From NCBI GenBank assembly GCA_963989385.1, contig OZ022505.1:56299737-56363736 (forward strand): 64,000 nt of DNA, given 5' to 3'. This DNA is from Ctena decussata. Lineage: Eukaryota > Mollusca > Bivalvia > Lucinida > Lucinidae. The position numbers and the translations under genes were made by a program. The notes under the pieces are model-generated. The model worked only from the letters and a program-made list of their open reading frames with translations. It was not told where the DNA came from and did no database searches. This document shows positions 1 to 64,000 of this stretch, in pieces; positions within the stretch are counted from its first letter, which is position 1, and every line of letters begins with the position of its first letter.

Positions 1-115
1 AATTTTACACAGAGGTAGAAAATAGATTGACATTTGATGATATATATAAAAAAAGATAGAAATTTTCCATCCAGTATTTATGGTTTATGGACTGGGACGA
101 ATGTACAAGCATATA

Positions 116-1042
116 CACTGGAGTGCCGCTATAACGCGGGTGTCGGGAGACATAAAATCGAACCGTGTTATAAGTGATCACGCGTTATAAAGATCTTCTC
201 GGAAATATCCCACCCACTAATGAAAAACCCCTTGTTTACATGTTCGTTGCGCTTATTTAGCCCTAAAGAGGTAGATAGACATGTTCACTGCTTATCTGAC
301 ACAACGAAAGTCATCGCTGAAGTAGCCTTTCAGTCCCTATGTTCTAACTTATTGTGAAAAATGCGCTGCAAAACGGTTGAAAACCATTTACAAAGTGAAA
401 GTACAATCGTAACACATCGGCCAATTCTGTATCCTGAATTAAACCTTTATCAACGAGGATGTCCAATTGAGCGAAAAGTAGACTTGTTCGAGTTAATTCC
501 CTTGTATATACACTTGCAAAAAGGTACCTTCGGACGAATAAAATATACTTATTTGCGCGAGTACTGACGTTGCCTAAAAAACTCTAATCAGCCTACAGAT
601 AACCAAATCGGGTTTAAGCTTTGTTGTTTTTTTCCATTTATAAAATTCTTTTATAATGTTTTCTTTGGAAGTAATCAGTGACTGCTACGCACAGCCTTTT
701 ATCCGAGCGTCGGCTTGTGTGTTGTGTATATGAGGTGACCTTCGCTGTTGGGCAAATTGGTGACACATGATATGCGCTAATTGTCGAAGTCTTCTAAAAA
801 CAATGACCAGTGTTCACACCTTGGCAAGCCAACCGATGCTTTGATTGTCTGTGATAACTTTTGACACGCTGTTGATTAAAATTATGTATACAACCCAATT
901 AACTTTTAATGGTTATTGTCTATTCCAATGTCGTGAACACCGACGGAAACCGCCAAAAAATCCGCGATCTGTTGAAAAATAATGAGCGTTATACCCATTT
1001 CCTTTCCGATATATCGGTCGGCGGTATAACGGCGCTCCAGTG
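116..1042. mobile_element. Non-autonomous TIR DNA element, TA-flanked (about 0.93 kb)
   Basis: The two ends are imperfect inverted repeats. The left end reads CACTGGAGTGCCGCTATAAC, and the right end reads GTTATACCGGCGCTCC-like when inverted, finishing in CTCCAGTG. Each end is abutted by TA (114-115 and 1043-1044), as expected of Tc1/mariner-superfamily insertions. The interior encodes only small random-looking ORFs, so this is a deleted, non-autonomous copy. Superfamily assignment rests on the TA duplication alone. Confidence 0.6.
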
Positions 1043-1240
1043 TAGTAATAATTTTTGTTAGATTGTGGGACTCGGAGCTGATGAGTCTGTTTTGTACAAT
1101 AAGGATCCTTTTTATTTGTCTCTGCTCATATTTCACTAACCTTGTGGTGATAATTTTCTTTAGATTTTCCTTTCCCCATTTTATTTCAATGTACCCAACA
1201 AAAAAGAAACACAGTCAGAAAAGTTTGTTTTCTAAAATAT

Positions 1241-1938
1241 ACTGCTCACAATAAGTAGGGGATATTAAGTTATTTAAAATTGTATAAATTAGAAAAAATA
1301 CCAAATCCTTCTGAAATGGCAAGTATCCACCAGACAAATATTTGATAAGACACTTTGCATTAAAATTTGGATGGTATATCCTGTCACGTGATCTACATGT
1401 CATTCGTTTCAGACATGGGGTCGACACCCAAATTTCACACCAATCTGATGTGGAAACAGATTGTTTTCAGATAACACAATATACACAGAAACACTCGTCA
1501 TGCTTCATTTAACAAACTGTAAATTGGGTTTACACACGGTTTCATCAAAATAAAGAGTGCAAGCCATAAACGTCTAAAGTTTTCGGTAACTCGATGCACC
1601 TGTACGAATTTTGTTTTCTGGTTTTCTTCCCACAATGACAGTTTTGAACAAGAAAAAAAATCTTTTAGCATACAAAACTTAAAAGTGCATAAAAAGGTTA
1701 GCTTAGTTGAAGAATTTGAATAATGTTTTGTTCGAATTTACCACATTTTAGTCCTGACCCCCTGTCTGAAACAAATTGTATGCAGATCACGTGACAGGAT
1801 ATATCGTCCAAACTTTCATGAAAAGTGTCTTAACAGATATTTATCTTATCAATACTTAGCGTTTCATATGGATACCACATTTGTTGTGGATGCTACGATT
1901 TTTCATTCCTGAATATCCCCTACTTTTTGTGAACAGTA
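1241..1938. repeat. Inverted-repeat (foldback) element with about 180-bp arms
   Basis: The left arm (about 1241-1422) contains GGATGGTATATCCTGTCACG and CAGACATGGGG. The right arm (about 1759-1938) contains the reverse complement, CGTGACAGGATATATCGTCC, preceded by CCCCTGTCTG. The outer tips ACTGCTCACAATAAGTAGGG and CCCCTACTTTTTGTGAACAG also pair. The unpaired centre is about 340 bp and has no coding content. No target duplication is certain. Confidence 0.55.
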
Positions 1939-2420
1939 TAAATCAGGTCAGTTATTCTATCTATAGAATGCCAGTAAAAACAAAAAAATATTTGTTTTGT
2001 TTTTTTCGTTGGGTATATAGCTGGAGGGGTGGAGTTTTTGGGTGAATAATTAAAGCCTTTTAACCACTGTAATGATTTTTCCAACCTTACATAAAATGGG
2101 CAAATATAATAGTATTTCAAACTTAATAATGGATTTTACTGTAACATTGTTTTCTTATTTTCGGATTTCTGTGAAAACTTCTTCTCTTCAGTTTTATTCT
2201 CAGTAATTGGTATCAAAGCAAAGTTATCATTAAGTCACTTCTTCCTGTATCTATTGGCTAGAATGTGGGCATAATGCTAAAGTATCAAAGTTCAGCTGCT
2301 GTTAACCAGTAGAAAGAATAAATATAGATTTTGCATATGGCCAATGCGTATGGCCAATCCTAAGGCATATGCACCTGTAGTTGGTTGTATGCATGTGTGC
2401 CCTAAATTGAAATGAAACAA

Positions 2421-2547
2421 GGCCCAGACGTTCTAAAACTTGAGTACGTTCTCAAACTCAAAATAAAGCACATGTTCGGAAGCAGCCAATCAGTGTGCTT
2501 TATTTTGAGTTTGAGATTATTCTCAAGTTTTATAACCTCGAACCAAG
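2421..2547. repeat. FB-B palindromic element, decayed copy
   Basis: It has the FB-B signature ACTTGAGTACGTTCTCAAAC on the left and GATTATTCTCAAGTTTTATA on the right, with the TAAAGCACA / TGTGCTTTA stem and the CAGCCAATCAGTGTGC core. The left half is partly deleted compared with the copies at 11494, 27393, 34173 and 49362. Confidence 0.7.
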
Positions 2548-3162
2548 TTTGTACTAGAAGCTTTTTATAGAGATCTAAATAGGCAGCACAAGGGTGTCAA
2601 AATTTCAGCTATCTTTCATCACAAGTTCTTGCATGCATACCAGATTGAATGATTTTAAAATAGCAAATTATTGTTTGAAATAAATAAGCTAGAAGTTTGA
2701 TCTGAAATCTTAAGAACAGGTAATAAATGTACCAGAAGATCAAATTGACCTATCCAAGGATTGATTGACAGAAGTTCTGGTTACCAATCAAAATGGATTG
2801 AATGGTAAAACATGATGGTGCAACCTTAGACAAACATTTTGCACGCGACTTTTTAGGTATATAATCAGTGTATTTTGATGTTGATGTCCAGGGTGTTTTA
2901 AGGTCCACCTGGTTAAATCACCACATGGATATGTCAGTTAACATACATATCATGTTATTTATTACGTATAGATTTATGTAAAAGAAGGTTGATTAAGTTT
3001 ATGTTTTATAAAGACATATGTTGTGCCTTTTATTAGAACTGATTTCCTATGGTGATGCTAATGCTGAGCTGCATTATTTGTTTTTTATGGGGGGAAAAAG
3101 TATCCTAAAATTATCATCAGTTGCATTCCTTACTTCCATTAGCTAGAGCTCAGAGAGAAGAT

Positions 3163-3354
3163 GTGAGCCAAAACACAGCGAAACCAACAAAGTAGAATGT
3201 GCGTCAGATTAGTTTGGGCGTCCGCTAGCTTAGATTCATAGCCAACCTTTAGATGCACAGCAAAGACTGATCAGACTGGGCAGATGGCCAGGTTGATCTG
3301 ATACTTTGCTGGGTGCACTTGCCACTTTGTTGGTTTTGTCATGATGTGGCTCAT
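3163..3354. repeat. FB-A palindromic MITE
   Basis: It starts with TGAGCCAAAACACAGCGAAA and an ACCAACAAAGT arm, and ends with ACTTTGTTGGTTTTGTC and TGTGGCTCA. The arms contain paired CAGACTGGGCAGATG / GGTTGATCTGA segments. This is one of nine FB-A copies in the window. Confidence 0.75.
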
Positions 3355-4009
3355 ATGCTATTGGTCACGCTAGAGAGTCTTGTCACAAACTTCCAGTATG
3401 TATAATGTAAGTTGAATGAAATGAATGAAAACTATCAATAACACAAAAATTGGCTGCCGTAGATTTCCACATAAGCATGTTGCTTTGGATACTGGGTTGC
3501 TTCCCCTTAGTAGAGTATGTCATCAACTCAATTCAGAGAGTATTTCTTATTAACCCATTCCATTCGGGATACCCCTTTAGGGGTATCTGGGCAAACAGTT
3601 TGGATCCAGATCAGGCCCCACAAACGTGGGGCCTGATCTGCGATCCAAACTGTTTGCTGCCTCGACATCATTTCTACAAGAGTTAGTTAGACCAATATTG
3701 TCAAAATATTCTTGATTTTTGATGCAGACGACAATTTCAGCAGACGACATTAAATACCCAGAATGCAATGGGTTAAGTAAAGGACTTATTGTACCATATG
3801 TTTACAGGGGTAAAACATTTGGGAAACACTTTGTTTTCCAGCTCAAGGAATTTTGTAATTAATATATAATATGGACTTGTAAAGTAAAGAAAAAGTCAGG
3901 GAAGCTTAAAATTTATGCTACCCCAGGGCTCAGAAAATGTACAGTTCTGCTTTAGTGGAAAGGATATACTTTATGGCATATTGAAAGATTATCTGTGCAC
4001 TGAAATATT

Positions 4010-4224
4010 TGAGCCACGACACGAGAAAACCATCAAAATGGCATTGTGCCACACAAAGACTCAGATCAGCCTGGGCAACTGCCATGTTTGAGGGTAGTTA
4101 CGTGTCTAAACTACCTTAATGCACACAGAAAACTCTTTGATCAGCCTGGTCAGATGCCCAGGCTGATATGAGTCTTTGCTGGGTACTCATGCCACTTTGT
4201 TGGTTTTGTCATGTCGCGGCTCAT
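4010..4224. repeat. FB-A palindromic MITE
   Basis: The outer ends are TGAGCCACGACACGAGAAAA and GTCATGTCGCGGCTCA. The inner segments CTCAGATCAGCCTGGGCA and TGCCCAGGCTGATATGAG are complementary. Same family as the copies at 21205 and 37055. Confidence 0.8.
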
Positions 4225-5090
4225 TTTTGAGGTTACTATTAAAGGAAAGAAGTTTCTCACAGGGGGGTGGTGGGGTGGGGGTGGGGGAGCATATTTAAGA
4301 GTAACACCAAATTTTCTAGTGATACTTTTAGAACCTTCAAGTAAACTGTACAGTCAACCGATAGTCCATAAAGGATATAGAAAATTGGAAAACATCAGGG
4401 AAAAATAGGGGAAAAGGAAACATGGCTACCCTGCTGTTAATCTCAATAGAAACACAGGTCATGAAAACTAACTTGGTCAGTTTATTTAATGAGATGCCAT
4501 TATTGCATAAGTTTTCTTCTCACCTGTTCCTAGCAGAAGGGAGATATAGGTAATGCTTTTCCAGTGTCATCGTCGACATAAACTTTGCATCAGGTTTTCG
4601 GATTTACTGTAATGACCCTAAAATTTCCGACACCCGAAAGTCAGACAATTATACTTAGAAAGTCTTAGAGAGTAGATTTTACACATGTTAATGCATCCAA
4701 ATGATGCTTAGCCAATGGCAAAAGTGGGGCTACAACGTTTTGTCAGACCTGTCTGTCCAAATATTTAGGGTCATTAGGGTAGCTCCTTTTTGTGAAAATG
4801 CTCAGACATGGGAGATGCCGCATTTCTCAAAATTCTTGTTATATAGAAATGTGGTAAATTATCTTCATATAATTACTATATATTCCCCTTAGTCGAAGCC
4901 TAAATGGAACTTCATTGCACAGAGCCCTTCAGAATCAGCGCTTATCCTCCTGATATGACTGAAATACTGTTGAAAGGATGCAAAATTGCCAAGTCAGCTT
5001 TCCATTGAAATATTCTGGTTGCAGTTATTGCTTAAATTAAAGCTTATGAATTGGAATAAAACATATACATATTTACCGTATATATTTCAG

Positions 5091-5179
5091 GGTTGTCATA
5101 TGCAGTGTGAAGGAGGGTGTACAGGGCCTAAACCTGACCAATGTCACTCATGCAAGAACTTTAAAATGGAGGATTCTGG
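5091..5179 (+). CDS. Gene 1 exon: Cys-rich repeat start
   Basis: The acceptor is TATATATTTCAG and the donor is GGGTAAGT read as GG|GTAAGT. The translation begins GCHMQCEGGCTGPKPDQCHS, with five Cys in furin-repeat spacing. The exon ends in phase 2, and its final GG joins the leading A of the next exon to make Gly. The exon before it is not recognised, so the start of the coding sequence is outside what I can see. Confidence 0.8.
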
Positions 5180-8100
5180 GTAAGTTAGTTTTATGTCATT
5201 GGCTCGTGTATAGAAGGTAATTATCATCAAGGATCAAGTGCAGCTTTTTTAAGGACTGAGCAAATAATATAGTTCCTTACACCCTATTGCCATGCCCATG
5301 TCATATTCTTCGAAGATTGACTGCCTAATATGACACATCACTGTCCTCCAGAGGATGAAAATTAACATGCCTATTTACTCATCTGTATTCCCTTGCAAAA
5401 ATAGCAAGCAGAAAAACATAAATGAAAGCAAAACAAACCAGCAGATGTTTAGTTTTTGTAGCTATTGAAGAGTAGCCATGACGCGTCATGACATAGATTC
5501 AATACAGCTTTTTATCATATGACGTCGCATCTGAGAGTGTAATAAAGCCATGCATTAAAAACAATAATCCACTAGTGGATTAAATATGCAAATTACGCCG
5601 TAACGTTATACGCTGACGTCCATTAAAACGTCGCTTTTTCTAATGGCGAAATTGTGACGTTTTAGTGCTAAATTTCCTTATAAAATGCGATTTTAGTGTC
5701 ATATGATAAATAGAATCTTGCATTCGTGCTCATGTATTATTGAATTTATTAAACTCATTGGCGAAAATGATAAGATGCTCGGCAGAGCCTCGCATCTTAT
5801 CGTTTTCCCCAACTCGTTTAATAAATTCAATAATACATGAGCACTCATGTAAGATCCTCTATGAATGGACCAGTCTAGCAAAGCACATGACCTGGTGACG
5901 TAATGGAAAACACTGTAATATTGGCTTACCTAGCAGTCCTGTATGGGCTAGGCTAGTATTTTAATGCTACCTATCAGCAATTATGTCCCCACCCTGGAAC
6001 AGTAAAATGTTTGGTATGACAAGTGAAAAAGCTGAGGCCCTTTATGCTGAACTGCACAATGCAACTGGGCTTGTAATTTAGGTTATGTGTCAAGGGCAAG
6101 ACTTAGTGGATGAAAATAATTTGAGCTATGACACAACAAAATCAACAAAGTGGCATGTATGCCTAGCGAAGACTCAGATCAGCCTGGGCATAGGCCCAGT
6201 CTGATCAGAGTCTTTATTGTGTGCTTTAAGGGTAGCTAAGGGTCTAAGCTTGCTCTATGTCCAGGTTGATCTATTTTTTCACGGGGGGCACATGCCACTT
6301 TGTTGGTTTTGTTGTTTCTTGGCTCATTAATGCAGATAATGGAGACAATAGATTTTAGATTTTGCTTACAAGAAGGGAATTTTAGGTAAAAAAATACCTT
6401 TCATTGGAAAGGATAGCCCACCTGAACTTACTAAAAAAATCTGATGTAAGACTTTAACATTTGTTTACACCAGCACCAGGGTTTTAACTTGAAAGGAAAT
6501 GTGAAATGTGTGCAAAGAATTTGACTTTTGCCTCTCTGTAGGTGTCTGGGTACGCTTTCGGGAAAAGCAGATTCTGTCATTTTCAGTTTTGCTTCCCTTA
6601 TGAATTCTGAATAGAGGTCAACTCTGAAAGGAAAGAATTTGGAGGGGTACCCATGCACCTTAAACTTAATAATCTACAACATTTACTCTTTTTACAACAG
6701 AATGTGTGTAAGTTCTTGTCCCAATAATTACTACCTCAGGAATTCTGTGTGTAAACTGTGTGACCTAACCTGTGAGACGTGTACAGCAGGGCCCGGTTGT
6801 TTAAAGCATCGTTAACCTAACAAGCTCATTAAGAGGTCAACTCATTAAGTGTTTTACAACTTTATAACCAAATACACTGATATTTTTTGTTGAAAAAATG
6901 TGAGAAGCTTTTGCAGTGCAAAAGCTCCTTACATTTTTCAACAAAAAATATCAGTGCATTTGAGATATTAATGTTTGAAATTTTAATGAAATGGTGTCGT
7001 TAGTTTTGAACAGCCGGGCCCAGGGCTTCTGTGCAAGCAAGAGTAAAAAGAGTGCAAATATTTTGATTTTTGATCTCTCAATTTAATCATATGTAATGTT
7101 TTTTCCCTTTCTAAAACAGAATGTGTGTAAGCTCTTGCCCCAATAATTACTACCTCAGGGATTCTATGTGTAAACTGTGTGACCCAACATGTGAGACTTG
7201 TACAGCCATATCCTCTAATGAGGTCATCTGCCTGCTGTGTAAACCTGGTTTCCTCCTCATAGAGGGCAAGGGAAAATGTAAGAAGACTTGTGAACAGGGA
7301 TACTACAAAGGTACAATAAAATATTTGATTCTTACTTTGCTTTTGTAATGATGTGAAGTGTATTAGATATGGCAAATTTCGGTATTAATCCTAATAAATG
7401 CCCCGGGGTGTTGCATTTTACAGAGTGGGGACCTTTTTTAGAGCATAAAGCATAGCAAATCAGCCACTGCCAAAATACCTTTAATAAACAGTATTAAGGT
7501 GAATGGGTTTATTTTCAGAGGAAGCAACTCTATTATTTTTGCCTCTTTTCTCAGTAGGAGTCAACTCTAAAAGGAAACAATTTGCTCCTAGATTCTTTCC
7601 TTTAAGAGTGGGTCCCTTGTCAAAGACCTAAATGATCCAGAGAAGCAAACAGGAATTTATGCAAGTTAATAAAACATTATTTTCGTAAAAGAGGCAGAGA
7701 GTGTTTATTACAGCAAGGGCATTTATTAGCTCACCTGTGCCGAAGGCTCACAGGTGAGCTTATAGTATAGGCAGGCATCCGTCGTCCGTCGTCCGTCCGT
7801 CGTCCGTCCGTCGTCCGTCAATATTTTCAAACGACATCTCCTCTGAAACTACAAGGCCCATCATTACCAAATTTCATGTATAGCATCTATAGGCGGGGGG
7901 AACCAATAATACTGTTTTTTATCCAAATCCCTTCATAACTTTGGTTGCTATGGCAACTTAAAGTTTCCATTGACTTGTATGGGAAAAATTGAAAATTTGC
8001 ATTTATTGCTATGTCACTACAGATATTTTGACAGAACTTTTACAGAAATGTTCCTTGAGTATTCCTCTATCAACCACATGAACTTTATGTAAATTGCACA

Positions 8101-11100
8101 ATTTGGCTGGTTGCCATGGCAACCGAATGGTTAAAAATAGAAAAAATATTCAAAAATCATCTCCTCAGAAACTATGCAACCAATAAAGCTCAAACTTCAC
8201 AGAAAGGATCTTAGTACTAGCTTCTATAAAAGTACTGTTTTTCTTGGCAATTGCTCCAGCAGTTTGGTTGCTATGGGAACTTAAAGTTGCCATTGACTTA
8301 TAATGGCAAAATGGAAAATTTGCATTTATTGCAAATGCAGATATTTTGACAAAACTTTCATAGAAATGTACCTTGAGTAGTCTTTAACCAGCCATGTTAA
8401 ATTTATGCAAATTGCGCAGTTTGGCTGGTTGCCATTGCAACCGAATGGTTAAAAATAGAAAAATATTAAAAAATCATTTTCGCAGAAACTGTGTGGCCAA
8501 TAAGGCTCAAACTTTACAGAAAGAACCTTAGTACTAGCCTCTATAGAATTACTGTTTTGCATGGCAATTGCATTGCATGGCAATTGCTCCAGCAGTTTGG
8601 TTGCTATGGCAACTAAGATTTTCCATTGACTTATAATTGGGAAAATGGAAATTGGCAATTTTTGCTGTCTAACTGCAGTTATTTAGATTTTTTTTCCAAG
8701 AAATGTTTCTTGAGTAGTCCTCTACGATTCATATGAATTTTCTCCAAATCGCTGAATTTGAATGGTTGCCATGGCAAAATATAGGGTAAATTTTCAAGAA
8801 AAAAAAAATCTGCTCCTCAGAAGCCATATAGGGGATGAAGCTGATATTGTGCAAATGTGTTGATGACAGTAGCCTCTACATAAAGTTTAATCTTTTTCTT
8901 CCAGTCCCATAAAAACTATGGTTGCTATGGCAACTTATAATTTCCATTGACTTATAATGGGAAAAGTGAAGCTATGAGGGGGATGAAGCTGATACTTCGC
9001 ATACATATTAATAATATTAGCCTCTATCTAAAGTATGTTTTATATTATCATTGCCCATGTGAATTCGTTGCTATGGCAACGTAAATTTCCATAGACTTAT
9101 AATGGGGAAAGTGGACATTTGGTATTTATTTCTGTGTTACTGCAGATATTTTGACAAAACTTTACAGAAATGTTCCTGGAGTAGTCCTCTACCAGCCATA
9201 TGAATTTTTCCCAAATACCTGATTTTGATTGGTTGCCATTGCAGCTGAAAGGCCAAATTTTCATTATTTTTTTGGCCAAAGATCTTCTGAGAAGCCATGA
9301 AGGGGGGAGAAAGCTCATTTTTTTGCATAAATGTTTGTGATATTATCCTCTACATAAATGGTGTTTTTATTGGTGTTGTGCATGGTGTTTTGTTGCTGTA
9401 ACCTCAGTGCTTCAGTGCTCAGGTGAGCGATATAGGGCCATTGGCCCTCTGGTTAAGATTATTACGGTATTCTTTTTATAGAGCCTCAATTTTGGATACT
9501 GAAATTTTATGTCACCACTTTACGTCAGTTCCAGTTTGCAAGGGCATACCTTGTATACCCTGGCAAATATGGATGATGCCATAGCTCCATTACCATAGCA
9601 ACTATAGGGGGTAAAGATGTTTCTAAGGTATAGGTAAGATATAGGTAAGTTCTGGTTTAGCTGTATAAGTAGTATGGGCATCCATTCATGAAATGCTCGA
9701 CAGGCGAAACAGTATTCTGTCAAATTCTTGTAAGCAAACCTGAACCTCATAGATGCTGTGCTATGTGTGCAAAGTCCTACAGTGACTTATAGACTACAAT
9801 TTATAGGGAAATCTTTAGGTACGACAAATTTTTATATCCAAAAATGAAGTTTTTTCAAACAAATAACTTACTATTATTACTTCAAAGTCTTACCTGAGTA
9901 GAGCTGACTCATGGCTGTTTGGATATGCCATAAGCCACATTTTCTTCTGGCTAGACTCATATTGTTCCTTGAGGTGGGTGGGTACATATACATCTCTTTC
10001 TGCCATTTATGCAAAGAGAAACATTGTTTGGTGACTTTCTGTTTGCTTCTCTGGTCAGTGAAGCCTTTTCAAACTGGGGCCAGTTTGTAAAAAAATTGCT
10101 CCAAGGGGAGCAAATTCTATACAAGTTGACCCCTTTTGAGAAGGGAGGCAAAAACGAAATGTCAGAGTTGCTCCCTTAAAGTGTATCCATTCACCTTTAG
10201 CATAGGAAAACGCAAGTTAGCATTATCCAGTGAAGACCTAGACCAGCATGCATGGTTAGAATGTCCAGAAACGAAGATTGTTGAAGATGCTGAATTTGAT
10301 GCATCAGTGAGATGTGCCAGCTTGTGGTGTTATCCTTGGACAGGAGGATTGGAATTTTTTAAGGATTTGATTTTTTCAGGATTTCAAAGTCAGGAATTGA
10401 GTTTTCAGGCTTTGAGAGTCAGCAGGAAAGCTTGTGACAAAGGAGCATCAAGCAGATCTCAATCATTATTGTCTACATAATTATGATATATATGCAATTG
10501 CCTCTCTTAGCTATGTAACGATGAAGATTGGAATAGGCTGTTACCAAATTGTGGTCTCTGGTATAATAATCATGTCATGTTCTTGATACCTTCCAGACTT
10601 GGATTTTTAATGTAATAACCATGGTTTTGCCAAGCCTTGATATGCCAAGAGCTTTCTTTTGCGTGTGAAAAGCTTTAAGAAAGAGAAGCTTTGAAAGTTT
10701 TTCGGATATACATGTACATTTACCACATAAAGAAATCACTCTGACCAAACAGACAGTGACTGCCCATTCCCCTTCTCTGATACGGGCAACTTCAGATGGA
10801 GCAAATTTATTTCTTTAGCACACACGTTTTCCATTTAAGAAGAAATTGAGGGAACCAGAATTGTTTCAAAAAAAACTCCTGAAGTAAAAGACTCCACAGC
10901 AAAAGAAAGTTGGTCAGGGCCGTAAACTACCATAAATTACCCAGAAAATATTGGAATGCCTTAACTCATTACTGTTAGTATCCTTAGTTAAAAAATGTAT
11001 TTTACAATTGGGCAATATTCCAAAAATTGTCAGATGAGCTTATTCGCAAACAGAGTCCGCTTCTTTAGAAGCAGTCTGATCTGGGTCTACACTGTTTGCT

Positions 11101-14100
11101 GGACCATTTTAAATCCCAATATTTTTGGGCATTATGGTAGATCACTGTAGTCAGATACATACTTATGCCCCATTAATTTGCTATTAATAAATACTGATAA
11201 GCTATTTTCGAATGAGAAAACTTTTGTGAAGTCCTGTTTCGGTATTTTGTAATGAAGATTGGGGTAAGACGTACATTCTTAACCCTAGTATGTAGTATGC
11301 AAATGGCATGGAGTAATGTAAATAAATCATCCTGCTAGATTGATCAATATGCTAAAAATACCAAAGGACAACCCATTAGATTTCGAATGAAATCAAGTTT
11401 CTTCTTAACACTTTTGATGAACCAAATATTTTTGGTATGACAGTAGAATTAGGAGAGTTCTATATGTGCAGTAACTCATGCATGCAAGTCAGGGCCAGAG
11501 ATTATAAAACTTGAGTACATTCTCAAAAATTAAAATAAAGCACACTGATTGGCTGCTTCCGAGCACATGCTCAGAAGCAGCCAATCAGTGAGCTTTATTT
11601 TGAGTTTGAGATTATACTCGTATAATCTCGGACCCAGTTCCATTTCCTCTTTTGCCTTCCTGCATCATAGCTAGGGCTACTGTTTTTAAGGATAAATATG
11701 ACAGATTATACAAGAATGGTTTTAACCCAGTCAAGTCTTTCCACTTGATTCCCCACCCAGCTTTGGAACAGTGGCTGTACAACAATATTGTATTTGGCTG
11801 ATATTAGCTTATCAGGCTAGAAGTGCATTTTGCAGAATGACCCTAAATATATAAATCAATAGTAATAAGTCTGCTTAAAGATTTTTTTTTTTGCCCTTCC
11901 AAAACATTGTCTGAAAATCTAGATCTGTCTTGAAAGACAGTTCTTGGTTTGTATATGCCTGTTTTGAAAAAAAACAGATGTATTATGTCATGGCACTGTC
12001 TGTCCATCTGTCTGTCCGTCAACATTCTTGTGCAAGCCGTAACTCAGTTACCCTTTGAGGTATCTTCATGATTTTTTGTAGGAATATGTATTATAATGGG
12101 GGAACATGTTGTATACAAGAATAATTGCTTCCCCCTTTCTTAATTTCCAAGTTATGTCCCTTTGATGATTTTTTTCATGACTAGTCTTGTGCGGGCCATT
12201 ACTAGGTAACTGTTTGGGATATCTTGCTGAAACTTTATAGCAATGTGAATGAAGTCCCAACAATGTGTGGCGTATAACAATGATTGCTCTTGAAGTCTTC
12301 CTTACTTCATTAATGAGTTACTTCCCTTTGATTAGTTTTATAGGCTATTTTTGTGTAGACTACTCTTGTGCATACCATACCTTGGTAAACATTTGGAATA
12401 TCTTGAAGCTTTATAGCAATGTGCATGATCACAAGATGGTGTGCCTCATATAAGAATGGTTGATCCCCCTTACTTAATTTTGGAGTTACTTTTCTTTGAT
12501 TATTTTTCTAGGCTAGGCCCATTCAGTCCATAACTTCTATATCCTTTGAAATATTTTAATGTAACTTTGTAGAAATAGGTATAATAATGGGACAGTGCAG
12601 CATGAGCAAGACCCACAACTCTGGTTCACTGCCTGAATTATCTGCCCTTGCATAAGTTTCTGTTTACTCCTGTAACTCCTTACCTTTTTAAAATATTTTA
12701 ACAAAACTTGATGATGTGTATATTATCAAGGGTATATATTAGGACCAGGAATGGTAACTCTAGTTTGCTTAGTTTGTGAATTATCTCACTTGTTTGGCTT
12801 TGCCATCTCTCAACTTCTGACCCGCTTCACCTTGGAAGCTGATTTTGGTTTACTCATAGTATTTGATATGTATTTTAATGTTGCAGTCATTAATTGCAGA
12901 GTTGTTGCCCCTGTTTGTTGGCCTGTACATCCTTGTTCATTCTGTAACTCCATCATGACATTAAAACTTGCAAAGCTCTTGTTTGGTTTGATTTGGGCGA
13001 GAAAAAAAAAAGACAAAAAACATTTTATAGACAAATAAATACAGTTAATTATCATTTTGCACCAGGGTGTTTGAGTGTAATGTGTTAATGTTCAGCTTTT
13101 CTGCTAAAATGCATGGGTGCAAAGGAAAATGGTAAGGGGATATTCTGTTTTAATTTGATGATAGGTATTGTGGTTTAAGGTAAATAGGTATAACTCCATT
13201 TTACAAAGGGAGACAAGTTTTGTGACTTCCTGTTCGCTTGCCCTTCCAAAATGTTGGTCTACTCTTTAAAAAAAGAATTTGCTGCTCTTTCCATTAAGAG
13301 TAGACCCACATTGAAGAAGGGAGACAAAAAGAAAAATGACAGTTGTTTCCCCTGAAAGTATACCCGTGCAGCTAAATTTTTTGTCTTGCCTGTGACTGAT
13401 GAGACTTCGGTATTACTTCTCCAGTAGTACCTTTCCTAGCCTGAAAAAGGGACAGGTTGCTGGCCAGAAAACGGGCACTTTTAGCACGTGACACACTTCC
13501 TTAAGGGCACTTTCCTGAAGCTACTATTTTCTAAGACAATTCAACTAAGGCTGCCGGGCCGGTTAGCGCAATCGGTAGGGCACCTGACTCGTAAGTTAGA
13601 GGTCCTGGGTTCGAATCCCGGTCTGGCCACATACTTTCGTTTCTCCTTCCGCTGATTCAAGAAGGGCAGTTGTCAGTTACTGGCGAAAGTATGTGCACTT
13701 TGTACTGGTTAACCGCTTAGGAGGTCTAAGCCTGCCCAGGAATAGTGTGGTTAGGTTAACTGACTGTCCCGACATGACCTTAGTTGTTTACCGTGGACGT
13801 TAAGCATAAAATCAACCAATCAACTAAGGCTATTGACTTTTGCTAACAAGATAAACACCTTGTATTTGCTGGGAGATATAAATATTTGCATAATAGAAAA
13901 CCTTTTTTACAAACAGAGAGCTGCATATTGCAAAAATATGACAATAAACTTGAATGAACTTGTGTCTCACAGAGGGAGGGCAGAAGAGTAAGACCAAAAG
14001 GCAGAAGGGTGCAGCACCCCTCTAAACCTCTGTAGGGGAAACACTATCCAGTATCAGTTGGGTAAACTTCCATTTAATTTTCTAGTTTCACTCTGTTATA

Positions 14101-17100
14101 TGACATAGCACATGACTCAGACAGGCAAGACACCCTTTTCTGCAGATTTATTTTTGTTTTCTGGGTACTTTTACTGAAGGCTTTAGGCCTGAATTTGACT
14201 TCCATTTGAAAAAGAGAAAGCTAACATTGTGTAATATTTATAAAGGGAAAAGCAAAGAATCAGTCTGCACAGATGCATAGCCTGACATGAGTCTCGTCAG
14301 GTAATACATGTGTTAAAGTTCCTGTCATCATATTACCATAATACATCTGATCATGATATCAAGTTTGTATATTTCATATATTTGCAGTTGAATCAAACAA
14401 ACATTGCCGTGTTTGTAGTGGCAAGTGTTTTGAATGTGACAAGCGTCCGGACCACTGCACATCATGCAGGCCTGGACTAGAGCTGTTTAAAAATAGATGT
14501 TTGACATTGGAAGAAACCTGTGCCGCAGGTCAGTATTGTTTTCTACTGCCCTTTATCATATCAGAGCTCCAGATAAGGTGGAGATTTTGAGGATAGGAGA
14601 TTTAGAGATAATTTTTCCTACTTCTCAAATGAAAACATATTTTGTGATCTCTCATTAGAACTGTCTTGGCAAGTAGAACTGTTCAAATGAGGGGTCACAA
14701 CACCTTTTCTATGAAGAAACATGGAAAATTATCTCTAAATTATCCGTGTTTCCCCTTCTTACCTGGAGTGCTGTGTTTCTTGTTTTATTAGTCCCATACA
14801 AACAAAATAGTTGACCAGTTTGTTTCATCCAGATGGAAGATTAGTCAGGCTACTAAACGTGGCAAAATTCTTTTATTTTTATTTTGATAATATGAAATAC
14901 CTATAAAGACAGTTTCTTGTTTGGATTTCTTATAGTTTTGAACCGTGCTTTGTGTGGTTGATCTGTCCTTCTGGGCTGGTTTTGTGCCAAAACATTTGTT
15001 TGTTTATATGATGTTTTTTCCCCTTTTAGAATGACCCCAACTATTGAAAACAGCCATGTGTAGTTCTGCTATAAGATGGGTTTTCCCATTTCAGAACAAT
15101 CCCAAAAATCTAGGTCCAGACGGATGTAGATTTATGGGATGGAAACCCCATCATTACCAAATAAAAGCTACGTGTTTGTATTCCATTTCAGACCAGTACA
15201 TGGCCTTTGATGGAAGCTGTAAAAAGTGTCCCAGTGGTTGTATTAGTTGCTCAAGTGATAAAAATTGTACTTGCTGTAGTCATGGCAGGTAGGTTTTAAT
15301 CTTGTATAAGGTGGTGGTCGGGTGGTGCAATGGTGCTGCGTGTAACTTTCAGTGCCGGGGCGTCCTTCTGATTTGGATAATAGTAGGGCAAGGGCTTACT
15401 GTGCTTGCAGTAGGTGCCGGTGGGGGATATTTGGACATTTTTAGCTAGCCTGAACAAAACTCAGGAAGAACTGCTGTCTACCCCGGGCGTCAGCATTGGC
15501 GGCGGCGGCAGCGGCTTTAGCAAAATGTGAAAGTTTTACGATAAAGCTTTTTAGGTGATGGGCAAGGCACTGTCAGGCAAGCTATCCTGTCCCGGTGACA
15601 GGTTTTGTTCTCTTGTCTATCATTTCTCTCTTCTTTCTCCCTCTCTCTTGGAGACGGCCCATTATAGACTGAAATACTGTCTCAAAGGGCCGTTAAACCA
15701 AAAACAGTCAGTCAATCAATCTCCTTAACAGAACTGTGCTATAACTAAAGCCATGCAGGATATCCAGTTGCCTGCACATTTATCCTGCCACACTTCCATG
15801 TAAAGTGAATGAAAATGTTCGGTCCACCGTCAGAATTTTCTTACAGTGCAGATTAATAGCATTATGAGTTCGCTTTAAGTAGACCATGATAAAAAGAACT
15901 TTATATGTTGCTTCTCGTGTATGATATTAGGATATAGATAAGATGATGTGTATGAATATACGTTTTTGTTTACTGAAAAAGAAATGCAGATTAAGAATTA
16001 ATTACATATATTTTGCTTTCAACTCACTGTTAATAATAGTATATTCATAGGGACATAAGTTTTAAACAAAAATGTGTTACATGCAAAACTTGTGAACAGT
16101 GCGGACGTTTGTACTTTTACAGTATAGTGGACCTTCTTTACAATGACCACATTTGTTCCCAAATATTTTGACCTTAAACTGAATTTGCTGTTGTTAAGAA
16201 TACACATTTTGAACAATAAAGCAGCTCCATGCAAATAAAAATGATGTTATAAAGAATTTTGCTGTTGTAATGAGTGTTGTTGTGAAGAGGATTGACTGTA
16301 TTGTATAAGACATTACTTTTAATTGTTATGTATGTATGCTTTTTAGGGAGTCAACATTGAATTATCTCCCTTAGCCAGTACAGACCAGGGAAGTAAATAG
16401 TTTTTAAAAGGAGGCAATTTAATTGCCTCATTAGAAAGTATTTACTTCCTTTGATCCTTGCCGATATTGGTTTTTCTGTGTTTCCATAGTATTTACTTCC
16501 TTCGATCCTTACCAATATTGGTTTTCTGTGTTTTCATAGTATTTACTTCCTTTCATATTTTGTTTGAAGATTGTTAAGCAGCACTCTCTCGCATTGTACA
16601 ATGTCTCATTTCCTTTCAGCTATTTAAAGAATGGTAACTGTGTGAAAGGTTGTGGGACAGGTTATCTCCCCTTCCATGTGAACTACAGTGATGATCTAGT
16701 CTTCCAACAGTGCCAGCAGTGTGATGGAGGTAGGAGTTTTAAATTTGTCTATAATACAGAGCTCCAGATAAGTAGGGGTTTTAAGGATAATTCTGAGATG
16801 TTTCTATATTTCTCCATAAAACCATATGTCCTAGTTAGGGGCCACAACATACGCTTTTATGGAGAAATATAGAAAATTATCTTTGTTACCCCTTCTTATC
16901 TGGAGCACCGCTATAGATGAATAGGTACATAGCCAAGGAAAGCAAATGTACCGTTTTCATTTTTGCCTCCCTTTTCAATTGGTGTCAACCTATAAAGGAA
17001 AGAGTCTGCTCCTATAAGAGTAACTTCTTGTCTTCAAGAGTAGACCCTATTCGGAAGGATTTCATTGCCCAGGAAAGCAAACATGGGGTCACAAAACTTG

Positions 17101-20100
17101 TCTGCCTTAAATAATGGCAGAAAAATGTGGAGGTGTTGCCATTCATTATAAGAAATTTACTCAGAATTATGATGAGACCCCGCCTTATCTTATGTTCTTG
17201 CTTGAATGAAACTGGCTATAGTAGCATATGCAGTATATGTTTGCAATAGTTTATGATATCACTTAGTTGATGCAATGATCATTGAAAATGCCCATCATTT
17301 CTTCTTGCAGCATGTAATGTTTGTCCAGAGGGCTTCAATTATATCAATGGTGTTTGTGTACAGCAGTCTAATTGTCCAGAGGGACATTACTTTCAGTGGA
17401 ATTCAATGGTAAATAGTTGTTTTTAGCTCGCCTGAACGAAAGTTCAGGAAGAGCTATTGTTGTCACCCTGGCGTCAGCGTCCGCGTCCGCGTCCGCGTCG
17501 GCGTCGGCGTCGGCGTCCGGATTGGATGTTTTGGTTAAAGTTTTTGAAAGACCTATATCTCCTTAACTAATTGATGGATTCTTTTGATACTTGCACTGTA
17601 GTTAGATATTGGTCCAAAGTTTAACAGGGTACCACCCCCACCCCACTCAGTGACCTTGATGTCAAGGTCATGGACTTAGAAAATTAGGAGTTTTTTTTGA
17701 CTGGATGTTTTGGTTAAAGTTTTTTAAAGCCCAACATCTCCTTAACCCATGGATGGCTTCCTTTGATACTTGCACTGTAGTTAGATATTGGTCCAAAGTT
17801 TTCCAAGGTACTACCCCCACCCCTCTCAGTGACCTTGATGTCAAGGTCATGGACTTAGAAATTGTCTTTTTATTGATTGGATGTTATGGTTAAAGTTTTT
17901 TAAAGACACATATCTCCTGAACCCATGGATGAATTCTTTTTATATTTGCTCTGTAGTTAGATATTAGTCCAAAGTTTTACAGAGTACTACCCCAACCCCG
18001 CTCAGTGACCTTGATGTCAAGGTCAGGGACCTAGGAAATTTTTGTCTTAATTAATGTTTTCTAATTGCATACTCATTCATAAGGCTTTACAGAGATTTAG
18101 TTTATACTTGAACTGATGTTAGACACTTTTTTGAGTTTTTACAAAACACTGTATACCTACCCCACTGGGTGACCTTGAAGTCAAGGTCATCAACTTTGAA
18201 TTTTGTCTTAAAGATTTTGGTTAAAGTTTTGTATTTATGAAGACATAATTTCACAGTGCCACGATGGACTCAGTTGATACTAATACTTGGACTGATGTTA
18301 AATAGTTCAGGGTTTTGGTATATCATAGCCCCCCCCCCCCCCCCCACCCCAATGGACTTTGAAATTTCATGTATTTTTTTAATTTAATACTTATTTCTGA
18401 GATAGCTTTTGTTTATAAATGTGTTGTCATTATGGACATGCTTGCTTGAAGTTTTATGCATAACAGTCTACACCACCATAGCGGCTGTGTGATGGGCAAG
18501 CACCAATTCAGGCGAGCTATGCTGTCAGGCGACAGCTCTTGTTGTGTGAGTTTTATCTGTGAAGGGAAACAGTACCAAGTGGATGTACTGAGATCAGAAT
18601 TCTTTTTATAGCTATAACTATTATAATCAAGTTTAATGCAAAGAGGCTGAGTAGTTACCGTGATGATATTTACAAATATCAGCATTCCAGTATCAGCACG
18701 CTGTCATTGTAGGTTTCTCTATGTCTGTTGCCAAGAGTTTCCAAACTTCTTGCAAATATTGCACTGTAGGTCACGAGACATAGAGTAAAGTACAGTAAAC
18801 CAAGAATGAAGGAATGATATCATACTGATATAGCACCAGTGTAGAAGCATATTGCAGTTGTGATAATTTTTTGCACCATTTAGATTTTATTACCAAAGAC
18901 AAATTAGCAAAGAAGTTCATATGTAATTTTGAAGTCAGGCAAAAAAATATTTATAGCTTTGATCGGGATACCAATGGACACAAGCCTGTATGTGTCCTTT
19001 GATTTCCTGACAAGGGACAATATTCTCCCCTTTATCATTTCTGTAACCCAGTATGGTATATTCAAATTAACTTCAATCAGTTTGTCAGTTTTGAAGTAAT
19101 TTTGTTGAAACTTTATTTCAGACATGTAAACCTTGCAATTCTACATGCAAGTCATGTATAGGACCGAGTAATTCTGACTGCCTGTCATGTTACCCTCCGC
19201 TCGGCTACAACAATTTACTGCGACGTTGTATGAACTGCTGTATAGCAAGCTCAACTGTGATAGATAAAACTTGCTGCAAATGTATAGAAGATGGTGAGTT
19301 TACTGCAGTGCTCCAGATAAGATGCGGTAACTGGGATATTTCTCCATAAAAGCATATGTTGTGACCCCTCATTAGAACCGTCTCGGCGAGACGGTTCTAA
19401 TGAGGGGTCACAACATATGTTTCTGTTGAGAAATAAGAAAAATTATCCTTGAATTATCTCTATTACCTTTTCTTATCTGGAGCTCTGATTTTACTGTTTT
19501 ATTGAATTTTCTGTCCCTGTCAGAGCTGGAGCTAAGGGGGGATAATTCTGGGAAGATAATTTCTTTCTCCGCTAACAAAGATGTTTTGACAAGACGCATG
19601 GGTAATGTTGTCAAATTGTTTACATGAAAACATATAATGAATTTTGAAATGGGTAATGTCCCCACCATTTTTGTCGAGCCCGCTTGCGGTGAGCGAGACA
19701 TAGTTGTTACAATTTCAGTTCGGTGTATGTCCGTGCGTGCGTTAGTGCGTGCGTGCGTCCGTCCGTCCGGATTTGTCCGGGCCATAACTTCTACATTTAT
19801 GCATGGATTTCAAAATAATTTGGCACAATTGTTCTCCTTGATGAGTAGAAGTGCCTTTTGAAACATTTGATCAGGTAGGTCCAAGGTCAAGGACACACTT
19901 GAAGGTCAAATGATAAAATGGCCATAAATTGAGCCTGTCCGAGCCATAACTTCTACATTTACGGATGGATTTCAAAATAATTTGGCACAATTGTTCTCCT
20001 TAATGAGTAGAAGTGCCATTTGAAACATTTGTTCAGGTAGGTCCAAGGTCAAGGTCACACTTGAAGGTCAAATGATAAAATGGCCATAAATTCAGCTTGT

Positions 20101-21770
20101 CCGAGCCATTACTTCTACATTTGTGGATGGATTTCAAAATAATTTGGCACAACTGTTTTCCTTGATGAGTAGAAGTGCCATTTGGAACATTTGTTCAGGT
20201 AGGTCCAAGGTCAAGGTCGCACTTGAAGGTCAAATGACAAAATGGCCATAATTTGAGCTTGTCCGCGCCATAACTTCAATATTTACAAATGGATTTCAAA
20301 ATAATTTGGCACAATTGTTCTCCATGTTGAGTAGAAGTACCATTTGGAACATTTGTTCAGGTAGGTCCAAGGTCAAGGTCGCACTTAAAGGTCAAATGAC
20401 AAAATGGCCAAAAATTGAGCTTGTCCGAGCCATTACCTCTACATTTATGCATGGATTTCAAAATAATTTGGCACAATTGTTCTTCTTGATGAGTGGAAGT
20501 GTCAAGTGACATACATGTGTGGGTAGGTCCAAGGTCAAGGTCACACTTGAAGGTCAGATATTGTAATTGTCATCAATTGAGCTTGTCTGGGTCATCACTT
20601 CTACTTATTTTCCTTTGTGAAAATTTGAAAAAAGGAGGAAATATGCTTGCTAAGCATGATGTTGTTTGGCTTCTTTCTAGAGTGAAGCAGTTACTTAGTC
20701 TTGACATACTTATAGGTCACTATAGCAAACAGCGGGCTCGACCAGTTGTCCCTGGACAACCTTCTAGTTACTTTGCATATACATAATGAATTAAAAAAAA
20801 TACTATATCAGATAAAGGGCACATAATAAACATAATCATTACTACCGTAACGTTCTGATCTGCTGTAGTACATGTATGTCTCATGGCTATGTACAGATCC
20901 CTGGATCAACTTTACTCATCACCGTCAAGCATGGTCTGGATATCTGTCAACTTAACACATCACCGTTGAGCATGGTCTTGCAATCTGGTGCTCTTTAGCT
21001 CAACACGATACAGATGACTTGCAATTTTACCAGTATTTCAGTCATATCAGGATGATGGGAAAGTGATAATGAAAGGCTGTGTTTGCAGTGAAACCCTTTT
21101 TGTGGTTGAAAAGAATTCTGCACAGCAGGAATCAAACCCCAACCACTAGCTTTGCAGGCCAGTGTTTAATCCACTGAGCTGCAGGGGCTCCTTTCAATGT
21201 GATATGAGCCGCGACACAAGAAAACCAACAAAGTGGTTGTGCGCCCAGGTCTAAGCTACCTCCATGCGAACAGCGAAGACTCTGATCAGACTGGGCAGAT
21301 GCCCAGGCTGATCTGAGTCTGCGCTGGGCGCACAACCACATTGTTGGTTTTCTTGTGTTGTGGCTCATATGTGTTTATTATACCCCCGGTATACGAAGTA
21401 TATAGGGGGTATATAGTTTTTGGTCTTTCCGTTAATATGTTTGTGTGTGTGTATGTTAACATTTTTTTTTTCAGGCAAGTGTGAGATACCAAGCAAAATG
21501 CAGGGAACAGAAGTGGAGGAAATCAAGAAACAGATTTTCACTGTTACCAAAATAGTAATGGTGCTCGTTGCCGTTGTGATAATAGCCGTCGTGATATCCG
21601 TAGGAATAGTAATAGTCTTCTGTTTGAAGAAAAAAGTGCCATATTCTGACGTTGGTTACCAAAAATTATTAGCCAATGAAAAAGAACAAGAGAGTGATAA
21701 CCATTTTACTGTCGGAGAAAAGGGTTTAATAAGTAACGGTGTGTTAGAAACAGCTAATGGTGAAGTATGA
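5091..21770 (+). CDS. Furin-repeat Cys-rich transmembrane protein, 3' part of gene (PCSK5/furin-2-like)
   Basis: Join of 5091-5179, 7120-7310, 14388-14528, 15192-15288, 16620-16729, 17311-17408, 19122-19293 and 21475-21770. Together these are 1194 nt (397 codons plus TGA), with all junction phases compatible. The product is a run of Cys-rich repeats of the furin type (CxxCxxxCxxC and related spacings), then a hydrophobic helix of about 25 residues, a KKK stop-transfer and a 47-residue tail. In furin, PCSK5B and insect Furin-2 this arrangement lies C-terminal to the protease and P domains. Those domains would be upstream of the window, or this may be a protease-less relative. The tail has a YSDV (YxxPhi) motif and a YQKLL di-leucine-like motif, both consistent with endosomal/TGN sorting. 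I see no clear acidic cluster. The membrane and Cys-repeat assignment is strong; the convertase identity is inferred. Confidence 0.72.
5716..5865. repeat. Near-perfect foldback element
   Basis: The left arm has CATTCGTGCTCATGTATTAT and GAATTTATTAAACTCATT. The right arm has AATAAATTCAATAATACATG followed by AGCACTCATG. The central stem GATAAGATGC / GCATCTTATC surrounds a short loop (TCGGCAGAGCCTC). A transcript of this intron would fold into a hairpin of about 70 bp. No coding content. Confidence 0.7.
6122..6327. repeat. FB-A palindromic MITE
   Basis: The ends are TGAGCTATGACACAACAAAA and GTTGTTTCTTGGCTCA. The internal pair is CTCAGATCAGCCTGGGCATA and GGCCCAGTCTGATCAGAG. It lies within the intron between the exon at 5091 and the duplicated exon at 6701. 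Confidence 0.75.
6701..6787 (+). pseudogene. Truncated tandem duplicate of the following gene 1 exon
   Basis: Its 87 bases match the start of the exon at 7120 with about seven substitutions, and the acceptor (TTTTTACAACAG versus CTTTCTAAAACAG) is also duplicated. The translation matches the real exon closely (MCVSSCPNNYYL...). After TGTACAGC the match stops abruptly at a palindromic insertion. If spliced in, the reading frame would run into the insertion and hit TAA at 6813-6815. No donor site remains in the expected place. I read it as a dead exon duplicate. Inclusion would truncate the protein before its membrane anchor. Confidence 0.75.
6789..7021. mobile_element. Palindromic MITE interrupting the duplicated exon
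   Basis: The termini GGGCCCGGTTGTTTAAA and TTTGAACAGCCGGGCCC are inverted repeats. A longer inner stem pairs CACTGATATTTTTTGTTGAA with TTCAACAAAAAATATCAGTG around a loop containing GAAGCTTTTGCAGTGCAAAAGCTCC. It begins one base after homology to the functional exon ends. Either the insertion broke the exon, or it marks the breakpoint of the duplication. Confidence 0.7.
7120..7310 (+). CDS. Gene 1 exon: furin-type Cys-rich repeat
   Basis: The acceptor is CTTTCTAAAACAG and the donor is AAAG|GTACAA. The exon encodes 63 residues starting with MCVSSCPNNYYL and containing CKLCDPTCETC, the CxxCxxxCxxC core typical of furin-like repeats. CPNNYYL followed by CKLC resembles repeats of PCSK5/6. It ends in phase 1. 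This is the intact partner of the truncated copy at 6701. Confidence 0.88.
7495..7625. repeat. FB-C foldback element, partial copy
   Basis: It opens with AAGGTGAATGGGTTTATTTTCAG-like sequence and continues with GTCAACTCTAAAAGGAAACA and TTCTTTCCTTTAAGAGTGGG, the diagnostic inverted pair of family FB-C. The 3' end merges into unrelated sequence. Confidence 0.6.
7730..9454. mobile_element. Array element AE-1 with regularly spaced X-box-like palindromes
   Basis: It opens with a palindrome around AGCTCACCTGTGCCGAAGGC / TCACAGGTGAGC, then a (CCGTCGT)n stretch at about 7780-7815. An array of roughly 320-bp units follows, and the element closes with CAGGTGAGCGATATAGGGCC. Each unit holds two versions of GTTGCYATGGCAAC. 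Nine such sites start at 7944, 8110, 8267, 8428, 8600, 8765, 8921, 9067 and 9232, a spacing of 146-172 bp. There is no coding capacity. The layout resembles that recalled for pearl-type non-autonomous bivalve elements. A truncated relative lies at 34760. Confidence 0.65.
9455..11493. other. Long intron of gene 1: no exon recognised
   Basis: This stretch lies between the gene 1 exons at 7120 and 14388. A weak FB-C remnant (AAGGGAGGCA...AAGTGTATCCATTCACCTTTA) lies near 10075-10205. An open frame at 10136-10480 has no flanking splice signals in a usable phase, no Cys repeats and no recognisable domain. I treat it as chance. A small palindrome around 11040-11100 (GCAAACAGAGTCC...CTGTTTGC) belongs to a common short foldback type. 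Confidence 0.5.
11494..11637. repeat. FB-B palindromic element
   Basis: The left arm has AAAACTTGAGTACATTCTCA and TAAAGCACACTGATTGGCTG. The right arm has CAGCCAATCAGTGAGCTTTA and GAGATTATACTCGTATAATC. The apex is CCGAGCACATGCTCAGAAG. Almost the whole element folds on itself. Confidence 0.85.
11952..12990. mobile_element. Array element AE-2, copy 1
   Basis: It opens with TATATGCCTGTTTTGAAAAA and TATTATGTCATGGCACTGTC, then a CTGTCCATCTGTCTGTCCG stretch. Diverged units of about 160-200 bp follow (GCCATAACTxRGTAACxxTTTGGGATATCTT...CTCCCCCTTTCTTA). It ends near GACATTAAAACTTGCAAAGC. The copy at 21887-23421 has the same ends in better condition. The two small ORFs it contains follow the repeats and are not genes. 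Confidence 0.6.
13180..13375. repeat. FB-C foldback element
   Basis: The arms are GGTAAATAGGTATAACTCC and GAAAGTATACCCGTGCAGCT. The inner arms are TGGTCTACTCTTTAAAAAAA and CCATTAAGAGTAGACCCACA. Same family as the copies at 24548, 26205 and 33392. Confidence 0.65.
13553..13819 (+). repeat. tRNA-derived SINE, copy 1, with a perfect 12-bp target duplication
   Basis: The head is tRNA-like: an A box around TTAGCGCAATCGGTAGG, a B box GGTTCGAATCC, and closure at CTGGCCAC. The body has GAAGGGCAGTTGTCAG...GGCGAAAGTATGTGCAC...GCCCAGGAATAGTGTGG, shared with the copy at 50978. The tail is short (AAAATCAACCAA). TCAACTAAGGCT flanks it on both sides (13541-13552 and 13820-13831). The anticodon arm pairs poorly, so this is not a functional tRNA gene. 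It should carry an internal Pol III promoter. Confidence 0.85.
13832..14387. other. Intron remainder before the gene 1 exon at 14388
   Basis: No gene or clear repeat is visible. The stretch ends with the polypyrimidine tract and acceptor TATATTTGCAG at 14377-14387. Confidence 0.5.
14388..14528 (+). CDS. Gene 1 exon: furin-type Cys-rich repeat
   Basis: The acceptor is ATATTTGCAG and the donor is GCAG|GTCAGT. It joins in phase 1 to the preceding exon. The translation is VESNKHCRVCSGKCFECDKR and onward, with CRVCSGKCFEC (CxxCxxxCxxC), CTSC and two further Cys. It ends in phase 1. Too short for simple ORF detection but supported by phase, splice sites and Cys spacing. Confidence 0.85.
14566..14771. 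repeat. FB-D foldback element
   Basis: The arms are GAGCTCCAGATAAGGTGGAG and CCCCTTCTTACCTGGAGTGC. The inner pair around CATTAGAACTGTCTTGGCAAG...GAACTGTTCAAATGAGGGGT has partly lost symmetry. Family members also occur at 16758 and 19310, each just downstream of a gene 1 exon. Confidence 0.65.
15192..15288 (+). CDS. Gene 1 exon: Cys-rich repeat
   Basis: The acceptor is TTCCATTTCAG and the donor is GGCAG|GTAGGT. The first codon is completed by the G of the previous exon (Asp). It encodes DQYMAFDGSCKKCPSGCISC and then SSDKNCTCCSHG, again a CxxCxxxCxxC core. It ends in phase 2. Confidence 0.85.
15455..15720. repeat. AE-3 fragment followed by a SINE-like tail
   Basis: The AE-3 ends are visible as GCCTGAACAAAACTCAGGAA and GCAAGCTATCCTGTCCCGGT with GACAGG, around (GGC)n and AAAGTTTTACGATAAAGC. 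From about 15640 an unrelated tail reads GACTGAAATACTGTCTCAAA, GGGCCGTTAAACC and (AATC)n, of the kind that closes tRNA-derived SINEs. A plausible reading is a short AE-3 copy inserted into an old SINE. Confidence 0.5.
16125..16298. mobile_element. 174-bp TA-flanked MITE, copy 1
   Basis: The ends are TAGTGGACCTTCTTTACAAT and GTTGTGAAGAGGATTGACTG, inverted repeats flanked by TA (16123-16124, 16299-16300). A copy of exactly the same length lies at 36020-36193. The interior (TTTGTTCCCAAATATTTTGAC, AATTTGCTGTTG) is shared. CAGT-type ends plus TA suggest a Tc1/mariner/pogo relative. Confidence 0.75.
16438..16555. repeat. Tandem repeat of about 50 bp next to a splice acceptor
   Basis: AGTATTTACTTCCTTTGATC recurs at about 16438, 16489 and 16539, with CC-TT-CC-A-ATATTGGTTTT...TGTTTTCAT between. 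There are two full units and one partial. It ends about 65 bp before the acceptor of the next gene 1 exon. Confidence 0.7.
16620..16729 (+). CDS. Gene 1 exon: Cys-rich repeat
   Basis: The acceptor is TTTCCTTTCAG and the donor is GGAG|GTAGGA. It follows the AG of the previous exon to form Ser. It encodes SYLKNGNCVKGCGTGYLPFH and ends at CQQCDG. It has four Cys and no frame breaks. It ends in phase 1. Confidence 0.85.
16758..17115. repeat. FB-D copy followed by an FB-C copy
   Basis: FB-D (16758-16912) is well preserved. CAGAGCTCCAGATAAGTAGG pairs with CCTTCTTATCTGGAGCACCG, and TTTCTCCATAAAACCATATG pairs with CGCTTTTATGGAGAAATATA. FB-C follows directly (about 16917-17115) with GTCAACCTATAAAGGAAAGA and TCTTCAAGAGTAGACCCTAT. 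Neither encodes protein. Confidence 0.7.
17311..17408 (+). CDS. Gene 1 exon: Cys-rich repeat
   Basis: The acceptor is TTTCTTCTTGCAG and the donor is TCAATG|GTAAAT. The G of the previous exon plus CA gives Ala. It encodes ACNVCPEGFNYINGVCVQQS and NCPEGHYFQWNSM. It ends in phase 0, just before array element AE-3. Confidence 0.85.
17424..18544. mobile_element. Array element AE-3, long copy, with TGACCTTGA..TCAAGGTCA palindromes
   Basis: It opens with AGCTCGCCTGAACGAAAGTT and a run of GTCCGC/GGCGTC hexamers (17470-17518). Tandem units of 164-179 bp follow (GATGTTTTGGTTAAAGTTTT...TTGGTCCAAAGTTTTACAG). The element closes with AGGCGAGCTATGCTGTCAGG and CGACAGCTCTTGTTG. TGACCTTGATGTCAAGGTCA begins at 17651, 17830 and 18006, and a one-base variant begins at 18170. 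A C17-like homopolymer lies near 18330. Short, array-less relatives occur at 15455, 25918, 28757 and 45160. Confidence 0.65.
18545..19121. other. Intron remainder before the gene 1 exon at 19122
   Basis: Nothing recognisable beyond AT-rich intronic sequence. It ends in the acceptor CTTTATTTCAG. Confidence 0.5.
19122..19293 (+). CDS. Gene 1 exon: last Cys-rich repeats before the membrane anchor
   Basis: The acceptor is TTTATTTCAG and the donor is GATG|GTGAGT. It encodes TCKPCNSTCKSCIGPSNSDC, then LSCYPPLGYNNLLRRCMNCC and TCCKCIEDG. CxxCxxxCxxC (CKPCNSTCKSC) is the clearest furin-repeat core in the gene, and two CC pairs follow. It ends in phase 1. Confidence 0.88.
19310..19487. repeat. FB-D foldback element, best-preserved copy
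   Basis: GTGCTCCAGATAAGATGCGG pairs with CCTTTTCTTATCTGGAGC. A central perfect palindrome runs through ACATATGTTGTGACCCCTCA-type sequence: CATATGTTGTGACCCCTCAT, TAGAACCGTCTCGGCGAGAC, and the exact inverse. It begins 17 bp after the exon donor. Confidence 0.8.
19672..20740. mobile_element. Array element AE-4 with about six 162-bp units
   Basis: The terminal inverted pair is GTCGAGCCCGCTTGCG and AGCGGGCTCGAC. A (CCGT)n/(GTGC)n stretch lies at about 19725-19770. Units start near 19774, 19936, 20099, 20260, 20422 and 20584, a spacing of 161-163 bp. Each contains GCCATAACTTCTACATTTA, GGATTTCAAAATAATTTGGC and GTCCAAGGTCAAGGTCACAC. No protein is encoded; the open frames follow the repeat. Confidence 0.7.
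20741..21204. other. Intron sequence without recognised features
   Basis: About 21118-21190 there is GAATCAAACCCCAACCACTAG, CTTTGCAGGCCAGTG and CCACTGAGCTGCAGGGGCTCC. This resembles an inverted, decayed tRNA-derived head (B-box-like GAATC..ACC), but it is too degraded to classify. Confidence 0.35.
21205..21367. repeat. FB-A palindromic MITE
   Basis: It runs from TGAGCCGCGACACAAGAAAA to TTTTCTTGTGTTGTGGCTCA, both abutted by TA/AT. GGTTGTGCGCCCAG pairs with CTGGGCGCACAACC. It lies about 100 bp before the acceptor of the terminal exon of gene 1. Confidence 0.85.
21377..21450. repeat. AE-6-type terminal fragment next to the last acceptor of gene 1
   Basis: TATACCCCCGGTATACGAAG and TATATAGGGGGTATATAG match the left end of AE-6 at 61464 (TATACCCCCGGCATACGAAG). 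It is followed by GTCTTTCCG and (TG)n. The polypyrimidine tract of the acceptor (A(T)10CAG) follows directly, so the 3' end of this intron is repeat-derived. Confidence 0.6.
21475..21770 (+). CDS. Gene 1 terminal exon: transmembrane helix and cytoplasmic tail
   Basis: The acceptor is TTTTTTTTTTCAG and the exon ends in TGA. After a short juxtamembrane linker (GKCEIPSKMQGTEVEEIKKQ) comes a hydrophobic stretch, about IVMVLVAVVIIAVVISVGIV and five more residues. KKK then marks the cytosolic side. The tail of about 47 residues has YSDV and YQKLL motifs and is rich in Glu/Lys, ending NGEV. This supports a type I membrane protein. The hydrophobic segment is Val/Ile-biased and the frame is intact. 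I see no AATAAA before the next repeat at 21887. Confidence 0.88.
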
Positions 21771-21886
21771 TGTTGAATGTTAGAATGTTTGCTTGTGTGG
21801 AAGGCTAGGCTAAGTTGTCTTCTGGTGTGAGTATACATGTATTATGATTAAGGTCTTGTAGTAAGGGTTGGTTTGGATAATAGTTT

Positions 21887-23421
21887 TATACGCCCGTTTT
21901 GAAAAAACGGAAGTATTATGTCGTGGCGCTGTCCGTCCGTCCGTCCGTAAACATTCTTGTACACGCCATAACTCAGTAACCATTTGGGATATCTTCATGA
22001 AATTTGGTAGGCATATATGTATTGGGGTGGGGGAACGTGTCGCGTACAAAAATGGTTGCTCCCCCTTTCTTACTTTTGAAGTTATGCCCCTTTGATTAAT
22101 TTTTTTCCCTGTAAGTCTTGAACGCGCCATAACTAGATAACCGTTTGGGATATCTTTATAAAACTTCATAGCAATGTGTATGAAGTCCTAACGATGTGTC
22201 GCGTACAACAATGGCTGCTCTCCCTTTCTTCATTTTAGAGTTAATCCCTTTCATTAGTTCTTATCGGCTACTTTCGTGTAAACTTTTCTAAATTGTCAAG
22301 GGAAAAAAGTAGAACTAAAAAAGGTGTAATTACTGTATTTAGGTTATCTCCCTTGTTCAAAGATATTGTAGCTAGACTGGTCATATTTGGCATACAGGTT
22401 GATGACGACATGTTGTATTGTGGGATTGAGAACCAGCCTTCTCCTGCTTATTCTTCCCTATATTTATCTGATTTTCTTTCTTTCCCTACTTTGAATAATG
22501 AAAGTTTACGTCAAAGATTTTTCAACAACCATGCAAGCTAGAGTAGTCATATTTGTTGTGCAGGTTGATAACGACATGTTGTATCTTGGGATTGAGAACC
22601 AGCCTTCTCCTGCTTATTCTTCCCTGTATTTGTCTGATTTTCTTTCTTTCCATACTTTGAATAATGAAATTTTTCGTCAAAGATTTCTCCACAACCAAGC
22701 AAGCTAGAGTAGTCATATTTGGTATGCAGGTTGATGACGATATGTTGTATCGTTGGATTGAGAACCAGCCTTTTTCTGCTTATTCTTCCCTGTATTTGTC
22801 CAATAGTCTTTCTTTCCATACTTTGAATAATGAACTTTTTCATCAAAGTTTTCTCCACAACCATGCAAGCTAGATTAGTCATATTTGGTATGCAGGTTAA
22901 TGATGACTTACTGTATTGTGGGATTGAGAACCAGACTTCTCCTCTTTTTATTCTCTGTATTTGTCTGATTTTTTTTCTCTCTTTACTTTGAATAATGCAT
23001 TTTTTTCGCAAAAGATTTCTATGCACCTGTAAGTTAGAGTAGGGAATTTTGTATGCAGGTTGATGAGAACTTGTTGTATTGTGGAATTGAGAACCAGTCG
23101 TCTGCTTATTCTTCCCTATATTTTTCCAATTTTCTTTCTCTCCTGACTTTGAATAATGTAATTTTTTGTAACAGATTTCACAGCAACCATTCATATTTGG
23201 TATACATGGTAACAATGATTTCCCACACTCTTTATGCTTTTTGTTATGAAAATAACATCATTTGATTTAAGCAATTAAGGGGGGATATAGGCGGATTGAA
23301 TTATAGAGTGGTTGCCCCTGTTTGTCTGCCTGTCTATCCTTTTGTAAACAATCTTGTTCATTCTGTAACTCCTTTAGGACATTGAAACGGGCGTATTATG
23401 CGCCGCTTGCGAAGCCCTTGT
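21887..23421. mobile_element. Array element AE-2, copy 2 (complete-looking)
   Basis: The ends are TATACGCCCGTTTTGAAAAA (followed by TATTATGTCGTGGCGCTGTC) and GACATTGAAACGGGCGTATT, then ATGCGCCGCTTGCGAAGCCC. (CCGT)n lies at about 21931-21947. The first half has GGGATATCTT units. The second half has four to five units of about 150-170 bp containing GATTGAGAACCAGCCTTCTC and CTTTGAATAATGAA. A long minus-strand open frame across 22547-23215 follows the units and is not a gene. Confidence 0.65.
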
Positions 23422-24270
23422 TAGATAGTTTCCATGGTCTATTTGAGTGTCGTTGCTCCCATGGTCCATTTGAGTGTCGTAGCTCCTCATTGGAGCCTGT
23501 TTTTGAGGGGCAGGTCTAGTGAGGGTCTACAACTTCATGTACAATAAGAAATAAAACAATCACTGAATTATCTTGAAAAAAACGTCTTTATCTGTATTCC
23601 TCGAACTTCAGCTTGTTTCGTTGAAACATTGGCACAAAAAGGGTGCCAAAGTTCTGTTGATGAATGAGTACATTTTCAGGGGAAGCAACTCAGCCATTTT
23701 CATTTTTCCATCCATCTCAGTGGATGTCAATTTTTAAAGAAAAGAATTTGCTACACTAGGAGCAAATTTGTTCCTTTATGAGTAGACCACATTTTGGAAA
23801 GCCACTCAGAGAAGCAAACAAGAAGTCCTAAAATCTGTTTACCTTTGTAATAATGGTGGAAAAATTAAGGAATACATATTAAGTAGACAGGGGGTTTCTA
23901 ATGATAATTCTCTGATGTTGTGACCACTCATTACAGAACCGCTATTACCAGGTGGTTCTAAAATATGAGTGGTTTATTTCAATTCAACAAAATCAGCTCA
24001 AAGTATCTTAAAACACTTATGTGGACCATCAATACTGTTGCTTGACATGCCAGCCTCTGCCTTCTAGTTCTACAGAAACAATCAGATTTTTATGTTATTG
24101 TATTTTTGACATGTTTATTATTTATGTGACTGTGTGTTTTCATTGTAAGCGAGAAGATATAATTTGGTTGAGATACTGTAGTTTTGTGTTATATGTGCTA
24201 GTCTGTGCTTTAAGCAGAATTCACCCCTGGTTAAATAGGTATATACAAGGGCTGTTATGAAATGAAGCGG
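23422..24270. repeat. Intergenic stretch with FB-C and FB-D remnants
   Basis: FB-C occupies about 23660-23880 (GAGTACATTTTCAGGGGAAG, CTTTATGAGTAGACCACATT). An FB-D remnant follows (23885-23965, GTGACCACTCATTACAGAAC, GGTGGTTCTAAAATATGAGT). Nothing coding is recognised, and the open frame at 24021-24260 has no supporting features. Confidence 0.5.
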
Positions 24271-24412
24271 AGTTGAAAGAGCTGTTGTGAAACAAAAAAG
24301 AGTCATAGTTACCAAATGACCTGATGACCAGGTTGTTTGGTAACTATGACTCTTTTTCATTTCATATCAGCTGTTTTTCGTTTTGCAACATCCTTGAAAA
24401 CATAGTTAAACA
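24271..24412. repeat. FB-F foldback element, copy 1
   Basis: AAAGAGTCATAGTTACCAAA pairs with TTTGGTAACTATGACTCTTT around TGACCTGATGACCAGGTTG. The outer arms (AGCTGTTGTGAAACAAAAAA, CATATCAGCTGTTTTTCGTT) pair less well. The copy at 46583 has the same downstream phrase CCTTGAAAACATAGTTAA. Confidence 0.8.
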
Positions 24413-24547
24413 GGTGTGGAATTGAACATGTTTATAGTAAAATATTTTCAAGGGAATATTATAAATAGTGAGAATGTTGCAAACATATCATAAGGCTTCA
24501 GATGATGGGGGTGTGGGATGATAATAGGGTGATACTTTTCGTAGTAT

Positions 24548-24920
24548 TCTCTTAAGGTGTAATGATACACCGTCATGGGTTTCTGCCATGTATTTGAAAA
24601 GGGAATAACTTTTGTAACTTCATGTTTGCTTTCCTGGACGTTGAAGCTCTTCATGGAAGGGGTTGGCTCTTAAAAGGAAGAATTTGCTCCTAGAGAGGAA
24701 TTCTTTCCTTTAAGAGCTAACCTCCATTGTGAAGGGAGGTCAGAATAAAAATGACAAGAGTTTCTTCCCCTGAAAGTGTACCCATTCACATTAATACAAT
24801 TATGTTTTGACCCCCTCGTTAGATATGCCTCAGTGAGGCATTTCTGTTGAGGGATAATAACATAATGCTTTTGTGGAGAATTATCTCAAATCATCCCAGA
24901 TGTCCTTTATCTCTAGCTCA
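24548..24920. repeat. FB-C copy followed by FB-D fragment
   Basis: FB-C (24548-24796): GGCTCTTAAAAGGAAGAATT pairs with TTCTTTCCTTTAAGAGCTAA. FB-D fragment (24797-24920): GACCCCCTCGTTAGATATGC and TGAGGGATAATAACATAATG. Confidence 0.6.
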
Positions 24921-25059
24921 TAGCATATTTATGTCAACTGCATGAACATTCATGTACTCATGTGTGATTGAGTTGTGAGTTTTGCTTTTAAATTATTTAT
25001 TGTAATGATTAATATGGACTATTGATAAGTTTAGAACTTTGAGAAATATGTCATCAGAC

Positions 25060-25195
25060 ATTGTTTGATGAGGTCAAGGTCATTGATTGGCATGAACCTC
25101 ATTGGTTGACTAAGTCAAGGTCATTACTTTGCTAGGTCAAGGTCATTGACTGCTTTTTCTCAGGGCCAACAGAGCTCGCTTGTTATAATCAAACA
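25060..25195. repeat. Array-element fragment with three AGGTCAAGGTCA-like motifs
   Basis: GAGGTCAAGGTCATTGA, TAAGTCAAGGTCATTAC and TAGGTCAAGGTCATTGA occur in about 85 bp, followed by CAGAGCTCGCTTGTTATAAT, an element-end-like phrase. The left end is not identifiable. Confidence 0.5.
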
Positions 25196-25327
25196 CCTGT
25201 TGCAGCGTAATAGAATAGGAATTAAAGTTAAATTGTATAAATATTTACATGTTTCACTTTCTGACATTTTATGAGTAACTATATATGTACATAGGCTGGC
25301 CTGGGTATGCACCGTTGAAATAGTCTT

Positions 25328-25550
25328 TAAGGTGAATGGGTATACTCTTAGGGGAAATAACTCTGCCATTTTTATTTTTGCTTCCCTTTCTTACCAGGGT
25401 CAACTATTAAGGGCAAGAAATTCTTTCCTTTAAGAGTAGACCCTATTTTGGCTGAGCTTTGTTGACCAGGGAAGAAAACAGAAATATAAAAAGTTGTTCC
25501 CCTTTGTAAGAAATTGCAGAAAAAATTGGAGGTATATCCATTCATCTTAA
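25328..25550. repeat. FB-C foldback element
   Basis: AAGGTGAATGGGTATACTCT pairs with GGAGGTATATCCATTCATCT. GGGTCAACTATTAAGGGCAA pairs with TTCCTTTAAGAGTAGACCCT. Confidence 0.7.
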
Positions 25551-25917
25551 GGTCTGCTTTTTTTCATAGCACAACTAGTTTGTCAATATTAGTGGGTTTA
25601 CACAAATGGTTTTATATAATGTACAACACATGTATAGTAACACTCATTGTTGATAAATTTTCAGTATATTTGATATGTATACCTGTACGATTGATGATGG
25701 ATTTCTATTATACTGATCCTTTATTCATGGATAAAGAAAATAACTTCCATGTGATTAGCAGAATTCCAGATAAAATGAGGTGTCGATGGTATCCTGCTAT
25801 GGCCTTGAAAACATGTAGTTATTGCTCATCATTTAAACTGCCTGTGTGAGGTAGGTATACTGAGGGATCACAACCAGGTCATGGATAAAAAATGAATTTT
25901 TATAAGATGAGCCTTTT
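25551..25917. other. Intergenic, nothing recognised
   Basis: An open frame running into this stretch carries no recognisable domain and partly overlaps FB-C. The phrase CAGAATTCCAGATAAAATGA is a weak FB-D-like remnant. Confidence 0.4.
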
Positions 25918-26070
25918 TAGCTCGCCTGAACGAAGTTCAGGAAAAGCTATTGTCGGCGTCTCGGCGGCGTTGGCGTTAGCAAAATGTTAAAGTTTTACGT
26001 TAAAGTTTTTTTTGTGATGGGCAAGGCGCTGTCAGGCGAGCTATCCTGTCCCTGTGACAGGTCTTGTTTA
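25918..26070. repeat. AE-3 short copy
   Basis: It runs from TAGCTCGCCTGAACGAAGTT (CAGG) to CTGTCAGGCGAGCTATCCTG (TCCCTGTGACAGGTCTTGTT). It contains GGCGTCTCGGCGGCGTTGGC and GTTAAAGTTTTACGTTAAAG but no core array. Confidence 0.7.
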
Positions 26071-26204
26071 TTTTGAGCTCTGGATTACATATATATGTGT
26101 GGTATGAATTTTATGAACAGAAACCTTATGCGACATTAAAAAAATGCTAGTCAGAAACTAAGGGCATACATTACCTTTTCTTTTGATGCAGTATCACCAT
26201 TTTT

Positions 26205-26460
26205 GCTTTGAGGTGGATGGGTACTCTTTCAGGGGAAGGAACTCTATTTCTTTTTTGTCTCCCTTCTCAATAAGGGTGGGGTGTCAACTCTTAAAGGAAA
26301 GAATTTTCTCTCGTAGGAGAAAATTCTTTCTTTTAAGAGTAGATGCCATTGTTTTAGGGCTATGTCATCCAAGGAAATCAGCAGGGAGGGACAGAGTTGT
26401 TCCCCTTTATAATTATAAAAGATGGTGAACAACCAGGGAGGTGTACCCATATACTTTAAA
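26205..26460. repeat. FB-C foldback element
   Basis: GAGGTGGATGGGTACTCTTT pairs with GGAGGTGTACCCATATACTT. AACTCTTAAAGGAAAGAATT pairs with ATTCTTTCTTTTAAGAGTAG around TTCTCTCGTAGGAGAA. Confidence 0.75.
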
Positions 26461-26984
26461 TTATGAATAACATTTACAGCCTTTGATCTGATACAGAATA
26501 TCAAACAATTAATTGAGATTTGGTATGAATTGTATTTGAAAATAATTTTGGAGTAAGTTTTGGTATTAATGAATTTCAACGTGTAGCCAAGCATTTAACT
26601 GACACGTAGAGGTGTGACATCTTCAGCAGAATTCTTATTGAAAACTTGGAAAAGTTATTCCATAATTGAAATTTGTATACTCGTATTATCTTGACCATGA
26701 TACAGGAGAGCCCTTGTCATGTCAAAAGTAGTCGGTTTCCCGTTCACTGTTAAGAAACTAGCATTTAACTTTGACATGACAAAGTTGCTTTTCTATTGGT
26801 CACTATTGCTATTTTTTTATGGTACATGTACATAGAAAAGGCTCAGATTAAACAGCGAAGATGCACAGCCTGTCATGTCAGTGCTTGTCTGTGTAAGAAA
26901 GAGACCTTGTACATGTCATTACTTATTTCACAGGGGGAAGTAGATGCTAATGTACAATAATGTACAAATCAGTAGATCATTAAA

Positions 26985-27213
26985 TGAGCCACAACATGAC
27001 AAAATCAAAAAAGTGACATGTGCGCCCAGCAAAGCCTCAGATCAGCCTGGGCATCTGCCCAATCTGATCAGAGTCTTCACTATTAGCATGGAGGTTGGCT
27101 GTCTTTTAAGGGCACAAGGAAGACTCTGATCAGACTTGGCAGCTGCCAAGGCTGATCTGAGTCTTCACAGGGTGCATATGCCACTTTGTTAGTTTTCTCG
27201 AGTTGTGGTTCAA
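26985..27213. repeat. FB-A palindromic MITE
   Basis: It runs from TGAGCCACAACATGACAAAA to TTTTCTCGAGTTGTGGTTCA. Two inner CTCAGATCAGCCTGGGCATC / GGCTGATCTGAGTC pairs are seen, so it is a longer subtype with a central duplication. Confidence 0.75.
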
Positions 27214-27392
27214 ATCATGTCACAAAAGCATTGTCTAATCAAACACAAATCTGAATATATTGATAGATCAAAACTATATGCCTTTTCTTTTTATGGTGAG
27301 TATACATTTCCCTGACATACTTAGCTTAATGTACCATATTCATTTGATTATAAGACAGGGGCTTACCCTCTAGAGTGACCCCAGATATTCTA

Positions 27393-27547
27393 AACCAGGC
27401 CCTGAGGTTATAAGACTTGAGTACATTCTCAAACTCAAAATAAAGCACACTGATTGGCTGCTTCCGAGCACATGCTCGAAAGCAGCCAATCAGTGTGCTT
27501 TATTTTGAGTTTGAGTTTATTCTCAAGTTTTATAACCTCAAACCCAG
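27393..27547. repeat. FB-B palindromic element
   Basis: CCAGGCCCTGAGGTTATAAG pairs with TTATAACCTCAAACCCAG, and GCACACTGATTGGCTGCTTC pairs with AAGCAGCCAATCAGTGTGC. The apex is CGAGCACATGCTCG. Confidence 0.88.
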
Positions 27548-28082
27548 TCTTGGGTTATTCTTCTATTTTATCCATTCAAAACAATCCCAAAAATCTAGAT
27601 CCATCTTTTAAGATGGAAAGGAAAAACTCCTGTCTTATAGCCAGATAAATATGGTAATTAGCAGGTCAATGAATATGCATATTAGCCTCCTTGAAAAACC
27701 ATAGTTATGCATGTCGTGTATTGTGATAGTGAGTGTTTGAAACAACACTTGAAAACCTGTAATTGTATATCATATGTATATAATTCTGTGAATTTAAATA
27801 AAGATATATTTTTGTAAAGCAGAGATTTAGAAAGTGCTAGCTCACAGTGATATGTATGTAATTAGTCGTTATAGTCAAAATACCATTCAAGAAAGCCTTT
27901 GAACTAGCTGGTCTAAGATTGTTGGTAAAATAAGAATTTTATAACGTTACTTTGAAATAAGAATTTCTCATTGTTACTTTAAAGATTCTAAAATTTAAAA
28001 TTTGGGATGCTTAAAATTAGCTCTATAAAATTGGGACAGATAGGTTTTAGATGCAATTGTGGGTTTAAAGATGCTGAAGGGA

Positions 28083-28318
28083 TGGCAAACAGAGTAGACC
28101 CTGATTAGACTGCTCATTTATGAGTGGTCTGATCTGGTTTTATACTGTTTGCTCTGACCTATCTGTCCCGATTTTTGTCTCGCCTACGAAGCAGAAGTGA
28201 GACATAGGTATTGCTTTCCGGTGTCGGCGGCGGCGTAAACTTTCATCGGGCTTTGCGTTTAGGTCAGTTTCACAAAGCGCTGACAGGCGAGACACCGCAT
28301 TCCGCGGAATTCTTGTTT
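28083..28318. repeat. Small foldback followed by a short GC-rich terminal-repeat element
   Basis: 28083-28160: GGCAAACAGAGTAGACCCTG...CTGTTTGCT is a short palindrome of the same kind as those at 11040 and 31880. 28175-28318: TGTCTCGCCTACGAAGCAGA opens and GGCGAGACACCGCATTCCGC closes an element with (GGC)n inside. Relatives are seen near 49242 and 60795. Confidence 0.5.
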
Positions 28319-28756
28319 AATTTTTTTAGCATTGAACAAATTCAAGCCAGATCTCATCATTTTCTGTAACAGTTAATTAAAAAATATTGCGGAATTCTCA
28401 TGCAGTACAAATAATCCTCTTTGGTGATATCTCTGTTGATCATGAATTTCGTTAATTTTCTGTAAGAAGTACTGTTTGACCCTCTTAAGAACTGCATTTA
28501 GGAGGAAGTTTCGAAAGGGAAGCATAAATTTTTATGAAAAAGTAAGCTAAATTTATTAAGATTTGATGACAGTTCTTAGATCATTTCTGTTCTCCGTAAA
28601 ACAGTAGATGTGGCTCATTTTTAGAATAGCCTTGTTCAAATGAGGGATAAGTTAATTATACCATGGTTTTTCCACATATACAGGAGACAAGCCACCAGCT
28701 AACTGTTTTTTCTGCCAGTATGAGGAGATATCCCACAAGCTTTAGGAAGTTGATTA

Positions 28757-28944
28757 TTAGCTCGCCTGAACAAAGTTCAGGAAGAACTATTGCACTACCA
28801 TCGGCGTCAGCGTTGGTATTGGCGTTGGCGTCGGCATCGGTGTTGGCGTTAGCAAAATGTTAAAGTTTTACGTTAAAGTTTTTTGTGTGATGGGCAAGGC
28901 ATTGTAAGGCCAGCTATCCTGTCCCTGTGACAGGTCTTGTTTCA
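28757..28944. repeat. AE-3 short copy
   Basis: TAGCTCGCCTGAACAAAGTT opens and CAGCTATCCTGTCCCTGTGA closes, with a GGCGTTGGCGTCGGCATCGG stretch and GTTAAAGTTTTACGTTAAAG. No core array. Confidence 0.7.
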
Positions 28945-29207
28945 TTTAGAACTGATGGACAAATCATGGTATAACTATAATACACCACCCTCATCAGTGT
29001 TGACCTTGCATATTACTAAATATTTTGTGAAAAAAAAATGCATTTTCTGGCAATGGTGGTGTAAGCAATATTATTCATAATCTTATTTGTAAATTTATGA
29101 GTACAATAATTTGATCTTGGTCTAAATTATTTTTTTTTCCTTTCTGTACATAATGGGGTTTAAAAGAAATCGTTGTGTAACTGATTTATCAAGCAGGAGC
29201 GACATAA

Positions 29208-29289
29208 GGCGGAAAGTGGTCCTGTTCTCTTCTGTTTCAATTCTCGTTACGAGAATTGAAACAGAACAGAACAGGATCACTTTCTGCCA
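29208..29289. repeat. Perfect-stem hairpin
   Basis: GGCGGAAAGTGGTCCTGTTC and TCTGTTTCAATTCTCGT read into their near-exact inverse (ACGAGAATTGAAACAGAACA, GGATCACTTTCTGCC). Not matched elsewhere in the window. Confidence 0.7.
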
Positions 29290-29796
29290 CTCTCATTCAT
29301 GTTTAGCTACTGGGTTCCATTTCATAGAGTTTTTGGCAGTTACGACTAGTGTTCTGTGGATTTCTTGTTGCCTTCTTTGCCATGCATGTTGCTATCAAAA
29401 GTTCATATGCTTTCCTTAGGCTAGCAATTGCCACTGTATAATAGGGTATTTTGTATTTCGTCAGCATTAAATTATTGAAATCCATCTTGAGTTTACATTG
29501 TGGGTCTGTTTGTATGACAAGAGCTTTTGTTGTACACAGCTTGTTAATTTCGCAGGGCGAAAGTTTCATAGTTCATATATATGAGTATATTTCTGATATT
29601 TACTGAGATTAAAACTAAAATTAATATGTGTGTTTTAAGTTATTTGGAACAGGTCATTAATCATGTAAAAGAAACTAACAGAGCTTCAAGTGTAAACAGT
29701 TGCAAAAAAAAAAAAAGAAGAAAGAATGCTATAAATCACTTAATATTCACAAGAGATTTACTTTTGCTAATATTTAGGGGAAAACTGTACTTAAAA

Positions 29797-29935
29797 TTGT
29801 CATTTTGGGAGGTAAATCATTGATTTTATGGTTTCAAAATTCATTTTGCAGCAATGCTTCAGCGGAGCAGTAAAATGCAGTTTGTGACCATATCATACTG
29901 ACAATTTACCTCCCCAAAAGACAATTTTCAATACA
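29797..29935. repeat. Foldback element
   Basis: AAAATTGTCATTTTGGGAGG (TAAAT) pairs with ATTTACCTCCCCAAAAGACA (ATTTT). The loop contains TTTTGCAGCAATGCTTCAGC and GAGCAGTAAAATGCAG. Non-coding. Confidence 0.65.
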
Positions 29936-30422
29936 GTAATCCCCTTTTCACATGTTTACTTTTCAATCTGTACTGCTTTGCACACATAGCAAGTGCTTTC
30001 AGCAGTATGAAGCCAAAAATCAGCCAGTGAGAAATTACCTTTCATAATGAGATTTGGTTTCCAACTGTATATTGCAAAATTGTAAAATAGAGACCCAAAC
30101 ATAATTGCTGATTGACACATGTAATTTGTCACGAATTATAGAACTTGCCATTAACTGGAAAAAAAAGGAAGATAACATTTATTAAATACAGAACATGTAA
30201 GAATAAAATAATTTACGGTAAGATTTCCATTTGCGAGTCTTGGCGATGTCCTGTCATTGTCATATTGTTTTCAGTTAAACATTGCTTCAGAATAATAGTG
30301 TTGAGTGTCAGAATCATTTTACCCCAGTGGTTTTGTTGTTAATAATAATGTAGAGAATTTGTCAAAATCTTTTTTTATTTCTCAAATAAAGTATTTTTGT
30401 TGTTGTTTTGGTGGACCTCATA

Positions 30423-30940
30423 TGAGCTGCACCACGAGAAAACCAACAAAGTAGTTATGCTCCCAGCGAAGACTCAGATCAGCCTGGGCATCCACATAGT
30501 CTGATCAGAGTTTTCGCTGTTTGCATGAAGGTAGCTTAAACCCTTAGCTACCCTTTAAGTGCTTAGCGAAGGGTCTGATCAGACTGGGCGGATGCCCAGG
30601 CTGATCTGAGTCGTTGCTGGGTGCACAACCACTTTGTTGGCTTTGTCGTGTCGTGGCTCATATAATATGAGCACTGCCACAAGATAATGTACCCTAAGGT
30701 GAATTGATACTCTTTCAGGGTGAGTCACTCTGCCATTTTCTAGTTTGCTGCCCTTCTGAATTGGTATCACTCTTAAGGAACGAATTTACTTCTTTAGGTA
30801 CAAATTCTTTCCTGAAAGAGTAGACACAGTTTTGGAAGGGCTAAGTCATCCAGGGAAACCAACAGGAAGTCACAAAATTTGTTTCCCTTGGTAAAAATGG
30901 CAGATAAACTTGGAGATGTACCCATGCACCTTAAATCATA
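30423..30940. repeat. FB-A copy followed by FB-C copy
   Basis: FB-A (30423-30661) runs from TGAGCTGCACCACGAGAAAA to TTTGTCGTGTCGTGGCTCA. FB-C (30692-30940) runs from CTAAGGTGAATTGATACTCT to GGAGATGTACCCATGCACCT, with TAAGGAACGAATTTACTTCT inside. Confidence 0.75.
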
Positions 30941-31011
30941 TACATACATATAGCAGAGACACTCTGATCAGCTTGTGCACATAACATATTTATTCAGTGA
31001 TCAAACAAAAA

Positions 31012-31085
31012 CAATCCCAAAAATCCAGATCCATCTTAAAAGATGTATCTAGATTTTTGGGTTGTTTTGAGTGGGAAACCCACCT
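31012..31085. repeat. Short palindrome, CCCAAAAATCYAGATCCATC type
   Basis: AACAATCCCAAAAATCCAGA and TCTAGATTTTTGGGTTGTTT pair around TCCATCTTAAAAGATGTATC. Partial copies occur near 15095, 27565 and 34710. Confidence 0.7.
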
Positions 31086-31308
31086 TATAACAGAATAAGT
31101 ACAAGATTCTTAGATGTTGGAGTGAATGGGAATGACTCTATGTAGATATGTTGTGTGTATATGCTGTCAGTACTTGCCATCCGATATGTTTTCATGTGGT
31201 GGGGCTTATGAACCCAGTAGATTCTTGCAATATTTACAATTGCACTATGTGCATGATCAAAGTAGAAGGGCCCTGAAATGTTTCATGGATCATTTATTTT
31301 ATAATATA

Positions 31309-31557
31309 TGAGCCGCGACGCGAGAAAACCAACAATGTGGTTGTGCGCCCGGCGCAAACTCAGATCAGCCTGGGCATCCGCCCAGTCTGATCAGAGTCTA
31401 TCAGAGTCTTCACTGTCCGCAAGGAGGTAGCTTAGTCCCTTAGCTACCCTTTAAGCGCTTAACAAAGAGCCTGGCCAGACCGAGTGTATACCCAGGCTGA
31501 TCTGAGTCTGCGCAGGGTGCACAATCACATTGTTGGTTTTCTCTTGTCCTGGCTCAT
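31309..31557. repeat. FB-A palindromic MITE
   Basis: It runs from TGAGCCGCGACGCGAGAAAA to GTTGGTTTTCTCTTGTCCTGGCTCA-type sequence, in TATA-rich flanks. GGTTGTGCGCCC and the CTCAGATCAGCCTGGGCATC / CCCAGGCTGATCTGAGTCTG pairs are present. Confidence 0.8.
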
Positions 31558-33391
31558 ATAATCAAGACATGCAACAAGACTAGTGAATTCGGGCTTGGGA
31601 AAAGTGACGACTCCAATGAGCATGCAGTTCTGCACTGACTCTTGCTTTAAGTGATAAGATTTTGGATTTGTAGATGGTTGGTGCAAACAGGAAGACTGCA
31701 ATTGCATTGGGCACAGGCTTATCTGAGTCTTCACTGTTTGTTAATGCTGTAACCTTTTGTTGACTAGTGGACATGTCCATCCTTATTTAATAGATGAGTC
31801 CATTTCTTGTTTTAGGGGTTTCTGGGGAATGGTTTCACTTTTATTGTTTTTGCTGGGAAACTCCTGTAAGAAAACAGTGTAGACCCTGCTAAGATGCCGC
31901 ATTCTGCGGCATCTGAACAGTGTCTGCACTGTTTGCATATGTCCCGAAAACGGATTCCCAGTCTACAAAGGGGTAAGGTAGCGATCATTCTGCATATTGA
32001 TGAAATCATTAGTCAATCTCATTTTTACGACAATGATTATATAGTCAGGTTAATAATAACTCTGCTATAGGCAGGATATTCAAATGATCAAATAACCCTG
32101 TTGTTTTGTTTGTATATTTTCATCACGCATATTTCATCATAGTTTTGGCTCAAAATACCTAGTGAAAGAGCAATGGCGGCTACAAAAGCTGTCAGCTATA
32201 TTTCTTACCATCAGTGGTATGGTATAACATTTTATAAATCTAATTTCCAACAATTTGGCATGCATATGTTATAAACCAATAGGACTGTGCTAGCGAGGCT
32301 GATAAGTACATGTTAAGCAGGGACTTTTATTTAAATAGGAGCTTGTTATGCAATTGAGAGCTTATGATCCTACTTTACTTGATATATTTTGTGGTTAAAT
32401 TGTTCAGCTAGATTGCTCATAACTTTAACACTTGAAATGTAAAAAATAAAAATAGTTGATCCATATATGCAGCGGCTCATAATGCAAACTTAATCATCAA
32501 AGCCATGTCATATTATGAATAAAAAGACTAGAGAGCAAACACTATTGATCCAGATGAGGTAGCTCATTATGAGTCACCTCATCAGGATCTATGCTGTTTT
32601 CAAATTCTACAAATTCCATTTACTGTTCCTTAAGTGTTAAGACACATTTTCAGTTTAGAGTTGTACGACAAACCAGCTGTTTAAAAACCATTGCTTTTGT
32701 CCACACTGTACAGTCCCTTTATAAGGCTATGTTGCAGTTCATACGGAAACCTACTGCTATATGCAAAATAGCCTTATTCTGAAAAACATGATACTGAGGC
32801 TGTGCTGTATTATGTGTGTAGTATTATTATGTTTTCTCTCAGGTAAGTTACATAGGCCTAAGTTAGCAACCTGGTTACCATACAACTGTGGGCAAACATT
32901 GCAGCCAAAGATCAGACAGCTCCTTAGGAGCAGTGTTCCCTAGAGCTACACAGTTAAAATATATATTTCCGAGCCTTTATGGTAGATATAGCACTCAAAG
33001 AAATTTAATAATATGTCAGTAGTTTAAAAAAAATATGTATATAGTCTAAATGTTGTGCTGCAGTAAAACTGCATTTTTAGACTCAATAGAATACAATTTT
33101 ACTGTGATTGAAGTGAAAATTTGCAACGTGTAATAATAATTGTGTATTGATAGCACATTTTTGAGAATAACTGACATTATAATGTTATATTCTTTTTTTT
33201 TTTTTTTTTTTTTTTCATTTTGTCTTAAGAGTATTTGGAACTTAGACAAAGGAGCATGTGGAAAGGCAATATGTAAGATCGATGTGTCAGAACTACAAAG
33301 TTAATTGAATGGAGTGCTGGAAAATATTTTTGATACATTTTGGTTTTCTAAATGGTGTCAAATTAAGGTTTTGGACCTATAATGGCAGGTT
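31558..33391. other. Intergenic, low-complexity and short foldback remnants
   Basis: A short palindrome lies near 31880-31940 (GTAGACCCTGCTAAGATGCC / GGCATCTGAACAG...). An FB-E-type remnant lies near 32520-32640 (GATCCAGATGAGGTAGCTCA / GTCACCTCATCAGGATC). A T25-like homopolymer lies at about 33192. No gene is recognised. Confidence 0.45.
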
Positions 33392-33625
33392 AAGGTGAAT
33401 AGTCACACATTCAGGGACAGCAACTCTGCAGTTTTCATTTTTGCCTCCCTTTTCAATAGGGGTTAACTCTTAAAGAAAATAATTTGCTCCTAAAGGAGCA
33501 AATTCTTTCCTTTAAGAGTAGACCCCATTTTAGAAGGACTTTGTCATCCATGGAAGCAAACAGGAAGTCTTAAAAGTTTTTCCCCTTTGAAAAATGAGTG
33601 GGTAAACATCGAGGTGTACCTATTA
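33392..33625. repeat. FB-C foldback element, well preserved
   Basis: AAGGTGAATAGTCACACATT pairs with GAGGTGTACCTATTAACTG. GTTAACTCTTAAAGAAAATA and TTCTTTCCTTTAAGAGTAGA surround the perfect stem TTTGCTCCTAAAGGAGCAAA. Confidence 0.75.
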
Positions 33626-33737
33626 ACTGAATGAAGTTGGTAGGGGCAGAATAAGATGCTTGTCAGTGATTGCTGGTATTCGCTGGTTTGCCTTTAAGGG
33701 TCTAAGACCTTAAATGAGATTTGACTGTTACATAAGA

Positions 33738-33792
33738 AAAGAAAACACCCCACCCACCATCATTATAATTATGGTGGGTGGGGTAATTTTCT
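33738..33792. repeat. Short perfect hairpin
   Basis: CCCCACCCACCATCATTATA reads into ATTATGGTGGGTGGGG. It is a single copy in the window. Confidence 0.65.
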
Positions 33793-34172
33793 TTCCGTGT
33801 AACAATTATATGTTAATAAAAACCATTGTATAATAATAGCTATGAGTGTATGAAGTGATTCTTATACATGTATTACAGGGTAATAATACTTCTTCTTTAG
33901 AATTTTTACTACCTGTTTTCTCTTTTCTTTTCTTTTTTCTTTTCTTGTAAATTGGAGTGTCACTAGGATTTTCACGTTTTTCTTCCAATTTTGTTTCTTT
34001 TTGGGATATTTGATGCAGAGTTCAGACTCTGTGCAATATTTCTTTGATTGGAAGACTGAAAAATTTATGGAAAATGCCATTAAATTTTCTGTACTTGCGT
34101 GGGTAGGTCATTGGGTCAAAATCAAAAGTCTTTCAAGGTAGATAATCAGTATGATTTGGGTGCATAACAGAA

Positions 34173-34328
34173 AACCAGGCCCAGAGGTTATAAAACTTGA
34201 GTACATTCTCAAACTCAAAATCAAGCACACTGATTGGCTGCTTCCGAGCACATGCTTGGAAGCAGCCAATCAGTGTGCTTTATTTTGAGTATGAGATTAT
34301 TCTCAAGTTTTATAGCCTCGAACCCAGG
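34173..34328. repeat. FB-B palindromic element
   Basis: CCAGGCCCAGAGGTTATAAA pairs with TTTATAGCCTCGAACCCAGG. The apex is CGAGCACATGCTTGGAAG. Confidence 0.88.
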
Positions 34329-34759
34329 GGATAAAATATCGTAAAGGCAATACAAATGAAGATAAAGTCATGTAACAAAAGAGAGTAGTGCCACAAAAGT
34401 GAGTAAAGGTCATGTGACAGAAAGTTAAGGTCATTATGATCAGAGTCTATTCCAGTCAATGTAGGCCTTATACAAGGGGATTTAGAACAACAATTGTTTT
34501 GATCATGTTAACAATTCACTCATTAAAACATTGTTTCATTCATTCACAGAAGGGAACATCTCATCATATTGTTGAGAATAAAAATCACATCTTGTTAAAA
34601 TCAAATTGTTTCTTTTTTCTGTTTCTTGCCTAACCAGTGCAATACTGATCATTGTATTAAGTATATATTTGTCATTTTTTAAGAATCATGATTGTTTTTC
34701 CTCTCCAAAACAACCCCAAAAATCTAGATCTGTCTTATAAGATGGATCTAGCTTTTTAG

Positions 34760-35300
34760 CTCACCTGAGCCGAAGGCTCACAGGTGAGCTTATAGTATAA
34801 GCAGCTTATAGTATAGGCAGGCATCGGTCATCCGTCGGATTTTCAAATGACATCTCCTCTGAAACTACATGGCCCATTGTTACCAAATTTCATATGTAGC
34901 ATCTATAGGTAGGGGGAAGCAACAGCACTGTTTTTAATCCAAATAGTTTTAAACCTTTTGTTGCTATGGCAACTTAAATTTTCCATTGACTTGTATGGGA
35001 AAAATTGAAAATTTGCATTTATTGCTATGTCACTTCAGATATTTTGGCTTTTACAGAAATGTTCCTAGAGTAGTCCTCTATCAGCCACATGAAATTTATG
35101 CAAATTGCACAATTTGGCTGGTTGTCATGGCAACAGAATGGTTAAAAGTACAAAAAATATTTAAAAAAATCATGTAAAAAAAAACTATGCTAAAGCTCAA
35201 ACTATACAGAAAGGATCTTAGGACTAGCCTTTATACAATTATTCTTTTTTAATGGCAATTGCTCCAGCAATTTGGTTGCTATGTCTAACATACCTTTAGC
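34760..35300. mobile_element. AE-1 truncated copy
   Basis: AGCTCACCTGAGCCGAAGGC with TCACAGGTGAGCTTATAGTA opens exactly like AE-1 at 7730. X-box-like sites lie at 34960 (GTTGCTATGGCAAC) and 35121 (GTTGTCATGGCAAC), 161 bp apart. A third, at about 35275, breaks off at GTTGCTATGTC, where the element ends. Confidence 0.7.
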
Positions 35301-36019
35301 AAATGGAGTGACATTCTCTGAAGTGATGAACAACTAATTCATGGAATTTAAAGAGACTTCGGAAACTAGATGGAATCAAGGATTTTGACAGTAATGTGGG
35401 TACAGTATTTCTGATTTATGATCACATATGTTGTCCTTCCTTACAGAAGCCGTTCTAGGGTTAAGTCGGGTAACTTCGGACAGTGGGTAAATTCGTACAT
35501 ACCATTGCAAACCGTGAAAATCCAGATGAGGCGGCTCATAATGAGCCGTTTCATCAGGATTTTCACTGTTTGCCCAGCTAAATTTGTTTCAATTCCAACC
35601 AATGACATATAAAGGAAACAATGTCACTGTCCGAATTTACTTGCTGTACGACTTTACCCTAATGAGAGGCATTGTGTTTCAATAAATGTAAAATTATGTA
35701 CAGTGTATTTCTTGTCATCAAATTTCACCCCGATGAAGCTCTGCTGTTTTTCCTGAATAGACACTGAACCTGTGGATGATGAAATGCATGGTTAAATGGC
35801 AAGTCACAGGCAAAAAAACTGACCCTTACAAACTCAATATTGTCAATTTCTGCTTGTTTACAGTTTGAATCATACTGTGTTTCTTCTTATATAAGTGCAC
35901 CCAACGTAGGTGAAGGGGACTATATAAGTGACCCTCATTCGTTCTTTAGTCCTGTTCATCTGAAATTTGTGTCTGCAATCCTCGTACATCTTTGAAATAA
36001 TGCAGATTTCCTGTATATA

Positions 36020-36193
36020 CAGTGGACCCTCTTTACAACGACAGCATTTGTTCCCAAATATTTTGACGTTAAACTGAATTTGCTGTTATAATGAATACAT
36101 ATTTTGAACAATAAAGTCATTCCGTGCAAATCAAAATGACTTTATAAAGAATTTTACTGTTGTAATGAGTGCCGTTGTAAAGAGGGTTGACAG
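36020..36193. mobile_element. 174-bp TA-flanked MITE, copy 2
   Basis: It runs from CAGTGGACCCTCTTTACAAC to GTTGTAAAGAGGGTTGACAG, with TA on both sides (36018-36019, 36194-36195). Its length matches the copy at 16125. Confidence 0.8.
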
Positions 36194-37054
36194 TAGTATG
36201 CATGTGGCTTTGGATTTTTGATTTGGCTGTTTTTGGCAAAGTAGTGGGCCTTGCTTAGACCTTGTGTCTGCAAACCTCTGCCACATCTTTCTCGAAACTG
36301 ATTTAAAATTTTACAGGCTGTTTTGCCATGAATTGAAGACACATGTGATTTTGGATTTTTGATGGTCTTATTTTGAGAGTTTGGCATTTTTCCTACTTTT
36401 GAATCCTTTCACTTAGAGAGCTGAATTTAGTATAATATTAATATTTGACCTGTTGATCTGTCTGATAATAATTAGGGTTGTTGTATCAATTATTTACTAA
36501 GTTATTCCTGTTTTTAGGTAGTAGAAATTCCTGTCTTGTGTCCGCAATTCCTTTTTCTTTCCCTAGAATGATTTGAAATTATGCATTTTGTCTTTGTATG
36601 ATATGTTGACAAAGTTATCACCCTTGCTGACTTAGACATTGTGTTTGTAATGCTTCACACATTTTTATCGGATTGATTTTAAGTTATGCAGGTTGTTTTA
36701 CCATGACGAAGATGAGCAGGAGATTTCAGATGTTTCATTGTGCTGTTTGTGAGAGAGTTATGCCCGTTTCAATTCAGGCAAACCTTTGGTGACCTATGGC
36801 CAGTGGCCTTATATTTGTTGAAAAAATGAACTGCCTAATCTGGACCTACAGTTTTTGCCCTCTAATCTTTGATTTCGCGATATGATATACCTTGGACAAA
36901 ACATTCTTTTAAATTTTGCATAAATTTTGTTGTCTGCTGTTTTGGTGCTTTAAGGGTTAAGTTGATGGAAGGTCAGTTCCTTTGGACTAACATAAGTGAA
37001 CAAACCAAAAAGAAACTTAATATATCCACTTCTACTGCACAAGCTGATAAAATT
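36194..37054. other. Intergenic, nothing recognised
   Basis: AT-rich sequence. The text around 36200-36780 (GACCTTGTGTCTGCAAACCT...CATGAATTGAAGACACATGT...GACTTAGACATTGTGTTTGT) is a weak tandem-like array ending in GACCTATGGCCAGTGGCCTTATATT, reminiscent of an old array element. Confidence 0.35.
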
Positions 37055-37281
37055 TGAGCCACAGCACGACAAAACCAACAATGTGGTTGTGTGCCCAGTG
37101 CAAACTCAGATCAGCCAAGTTTGACCAGACTCTTCGTTAAGTGCTCAAAAGGTTTCTAGGGGTCTAAGCTACTGCCATGCGGACAGCGAAGACTCTGGTC
37201 AGACTGGGCGGATGCCCAGGCTGATCTGAGTCTGCGCTGGGAGCACAACCACATTGTTGGTTTTGTCGTGTCGTGGCTCAT
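37055..37281. repeat. FB-A palindromic MITE
   Basis: It runs from TGAGCCACAGCACGACAAAA to TTTTGTCGTGTCGTGGCTCA. ACCAACAATGTGGTTGTG pairs with CACAACCACATTGTTGGT. Confidence 0.85.
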
Positions 37282-37526
37282 TTTTAGTTCTGCAATGGAT
37301 CCCACTCTGTCAGTACAGCCAGTAGAGCAGGGCAAGCCCTTTTAAAGTTCTTGCTGTGATTTCTGACTAGGTTCAGTGTCTTATACACAATAATATTTGG
37401 ATATAGAACTGAAGTCATGTCCTCTAAATCTGTAGTTAATTCGGCAATGTATAGGTTTCCCACTACAGTGACCATAGATACTTTAGCTCTGAAAATCTGA
37501 TGAAGTTTTAAGTGAGCTTTGATCAA

Positions 37527-37553
37527 ATTAAGATTAAGATTAAGATTAAGATT
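37527..37553. repeat. (GATTAA)n microsatellite
   Basis: Four copies of AAGATT lie in a row, followed by TATTCAGGAATTAAGATCAT. This is simple sequence. Confidence 0.8.
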
Positions 37554-37862
37554 TATTCAGGAATTAAGATCATTTAACAAAGTAACATATACTATCTAAA
37601 AGCGATTTTTGAAATTAAAATTAAAAAATTAATCAACAAGTGAGGTATTTAAGAGCACACTTAAATGATATTTATGTATATATATCTATATGAATTTAAT
37701 TTAAGAAAAATAAAATTATCACAGTGAATTTGACTAGAACTTAAGGAGTTTTGGAATGAGCTAGGCTGCTAGAAGCAAAAAAAACTAACACCCACACCCA
37801 TTTTCACTGATTCGAAAGATTCGATCTTAATACCCATGGATAGCCCATAAAGCCTAAATGGC

Positions 37863-38231
37863 TTATTTCCAATGGGGTCCATTCAGGTACGAACAAGACT
37901 TTGGCACGGAAAAGTATGAAGTATTGCACAGGTTAACACTGAAAGCTCTATAAAAGGGAAGATTTTTATCACCGAAGAGTGCTCGAAGAGGAAAGACAAA
38001 ACCAAAGGTCATATCTGTCACACACACAAGTGGACCAAGGGAGCGAACCCGCAGGCCATCACATACTGACCCGTCAGGGAACTGGAACCGGAGTGTCACT
38101 TTAAGCTTCTCCACGAACCACCCCCGTATCTCGAGGAACAGTGTGCCCAGAGCATACGGTGGGCCAAGTGTGTGTGCTACAGGCATGATAGCACTGTGAG
38201 TGATTAACTCGGCTGTTAGCACTGCTATCAC
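37863..38231 (-). CDS. Unrecognised 122-codon ORF, possibly a decayed transposon fragment
   Basis: An uninterrupted minus-strand frame sits in a locally less AT-rich patch. It has no family motif I recognise, no signal peptide and no clear splice junctions. A second minus-strand frame (37284-37526) lies further along on the same strand. Both could be remnants of one element cut by the repeat between them. Coding status is doubtful; composition is the only argument. Confidence 0.2.
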   Translation of the reverse strand: MIAVLTAELITHSAIMPVAHTLGPPYALGTLFLEIRGWFVEKLKVTLRFQFPDGSVCDGLRVRSLGPLVCVTDMTFGFVFPLRALFGDKNLPFYRAFSVNLCNTSYFSVPKSCSYLNGPHWK

Positions 38232-39929
38232 ATTAAGTGAGGCACTTAAAAAAAATATAGACTAACCACTCTGGTTCCATCACAATCTGCTCATTACATG
38301 TGAGAATTTTTCTGTAGTGAAAGAAAGTTAGTTATAGGGCTGGGAAATACTCTGTGAAACCACTGCAACTCAGAAAGGAACAGCCAGCCATTCATACTCA
38401 AGGGTGTAGCTACCTATACGGCAAATACGCAAGTGCGTATTGAAATTTTGTCAAAATTGACAAAATTTCAAAACGCACCTGCATATTTGCATGCTGAATA
38501 TTTATAAATTAGTCAAGATTTCAATACCAATTACCAAAGTGGCTGAAATACTAGCTTTCCCTTCAAGAAGTAGAGAATAAAACATGGTTGTGCATATTAT
38601 GAAATTGCCCCTAGTTACGCCCCTGATACTTGCCAGCACTGCATCTAGCGAGACTCTAACCTGCATGGCAGAGGTGTGTAGCTAGTGGTGAGGCAAACCT
38701 TTCTACTGACTCAGCTGTGCAGATGTCTTACTGAGCTATCTGGACATCTTGTACATCAGTCACATGGAGGGAAAACTTTTATAGGTGAACCTTTATTGGA
38801 AGAAGAGAACAGAAAACAAATCAGGTAAGCAACACAAGAAGAAATTCAATTGGACTTAATGGGTAGTGGACTTGAATAATTGATAAGATTTCTTGAGACC
38901 TGTCTTAAGTTCTAATTAATATTGACTTCTGCCTTCTTGGATTGTTGTTTATACAGAAGATGAACAGAGATACCTGTAGGAATGTGATTATACCCTCAAT
39001 ATTGGGACAATCTTAAAATTTGAAAAAAAAGAGTTAAAAAAAAAATGTTCCAGGATTGCAGACCATTGGGCATATGTCAGGAGCAGTCTGCTAAGGAGTA
39101 GTCTTAACATTTTGTGTCGTTATGAAACCGTGTTACTAAACCAAGAGTACATGTATAGGGGCAGTCATGCTTGAGTAATTAGTGCAGGTCCTCATGAGGC
39201 TGCTCAGAATCTGCATTGTTTACAATTCTTCAGAAAGGAAACTTCTGATAGGGCAATTGCAAACAGACATTCAGGTGGAAGTCAGTGAGTTTAAAGGTGG
39301 TCCAACCCATGTTTTTTTTGTAAAATTGACTCATCGCCAAATCAAAATTGAGATCAAGGTAGTAGGATCACTCCAATGTATTTTAATCAAAATTGAGGTC
39401 GAGGCAGTAGAATCATACTCATGGGACTGGGTGTGACTTAGTTTTTGGCCACCAGATAAGGATGTACTTGTGGTTTTTGCACACAGAGAAGGATATACAT
39501 GTGTTTCACCTGTACCTGCAAAATTAATATTATCTCAAGACTGGCTAAAAATTGTGTTTGATTGACAATGATTGTATAAAGTGACACTGGCTCTTTATAG
39601 ATGGAACACGAAAAATAAAGCAGTATAAATTAAACCACATCAGGCATTGTCTGTAGAGTGGAACGTCGCTTATTGATAGCGTAAGCTTCTTCAAAAGATA
39701 TACTAACAAGTTGACCTTGGATGTTGGATCCAGATGAGGCAGCTCATTGTGAGCCACTTCATATGGATTTATGTTGTTTACAATGCATGTCAACTGTTTT
39801 CATTTTTGGTGCTTTAAAAGGTAAAAGGTAAACAGATATGAAAACAGTGGACTCTATAAGAACAATGTAATTTTTGTTCCCCAGGAGTTTCCTATTAATT
39901 GAGTATATTGCTCAGGTTAAGGATGAACA
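38232..39929. other. Intergenic, one hairpin, otherwise nothing recognised
   Basis: A hairpin lies near 38408-38493 (GCAAGTGCGTATTGAAATTT / AAATTTCAAAACGCACCTGC). An FB-E-type phrase lies near 39728-39780 (GATCCAGATGAGGCAGCTCA). No exons are supported. Confidence 0.4.
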
Positions 39930-40476
39930 GTAAACTTTCAGTGCAAGCAACACCTTTGACTCCCTAAATTTTCAAATGTGGTGAACCCTTAAAGAATTTG
40001 CTCCCTTAGGAGCTATTCTTTAAGAGTGTACCCTATTTTGGAGAGGCTGTCTCTTGTCTGGGAGTCAAAAAAGTTGTCCCCCTTTTACACACATGGATAG
40101 AGAGAGCTGAAGGTGTTTCATTCACTTAAAAAAAATGAAAACGATCTGATGCCTGAATCTGAGTGTTTTATAAAGAACTTTGCAGTTATTTTGAATGTTG
40201 TTACAGAATGGGTTGACAGTATAATATATTGTTACTATATGAGCCACGACATGACAAAACCAACAAAGTGGCATATGCGCCACTCGAAGACTCAGATCAG
40301 CCTGGACCTCCACCTAGTCTGATCAGTCTGCTCTGTGATTAAAGGGTAGATATTAACAGTCTAAGCTACCCCATGCCAACAGCGAAGACCCATTAGACTG
40401 GCTGGATGTCCAGGCTGATCTGAGTCTTCACTGGGCATAATTGCCACTTTGTTGGTTTTTATGTGTGGCGGCTCAT
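39930..40476. repeat. FB-C copy followed by FB-A copy
   Basis: FB-C (39930-40130): GAACCCTTAAAGAATTTGCT and GCTATTCTTTAAGAGTGTAC. FB-A (40240-40476) runs from TGAGCCACGACATGACAAAA to TATGTGTGGCGGCTCA, with TA-type flanks. Confidence 0.7.
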
Positions 40477-41728
40477 AATTTATGTTGACTTCACGCAGAC
40501 TTGGATTAGTCTGATCAAGGTCTGCAGTCTTTGGTCAGGTATAAAGTTCTTAGGTGATAAATATAGGACTACTGTGCTAGATCTTCAACAATTCCATCTT
40601 GGGTGTTAGTACAACCTCACCTGTTACCAGGCGGAACTTTCACATTATTGGATTTTATGAGTAATTTGTCCAGAGAATACATGTTCAGTTAGATCATAAG
40701 ATCTCCACCCTTCGTGCCATATGGCTCAACATTGTTATAGGATAATTTAATTAACTGACTGCTGATTTGGCATTGATTTATTTATATGTTAGATCGAGTC
40801 AGAAAATACTAATAAAAAATAGTCTTTGAGACTGAAATGTGTTTCGTTTCAGAGTTTTTGCAAAGAAAAATTAAAGAAAATGTTTTTAAACTGGGCAAAT
40901 CTGAGAAAAACTTAGAGGATAGAACTTGATATATAATTGAAGGAAAAAAAAACGTGTTTAATCGATGTTTTATATTGTACTATAAAACAAAAAGTTATAT
41001 TATGAAATATTTGTTGTTCAAGCCAGTAAGGTGACAGATACTCAAAATGTGGATATAAAGTTATTACATTTGATTGGAATTTTACAAATTATTGACTGAC
41101 TTTATATGGATGCATATATCTTGGGCCTAAACAAAGGTACTGTATTTTTACAAAAAAAAAACTTCGATTCATAAAATTAATACATTTTCTTTTAACTAGA
41201 TAATCTGACAGTCATTTTTAACTCAAGTACAATTGCATATACCATGTTTTAGTTGATTAACTGTTCAAGTTAAGATCATTATATTGTCATATTTGGTTAA
41301 GTGTTGAAACTACAGTATTGTGCATGATAGTGCGCCCTAAAAGTCAAGGAGTTAAAATTTTACAATAGTTTTGTAGTTTTGAAATTAACATATTTAACCC
41401 CACTTTATAAGCCTTGATCCTTCTGTACTTTTGCATGTGACAGACCTTGATCAACTTAAGAGTCTGTTTTGACTGTGGAAATGCATTTTTTTTCCTTTTG
41501 AATTTAGCAGTGGACCACTATTGAGCTTCAGTAATAGTTTATGAAAAATTATGACAGCTAGATCTTAATTTATCAGAAACTGCTAAAGTTCAGGAGAAGA
41601 GCTCTATAAGCTATCAGCTTTTGTTCTGATCTTTTCAGTTTGTAGTTATGCTGTTTGTATGTTGTAATGTACATTCTTGATAAACCAAACAAACTTAAAT
41701 ATTTTTATCATTTAGGTTTACGAGAACA
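40477..41728. other. Intergenic AT-rich stretch, nothing recognised
   Basis: No repeat family named here and no coding signal. A short AE-3-like tail (AAGAGCTCTATAAGCTATCA) occurs near 41600. Confidence 0.45.
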
Positions 41729-41730
41729 TA

Positions 41731-44700
41731 CCGTAATCGCCCCATTTACCGCACATGCCCCTATAACCGCACACCAAGGCCATTTCCGGAAAAAAAAGCA
41801 CAAGCGCACACTGCTTTTTCCTTTTGAAACTCACAAAACGCATCAAGTTCAACTTACCATTACTGTTTCAACAGCGACAGTGTTTTCAGTTTTGTTTACC
41901 CGACCCAATGATGGAAGAGAGCAACTCTATCGGTCTAAATGTCAATCAGGCATCCTCGCCGATATTTACGAAGTTGGCTGAAGTGTTATGATGTGTACGA
42001 GTGCGAACAGCGGACTCGGATCAGCTTACACATCTGCGCCGTCTGATTAGTGTATTCTCTGTCTGCATCAACAATGGGAATGTACATGTCGATCCGAGAA
42101 GGATCAAGCTTACGAAGTTATGAGGTTGCGGGGATGTGCAGGCTGAACTGAGTCTTTGCCTTTCGTACATAGGCGCAATTCTTGTCATATATAGCGATAT
42201 TGTGCACGTGCGCCAAAGTGCGTTTGGGAAAGATACATGAACGACAGATGAGAAACCAGGGTTGCAAAAGAAATAAATTGTCATAACGACAAACTCTTGT
42301 TTCCTGACAAAGTCAGTCTGAATACATGCGCAAACTGAACGAAGCAACCAGCCTGCGCATATGCATGGTATGTGCATTTGAACAAAGTTCGCGGTAGCCA
42401 TAGGATAGGTGTATCATTGGCATAGCTGGCCCGTGGGCCTCAAAAGGGCCTCAGGACACATCCGATCAGCAAACACCTTCATCATACAGTGCATTTGCGA
42501 ACATTGACCAGTTCAACAAATCTCCAGGACTCGCCGATAGTTTGCAAAATAATTGTTTTAAGATGCGCAGACTGGTCTAAGGCTGCTGTTTACACATGTA
42601 ATGCGGTACCTTTCTCATGACACATTGCCAGTATTTCTGCACCCTTAGACGTAATAATAGGGAAGATAAACAAGAGGGCCATGAGGCCCTGAATCGCTCA
42701 CCTGAACAATTGGCAAGGTGGCTTTTTCTTATCATGTCTGAAATTGTCAAAATATGAGTCTGGGGTCATGTACTCATTTTTAGGCCAAAATATTCAAAAC
42801 TTTCCATGAAATCTTATTTTCTAGAATTTTCCCATATTTGATCATGCCGCAAAAAAGGTCAAGGTAAACCCAAAGTCACCATTTGAACAGTCTTGGTGAT
42901 ACTCTAGTACTCCATGCTACTTACTAAGTTTCAAGGCCATAGGTGTATCGGTTCTTGAGAAGGAAAATATTAAAATTTTATACCATAAGTGGTAATGGAG
43001 GCCATGTTGGTCATGTGACCTGGACCGTTTAAACAAATTTTTATTCAATCAACCCCTGGAGGCTCTATATAAAATGTATTTACAACTGGCCCTTTGGCTT
43101 TTGAGGAAATGGTTGAAAATGTCAAAATATGAGGGATCTTGATCAAAGGTCAAGAAATGACCTTGACCTCATAATTCTTCATGAACTCATTTAGACAACT
43201 GTATATATTAATTTTTAGGCCAAAATCTTCAAAACTTTCCATGAAATCTTATGTTCTAGTATTTTCCCATATTTGACCTTGCTGTAACAAAGGTCAAGGT
43301 CAACACAAGGTCATAATTTGAACAATCTTGATAGTACTCAAATACCCAATGCTACATACCAAGTCTCAAGGCCATTGGTCAATTGGTTCTGGAGAAGAAG
43401 ATTTTTAAAGGTTTTTACCATATATGGGCGTGGCGGCCATGTTGGTCATGTGTCCAGGACCATTAGAAAATTTATTCATTCCGTCAACCCCTGGAGGCTC
43501 TATATGAAATTTTGTTTCAATTGAAAAGGTGGATTTTTAAGGAGATTGTTTGAAATTGTCAAAATATGAGAGTTCTTGGTCAAAGGTCAAAGAATGACCT
43601 TGACCTCTTGTACTCACAAATCTTCATGTACTCATTAAGATGACTGTATATACCAATTCTTAGGCCAAAATCTTCCAAACTTACCATGAAATCTCATGTT
43701 CTAGCATTTTCTCATATTTGACCTTGCCGTAAAACAGGTCAAGGTCAAACCAGGGTCATGATTTGAATAATCTTGATAGTACTTGAGTATGCAATGCTAC
43801 ATACCAAGTCTAAAGCTCATCAGTCAACTGGTTCTGGAGAAGAAGATTTTTAAAAGTTTATACCATATATGGGCGTGGTGGCCACGCTGGTCATGTGACC
43901 TGGACCGTATGAATAAATTTTCGTTCCCTCAACCTCTGAAGGCTCTATATGAAATTTGGTTTCAATTGGCCCAGTGGCTTTTGAGGAGTTTGTTAGAACT
44001 TGTCAAAATATCAGAGTTCAGGTCAAAGGTCAAAGAATGACCTTGACCTCTTGTACTCATAAATCTTCATGTAGTGATTAAGATGACTGTAGATACCAAT
44101 TTTCAGCCCAAAATCTTCAACAGTTTCCAAGATATCTTATGTTGTAGCATTTTGCCATATAAAAGCATAAGGAAGCAAATTTGACCTTACCGTAAAAAAG
44201 GTCAAGGTCAACACAAAGTCATAATTTGAACAATCTTGGTAGTACTCGAGCACTCGATGCTACATACCAAGTTTCAAGGCCATCCGCCTATTGGTTCTGG
44301 AGAAGAAGATTTTTTCAGGTTTTTACCATATATGGGCATGGCGGCCATGTTTGTCATGTGACCAGGACCGTTTGAACAACTTTTCGTTCCTAAGGTCCCA
44401 GGAGGCTCTATATGAAATTTGGTTACAATTGGCTCAGCAGTTTCAGAGGAGAAGTCGTTTGAAATTGTTGACGGACGGACGACGGACGGACGACGGACGA
44501 CGGAGCCTTACCATCCTATAAGCTCCCCCGGAGCCGCTGGCTCAGGTGAGCTAAAAAGACCGCATCTTCCAGAATTAGAATGTGTGTTATTAATAGAAGC
44601 CCGTGAATTTAAAGCAGACCGCTTGCTGTGAATGAATAGCCAGAGCACTGACAAACTCACCTGACGTGTTTAAACAATCGCATATTAGGTCATCGTAAAT

Positions 44701-45051
44701 GTGTTGAGATACTTTCCTTTCTTTCGGAATATTTATTTGGAATACTGAAGAAGGATGACGAGAATGAAATACATGCATAATGAGGACATATTTAATACTG
44801 AGAGGTATGAGATATAATTTGCGACTTGACATGAGATCGTTTTTCTCCTGGAAATTGGCAATTCAAATAGTTCGAACACTAAATATTTTCATGACACTTC
44901 GAACACCCCGATCAGTATTGTCGACTATTTCGACTGTTCGTTGTTTTTTTCCGTTCTGAGTGTGCGGCTATTAGAAACGTTTTTAACCACACCTTTTTGT
45001 TGCAATTTTGAAAAAGTTAAGCGCACCGTGCGGTAAATGGGGCGGTTACGG
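41731..45051. mobile_element. TIR DNA transposon (3.3 kb), TA target duplication, with nested array element
   Basis: The left end CCGTAATCGCCCCATTTACC (GCAC) is matched by the inverted right end GTGCGGTAAATGGGGCGGTTACGG, with one mismatch over about 24 bp. TA flanks both (41729-41730, 45052-45053). About 940 bp of left and 490 bp of right subterminal sequence surround the array element AE-5 (42673-44557). No transposase ORF is seen, so it is non-autonomous. The TA duplication suggests Tc1/mariner or a related superfamily. Confidence 0.75.
42673..44557. mobile_element. Array element AE-5 nested in the 41731-45051 transposon
   Basis: It opens with GAGGGCCATGAGGCCCTGAA and TCGCTCACCTG. It closes with CGGACGGACGACGGACGAC-type microsatellite sequence and GGCTCAGGTGAGCTAAAAA. 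Four units of 436-444 bp are marked by AGGCCAAAATCTTCAAAACT at about 42782, 43218, 43662 and 44105. Each has GGTCAAGGTCAA, ATGACCTTGACCTC and GGGCGTGGCGGCCATGTTGG. The end sequences (CTCACCTG / CAGGTGAG) resemble AE-1 in reverse, so the two may share a mobiliser. Confidence 0.7.
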
Positions 45052-45159
45052 TATTCTCAGTATTTTTTTTTTTCCCCTGACAAAGTCATGAAAACTTGTA
45101 ACATGAATAAGAAATTTTATTTTGGTATGAAATAGTTTTCAGAATTTCAATTAAGTTTT

Positions 45160-45318
45160 AGCCCCCCTGTACAAATGTATGGGAAGAGCTATTACACTAC
45201 ACCCAGCATTGTTGGCGGCGGCGGCGTTGGAGTTAGCAAAATGTTAAAGTTTTATGTTAAAGTTTTTTATGTGATGTGCAAGGCGAGCTATCCTGTACAG
45301 CGGACAGGTCTTGTATTA
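45160..45318. repeat. AE-3 short copy
   Basis: GGGAAGAGCTATTACACTAC opens and GCGAGCTATCCTGTACAGCG with GACAGGTCTTG closes, with (GGC)n and GTTAAAGTTTTATGTTAAAG inside. The left terminus is degraded. Confidence 0.55.
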
Positions 45319-46582
45319 CTTTTATTTTGTAATTTACTCATCTGTTTTTACCGTCTTCACATATAGGATTAGTTGTCTGGTCTTTGACATTTTGAAATAA
45401 CATACCCAATCATTACATCTGCTTTCTTAATGAAAAAGGGTATCTCCCCCCGTAATTCACGTCAATATTCGGACAAGATAACCAGCTGCTATAACATATT
45501 AAAATTTTATCAAATCTATATTTATGGTGTTTCAAACATGTTGACAGGAAGGCAAACAGTATAGACCCAGATCAGACTGCTCCTATAGGAGCATCAGGAT
45601 CTACACTGTTTGCTCCGACATTCCTGCTCCAATATTCAAGATTATCACAATATACAAATACAAACACATGTCTCATGATCAATACAACAAAAACATATGA
45701 AATCATTATTCTCTTCAATTCTTACTGCAAGCTGTCGTAAAATTGAAGAAAGAATATTTTAGCCGTGCAAATTGAGAGATTTACTCAACATTTCCCTTTC
45801 GATCGAATTGGTGGCTGGCAACACCCCAATAATCAATACTTGCAAAATGATTAGAAACTCACCATTAGATACTTATAAAATGTTTTTGGAGTGATTTTAA
45901 CTTTATAATGGGGTAATTTTTTTTTTACCAAGTAATTTGAAGAAAGGTAAAAGAAACTATTAGTAGGCCAGTTTGAGAAAGCAACAAAATCATATTTGCA
46001 TGTATTATTTTGTTTCTTTTGCTTTTCTAACTTTTATATTATAATAATGGAAGTTAAAGAATTTCAGACTATAAGACTAGTCTATAAGTGGCATTTCTCT
46101 CAAGTATTGAATTATCTGTAAATTACATGTATCATTTTTCTTTAATGTCATACCATAAGAAATTACACTACCGGTAACTTCATCATGACAATACATGTTA
46201 AAATAAGTGCGAAATAGGCTTCTTTACCTGTAATTATGGCATACAATTTTGTTCAGGGGTATATGTATCTTTTGTCTGATGTTTGTCTGTCAGTGCCTCT
46301 GTTCATTATCCATCCTACCATCCGACCATCCATTTGCCCAAAATTTAATAGTTTGTGTTTAAGTTTTGCATTAAAGTTTTACCAAACTCTTTTGTTTGAT
46401 TTAACTGATATGATGATCTATGTTGGTCCAAAGATGTCACAAGCATATGCAGGTTGGAATGGTATAAAATAAAACTTCATACCAATAAGAAAACTGATAA
46501 AGAAAACTGATAATCTACATATAATTCAGTCTGCATGGTAAATGCCACATGCACCACTTGCACTTGGTTAACTAAGTATATA
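45319..46582. other. Intergenic, one small foldback
   Basis: 45553-45620 holds a short palindrome (GGCAAACAGTATAGACCCAG...ACTGTTTGCTCC, with CTCCTATAGGAG at its centre). A decayed AE-3/AE-6-like phrase (GTTTGTCTGTCAGTGCC...GTTTTGCATTAAAGTTTTAC) lies near 46270-46385. No gene. Confidence 0.45.
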
Positions 46583-46990
46583 CAAGAGCTGTGATGAAAC
46601 GAAAAAGAGCTGTTACAAAATGAAAACGGTTCATAGTTACCAAACAACCTGATGACCAGGTCATTTGGTAACTATGACTCTTTTTCGTTTCATAACAGCT
46701 CTCTTTCATTTTGTAATATCCTTGAAAACATAGTTAACCCAGGTGTGACATGGAGACTTCTCAGGAATTCTTTTACTTCTCTATAGGGGTCTACTCTTAA
46801 AGGAAAGAATTTGCTCCAAGGGGTCAACTCTTCAATGAAAGAATTTACTCTTGATCGAAGCAAATTCTTTCCTTTATGAGTAGACCCCTTTTGGAAGGTT
46901 TTGTCCTCCATGGAAGCAGACAGAAAGTCACAAAAATTGTTCCCCTTTGGAAATATAGTTATAAACACTTAGGTGTATTCGTATGCCTTA
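46583..46990. repeat. FB-F copy 2 followed by FB-C copy, ending just before gene 2
   Basis: FB-F (46583-46735): GTTCATAGTTACCAAACAAC pairs with TCATTTGGTAACTATGACTC. FB-C (about 46736-46990): GTCTACTCTTAAAGGAAAGA pairs with TTCTTTCCTTTATGAGTAGA. The presumptive upstream region of gene 2 is therefore repeat-derived to within about 40 bp of its first coding exon. Confidence 0.75.
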
Positions 46991-47027
46991 AAATAAATTC
47001 TTTCTGTCTTGTTCTCCTAGTTTCAGG

Positions 47028-47231
47028 ATGACCAACACCAACAAATTGTCAGCCATCTGCATGATCCTGATTGTGTGCCTGGTTCCCGCATCAGCACAGG
47101 TCAGCATTCAGTTCATTGATACTAATGTTGAAGTCGAGGAGGGGAAACAGTTTGAACTGAGATTGAGGCGACTGGGAGATATATCAAACATTGTCAATGT
47201 GATTGTGATAGAAGAAGATGTGACAGGGAGA
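47028..47231 (+). CDS. Gene 2 exon 1: signal peptide and start of Calx-beta 1
   Basis: ATG at 47028 is followed by a classic secretory leader (MTNTNKLSAICMILIVCLVP). The mature part begins around QVSIQFIDTNVEVEEGK, the first Calx-beta strand with its VEEG motif. The donor is AGA|GTAAGT. A TCTCCTAGTTTCAG acceptor just before the ATG suggests an upstream non-coding exon. Confidence 0.82.
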
Positions 47232-50200
47232 GTAAGTACTTGCAAATATTTCTGAGCTCCTTCCTAAACACTTTTAGCGCCAAAAAGCAGACAACAAAAT
47301 GTACATCTGCAGAATTTCAAAACTGTTTTTGCTACATCCTAAACACTTTAAGCGCCAAAAAGCAGACAACGAAATTTACATCGCAAAATTTCAAAAATGT
47401 TTCGTCCAAGCTGTAAGAAATTGAGAATTTAAAGACTAAAGAGCAAACAGAGTAGAGCTAGATGAGGTGGCTTATTATAAGCCTTCTCATCAGGATCTTT
47501 ATTGTTTGCAATTCAGCTACTTGCTTCTCTGGTACTTATTAAAGTGTTTACCCTTTTTACACTGGAGACCTGTTTTGGGGACATATTCAAACAGTGCAGA
47601 CCCTGTTCAGATGCTGCAAAAGGCAGCATCTGATCAGGGTCAGCACTGTTTGCTTACTGAAATTTCTGTGCAAAAAAACAATAAAAGTGAAAAAAAGATG
47701 GACAAGTCCACTAGTCAAAAAAGAGTCAACTGGTTTAGACAAGGGAAGTAAGTAGCTTCCAAAGAGATTCATTTTAATGCATCCCATTCAGCATGCATTT
47801 CTTTTGCTAAAATTGTATTTCATGTTATGAAAAACAGCCCTACAATACTGTAAACATACAGTCAATTCTGGATATCTCAAAGTCAAAGCTCATCTCAAAA
47901 CTACTGATATTTCAAAATATTTACATTCGTGGTGTAGTTACTGAAAAGCCCTATAGTAAACCATTTGAACGTAATGTAGTTTACATTCCAATAATTACAT
48001 TAAGACACGCGACGTCAATGACGTAAAAATAAACAATGGCTCTCTACCAGCTGATTGGACGTCAGCAACGTCATGACGTCATGCATGCCGTTCTGCTGTT
48101 AGCAGAAAAACCTGCGTGTACATGTTTTATTGCTTCAGTTTTAGGGCTTACCGGTATATAAGATTTTTCAAGAAAGAGTTGATTGAAACGAATGTAAATA
48201 TAAGCAATGAACTTAATTTTTCTGATGTTTATCGAAGTGTAAACTACATTGGGTCACTAGCAAAGTTTACATGAACCCCTTCGGGGTTCATTCACTTTGC
48301 ACGTGACCCAATGTAGTTTACACTTCGATAAACCTCAGAAAAATGAAATTCATTCCTTAAGTAAATTTTCTGGTCCCAGAAAATTGACTTAAATACCAGG
48401 TAGAGTTTGAGAACCCTCGTAAACTAGAAATTACTCATCCATATAATAGGGATAGACAAGTCCAATGGTAAAAAAGGTTAACTGATTTAGACAAGGGAGA
48501 TAAGTAGTTTTAAAGGGAAGTAGTTTAATATGTCCTATTCAGCATGCAATTATTGTGCTTTAATTATTTTTCCTGTTATGAGGAGGACAGCTCTACTGTG
48601 AAACTAATATCAGTGCTCCAGATAAGAATGGGAAACTTGCCAGAGATGCAAATTCTTTCCTTTGAGAGCTGACCCCTTTTGAGAAGGGAGACACAAAAAG
48701 CATTTTCTTCATCGGAATATATATCTATTCACCTTTAGACTGTTTGTTACAAGTATTTTGGCAGTGGCGGATTTACTACTCTTAACATAGGGCTCTAAAT
48801 TATGCCCTCTTTTTGTAAAATGCAACACCCCGTAGCATTTAATAGGATAAATAATGTATTTGAATAATAAATGAAGCACATAATGGACTTGATATAACCA
48901 TGCTACATGTATTTTGGCTTGTCGGAGAAAGCAAAATTAATTTTTTCAAAGTTTTTCTTGATATTTTGAAGAGTTTTTAATGAATTATTTCAGGTAGACA
49001 ATGCAAACCTAGATTTTGTTGGTATCAGCCAGGTGGCATCTTTTGCTCCTGGTGGTCCAGACACGACCTCTGTGACCTTCACTGTTGCCGATGACGATGA
49101 ACCTGAGATGGAGGAGACATACTACTTCAAGATGATTGTGATTGGTTCTGATGCTACTGTGACGGTTCCCAACATTGCCACTGTGAGGATATTGGCCAAT
49201 GATGACGCTTTTGGGTTTTTCCGCTTCATTGATGTAAGAAGATTATTGTCTCTCCTGCGACTAGCAGAAGCAAGACATAGGTATTACTTTTCCAGCGGCA
49301 GGTGCATTGGAGATGTAAATTTTGTGTCAAGTTTTCTCACTCTGCTTTTTAACAATGCGCAGCCAGGCCCGGAGGTTATGAAACTTGAGTACATTCTCAA
49401 ACTTAAAATAAAGCACACTGATTGGCTGCTTCCGAGCATATGCTTAGAAGCAGCCAATCAGTGTGCTTTATTTTGAGTTTGAGATTATTCTCAAGTTTTA
49501 TAACCTCAAACCCAGGTGAGTCATAGCATTCTGCAGCTTGTTTGGTGATACTGATCCATTTAATGTTTTCCATGCCATTTTAACCCTTAAACTACCAGAA
49601 AGCGGACAATGAAATTTAGGCCTGCAAAACCTTGAAAAAAAAAGGTTTGGTCAAAGCCAAATCATACTGAGAATTTAAAGAATAAAGGGCCATTTTAACC
49701 CTTAGATTGCCAAAAAGCAGACAACAAAGTTTACGTCTGCAAAATTCGAAAAAAAAAGAAAAAAAAAAAAATATTTCATCTAAGCTATATCATATTAAGA
49801 ATTTAGAAAAAGGAGGTCAAACAGTGTAGATCCAGATGAGGAGCTGCCTCATCTTGATCTACTACTCTGTTTAGAATTTCGCAATTTTCATATCTGGGGC
49901 TTTAAGTGTTAAACCACTTAGTCTTTAATTGGTAGATTTTCCTTATGCATGTTCTCATAAACATGTATGCCTTTGAATTTTGAATAATCCAGTCATCATT
50001 AATTTTGAGGACATGCTTTTAAAGAGAGAGTACAAAAATAAAAACAGTGGAGATCTTTTAACTCTGATCCTGCTAAACAACCTGATTTGGGTGTCCACTG
50101 ATTTTGAAAACATTTCCCACTTTTTGTGGAGTTCTTGGCCCAGTTGTTCAAAACATATCATTACTTTATGAAAGGTTTACATTTTCAGTTCCATTTTATC

Positions 50201-53200
50201 CAGAAATACTGCCATTATTTTGCAAAAAAAAAAAAAAAAAAAAAAAAAATGGAGCTTCTTTGGAGCTGCAAAAGCACCTCACAATTTTTCAGCAAAAATA
50301 TTAGCAAAGTTGAATTATCCATACTAAAAGACTATACGAATCCTTGTCTAATAACTCTGTTAACCCTTAATGTGCTAAAAAGCAGACGACTAAATTTACG
50401 TCTGCAGAATTTCAAAAAATGTTTCGCCCAAGCAATATCATATTGAGAATTCGAACACTAGAGGGCTAACAGTGAAGATTCAGATGAGGTGGATCTACAC
50501 TCTTTGCCAATTCAACAATTTTAATTTTTGGCACTTTAAGGGTTAAGATAACACTTCTGTGATGTTTTATTTTTCAGCCTTCCCCTCTGAGAGTGAAAGA
50601 AGACACGTTATCCACCATTGTGGCAAACATCAGGGTTGGCAGGGAGCTTGGCACATTTGGGCTTGTCAATGTCACGTACAAGGTAACATTTATACTTTTT
50701 TTTTTTTTGCTGGTTTACATGGAAAAAATGAATAAAACTTGAAAACCAGAACTGTACATAATAATAAAGAGAATGAAACATAAAAAAAAAAAAATGAATA
50801 AATAAAAAGAAAAAAAAAAGTAAAAAAAAAAGGTTGTTAACTTACATATTTTCAGAACATCATTATTGCCTTCTCGGAGGCATTTATCAATTAAATTAAT
50901 AACAGATTCTTTTTTTTTTTCAATTATTGTGTTTTGTTTCGATTGTCACAAAGTACAAATGACAATATTCATTCCTTATGCTCCGGGCCGCGTAGCGTAA
51001 TCGGTAGGGCACCTGAATCATAAGTCAGAGGTCCTGGGTTCAATACCTGGTCTGGCCACATACTTTTATTTCTCCTTCAGCTGATTCAAGAAGGGCAGTT
51101 GTCAGGTACTGGCGAAAGTATGTGCACTTAGTACTGGTTAGCTGCTTAGGAGGTCTAAGTCTGCCCAGGAATAGTGTGGTTAGGTTAACTGACAGTCCCG
51201 ACATGACCATAGCTGTTTACCGTGAATGTTAAGCAACAAATCAAATCAAAATCAAATCATTCCTTTATTATTGCATTATAATTCCAACCCAATAGTCTAA
51301 TGTGCAATTGGGTTGGTCTAGAGTTAGTGGAAAACGGCTGCTATACATCAATAAAATCCCCTGAACCGGAATCTTAGAACTATTTTCTTTGTGACAATTT
51401 CTAAGGTACTCATTATAACTGACAATTTACAGGTAAAGATGACTGAGTTGGAATTATAAGAAATGAAATTTGTTTTTGATTTGATCTATGTATCAACACA
51501 TTGATTCACTCACAAACTTAACATAAAGCCCTTAGGGCTTTATTCAGTTTGTGAGTGATTTGCCAGCATTTACACATTGATAAAATCTACAAAAGTAAAA
51601 TTCATTCCTATAGTAAAACTAAACAGTTCCCTTTCATCTCAACCATATGAAAGTAGAGGAAAAGCTGATGTTGTCAGTCTGGCATCAGCATCCCCATCCT
51701 AACTGGATGTTCTGGGACCATATTTATAAAAGGACTTAAGTGATTGCTATGCTATTGCTGAGGCTCAATTTCTATAAAGGAGATTCCCTACAACTATGAA
51801 ATTTGCTCTGGAGGAACAGTCTGAAAAAGACTTCCTCCAGAGCAAATTTCATAGCTGTAGGGAATCTCCTTCATAGAAATTGAGCCTTAGCAACAGCATA
51901 GCAACAACTTAAGTCATTTTATAAATACGACCCCTGATTTTGAGTTGTTTATGTTATTGGTAAAGCACTTCCAGGCTAGCTATCTTGTATTCAAACAGGT
52001 CTTGTTAAGACAATTACAGTAATGATTTTTGGTGTCACAAACTTTAGAATTTTTATGTTTTTTTTTTTTGTTTTGCTTTTTTTCAGGTAGAGGGTACTGA
52101 TGAAACAGCAATAGCTGGTGTTGATATCACACCTGTGACTGGGAGGATTGTCTTTCTACCCCAGGAGACAGAAAATATCATTCAGTTACAGATTAGAACT
52201 GATCCCGTGAGTAAATCAGGGGTTGGGAGGGGTTGGTGGGGAGACGAATGTATGCTGTTGCAATTAAGAATGGCTAGAGTGTGGATTGAGGGTATTAAAA
52301 TGAAGAGGATGAGCTGGGAAACAAGGGAAGGGAGTATATTGTATTTCTACTCCAGGAGAAAAGAATTCTCCTTCATTTACAGATTAGAACTAATCCAGTG
52401 AATAAATTGGGGGTTTAAAAGGTTAGGAGGGATGGGTTGACAGATGCAAGCAGTTGCAATGAAGAAGTGAAGGAGTGGGGTAGGAGTGAGCTAGGGAACA
52501 GGGAAAGGGAGAGCATTATATTTCTGCCCCAGGGGACAGAAAATGTTACACATGTACAAATTAGAATTAGGATGAACTATGCAGTTTGCTTTTATCATTT
52601 GTCAGGTAGAAAGATCAGCTTGAATGTCTAAGGTGTAAGGGTACACCTCCCTGCTCTTATATTGTTACGCAGAAGGTTTTACTCTCGGTCGACACGGGTG
52701 TAGAGCCTTATGCGTCGCCAGGACGGCGGAGGGTGACTTCCGGTTAAAGGGTTATCTACTAGTGTAATACACTAACAAGGAAACTCTAACAACGTTAGAA
52801 TTTTTTAAGTTTATATATCATGTAAATTCTATATACAACAATACAATTTACAACTGTCACAATTACAATAATATACAACACATATCAGTTCATGTCGCTG
52901 GCCCAAGTAAGGTGTTTGTTTCAAATCTGTAATCGATTTGCGTACAATACGCAAATAGATTACCGTCTGACGTCAACACCGTACTCGGCTCAGCGCCATG
53001 AACTAAAGGAAAACACAAAGAACAAAAAAAACAACGTTAGTTTGAGCTCATAGAAAAAAACAAGGCCTTATGTTGGTAGACTTCAATTCGTCGTTCCCTG
53101 GATCATGTCATGGGCCAGTCCATATATCATGAGGAACACCAACTCTTATTAACACGTGCACGATTATATACTGGTCGCTCCCTGGATCGTACCAGGGACC

Positions 53201-56200
53201 AGTCTATATATATTAAAACACCTTAGTGGACGAACACTGTCCCACACTTGATGTGACCTTCAGATCTTATCACAGAATCTGGCAAAACTGTGCTAACCAC
53301 TTCCGCCTACATTTTGTGCTTCCCGCCTCTGCTTAGGAACCATGCACAAACGGCGTTGTAACTGCCTCTACCCGGGTTGGTATTAACCTGGAGACGTTTA
53401 TCGAATCTCCAGGTGAGACGTGGCTCTAAGCCCTAACAGCTGACTGCCGGACTTGATGTGCCCTTCTAGGTCTTAACACAGAATCTGGGCACACAACAAT
53501 ATAACATCCATCAAGAATTAAACAGCCACGTCTAACTTTTCATTAAAAGATAGGCGTATAAATACTATGCGTCTCACATTAAAATCATGCAACACGCTTT
53601 CCACAATCAAAAGACTCGTGCAGGTATTCACCTTAAAATCATGCAATACGCTGTCCACGAGAGGTATTCACAAACAACCCATGCATAACGTAGCCACAAT
53701 TTCCGTAAATGTTTTATTACCACAGTTACCCTAAAAACTGTAGCCTTACTGATTGAAAGGATTAAAATAATCTCGACGACATAGTGGACGATTAGATCCA
53801 TTTCGTAACATAGGTTTCCCCTTAGGGAGAAAAAAACATAACAATGTTTCTTTTCTGAAATAGTACGAAATGCGATCGAATCGTAGGCTATGTCAAAACT
53901 GGAAAACTAGCTATATACACAACAACGGTGCGATGCATAACGTGGCCAAACTATCTACTAAGGTAGTCTACCCCCAAATTATCTTGGCCACGGATTTACC
54001 TAATCCCAAAGTCAATCAATTCTCTGTGTCGTACCTGTCGTGCCTCAAATGGAATGGGGAAGTATGGGTAAGTCTGATCGAACACTAGATGGAAATCGCC
54101 ACCTTTAAGTGTATCAGACGTAAAATTAACGTTGTCTTTGACATTACACCTACTTCGCACGACAGATCCCACAGGATCCGTTGCCTCTGCCTCTAATCTA
54201 CTATCGCCACCGTGTTCTTCCATATTCGATTTCTGAGTCGACGTTACGTCGTCGGGCTTTACGTTTTCACGTATGAAGTCATATTGGGATACGTCCTCTG
54301 ACGTACAAATGTTAACTCTTTGGACATTCGGATCACTGTGATCCTCTGATCCAACATTGTCACGTGCATTAACAACTGCAGACGACACGTTCTTTTGACG
54401 TTGAACGTACTGCTTAATCATGTTAGCAGGATAAGTATTCACGACGCCCTTGACGTTAATCTTGTAGTTCATTGCATTGACTACTTGGACAACTTCATAT
54501 GGCCCGTTCCATTGAAGTAACAATTTATTGCACTCATTCGGGAGTAGCAAAAGTACTTTGTCTCCGACGTCAAACTTACGCGACCTCGCGCGTTTATCAT
54601 AATAAGCATTCTGCTTTACGTCCATTTTCCGGACAATATCCTGTGCTAACTTACACGTTCTCTCTAAACGTTCTTTTAGATCAATAACGTACTGATACGT
54701 CAATAACGCACATTGGTCAGTTTCCTCTACAGACCACAATTCCTTTAATATTTGCATAGGACCCCTAACATTACGCCCATACAACAGTTCAAACGGGGAA
54801 AAACCTAACGACTCTTGCGGAACTTCTCTTACTGCGAATAATAATGCTGGGAGATACCTGTCCCAGTCATTCGGACGTTCTACGCACATTTCACGTAATA
54901 TCTGTTTCAATGTATCATGGAATTTCTCCACGGGTCCTTTACCAGTAGATTGATAAGGAATAGTTGTCAGATCTTGAAGCGACAACAACCTACTAACCTC
55001 TCTCATGACGTCAATCGTGATCTTACTATCATGCTCGATTAGCATTTCACTCGGTATTCCTAATCTACTGAACATCTCAACTAACGCTTCGGCTACGCGT
55101 CCCGTTTCAATGCCGGGTAACGCTACCGCCTCGGGATATCTCGTCGCATAGTCTATCATTGTTAAAATATAGCGGGATTTCCAGTCAGAACGAGGTTCTA
55201 TCGGTCCTACTATATCAACCGCGACTCGTTTAAATGGTGTGTCAATCTGTGGCAACTTTCCTAACGGTACCTTAGTGACACGACCTTTTTGAATAGTCCT
55301 TTGACATATGTCACAAGATTTACAAAACCTTGCCACATCACCACAAATTCCAGGCCAAAAGAACTCAGTTAACACTCTATCCATAGTTTTCTTTATGCCC
55401 AAATGACCTGACATCAAGGTTTCGTGCGCCAATCTTAACACCTTTTCACGAAAACCTTCAGGGATAATAAGTTGCAAAGTGACCTTGTTTCCCTTAGTAA
55501 ACTGCCTATACAATAAATCTTTCTTTCGGATAAACTTAGTTTCACCTCGGTTCAATCCACGACTAATAGTCACATTCCCAGATTCCACTCTTTGCCTTAT
55601 GCCATTCAATTTAGGGTCAACAACTTGGGCCTGCTTCAATGCCTCCTTATCACTAGCAATAATTTGATCAGGAACTTTAAGTTTCTTATAGACCTCTTCA
55701 CCTTGCTTAGCTTGTGACCTAGTCACTGCCGCCATTGCAAAATGGGACATATCGGGAAGTTTTGACCCGTCAATATTTCCCATAACCAGGTCATACAATG
55801 TATCTTCCATGCACAATGCCTCAGTTTTTCCTGTGAAAAATGGACAATCTATGTCAACCATTGCTAAGGGATACCTTTGGGTAGATTCATCAATCAAAGT
55901 TACATCAGATTCTCTACCAAGTAACTGATCATTAGAAACCAAGTTTCTACGAACGACACACCCAGTACAACCTGTGTCCCTTAAAACTACAACAGTCTTA
56001 CCATTAACCGTACCCTGCGCTGTTGGTAATCGCGACCTTAAAAAGTAACAGACACCTTCCCTATCCACGTTATCATTGATTAATGGACTTTCTTCCTTAC
56101 TCTTATAGAGACCTTCAATTTCATGAGACCTATTCATTGTAGTTTTACAAAAGCTCATTTGATGTCCGCCACCCCGACCACGTCCGCGGGAATAACCCCG

Positions 56201-59200
56201 ACCACGGCCACGATCTGAATTACTACCCTTCGTCTGTACAGTATCGCTCTTACTCTGTGATCTTTGTGTCTCATCTTTCGGTACATAACTACTCCCCTTA
56301 CTTCCGCTATACCCGCTTGCACTTGCACCTACCTCCGCACTATATGCTTGCTTCCTATCGGGATTCTTAAAACATTTATATGTTAAATGTCCCTTACCAC
56401 AAATACTACATTTTATCTCTGGCTTCGCACTCGGCTTATTATCAGATCTACTCTGAGTTACGCCCTTACTATCACGCTGCCCCTTATTAACACAAGCGTA
56501 GACACCGCCACGTGCTTCTGCAAATAAATCTGCTTCCCTAGCCATCTCACCTAGATTCGTGAATGTTTTCGGTTTCAAATGAACATATAGTTCTTTACTA
56601 CAGGATTCTAAAAACTGATCCCTAGCGAAAAAATCGCAAACAGATTCATAAGACTGGTCTACCTTCGCCATTTTCAACCATTTATTAAGATACGACCTAA
56701 GTCTACTACTAAACTGAATAAACGTTTCGGACTTTTCAGGCCTATCATAGCGAAATTTCTTCCTAAATCCGCGTTCAGTCATATCAAAATTCTTTAACAA
56801 CGCATCTTTCAACTTGTCATAATCTGCTGCATCATCTACAGACAATCTATCATAAACATCAAGCGCGCGACCTTTAAGTAATGCGCTTAAATATGCAGCC
56901 CAAACGTTTTTATCCCATTTGTTCGCCGTCGCGTATTTCTCAAACCTTGATAAGTAACTATCCATTTTGTCCTTACTTTCATCAAAATACGGTAACTTGG
57001 GATCTCGCGCATGCGCTAACTTTTCAGCCTTCTGTTTTTCTAATTCAACTCTAAACGTTACCTTCTGCAAATCTATCTGATTCTTCAACTCGCGTTGCTG
57101 CAATTCAAAACTATACTTCAACTTTTCTAACTCAACTTCGCTCGACAACTTCGCTTCCTTATCGCTTTCGACTTGAGACAACTTAGCTTCCCTATCTTTC
57201 TCGGCTTGCCGCTCTATGCTTTCAATTCGCGCCATCTCGATTTCCCTATCCGCCGCAATCTTAGCCAATTCAATTTCCCGATCTTTTTCGGCCTGCGCGA
57301 TCCTAGCTAACTCAATTTCCCTGTCTTTATCGGCCTGCGCGAGCTTTTCTTTCTCCGCCGCGATCTTCTCTTTATCAAGTTCCCTTACCGCGTGCCTTTC
57401 TGCCCTCTCAGTCTCTTGCTGCTGCTTTACAAATTCCTGTAAAGCCTGTCCCTCATAACCTAACTCCTTTCCCGTCTTAACTAACTGATCCATGACGCTT
57501 AACGTAATGCTCACGTTAACTTAACTGAAACCGACGTTCACTTATAGTCACACACGTTAACTAAAACATTAACAATAATAATAAAAAACTAATCCAACTA
57601 AAACGTTGATAAATTAGTATACTCGCGATCTAGACGTAGCTATTAAAGTTACGTTCATAACAGACCGGAAATGACGTCATAAACTGACGTTGACTTTGCC
57701 GAGAATTACTTTTCACTTTCAAATGACACAATTAGATGACGTAAATAACCCACATTACAATTACGCCCAACTTGATCTAGCGTATCGGATATACAAACGT
57801 AACGTATGTAACGCAACGTATTAACACTGACACGACAACTGTACGTCCTACATTACAAAACCTTATAAGATACCAACGGTAAATCAAACTTAAGATTCCG
57901 CTATTAGGTATAATTGTAACGATATTATATTACGTTACGAGTAACCTACGTTACTAAATCAGGACATAAAATGGACCTCAGTAACGGTTACGACAGAACG
58001 TACAAACGTTTGAATTAATGAACTAACAGATTGTCATGCAACAGCAGTGCCCAGGTACTCAAATGGACCTTAAAACTAAATATGTATCATCCGTGCCAAG
58101 ACAATTCAGGTCTATATAACCTCAGTTTCCCCACTCAGATATGCAACCTGTTACATTTTATCACAAATTAATGCATGGGCTATCGCACTTCATCATGCAG
58201 GGAATAAGGATAGTTGACCTTAATTGAGTGTAGGTTACATTTACAAAGAATTTAGTGGCAAAATTGTTCCCCTAAAATTCACAGCCATACGTCACCTTAG
58301 AAAAGAACAATCAGAAAGTCAATAATAAAAAAAATGTCTGACAAAATTGTGCCTAGATTCTGTATATATTGTCAATGTGTTACACTGGCAGATATTAACC
58401 GGAAATCAAATCCCACTTCTGACACCATGTTACGCAGAAGGTTTTACTCTCGGTCGACACGGGTGTAGAGCCTTATGCGTCGCCAGGACGGCGGAGGGTG
58501 ACTTCCGGTTAAAGGGTTATCTACTAGTGTAATACACTAACAAGGAAACTCTAACAACGTTAGAATTTTTTAAGTTTATATATCATGTAAATTCTATATA
58601 CAACAATACAATTTACAACTGTCACAATTACAATAATATACAACACATATCAGTTCATGTCGCTGGCCCAAGTAAGGTGTTTGTTTCAAATCTGTAATCG
58701 ATTTGCGTACAATACGCAAATAGATTACCGTCTGACGTCAACACCGTACTCGGCTCAGCGCCATGAACTAAAGGAAAACACAAAGAACAAAAAAAACAAC
58801 GTTAGTTTGAGCTCATAGAAAAAAACAAGGCCTTATGTTGGTAGACTTCAATTCGTCGTTCCCTGGATCATGTCATGGGCCAGTCCATATATCATGAGGA
58901 ACACCAACTCTTATTAACACGTGCACGATTATATACTGGTCGCTCCCTGGATCGTACCAGGGACCAGTCTATATATATTAAAACACCTTAGTGGACGAAC
59001 ACTGTCCCACACTTGATGTGACCTTCAGATCTTATCACAGAATCTGGCAAAACTGTGCTAACCACTTCCGCCTACATTTTGTGCTTCCCGCCTCTGCTTA
59101 GGAACCATGCACAAACGGCGTTGTAACTGCCTCTACCTGGGTTGGTATTAACCTGGAGACGTTTATCGAATCTCCAGGTGAGACGTGGCTCTAAGCCCTA

Positions 59201-62200
59201 ACAGCTGACTGCCGGACTTGATGTGCCCTTCTAGGTCTTAACACAGAATCTGGGCACACAACAATATAACATCCATCAAGAATTAAACAGCCACGTCTAA
59301 CTTTTCATTAAAAGATAGGCGTATAAATACTATGCGTCTCACATTAAAATCATGCAACACGCTTTCCACAATCAAAAGACTCGTGCAGGTATTCACCTTA
59401 AAATCATGCAATACGCTGTCCACGAGAGGTATTCACAAACAACCCATGCATAACGTAGCCACAATTTCCGTAAATGTTTTATTACCACAGTTACCCTAAA
59501 AACTGTAGCCTTACTGATTGAAAGGATTAAAATAATCTCGACGACATAGTGGACGATTAGATCCATTTCGTAACATATATATTTTACAAAGGGGAGGAGG
59601 TGAGGGTGGGGGGTGTATGGTGGAGAGAGCAACTTTTGTGACTTCTTTCTTGCATGGAAGAACATCAAAGCCCTTCCAAATATAGATCAATTTTTAAGTG
59701 AAAAAATTGCTTCTGGGGGTTCAGATTCTTTCCTTTTAGAATTGAGCCCCATTCAGAATGCAAAAAAAAATAAAATGGCATAGTTATTTCCCCTGAAATT
59801 GAACCCTTCAGCTGACACAAATCGAGTAAGGCATCACAAAATTTAGGTCAGCCATTGTATTGATGGAGTTGAATGTATTAATATTCACAGACACCGGAGA
59901 ACGATGAAGAATTCACCTTGACTTTGACAAGTGCTACAAAAGGGGCCAGGGTTGCTGAGGAAACCTTTACCATTATCATTGAGGCAAATGATGCTCCTAT
60001 CAGGTTTCATCAGGTATTTGGCTTACTGTATTAATTCTATTAAATGCCCTGGAGATGTTGCATTTTATGAAAGGAGGGCATTATTTAGAGCATAAAGTGT
60101 AGTTAATCAGCCACTGCCAAAGTACAGCTACATGTAATAAACAGTATTGCAACTCTACTATTTTTTGCCTTCCTTCTCAATAGGGGTCAACTCTTAAAGG
60201 AAAGAATTTGCTCCTCTAGGAGCAAATTCTTTCCTGTAAGAGTAGAACCCATGTTCAAGAGCTACCTCATCCAGAGAATCAAGCAGGAGTTTATACAAGT
60301 TAGTGTAATATTATTTTCAGAAAAGTGACAGGGGGTATTTATTAGAGCAGGGTCGTTTACTAGGATTAATACATTATGTTCCTCCTACACTGGTGGTTGA
60401 GCTTTGTCATAAAGTCAGCACTTTTTACTCCGATCTGTTGCTTTTCTTGGGAAAAATTTGGGAAGTTATCTTTGTGTTATTTTGGCAGCTATTCTTTCAA
60501 GCATTTTCTACCTGTTTTATCCAAAACTGAATAATACATGTACCCATAAGTCGGTTTGTCACACAGTAGACATTTTAATAAGCTATCATATAATTTTCAG
60601 GAGAATGGGTAGTTGAGCATCTTTGTTTTACTACTCACTATATGGATGTTGTACCTATCTCCTTCATGCTAAAAGCTAGCAAGTTTGTATAAGCAGCTAC
60701 AATTATGCTTCCAAATAATTAGTTTAAAACTTTGCATATTATGTGACGTTGAAGACATACATTTGTGCATGAAGTTTTTCTGATGATTTACAGTTTTTGT
60801 CTAGCCCATGCTTAGCAAAAGCAAGACATGGGAATTGCATTTGCATCGTCATCATTGGGCTTGTAAAGTTTCGTTGAGTTTTCTGGTTAAACTCTGTTTT
60901 GTGACAATGTGCAGACAGGCCAACACAGCATTCCCAACCTTGTTCAATCCTTTGAAGTTTTAAGTGGTTGTTTATCAATGTCTGCTGCAAGTATGTGCTA
61001 TCACATCCTTCTAGCAATTGATTTGAAATAAATTTTGCATGTTACATACGTAATAAAAAGGTTGATGATAAGTTTAAAGATCAAAACTTCATTTTAGACA
61101 AAATTATGGATTTTCAAATTTAGACCAGCTTGAACATGCATGTGAAATCAAACCTGCTAATATGGTCACCTTTATTAAGAGATTATTTCTTTTAAACAGC
61201 CACCATTTTCTGATCCCTTAGACCAAAGTACAGTGCAAATGAACCTGTATTAAGGGGTCACCTGTCTTAAGTAGTCATGAGACTCCTGACGTTACGTTCC
61301 ACTCCGCTACACTAGTGAAGTAGCGGTAGTATAACAGTAGCAGATTCTAAGGCCCTGTGTTGTAGGTCTACTGTCCTAAGCAGCAAGTTTTTGTCCTTCC
61401 CTTGGTTGTTCCCTTAAGACAGGTTTGACTGTAGTTTGGTCATCATTTTTGCTTTCTTGTAATTATACCCCCGGCATACGAAGTATGTCGAGGGGTACTG
61501 TAAAACACCTATATTTGGCGGTCACTTTATTTTGGCGATATTGGCGGAAAAGAAGAAAACCGCCAAATTAAAATGCCGCCAATATAAGCTCATGATACCG
61601 AAAGAAGAAAAAATATTATCGAGCACATGATCCTATTTCCTCTTCCAAAATATCAATGCTTATACACATCACATATATATGCGCAAAAGAAGATGCTTCC
61701 CAAACAACAAGAGGGAGGAAACGGAGTATGAAATTGTTCTCACCATACTAATTAGTATTTCAATTAAGTTGATTAAATCAGAAGGAACACAAAATCAGTT
61801 TACTTTAAACAATTAACTACCCAAACTGTAACATGACTATAATAATAATTGCTTTTATTTTAACCAACATGACAATATAGAGCTCAAATAAAGAGCAAAA
61901 TACGACGTCAGAAGAAATATTTTGTTCTTGAGAATCACAAAACCGCCAAAATAAAAATCCGCCAAAAGGTCCATATTTAAAAACCGCCAAATTTTGCTGC
62001 CACCAAATATAAGTGTTTTACAGTATATAGTTTTCGTCTTTCCGTCCGTTCGTCCGTCTTTCCGTCCATCCGTCCGTCTGTCCGTCCGTATGTACGTTAT
62101 TTAACATTTGCGTTAAAGTTTTGCGTTAAGTTTTTTATTTTGCCTCTGTTAACCGTAACTTGTTCAGAGATGCTTATTATTTTAGTAGAGGATGGAACCA

Positions 62201-63328
62201 TATTAATTTGCATCATCTAGATGCTGCTGCTGGCCTAAGGTCAAGGTCACAGATTTTGAAATTTGTACAATAGTGTGTTAGAGTTTTGCGTTAAGTTTCT
62301 GCTTTTGCTCTGTTTTTCTGAAAGACTTAATTCTAACTTGTTCATATGTGCTTAGTGTTAGTACGCGATAGACATATGTTAGTTTACATCATCTGGATGC
62401 TGCTGCTAATGTAAGGTCAAGGTCACAGACTTAGAAATTTGTTTACCATTTGCGTCAAAGTTTTTTGTTAAGTTATATTTTATGCTTATATTTTGAATAT
62501 ACTTGAATATAACCTTTTGCAATACTACTAGATTTACTTCTAGTTTGAAACAGATAGTTGACATCATCCGGATGCTGCTGCTGACCTAATGTCAAGGTCA
62601 CAGACTTTCACTTGTTGTGTTAAAGTTTTATATTAATTCATACATTTTGCTTATAGTTTGAATATACTTCAATGGAACCTTTTATTATGCTACTAGGTTT
62701 ACTTCTAGGTTGATACTGATTAGTTGACATCATCTGGATGCTGCTGCTGACTTAAGGTCAAGGCCTTAGACATAGAAGTGTTGAAACTTTGTGTCAAATT
62801 TGTATGTTTTTTTGCTTACACAAATTGTAAATGGAACTTTTTGGCTTTTGTCAATAGGCCTTTCAGTGGGTTTGTTATAAATTGTCCACCTGTCTGTCTG
62901 TCTGTTGACATCTGCTTTAAAGCTTTGTATTTAATGTGTTTTTTTAATTAGGCGGTGGCGCTGGCCGGGGGTATACGTGAGCCCCTGCTCACTTGCTCTA
63001 GTTGCATATATTTTGAAAAGTCACTCAATTTATGTATCTGTATGAACAGAGTGAATTCCGGTTTGATGAGGGCCCAGTAACAAGAACTGTGACAATCCCA
63101 GTCAACAGAGGCTTGGATGAAGACGGTGTGACCAGAATCGGAGCCATAGATCAGATTGCCTCTGTAGATTACCGGCTAGAGTGGGACACAGCAATCAATG
63201 GTCAAGATTATCGTGGTCAAGGTGGATTGACGAGAGGAACACTCACATTTGCTGTTGGCCAGAAAGTGGCTTATCTTAGTATAGAGATCATTGATGAAAA
63301 CAGTCCAGAAGTGGAGGAATCTTTTAAG
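47028..63328 (+). CDS. Calx-beta domain protein, 5' part of gene (ADGRV1/VLGR1-like)
   Basis: Join of 47028-47231, 48994-49233, 50578-50682, 52087-52206, 59891-60013 and 63050-63328. This gives 357 codons, every intron is phase 0, and the frame continues past the window. The first 23 residues or so form a signal peptide (hydrophobic core AICMILIVCLVPASA, cleavage likely before Gln). Calx-beta domains follow: domain 1 covers exons 1-2 (with VADDDEPEMEE), domain 2 exons 3-5 (with TPENDEEF), and domain 3 starts in exon 6 (IDENSPEVEESF). Such acidic loops bind calcium in this family. A secreted N-terminus made of serial Calx-beta domains, plus the ATVRILANDDAFGFFRF junction, fits ADGRV1. FRAS/FREM-type or other Calx-beta proteins are alternatives. 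A likely role is a very long extracellular adhesion or link protein, inferred from family only. Confidence 0.72.
47232..48993. other. Gene 2 intron 1 with FB-E, duplicated segment and a foldback
   Basis: Two FB-E-like headings (AAAAAGCAGACAACAAAATG, AAAAAGCAGACAACGAAATT) lie at 47285 and 47355, with the paired GATGAGGTGGCTTATTATAA / GCCTTCTCATCAGGATC near 47460. A segment at about 47697-47850 is repeated in diverged form at about 48450-48605 (TTTAGACAAGGGARRTAAGT, ATTCAGCATGCA). A foldback at 48205-48358 pairs TTATCGAAGTGTAAACTACA with its inverse around CCCCTTCGGGG. An FB-C remnant lies at about 48640-48745. Confidence 0.55.
48994..49233 (+). CDS. Gene 2 exon 2: Calx-beta 1, C-terminal part
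   Basis: The acceptor is TTATTTCAG and the donor is GAT|GTAAGA. It has 80 codons starting VDNANLDFVGISQVASFAPG and containing the acidic VADDDEPEMEETYYFKM loop, which is the most diagnostic Calx-beta stretch. It ends with DDAFGFFRFID, which starts domain 2. Confidence 0.9.
49234..50577. repeat. Gene 2 intron 2: FB-B copy and FB-E copies
   Basis: 49242-49361 holds a GC-rich element start (TGTCTCTCCTGCGACTAGCA, AGCAAGACATAGGTATTACT). FB-B occupies 49362-49516 and is excellently preserved. FB-E copies lie at about 49583-49680, 49701-49912 and 50361-50545 (AAAGCAGACRACNAAATTTA, TTTTTGGCACTTTAAGGGTT), with GATCCAGATGAGG inner pairs. An A28 run lies at about 50222-50249. Confidence 0.65.
50578..50682 (+). 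CDS. Gene 2 exon 3: Calx-beta 2, N-terminal part
   Basis: The acceptor is TTATTTTTCAG and the donor is AAG|GTAACA. It has 35 codons: PSPLRVKEDTLSTIVANIRV and then GRELGTFGLVNVTYK. Short, but phase 0 on both sides and continuous with exons 2 and 4. Confidence 0.85.
50683..52086. repeat. Gene 2 intron 3: SINE copy 2 and foldbacks
   Basis: An A-rich microsatellite lies at about 50780-50830. The SINE occupies 50978-51256 and is listed separately. A foldback at about 51440-51610 (ATGTATCAACACATTGATTC, ACTCACAAACT...AGTTTGTGAGTGA around CCCTTAGGG) is related to the one at 48205. Another at 51714-51932 pairs GGCTCAATTTCTATAAAGGA and TTTGCTCTGGAGGAA with their inverses. It sits inside AE-3-like sequence that ends CAGGTCTTGTT near 52006. 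Confidence 0.6.
50978..51256 (+). repeat. tRNA-derived SINE, copy 2
   Basis: Same body as copy 1 at 13553 (GAAGGGCAGTTGTCAG, GGCGAAAGTATGTGCAC, GCCCAGGAATAGTGTGG, GTCCCGACATGACC). The head has GTAGCGTAATCGGTAGGG and GGTTCAATACC, so the B box is slightly decayed. The tail is (ATCAA)n. TCATTCCTT flanks both ends (50969-50977, 51257-51265). Confidence 0.82.
52087..52206 (+). CDS. Gene 2 exon 4: Calx-beta 2, middle part
   Basis: The acceptor is TTTTTTCAG and the donor is CCC|GTGAGT. It has 40 codons: VEGTDETAIAGVDITPVTGR, IVFLPQETENIIQLQIRTDP. Phase 0 at both ends. Its second half recurs twice in the following intron. Confidence 0.88.
52325..52575 (+). pseudogene. Two degenerate tandem copies of the 3' half of exon 4
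   Basis: TTTCTACCCCAGGAGACAGA of exon 4 (about 52153) recurs as TTTCTACTCCAGGAGAAAAG (about 52344) and TTTCTGCCCCAGGGGACAGA (about 52521), spaced about 191 and 177 bp apart. Both copies keep an open frame matching exon 4 (VFLLQEKRILLHLQIRTNP and IFLPQGTENVTHVQIR). The GTGA after the donor is retained in the first copy. Neither has a polypyrimidine tract and acceptor of its own, so they are probably intronic relics of a tandem duplication of about 180 bp. Confidence 0.65.
52658..52662. repeat. Target-site duplication TATAT (left)
   Basis: TATAT abuts the left LTR and recurs directly after the right LTR (59576-59580). Five bp is the usual size for Ty3/gypsy and retroviral-type integration. AT-rich context makes chance agreement possible but unlikely alongside the exact LTR ends. 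Confidence 0.75.
52663..53810 (-). repeat. LTR of the antisense retrotransposon (3' LTR in element orientation)
   Basis: 1148 bp, starting TGTTACGCAGAAGG and ending CCATTTCGTAACA, so the termini are the perfect inverted repeat TGTTACG / CGTAACA. By eye it differs from the right LTR at one site (CTACCCGGG here, CTACCTGGG there). It contains three diverged internal direct repeats (see findings). Confidence 0.92.
53815..53823 (-). promoter_or_regulatory. Polypurine tract of the retrotransposon
   Basis: On the minus strand AAGGGGAAA lies four bases upstream of the 3' LTR, the standard location of the plus-strand primer. Confidence 0.65.
53996..57514 (-). CDS. Gag-protease-integrase polyprotein lacking RT and RNase H
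   Basis: A single 1172-codon ORF. Residues about 30-170: charged coiled coil with 14-residue repeats (EKDREIELARIAQA-like). About 170-340: Gag capsid-like region (KLPYFDESKDKMDSYLSRFE, AAYLSALLKGRALDVYDRL). 369-381: zinc knuckle CX2CX3HX4C, one residue shorter than the usual CCHC. 434-450: RGRG-rich tract. 513-515: aspartic protease DTG in LRDTGC. 697-737: integrase HHCC zinc finger (H697, H704, C734, C737). 767-863: integrase core with D767, E827 and E863, so the second acid is Glu. About 1002-1006: GPY module (WNGPY), which places it with Ty3/gypsy. Residues 1050-1172 match nothing I know. Nothing resembles reverse transcriptase or RNase H (no YxDD), and only 185 bp separate the stop from the LTR. 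The start at 57514 is the first Met of the open frame. Confidence 0.9.
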   Translation of the reverse strand: MSITLSVMDQLVKTGKELGYEGQALQEFVKQQQETERAERHAVRELDKEKIAAEKEKLAQADKDREIELARIAQAEKDREIELAKIAADREIEMARIESIERQAEKDREAKLSQVESDKEAKLSSEVELEKLKYSFELQQRELKNQIDLQKVTFRVELEKQKAEKLAHARDPKLPYFDESKDKMDSYLSRFEKYATANKWDKNVWAAYLSALLKGRALDVYDRLSVDDAADYDKLKDALLKNFDMTERGFRKKFRYDRPEKSETFIQFSSRLRSYLNKWLKMAKVDQSYESVCDFFARDQFLESCSKELYVHLKPKTFTNLGEMAREADLFAEARGGVYACVNKGQRDSKGVTQSRSDNKPSAKPEIKCSICGKGHLTYKCFKNPDRKQAYSAEVGASASGYSGSKGSSYVPKDETQRSQSKSDTVQTKGSNSDRGRGRGYSRGRGRGGGHQMSFCKTTMNRSHEIEGLYKSKEESPLINDNVDREGVCYFLRSRLPTAQGTVNGKTVVVLRDTGCTGCVVRRNLVSNDQLLGRESDVTLIDESTQRYPLAMVDIDCPFFTGKTEALCMEDTLYDLVMGNIDGSKLPDMSHFAMAAVTRSQAKQGEEVYKKLKVPDQIIASDKEALKQAQVVDPKLNGIRQRVESGNVTISRGLNRGETKFIRKKDLLYRQFTKGNKVTLQLIIPEGFREKVLRLAHETLMSGHLGIKKTMDRVLTEFFWPGICGDVARFCKSCDICQRTIQKGRVTKVPLGKLPQIDTPFKRVAVDIVGPIEPRSDWKSRYILTMIDYATRYPEAVALPGIETGRVAEALVEMFSRLGIPSEMLIEHDSKITIDVMREVSRLLSLQDLTTIPYQSTGKGPVEKFHDTLKQILREMCVERPNDWDRYLPALLFAVREVPQESLGFSPFELLYGRNVRGPMQILKELWSVEETDQCALLTYQYVIDLKERLERTCKLAQDIVRKMDVKQNAYYDKRARSRKFDVGDKVLLLLPNECNKLLLQWNGPYEVVQVVNAMNYKINVKGVVNTYPANMIKQYVQRQKNVSSAVVNARDNVGSEDHSDPNVQRVNICTSEDVSQYDFIRENVKPDDVTSTQKSNMEEHGGDSRLEAEATDPVGSVVRSRCNVKDNVNFTSDTLKGGDFHLVFDQTYPYFPIPFEARQVRHRELIDFGIR
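57515..58408 (-). other. Retrotransposon leader region between PBS and ORF
   Basis: About 0.9 kb, AT-rich, with many ACGTTA-type phrases and no ORF of note. In LTR elements this space usually holds packaging signals. I see no remnant of another gene. Confidence 0.6.
58409..58427 (-). other. Primer-binding site, tRNA-Leu type
   Basis: On the minus strand TGGTGTCAGAAGTGGGATT directly follows the 5' LTR. The plus strand AATCCCACTTCTGACACCA ends in CCA and matches, from memory, the 3' end of animal tRNA-Leu (CAA-type). This fixes the orientation of the element. Confidence 0.8.
58428..59575 (-). repeat. LTR of the antisense retrotransposon (5' LTR in element orientation)
   Basis: 1148 bp, the same length as the left LTR and essentially identical to it. 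It starts TGTTACGC and ends CGTAACA, then TATAT. With the left LTR it defines a 6913-bp element inserted antisense in intron 4 of gene 2. Confidence 0.92.
59585..59812. repeat. FB-C foldback element
   Basis: AAGGGGAGGAGG...GTGACTTCTTTCTTGCATGG, TTCTTTCCTTTTAGAATTGA and CCCCTGAAATTGAACCCTTC match the FB-C order. It lies immediately right of the retrotransposon insertion, which may have landed at its edge. Confidence 0.55.
59891..60013 (+). CDS. Gene 2 exon 5: Calx-beta 2, C-terminal part
   Basis: The acceptor is ATATTCACAG and the donor is CAG|GTATTT. It has 41 codons: TPENDEEFTLTLTSATKGAR, VAEETFTIIIEANDAPIRFH and Q. It completes the acidic Calx-beta loop begun by exon 4 and ends with the ANDAPIRF strand that opens domain 3. 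The frame therefore survives the retrotransposon insertion in intron 4. Confidence 0.88.
60014..61463. other. Gene 2 intron 5, first part
   Basis: FB-C lies at about 60120-60300, with a perfect inner stem TTTGCTCCTCTAGGAGCAAA. An element of the TGTCTAGCCCATGC / AAGCAAGACATGGG type lies near 60795-60930. The remainder shows nothing recognisable. Confidence 0.5.
61464..62976. mobile_element. Array element AE-6 interrupted by a TA-flanked MITE
   Basis: It opens with TATACCCCCGGCATACGAAG and closes with GGCCGGGGGTATA, then CGTGAGCCCCTGC. After the nested MITE (61498-62023) comes a (TCCG)n stretch (62041-62094). Units of 166-176 bp follow, with GACATCATCTGGATGCTGCT and CTAAGGTCAAGGTCACAGAC at about 62236, 62410, 62592 and 62757. 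No protein is encoded. Confidence 0.65.
61498..62023. mobile_element. 526-bp TIR MITE nested in AE-6
   Basis: CTGTAAAACACCTATATTTG (GCGG) and the inverted CTGTAAAACACTTATATTTGGTGG form 24-bp TIRs with two mismatches. TA lies on both sides (61496-61497, 62024-62025). Removing it and one TA rejoins AE-6 as GGGGTATATAG, exactly the phrase found in the uninterrupted fragment at 21405. CCGCCAAA motifs are repeated subterminally. Confidence 0.8.
63050..63328 (+). CDS. Gene 2 exon 6: Calx-beta 3
   Basis: The acceptor is TGTATGAACAG (weak pyrimidine tract) and the donor is AAG|GTATTT. It has 93 codons: SEFRFDEGPVTRTVTIPVNR, then SVDYRLEWDTAINGQDYRGQ and the acidic IIDENSPEVEESFK loop. It continues in phase 0 into an exon beyond the window. 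Confidence 0.88.
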
Positions 63329-64000
63329 GTATTTTATGGTGGCAAGTGAGTGCCATCAACATGTCACAATGATAACACCATTTTTTAAGCTATTGAGTCA
63401 ACTCAAATTACTATCAGTGATATTTTTGACTGCCTGTCGTGAAGTGTATCACAATTTTGAATACTGTGAATGCTGCATGTAGAGTGCCACAGGGTTGCCA
63501 TGGTTAGGCAAAAACATCTGGAAAATGATTTTTTTCCCAGGTCAGAGAAAACTCAGTGAAATTTGTTGTTTGTCAGGAAAATATGGAAACAACATGAAAA
63601 GTCAGGGAATTCGGAAATTAATGGCTTTGGCAGTCTTTAGAACTTTAGAAAATGTACCTATTCTACTCAAGGTGAAAAGATGTACTTTATAGAGAGATAA
63701 CCCAGGCATATCTCCTTTGGGGGGAGGGGGGGAGGGGTGCTTTTTTATGCCCCCGTGATGATAGTCAGGGGGCATTAAGATTTGCTCCTGTCTGTCCGTC
63801 TGTCTGTCCGTCCGTCCGTTCGTCACACTTTACGGTATAGAGTTTGTGTAATCAACTCCTCCCACAGTTTTCAGTGGATCTTTTTCAAACTTCACATACA
63901 TGTTGTGGACATATTGAAGATGTGCATGTGGGTTTTTATTGGAGCTATGATTAATTTTGACAGAATTACGGCCTTTTGAACTTAGTCATTTTAGGCAAAT
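63329..64000. repeat. Gene 2 intron 6 (partial), start of another array element
   Basis: TTATGCCCCCGTGATGATAG and TCAGGGGGCATTAAG (about 63747-63778) form a terminal palindrome. It is followed by (CTGT/CCGT)n and GTATAGAGTTTGTGTAATCA, the opening layout of the array elements. The element runs off the window. Nothing coding is recognised before it. Confidence 0.55.

What the first reader, a model, noticed from the sequence alone, without database searches (positions are those of the whole stretch)
52663..59575. Recently mobile LTR retrotransposon whose intact ORF has Gag, protease and integrase but no reverse transcriptase
The two 1148-bp LTRs differ by about one base by eye, and the PBS, PPT, TATAT duplication and a 1172-codon ORF are all intact, so this lineage moved recently. 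The ORF goes from protease (D513) straight to the integrase zinc finger (H697) and ends after the GPY module. No RT or RNase H fits before or after it. Most RT-less LTR elements known (TRIM, LARD, Gag-only types) lack pol altogether. Keeping protease and integrase while losing only the polymerase is unusual. It could derive from an INT-before-RT (Gmr1-like) element that lost its 3' half, or from loss of RT between PR and INT. It must borrow RT in trans.
Basis: partly seen in the sequence, partly recalled or inferred. Interest (0 to 1): 0.88.

Follow-up and report, generated by a model that had tools for sequence, protein, structure and literature searches.

The report
Retrotransposon without reverse transcriptase, altered integrase
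This is a young, multi-copy jumping gene, probably of a clam-like animal, that carries its own shell, protease and integrase genes but no copying enzyme; it shares almost everything else with complete relatives in the same genome, and its integrase has lost a key catalytic residue yet still seems to be kept in good order, which hints at a non-cutting job for integrase.

Summary
Window 52663-59575 (- strand) is a recent LTR element: 1148-bp LTRs with 1 difference, PBS, PPT, 5-bp TSD, open Gag-PR-INT frame, no RT/RNase H. It is not one damaged copy: the genome has 381 exact copies of an RT-less-specific integrase 33-mer and 454 (up to 3 mismatches) of the RT-less tail, against 666 of the RT-bearing integrase 33-mer. 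RT-bearing partners (order Gag-PR-INT-RT-RH, as in Gmr1) are near-identical except in one cassette (window 53990-55070): dS 0.04 outside, about 1.4 inside, and no fixed difference in the 1468 upstream coding sites compared. A second lineage has the same cassette and tail. The cassette still shows purifying selection. Best reading: a long-lived, semi-autonomous RT-less allele of a recombining retrotransposon population, copied in trans, keeping a probably non-catalytic integrase. That role is inferred, not shown.

The parts
52658..52662 (.). target site duplication TATAT, left
   Evidence: sequence; 5-bp duplication identical at both ends
52663..53810 (-). 3' LTR of the element (1148 bp, short-LTR type)
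   Evidence: 41 genomic matches scored at 98-100%, this pair included, one of them partial
53811..53823 (-). polypurine tract AAGGGGAAACCTA
   Evidence: AAGGGGAAACCT before the 3' LTR in 18 of 18 copies read
53954..53995 (-). remnant of the RNase H C-terminus (IRGQDNLGVDYLSR), in frame after the ORF stop
   Evidence: tblastn (19 residues, 79% to P0001); DNA alignment
53990..55070 (-). RT-less cassette: in the stretches compared, the only part with fixed differences from RT-bearing copies (element nt 4506-5586); stands in place of about 2.2 kb of INT-C/RT/RH
53996..57514 (-). Gag-PR-INT open frame, 1172 codons (GTG start; ATG at 57493)
   Evidence: 26 of 30 best-matching genomic loci, the window among them, open from about codon 311 to the stop
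53999..54412 (-). C-terminal tail (residues 1035-1172) seen in RT-less elements only; origin unknown
   Evidence: no support for homology to RT, RNase H or linker
54413..54562 (-). integrase C-terminal GPY / SH3-like module (about residues 985-1034)
   Evidence: weak Pfam SH3 and p58_C hits, below cut-off; model strands with pLDDT 79-91
54926..54928 (-). integrase catalytic Glu, E863 (kept, within KGPVEKF instead of NGLVERF)
55034..55036 (-). position of the second catalytic Asp, here Glu (E827 in IEHDS instead of TDCGS)
55214..55216 (-). integrase first catalytic Asp, D767 (kept)
55295..55465 (-). integrase H2C2 zinc finger, residues 684-740
   Evidence: Pfam PF17921 E 1.3e-19
55907..56017 (-). 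aspartic protease segment with D513 (RDTGC)
   Evidence: weak Pfam hit residues 500-536, below cut-off; DTG motif in nearly all aligned relatives
56372..56410 (-). nucleocapsid CCHC knuckle of Gag
   Evidence: motif
57515..58427 (-). leader between 5' LTR and ORF, shared with RT-bearing copies
58410..58427 (-). primer binding site TGGTGTCAGAAGTGGGAT
   Evidence: complementarity to a tRNA-Leu 3' end is recalled, not tested
58428..59575 (-). 5' LTR of the element
59576..59580 (.). target site duplication TATAT, right

Best explanation
The element is a semi-autonomous, RT-less form of a Gmr1-like Ty3/gypsy LTR retrotransposon. It encodes its own Gag, protease and an altered integrase (INT*). Reverse transcriptase, RNase H and probably integrase catalysis come in trans from an RT-bearing partner that has the same LTRs, PBS, PPT, leader and Gag and sits in the same genome. 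The two RNAs are co-packaged and exchange sequence by template switching, so outside one 1.08-kb cassette they form one recombining population. The cassette (INT* second half, GPY module, new tail) is old, came before the split between two lineages, and is under purifying selection although its DDE triad has become D-E-E. The most likely reason is that INT* does a non-catalytic job: anchoring element RNA in the particle, or filling non-catalytic positions of a mixed integrase complex. SHOWN: anatomy, RT-less structure in many copies, shared flanks, cassette boundaries, a selection signal, loss of the Asp. INFERRED: trans supply of RT, template switching as the mechanism, loss of catalysis, and the role of INT*.
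For: Copies: 381 exact matches of an INT* 33-mer (195+186, reversed control 0) and 454 matches of the tail 33-mer at up to 3 mismatches, 85 of them exact, against 666 of the RT-bearing integrase 33-mer. Of the 19 INT* sites listed on contig 1 up to 108.6 Mb, at least 15 have the tail 932-951 nt downstream (lists; the latter is cut at 100 rows). Partner: 11 loci (L012-L022) with LTR spacing of 6.86-6.96 kb carry RT; 10 have TDCGSQF and one (L017) is a chimera with INT* plus RT. Shared population: 0 fixed differences and 13 shared polymorphisms in 1468 sites of codons 310-799, then 158 fixed (and 1 shared) in 702 sites of codons 800-1033, 32 RT-less against 10 RT-bearing copies. Boundaries at element nt 4506 and 5586, and no fixed difference from there to nt 5944, where that comparison ends. 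Window against L015: dS 0.04 in Gag and PR-INTn, 1.4 in codons 806-1034 with dN 0.17. Both PBS haplotypes occur in both classes. Age: trees of 28 of 121 rows conflict. For residues 150-800 window+P0001 (RT-bearing) has support 100 and RT-less monophyly is rejected (AU p 6e-5). For 801-1034 all RT-less rows used, the window included, form a clade with support 100, and window+P0001 is rejected (p 4e-5). Selection: dN/dS 0.12 in 806-1034; shared polymorphisms in the cassette 5 nonsynonymous to 10 synonymous, singletons 35 to 30, against a neutral 2.9:1 (binomial p 0.001 for the shared ones); 5 of 1000 neutral simulations of codons 806-1172 stay free of stops. Altered site: Glu for the second Asp in 57 of 60 RT-less proteins of 1080-1230 aa, in 0 of 25 RT-bearing ones, among the 120 hits listed. 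Precedent for a non-catalytic integrase role: HIV-1 integrase anchors viral RNA to the capsid (PMC13102720, abstract).
Against: No catalysis, RNA, particle or transposition data exist here. Asp to Glu can leave some activity. Some RT-less forms have the normal Asp: P0044, P0052 and P0073 carry TDCGSQFT with the RT-less tail, and in this genome one tail copy (C1:49730983) has the RT-bearing integrase 33-mer 948 nt upstream, so Asp loss is not needed for the RT-less state. The dN/dS value spans the RT-bearing branch and any time before the Asp was lost, and dS is near saturation. The polymorphism test is small (15 shared changes). The simulation is weaker for each half alone (80 of 1000 open for 806-1034, 60 of 1000 for 1035-1172). 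In residues 806-900 the RT-less pair changed far more than the RT-bearing pair (75% against 98% identity, p 2.5e-6), so constraint on the core is clearly weaker. Models of INT* and of a control integrase both had a low-confidence core, so structure decides nothing. The copies read were the best matches to the window, so '26 of 30 open' is biased upwards.
Confidence: 0.72

Rival explanations
1. Ordinary deletion derivative: RT was lost, the remaining frame is intact only because the burst is young and because Gag-PR is copied in from the partner by recombination; INT* has no function of its own.
For: LTR pairs differ by 1-7 substitutions in about 1145 bp in 14 elements. The core 806-900 evolves much faster in the RT-less pair. 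Gag-PR is plainly shared with the partner.
Against: The part that is not shared, the cassette, has dN/dS 0.12 against the RT-bearing form and an excess of synonymous shared polymorphism, and stays open between two lineages at 76% identity (neutral simulations open in 5 of 1000). Of the 15 RT-less tails printed, 11 end in the same FGIR.
Confidence: 0.15
2. INT* is still a working integrase: Glu827, or the acidic residue two positions on (Asp829/Glu829), takes the place of the lost Asp, and only RT and RNase H are borrowed.
For: D767, E863 and the zinc finger are kept; the replacement is acidic and a second acid is gained at 829 in both lineages. Foldseek still ranks PFV and Ty3 integrases first. 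A few RT-less forms have the normal Asp.
Against: The Asp is present in 25 of 25 RT-bearing rows. G829, Q831, F832 and L861, invariant in 23 RT-bearing rows, changed as well, and the region has lost much of its constraint. From general knowledge of retroviral integrases (recalled), Asp-to-Glu at this position normally abolishes strand transfer.
Confidence: 0.2
3. INT* (with the Gag it is fused to) is an interfering product: a parasite that poisons particles or intasomes of the RT-bearing element, or a copy-number brake like the truncated Gag of yeast Ty1 (recalled).
For: A catalytically altered integrase made in the same particle, with a near-identical Gag, is what a dominant-negative would look like; copy numbers are of the same order (381 against 666).
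Against: RT-bearing copies are also young and numerous. The RT-less form needs the partner's enzymes, so strong interference would harm it too. No functional data.
Confidence: 0.12
4. Assembly error or a deletion private to this copy.
For: None found.
Against: Same structure at many loci, with their own TSDs where read, and in a second lineage.
Confidence: 0.01

Closest known systems
Gmr1-like Ty3/gypsy elements (INT upstream of RT; Goodwin and Poulter 2002, known here through passages of PMC8220671 and PMC6238403)
   Same: The RT-bearing partner has the order Gag-PR-INT-RT-RH; weak SCAN-like Gag match, below cut-off.
   Different: The window's element lacks RT and RH and has an altered integrase; placement on an RT tree was not done.
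Non-autonomous Athila families of Arabidopsis (PMC2410132; abstract and sections 5 and 8 read, passages on integrase)
   Same: Whole families without RT, young insertions, recombination between lineages, intact ORFs under purifying selection.
   Different: Those families lack pol (Gag or Gag+Env only; RT and integrase both marked absent). Here protease and integrase are kept, and the integrase active site is changed.
Wheat RLG_Quinta/RLG_Cereba and RLG_Sabrina_SA (Gag-Pro, 'semi-autonomous') (PMC11302176, PMC9744471; passages read)
   Same: A non-autonomous element supplies Gag or Gag-protease and is moved by an autonomous partner with shared LTR ends and PBS.
   Different: No integrase is kept there. 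Wilma and its partners share almost no sequence, whereas here about five sixths of the element is near-identical to the partner.
Non-autonomous pararetroviruses with homogenised regulatory regions (PMC5491270, abstract read); Onsen intra-family recombination (PMC5668417, abstract read)
   Same: Region-specific recombination keeps defective and complete partners alike, or mixes family members during bursts.
   Different: Plant viruses, or one plant LTR family; the abstracts name no RT-less integrase cassette.
LARD and TRIM elements (recalled)
   Same: LTR elements without RT.
   Different: Those have no coding capacity; this one has a 3.5-kb frame.

Membership tests
Ty3/gypsy LTR retrotransposon (Metaviridae) | paired LTRs, PBS, PPT, short TSD | tested here: met
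Ty3/gypsy LTR retrotransposon (Metaviridae) | Gag, aspartic protease, H2C2 integrase with GPY module | tested here: met
   (best PDB sequence match Ty3 Gag-Pol); of these only the H2C2 finger passes its Pfam cut-off, the others stand on motifs and relatives
Ty3/gypsy LTR retrotransposon (Metaviridae) | RT and RNase H | tested here: not met
   present in the partner L012-L022
Gmr1-like clade | integrase upstream of RT | tested here: met
   for the RT-bearing partner (P0001, L015 and others); not applicable to the RT-less form itself
Gmr1-like clade | position on an RT tree with reference Gmr1 elements | not tested
   no reference set was gathered
LARD / TRIM | no coding capacity between the LTRs | tested here: not met
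   1172-codon open frame with a selection signal
pol-less non-autonomous families (Athila type) | pol absent as a whole | tested here: not met
   integrase clear, protease by motif and weak Pfam hit
catalytically competent DDE integrase | D, D, E triad | tested here: not met
   second Asp is Glu in the window and in 57 of 60 RT-less hits of 1080-1230 aa; activity itself not testable here
semi-autonomous element moved in trans | partner with the same LTR ends, PBS and Gag in the same genome | tested here: met
semi-autonomous element moved in trans | co-packaging and use of the partner's RT | not testable with these tools
   inferred from LTR pairs and copy number only

The most novel reading that the evidence does not exclude
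A retrotransposon population with a two-allele pol locus kept across host species. RT-bearing and RT-less alleles freely exchange everything else, like one recombining species, while the RT-less allele encodes an integrase that gave up catalysis for a selected non-catalytic role: RNA anchoring, or the outer positions of a mixed intasome. It would be a division of labour between two genomes, a step towards a multipartite element.
Probability: 0.35. Interest if true: 0.92.

Novelty: new variant of a known kind. Interest (0 to 1): 0.78.

Why it matters
RT-less LTR elements are usually read as parasites that have shed pol. This one kept Gag, protease and integrase, changed the integrase active site, and still shows purifying selection on that integrase. 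That makes a question from retrovirology, how much of integrase's job is not integration, testable by comparing natural sequences. The sharp cassette boundary (0 fixed differences on one side, 158 on the other) also gives a clean natural measure of recombination between elements, and the RT-less and RT-bearing forms appear to have persisted side by side in two lineages.

Tried and rejected
Tail as an RT or RNase H remnant: by eye the tail end resembled first the start of RT and then the end of RNase H. Pairwise scores were mixed (0 to 273 of 1000 shuffles as good for the window's tail, best where the part next to INT was included), and profile searches scored no better than shuffled tails. Only the 14 codons after the stop are a safe RNase H remnant.

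Structure: AlphaFold2 of INT* (53 sequences) and of an RT-bearing-type control, P0091 (54 sequences), both left much of the catalytic core at low confidence and without a predicted strand at the second Asp, so they do not tell the two apart. Foldseek only confirms an integrase fold.

DNA of the second lineage: scans of prokaryote genomes and viral contigs (one distant 29% match, L001) gave nothing usable, so dN/dS between the two RT-less lineages could not be computed; a simulation stands in for it. That P0001/P0062 and window/P0002 come from the same pair of hosts is inferred from upstream identity, not from names: window/P0001 96-100% per 50-residue block over residues 101-800; P0002/P0062 94-100% in residues 1-400 and 551-800 but 58-84% in 401-550. 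P0062 itself stops before RT; it is RT-bearing by type of integrase only.

A private deletion or an assembly artefact was considered and rejected. The long-LTR variant of the RT-less form was noted and not pursued: about 1 kb more in the LTR, seen directly in 4 loci; 27 of 30 loci show the same drop in LTR identity. One search gave a wrong picture because the - strand loci were not turned; one search repeats it correctly. The TSDs printed are off by one base; one search is the correct count.

Not in print: searches of the PMC library listed no paper whose title or abstract start describes an RT-less LTR element that keeps protease and integrase. The listings were read, passages of four papers on LTR elements and sections of one, not every paper; most subscription journals are not held.


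Full report
1. The observation. Pfam sees the integrase zinc finger clearly and, below cut-off, rve, protease, Gag and SCAN; nothing of RT or RNase H. The best PDB sequence matches are Ty3 Gag-Pol and PFV integrase. A tblastn search of the window with seven RT-bearing relatives adds only the last residues of RNase H, in frame behind the stop, where the DNA is near-identical to RT-bearing copies. So RT and nearly all of RNase H are missing, and the element comes from one that had them.

2. It is a family, not a damaged copy. A protein search (the best 120 of 432 hits listed, and only the 7987 candidates sharing most words were scored) put P0001 first: RT-bearing, 88% identical over 86% of the query. 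A long run of RT-less proteins follows, about 70-74% identical over nearly the full length. By an RT-motif test, 60 of the 120 listed hits are RT-less and 1080-1230 aa long; one of these, P0105, is only 45% identical. The host genome (1.66 Gb in 245 contigs, unnamed; the named relatives in the lists are mainly bivalves, so probably a bivalve) holds 381 exact copies of an RT-less-specific integrase 33-mer, 85 exact and 454 near-exact (up to 3 mismatches) copies of the RT-less tail 33-mer, and 666 exact copies of the RT-bearing integrase 33-mer, with zero hits for the reversed controls. The last count includes any broken or recombinant copy with that motif. Of 19 RT-less integrase sites on contig 1, at least 15 have the tail 932-951 nt on, which leaves no room for RT. 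Of the 30 loci laid down from the best matches to the window's cassette (40 were scored out of 1002 first-look candidates), 26, the window included, are open from about codon 311 to the stop; that sample is biased towards good copies.

3. The partner. Thirteen further LTR pairs were read. Two are RT-less (L010 open, L011 broken) and eleven carry RT, of which six have one open frame of 1534-1570 codons that reaches the RNase H end. Order in the partner: Gag, PR, INT, RT, RNase H, as in Gmr1-like elements (passages of PMC8220671 and PMC6238403). LTR pairs in the 14 elements read this way differ by 1-7 substitutions in about 1145 bp, and 5-bp TSDs are identical in 12 of 14. L017 is a chimera: an RT-bearing frame with the RT-less integrase motif.

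4. One recombining population, two cassettes. In 200-bp steps the window's element is 94-100% identical to RT-bearing copies in nearly all of the LTRs, leader, Gag, PR and first half of INT (two steps fall to 92-93%). It then falls to 70-84% (97% in the first part in L017), then to 52-64% with many gaps, and returns to 96-100% in the 3' UTR and LTR. Between 32 RT-less and 10 RT-bearing copies (L017 and the duplicate of the window left out) there are 0 fixed differences in 1468 sites of codons 310-799, with 13 shared polymorphisms, and 158 fixed differences and 1 shared polymorphism in 702 sites from codon 800. The first fixed difference is element nt 4506 and the last 5586, window 55070-53990; from there to nt 5944, the end of the stretch examined, there is none, and no shared polymorphism either. 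Synonymous divergence jumps from 0.04 to about 1.4. The two PBS haplotypes occur in both classes.

5. The cassette is old. Trees on 28 of 121 rows conflict strongly. Residues 150-800 join the window with RT-bearing P0001 (support 100), and RT-less monophyly is rejected (p 6e-5). Residues 801-1034 join all RT-less rows used (support 100), and window+P0001 is rejected (p 4e-5). The other RT-less group (P0002) matches P0062, an RT-bearing-type sequence cut short before RT, at 94-100% in every 50-residue block of residues 1-400 and 551-800, less in 401-550 (58-84%), and at 74-82% from 801 on. So in two lineages the RT-less form appears to carry its local partner's upstream half and the same foreign cassette. 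P0044, P0052 and P0073 look like recombinants within the cassette, and one locus in this genome (C1:49730983-49731963) pairs the tail with the RT-bearing integrase motif.

6. The integrase. D767, E863 and the zinc finger stay, but the second Asp is Glu in the window (IEHDS for TDCGS). It is Asp in 25 of 25 RT-bearing rows and Glu in 57 of 60 RT-less rows of 1080-1230 aa. Of all 95 rows without a recognised RT motif, 65 have Glu, 15 Asp (some are RT-bearing by Pfam, cut pieces, or recombinants) and 15 cannot be read. G829, Q831, F832 and L861, invariant in 23 RT-bearing rows, changed too. Over what are probably the same two hosts, residues 806-900 are 98% identical between RT-bearing forms and 75% between RT-less ones (p 2.5e-6), while Gag (73 and 75%) and 681-805 (93 and 92%) are alike. 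The catalytic constraint has gone, or changed.

7. Yet it is not free of constraint. dN/dS of the cassette against the RT-bearing form is 0.12. Even if all nonsynonymous change were put on the RT-less branch with half of dS, the ratio would be about 0.25 (my arithmetic). Among 30 copies, shared cassette polymorphisms are 5 nonsynonymous to 10 synonymous (neutral 2.9 to 1; p 0.001), singletons 35 to 30, and one stop was seen, in a single copy. Neutral simulation to the observed divergence of the two RT-less lineages leaves codons 806-1172 open in 5 of 1000 runs; the two halves alone stay open in 80 and 60 of 1000. Of 15 RT-less tails printed, 11 end at the same FGIR.

8. Mechanism. Young LTR pairs and hundreds of copies show that the form is copied; having no RT, it must use another's, and the partner with the same LTRs, PBS and Gag is the obvious source (inference). 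Template switching between co-packaged RNAs explains the homogenised flanks (inference; precedent for recombination during bursts in Onsen, PMC5668417, abstract). For INT*, the best candidate is a non-catalytic role, as in HIV-1, where integrase anchors RNA to the capsid (PMC13102720, abstract), or as the outer, non-catalytic subunits of an intasome (recalled from PFV). Structure prediction could not help.

9. Novelty. Non-autonomous elements with selected ORFs are known (Athila, PMC2410132), as are semi-autonomous Gag or Gag-protease elements (PMC11302176, PMC9744471). I found no report of one that keeps protease and integrase but no RT, with a changed active site, as one allele of a recombining population (searches, read as listings). 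I rate it a new variant of a known kind.

Noticed in passing
L017 (G000:C6:76871600-76879850): Chimera: RT-bearing frame of 1556 codons whose integrase has the RT-less EHDS/KGPVEKF motif, a crossover inside the cassette.
   Followed up: partly
G000:C1:49730983-49731963: The reverse case in this genome: the RT-less tail 33-mer with the RT-bearing integrase 33-mer (TDCGSQFT) 948 nt upstream, the RT-less spacing (positions).
   Followed up: no
L024-L052, L053-L056: Most RT-less loci read (27 of 30) depart from the window's LTR after about 230-350 bp; in the 4 read further the LTR has about 1 kb more at about position 350. Spacing in tandem arrays suggests RT-bearing copies with long LTRs too.
   Followed up: partly
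G000:C3:13985212-14012528 and C3:11797099-11812833: Tandem arrays of the element: five RT-less integrase sites spaced 6821 nt, three RT-bearing sites spaced 7851 nt (pattern positions).
   Followed up: no
P0044, P0052, P0073: RT-less proteins of the second lineage in which the normal TDCGSQFT motif is found with the RT-less tail: probable recombinants.
   Followed up: no
P0060, P0066: Polyproteins of this animal retrotransposon are filed under Candidatus Thiodiazotropha MAGs, probably host DNA in symbiont bins.
   Followed up: no
57254-57342: 42-bp tandem repeat in the charged N-terminal part of Gag; insertions of 33-84 nt lie near there in some copies.
   Followed up: no
13557-13630: tRNA-like sequence (Rfam tRNA, 38 bits) without a clear anticodon; perhaps a pseudogene or SINE head.
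   Followed up: no
51711-51937: Inverted repeat with 106-nt arms, 90% complementary, just outside the element; looks like a small fold-back element.
   Followed up: no
42776-44468: Array with a 445-bp unit, about 3.8 copies.
   Followed up: no
49033-49476: Open frame whose first part looks by eye like a Calx-beta repeat, perhaps an exon of a host gene (recalled resemblance, not tested).
   Followed up: no
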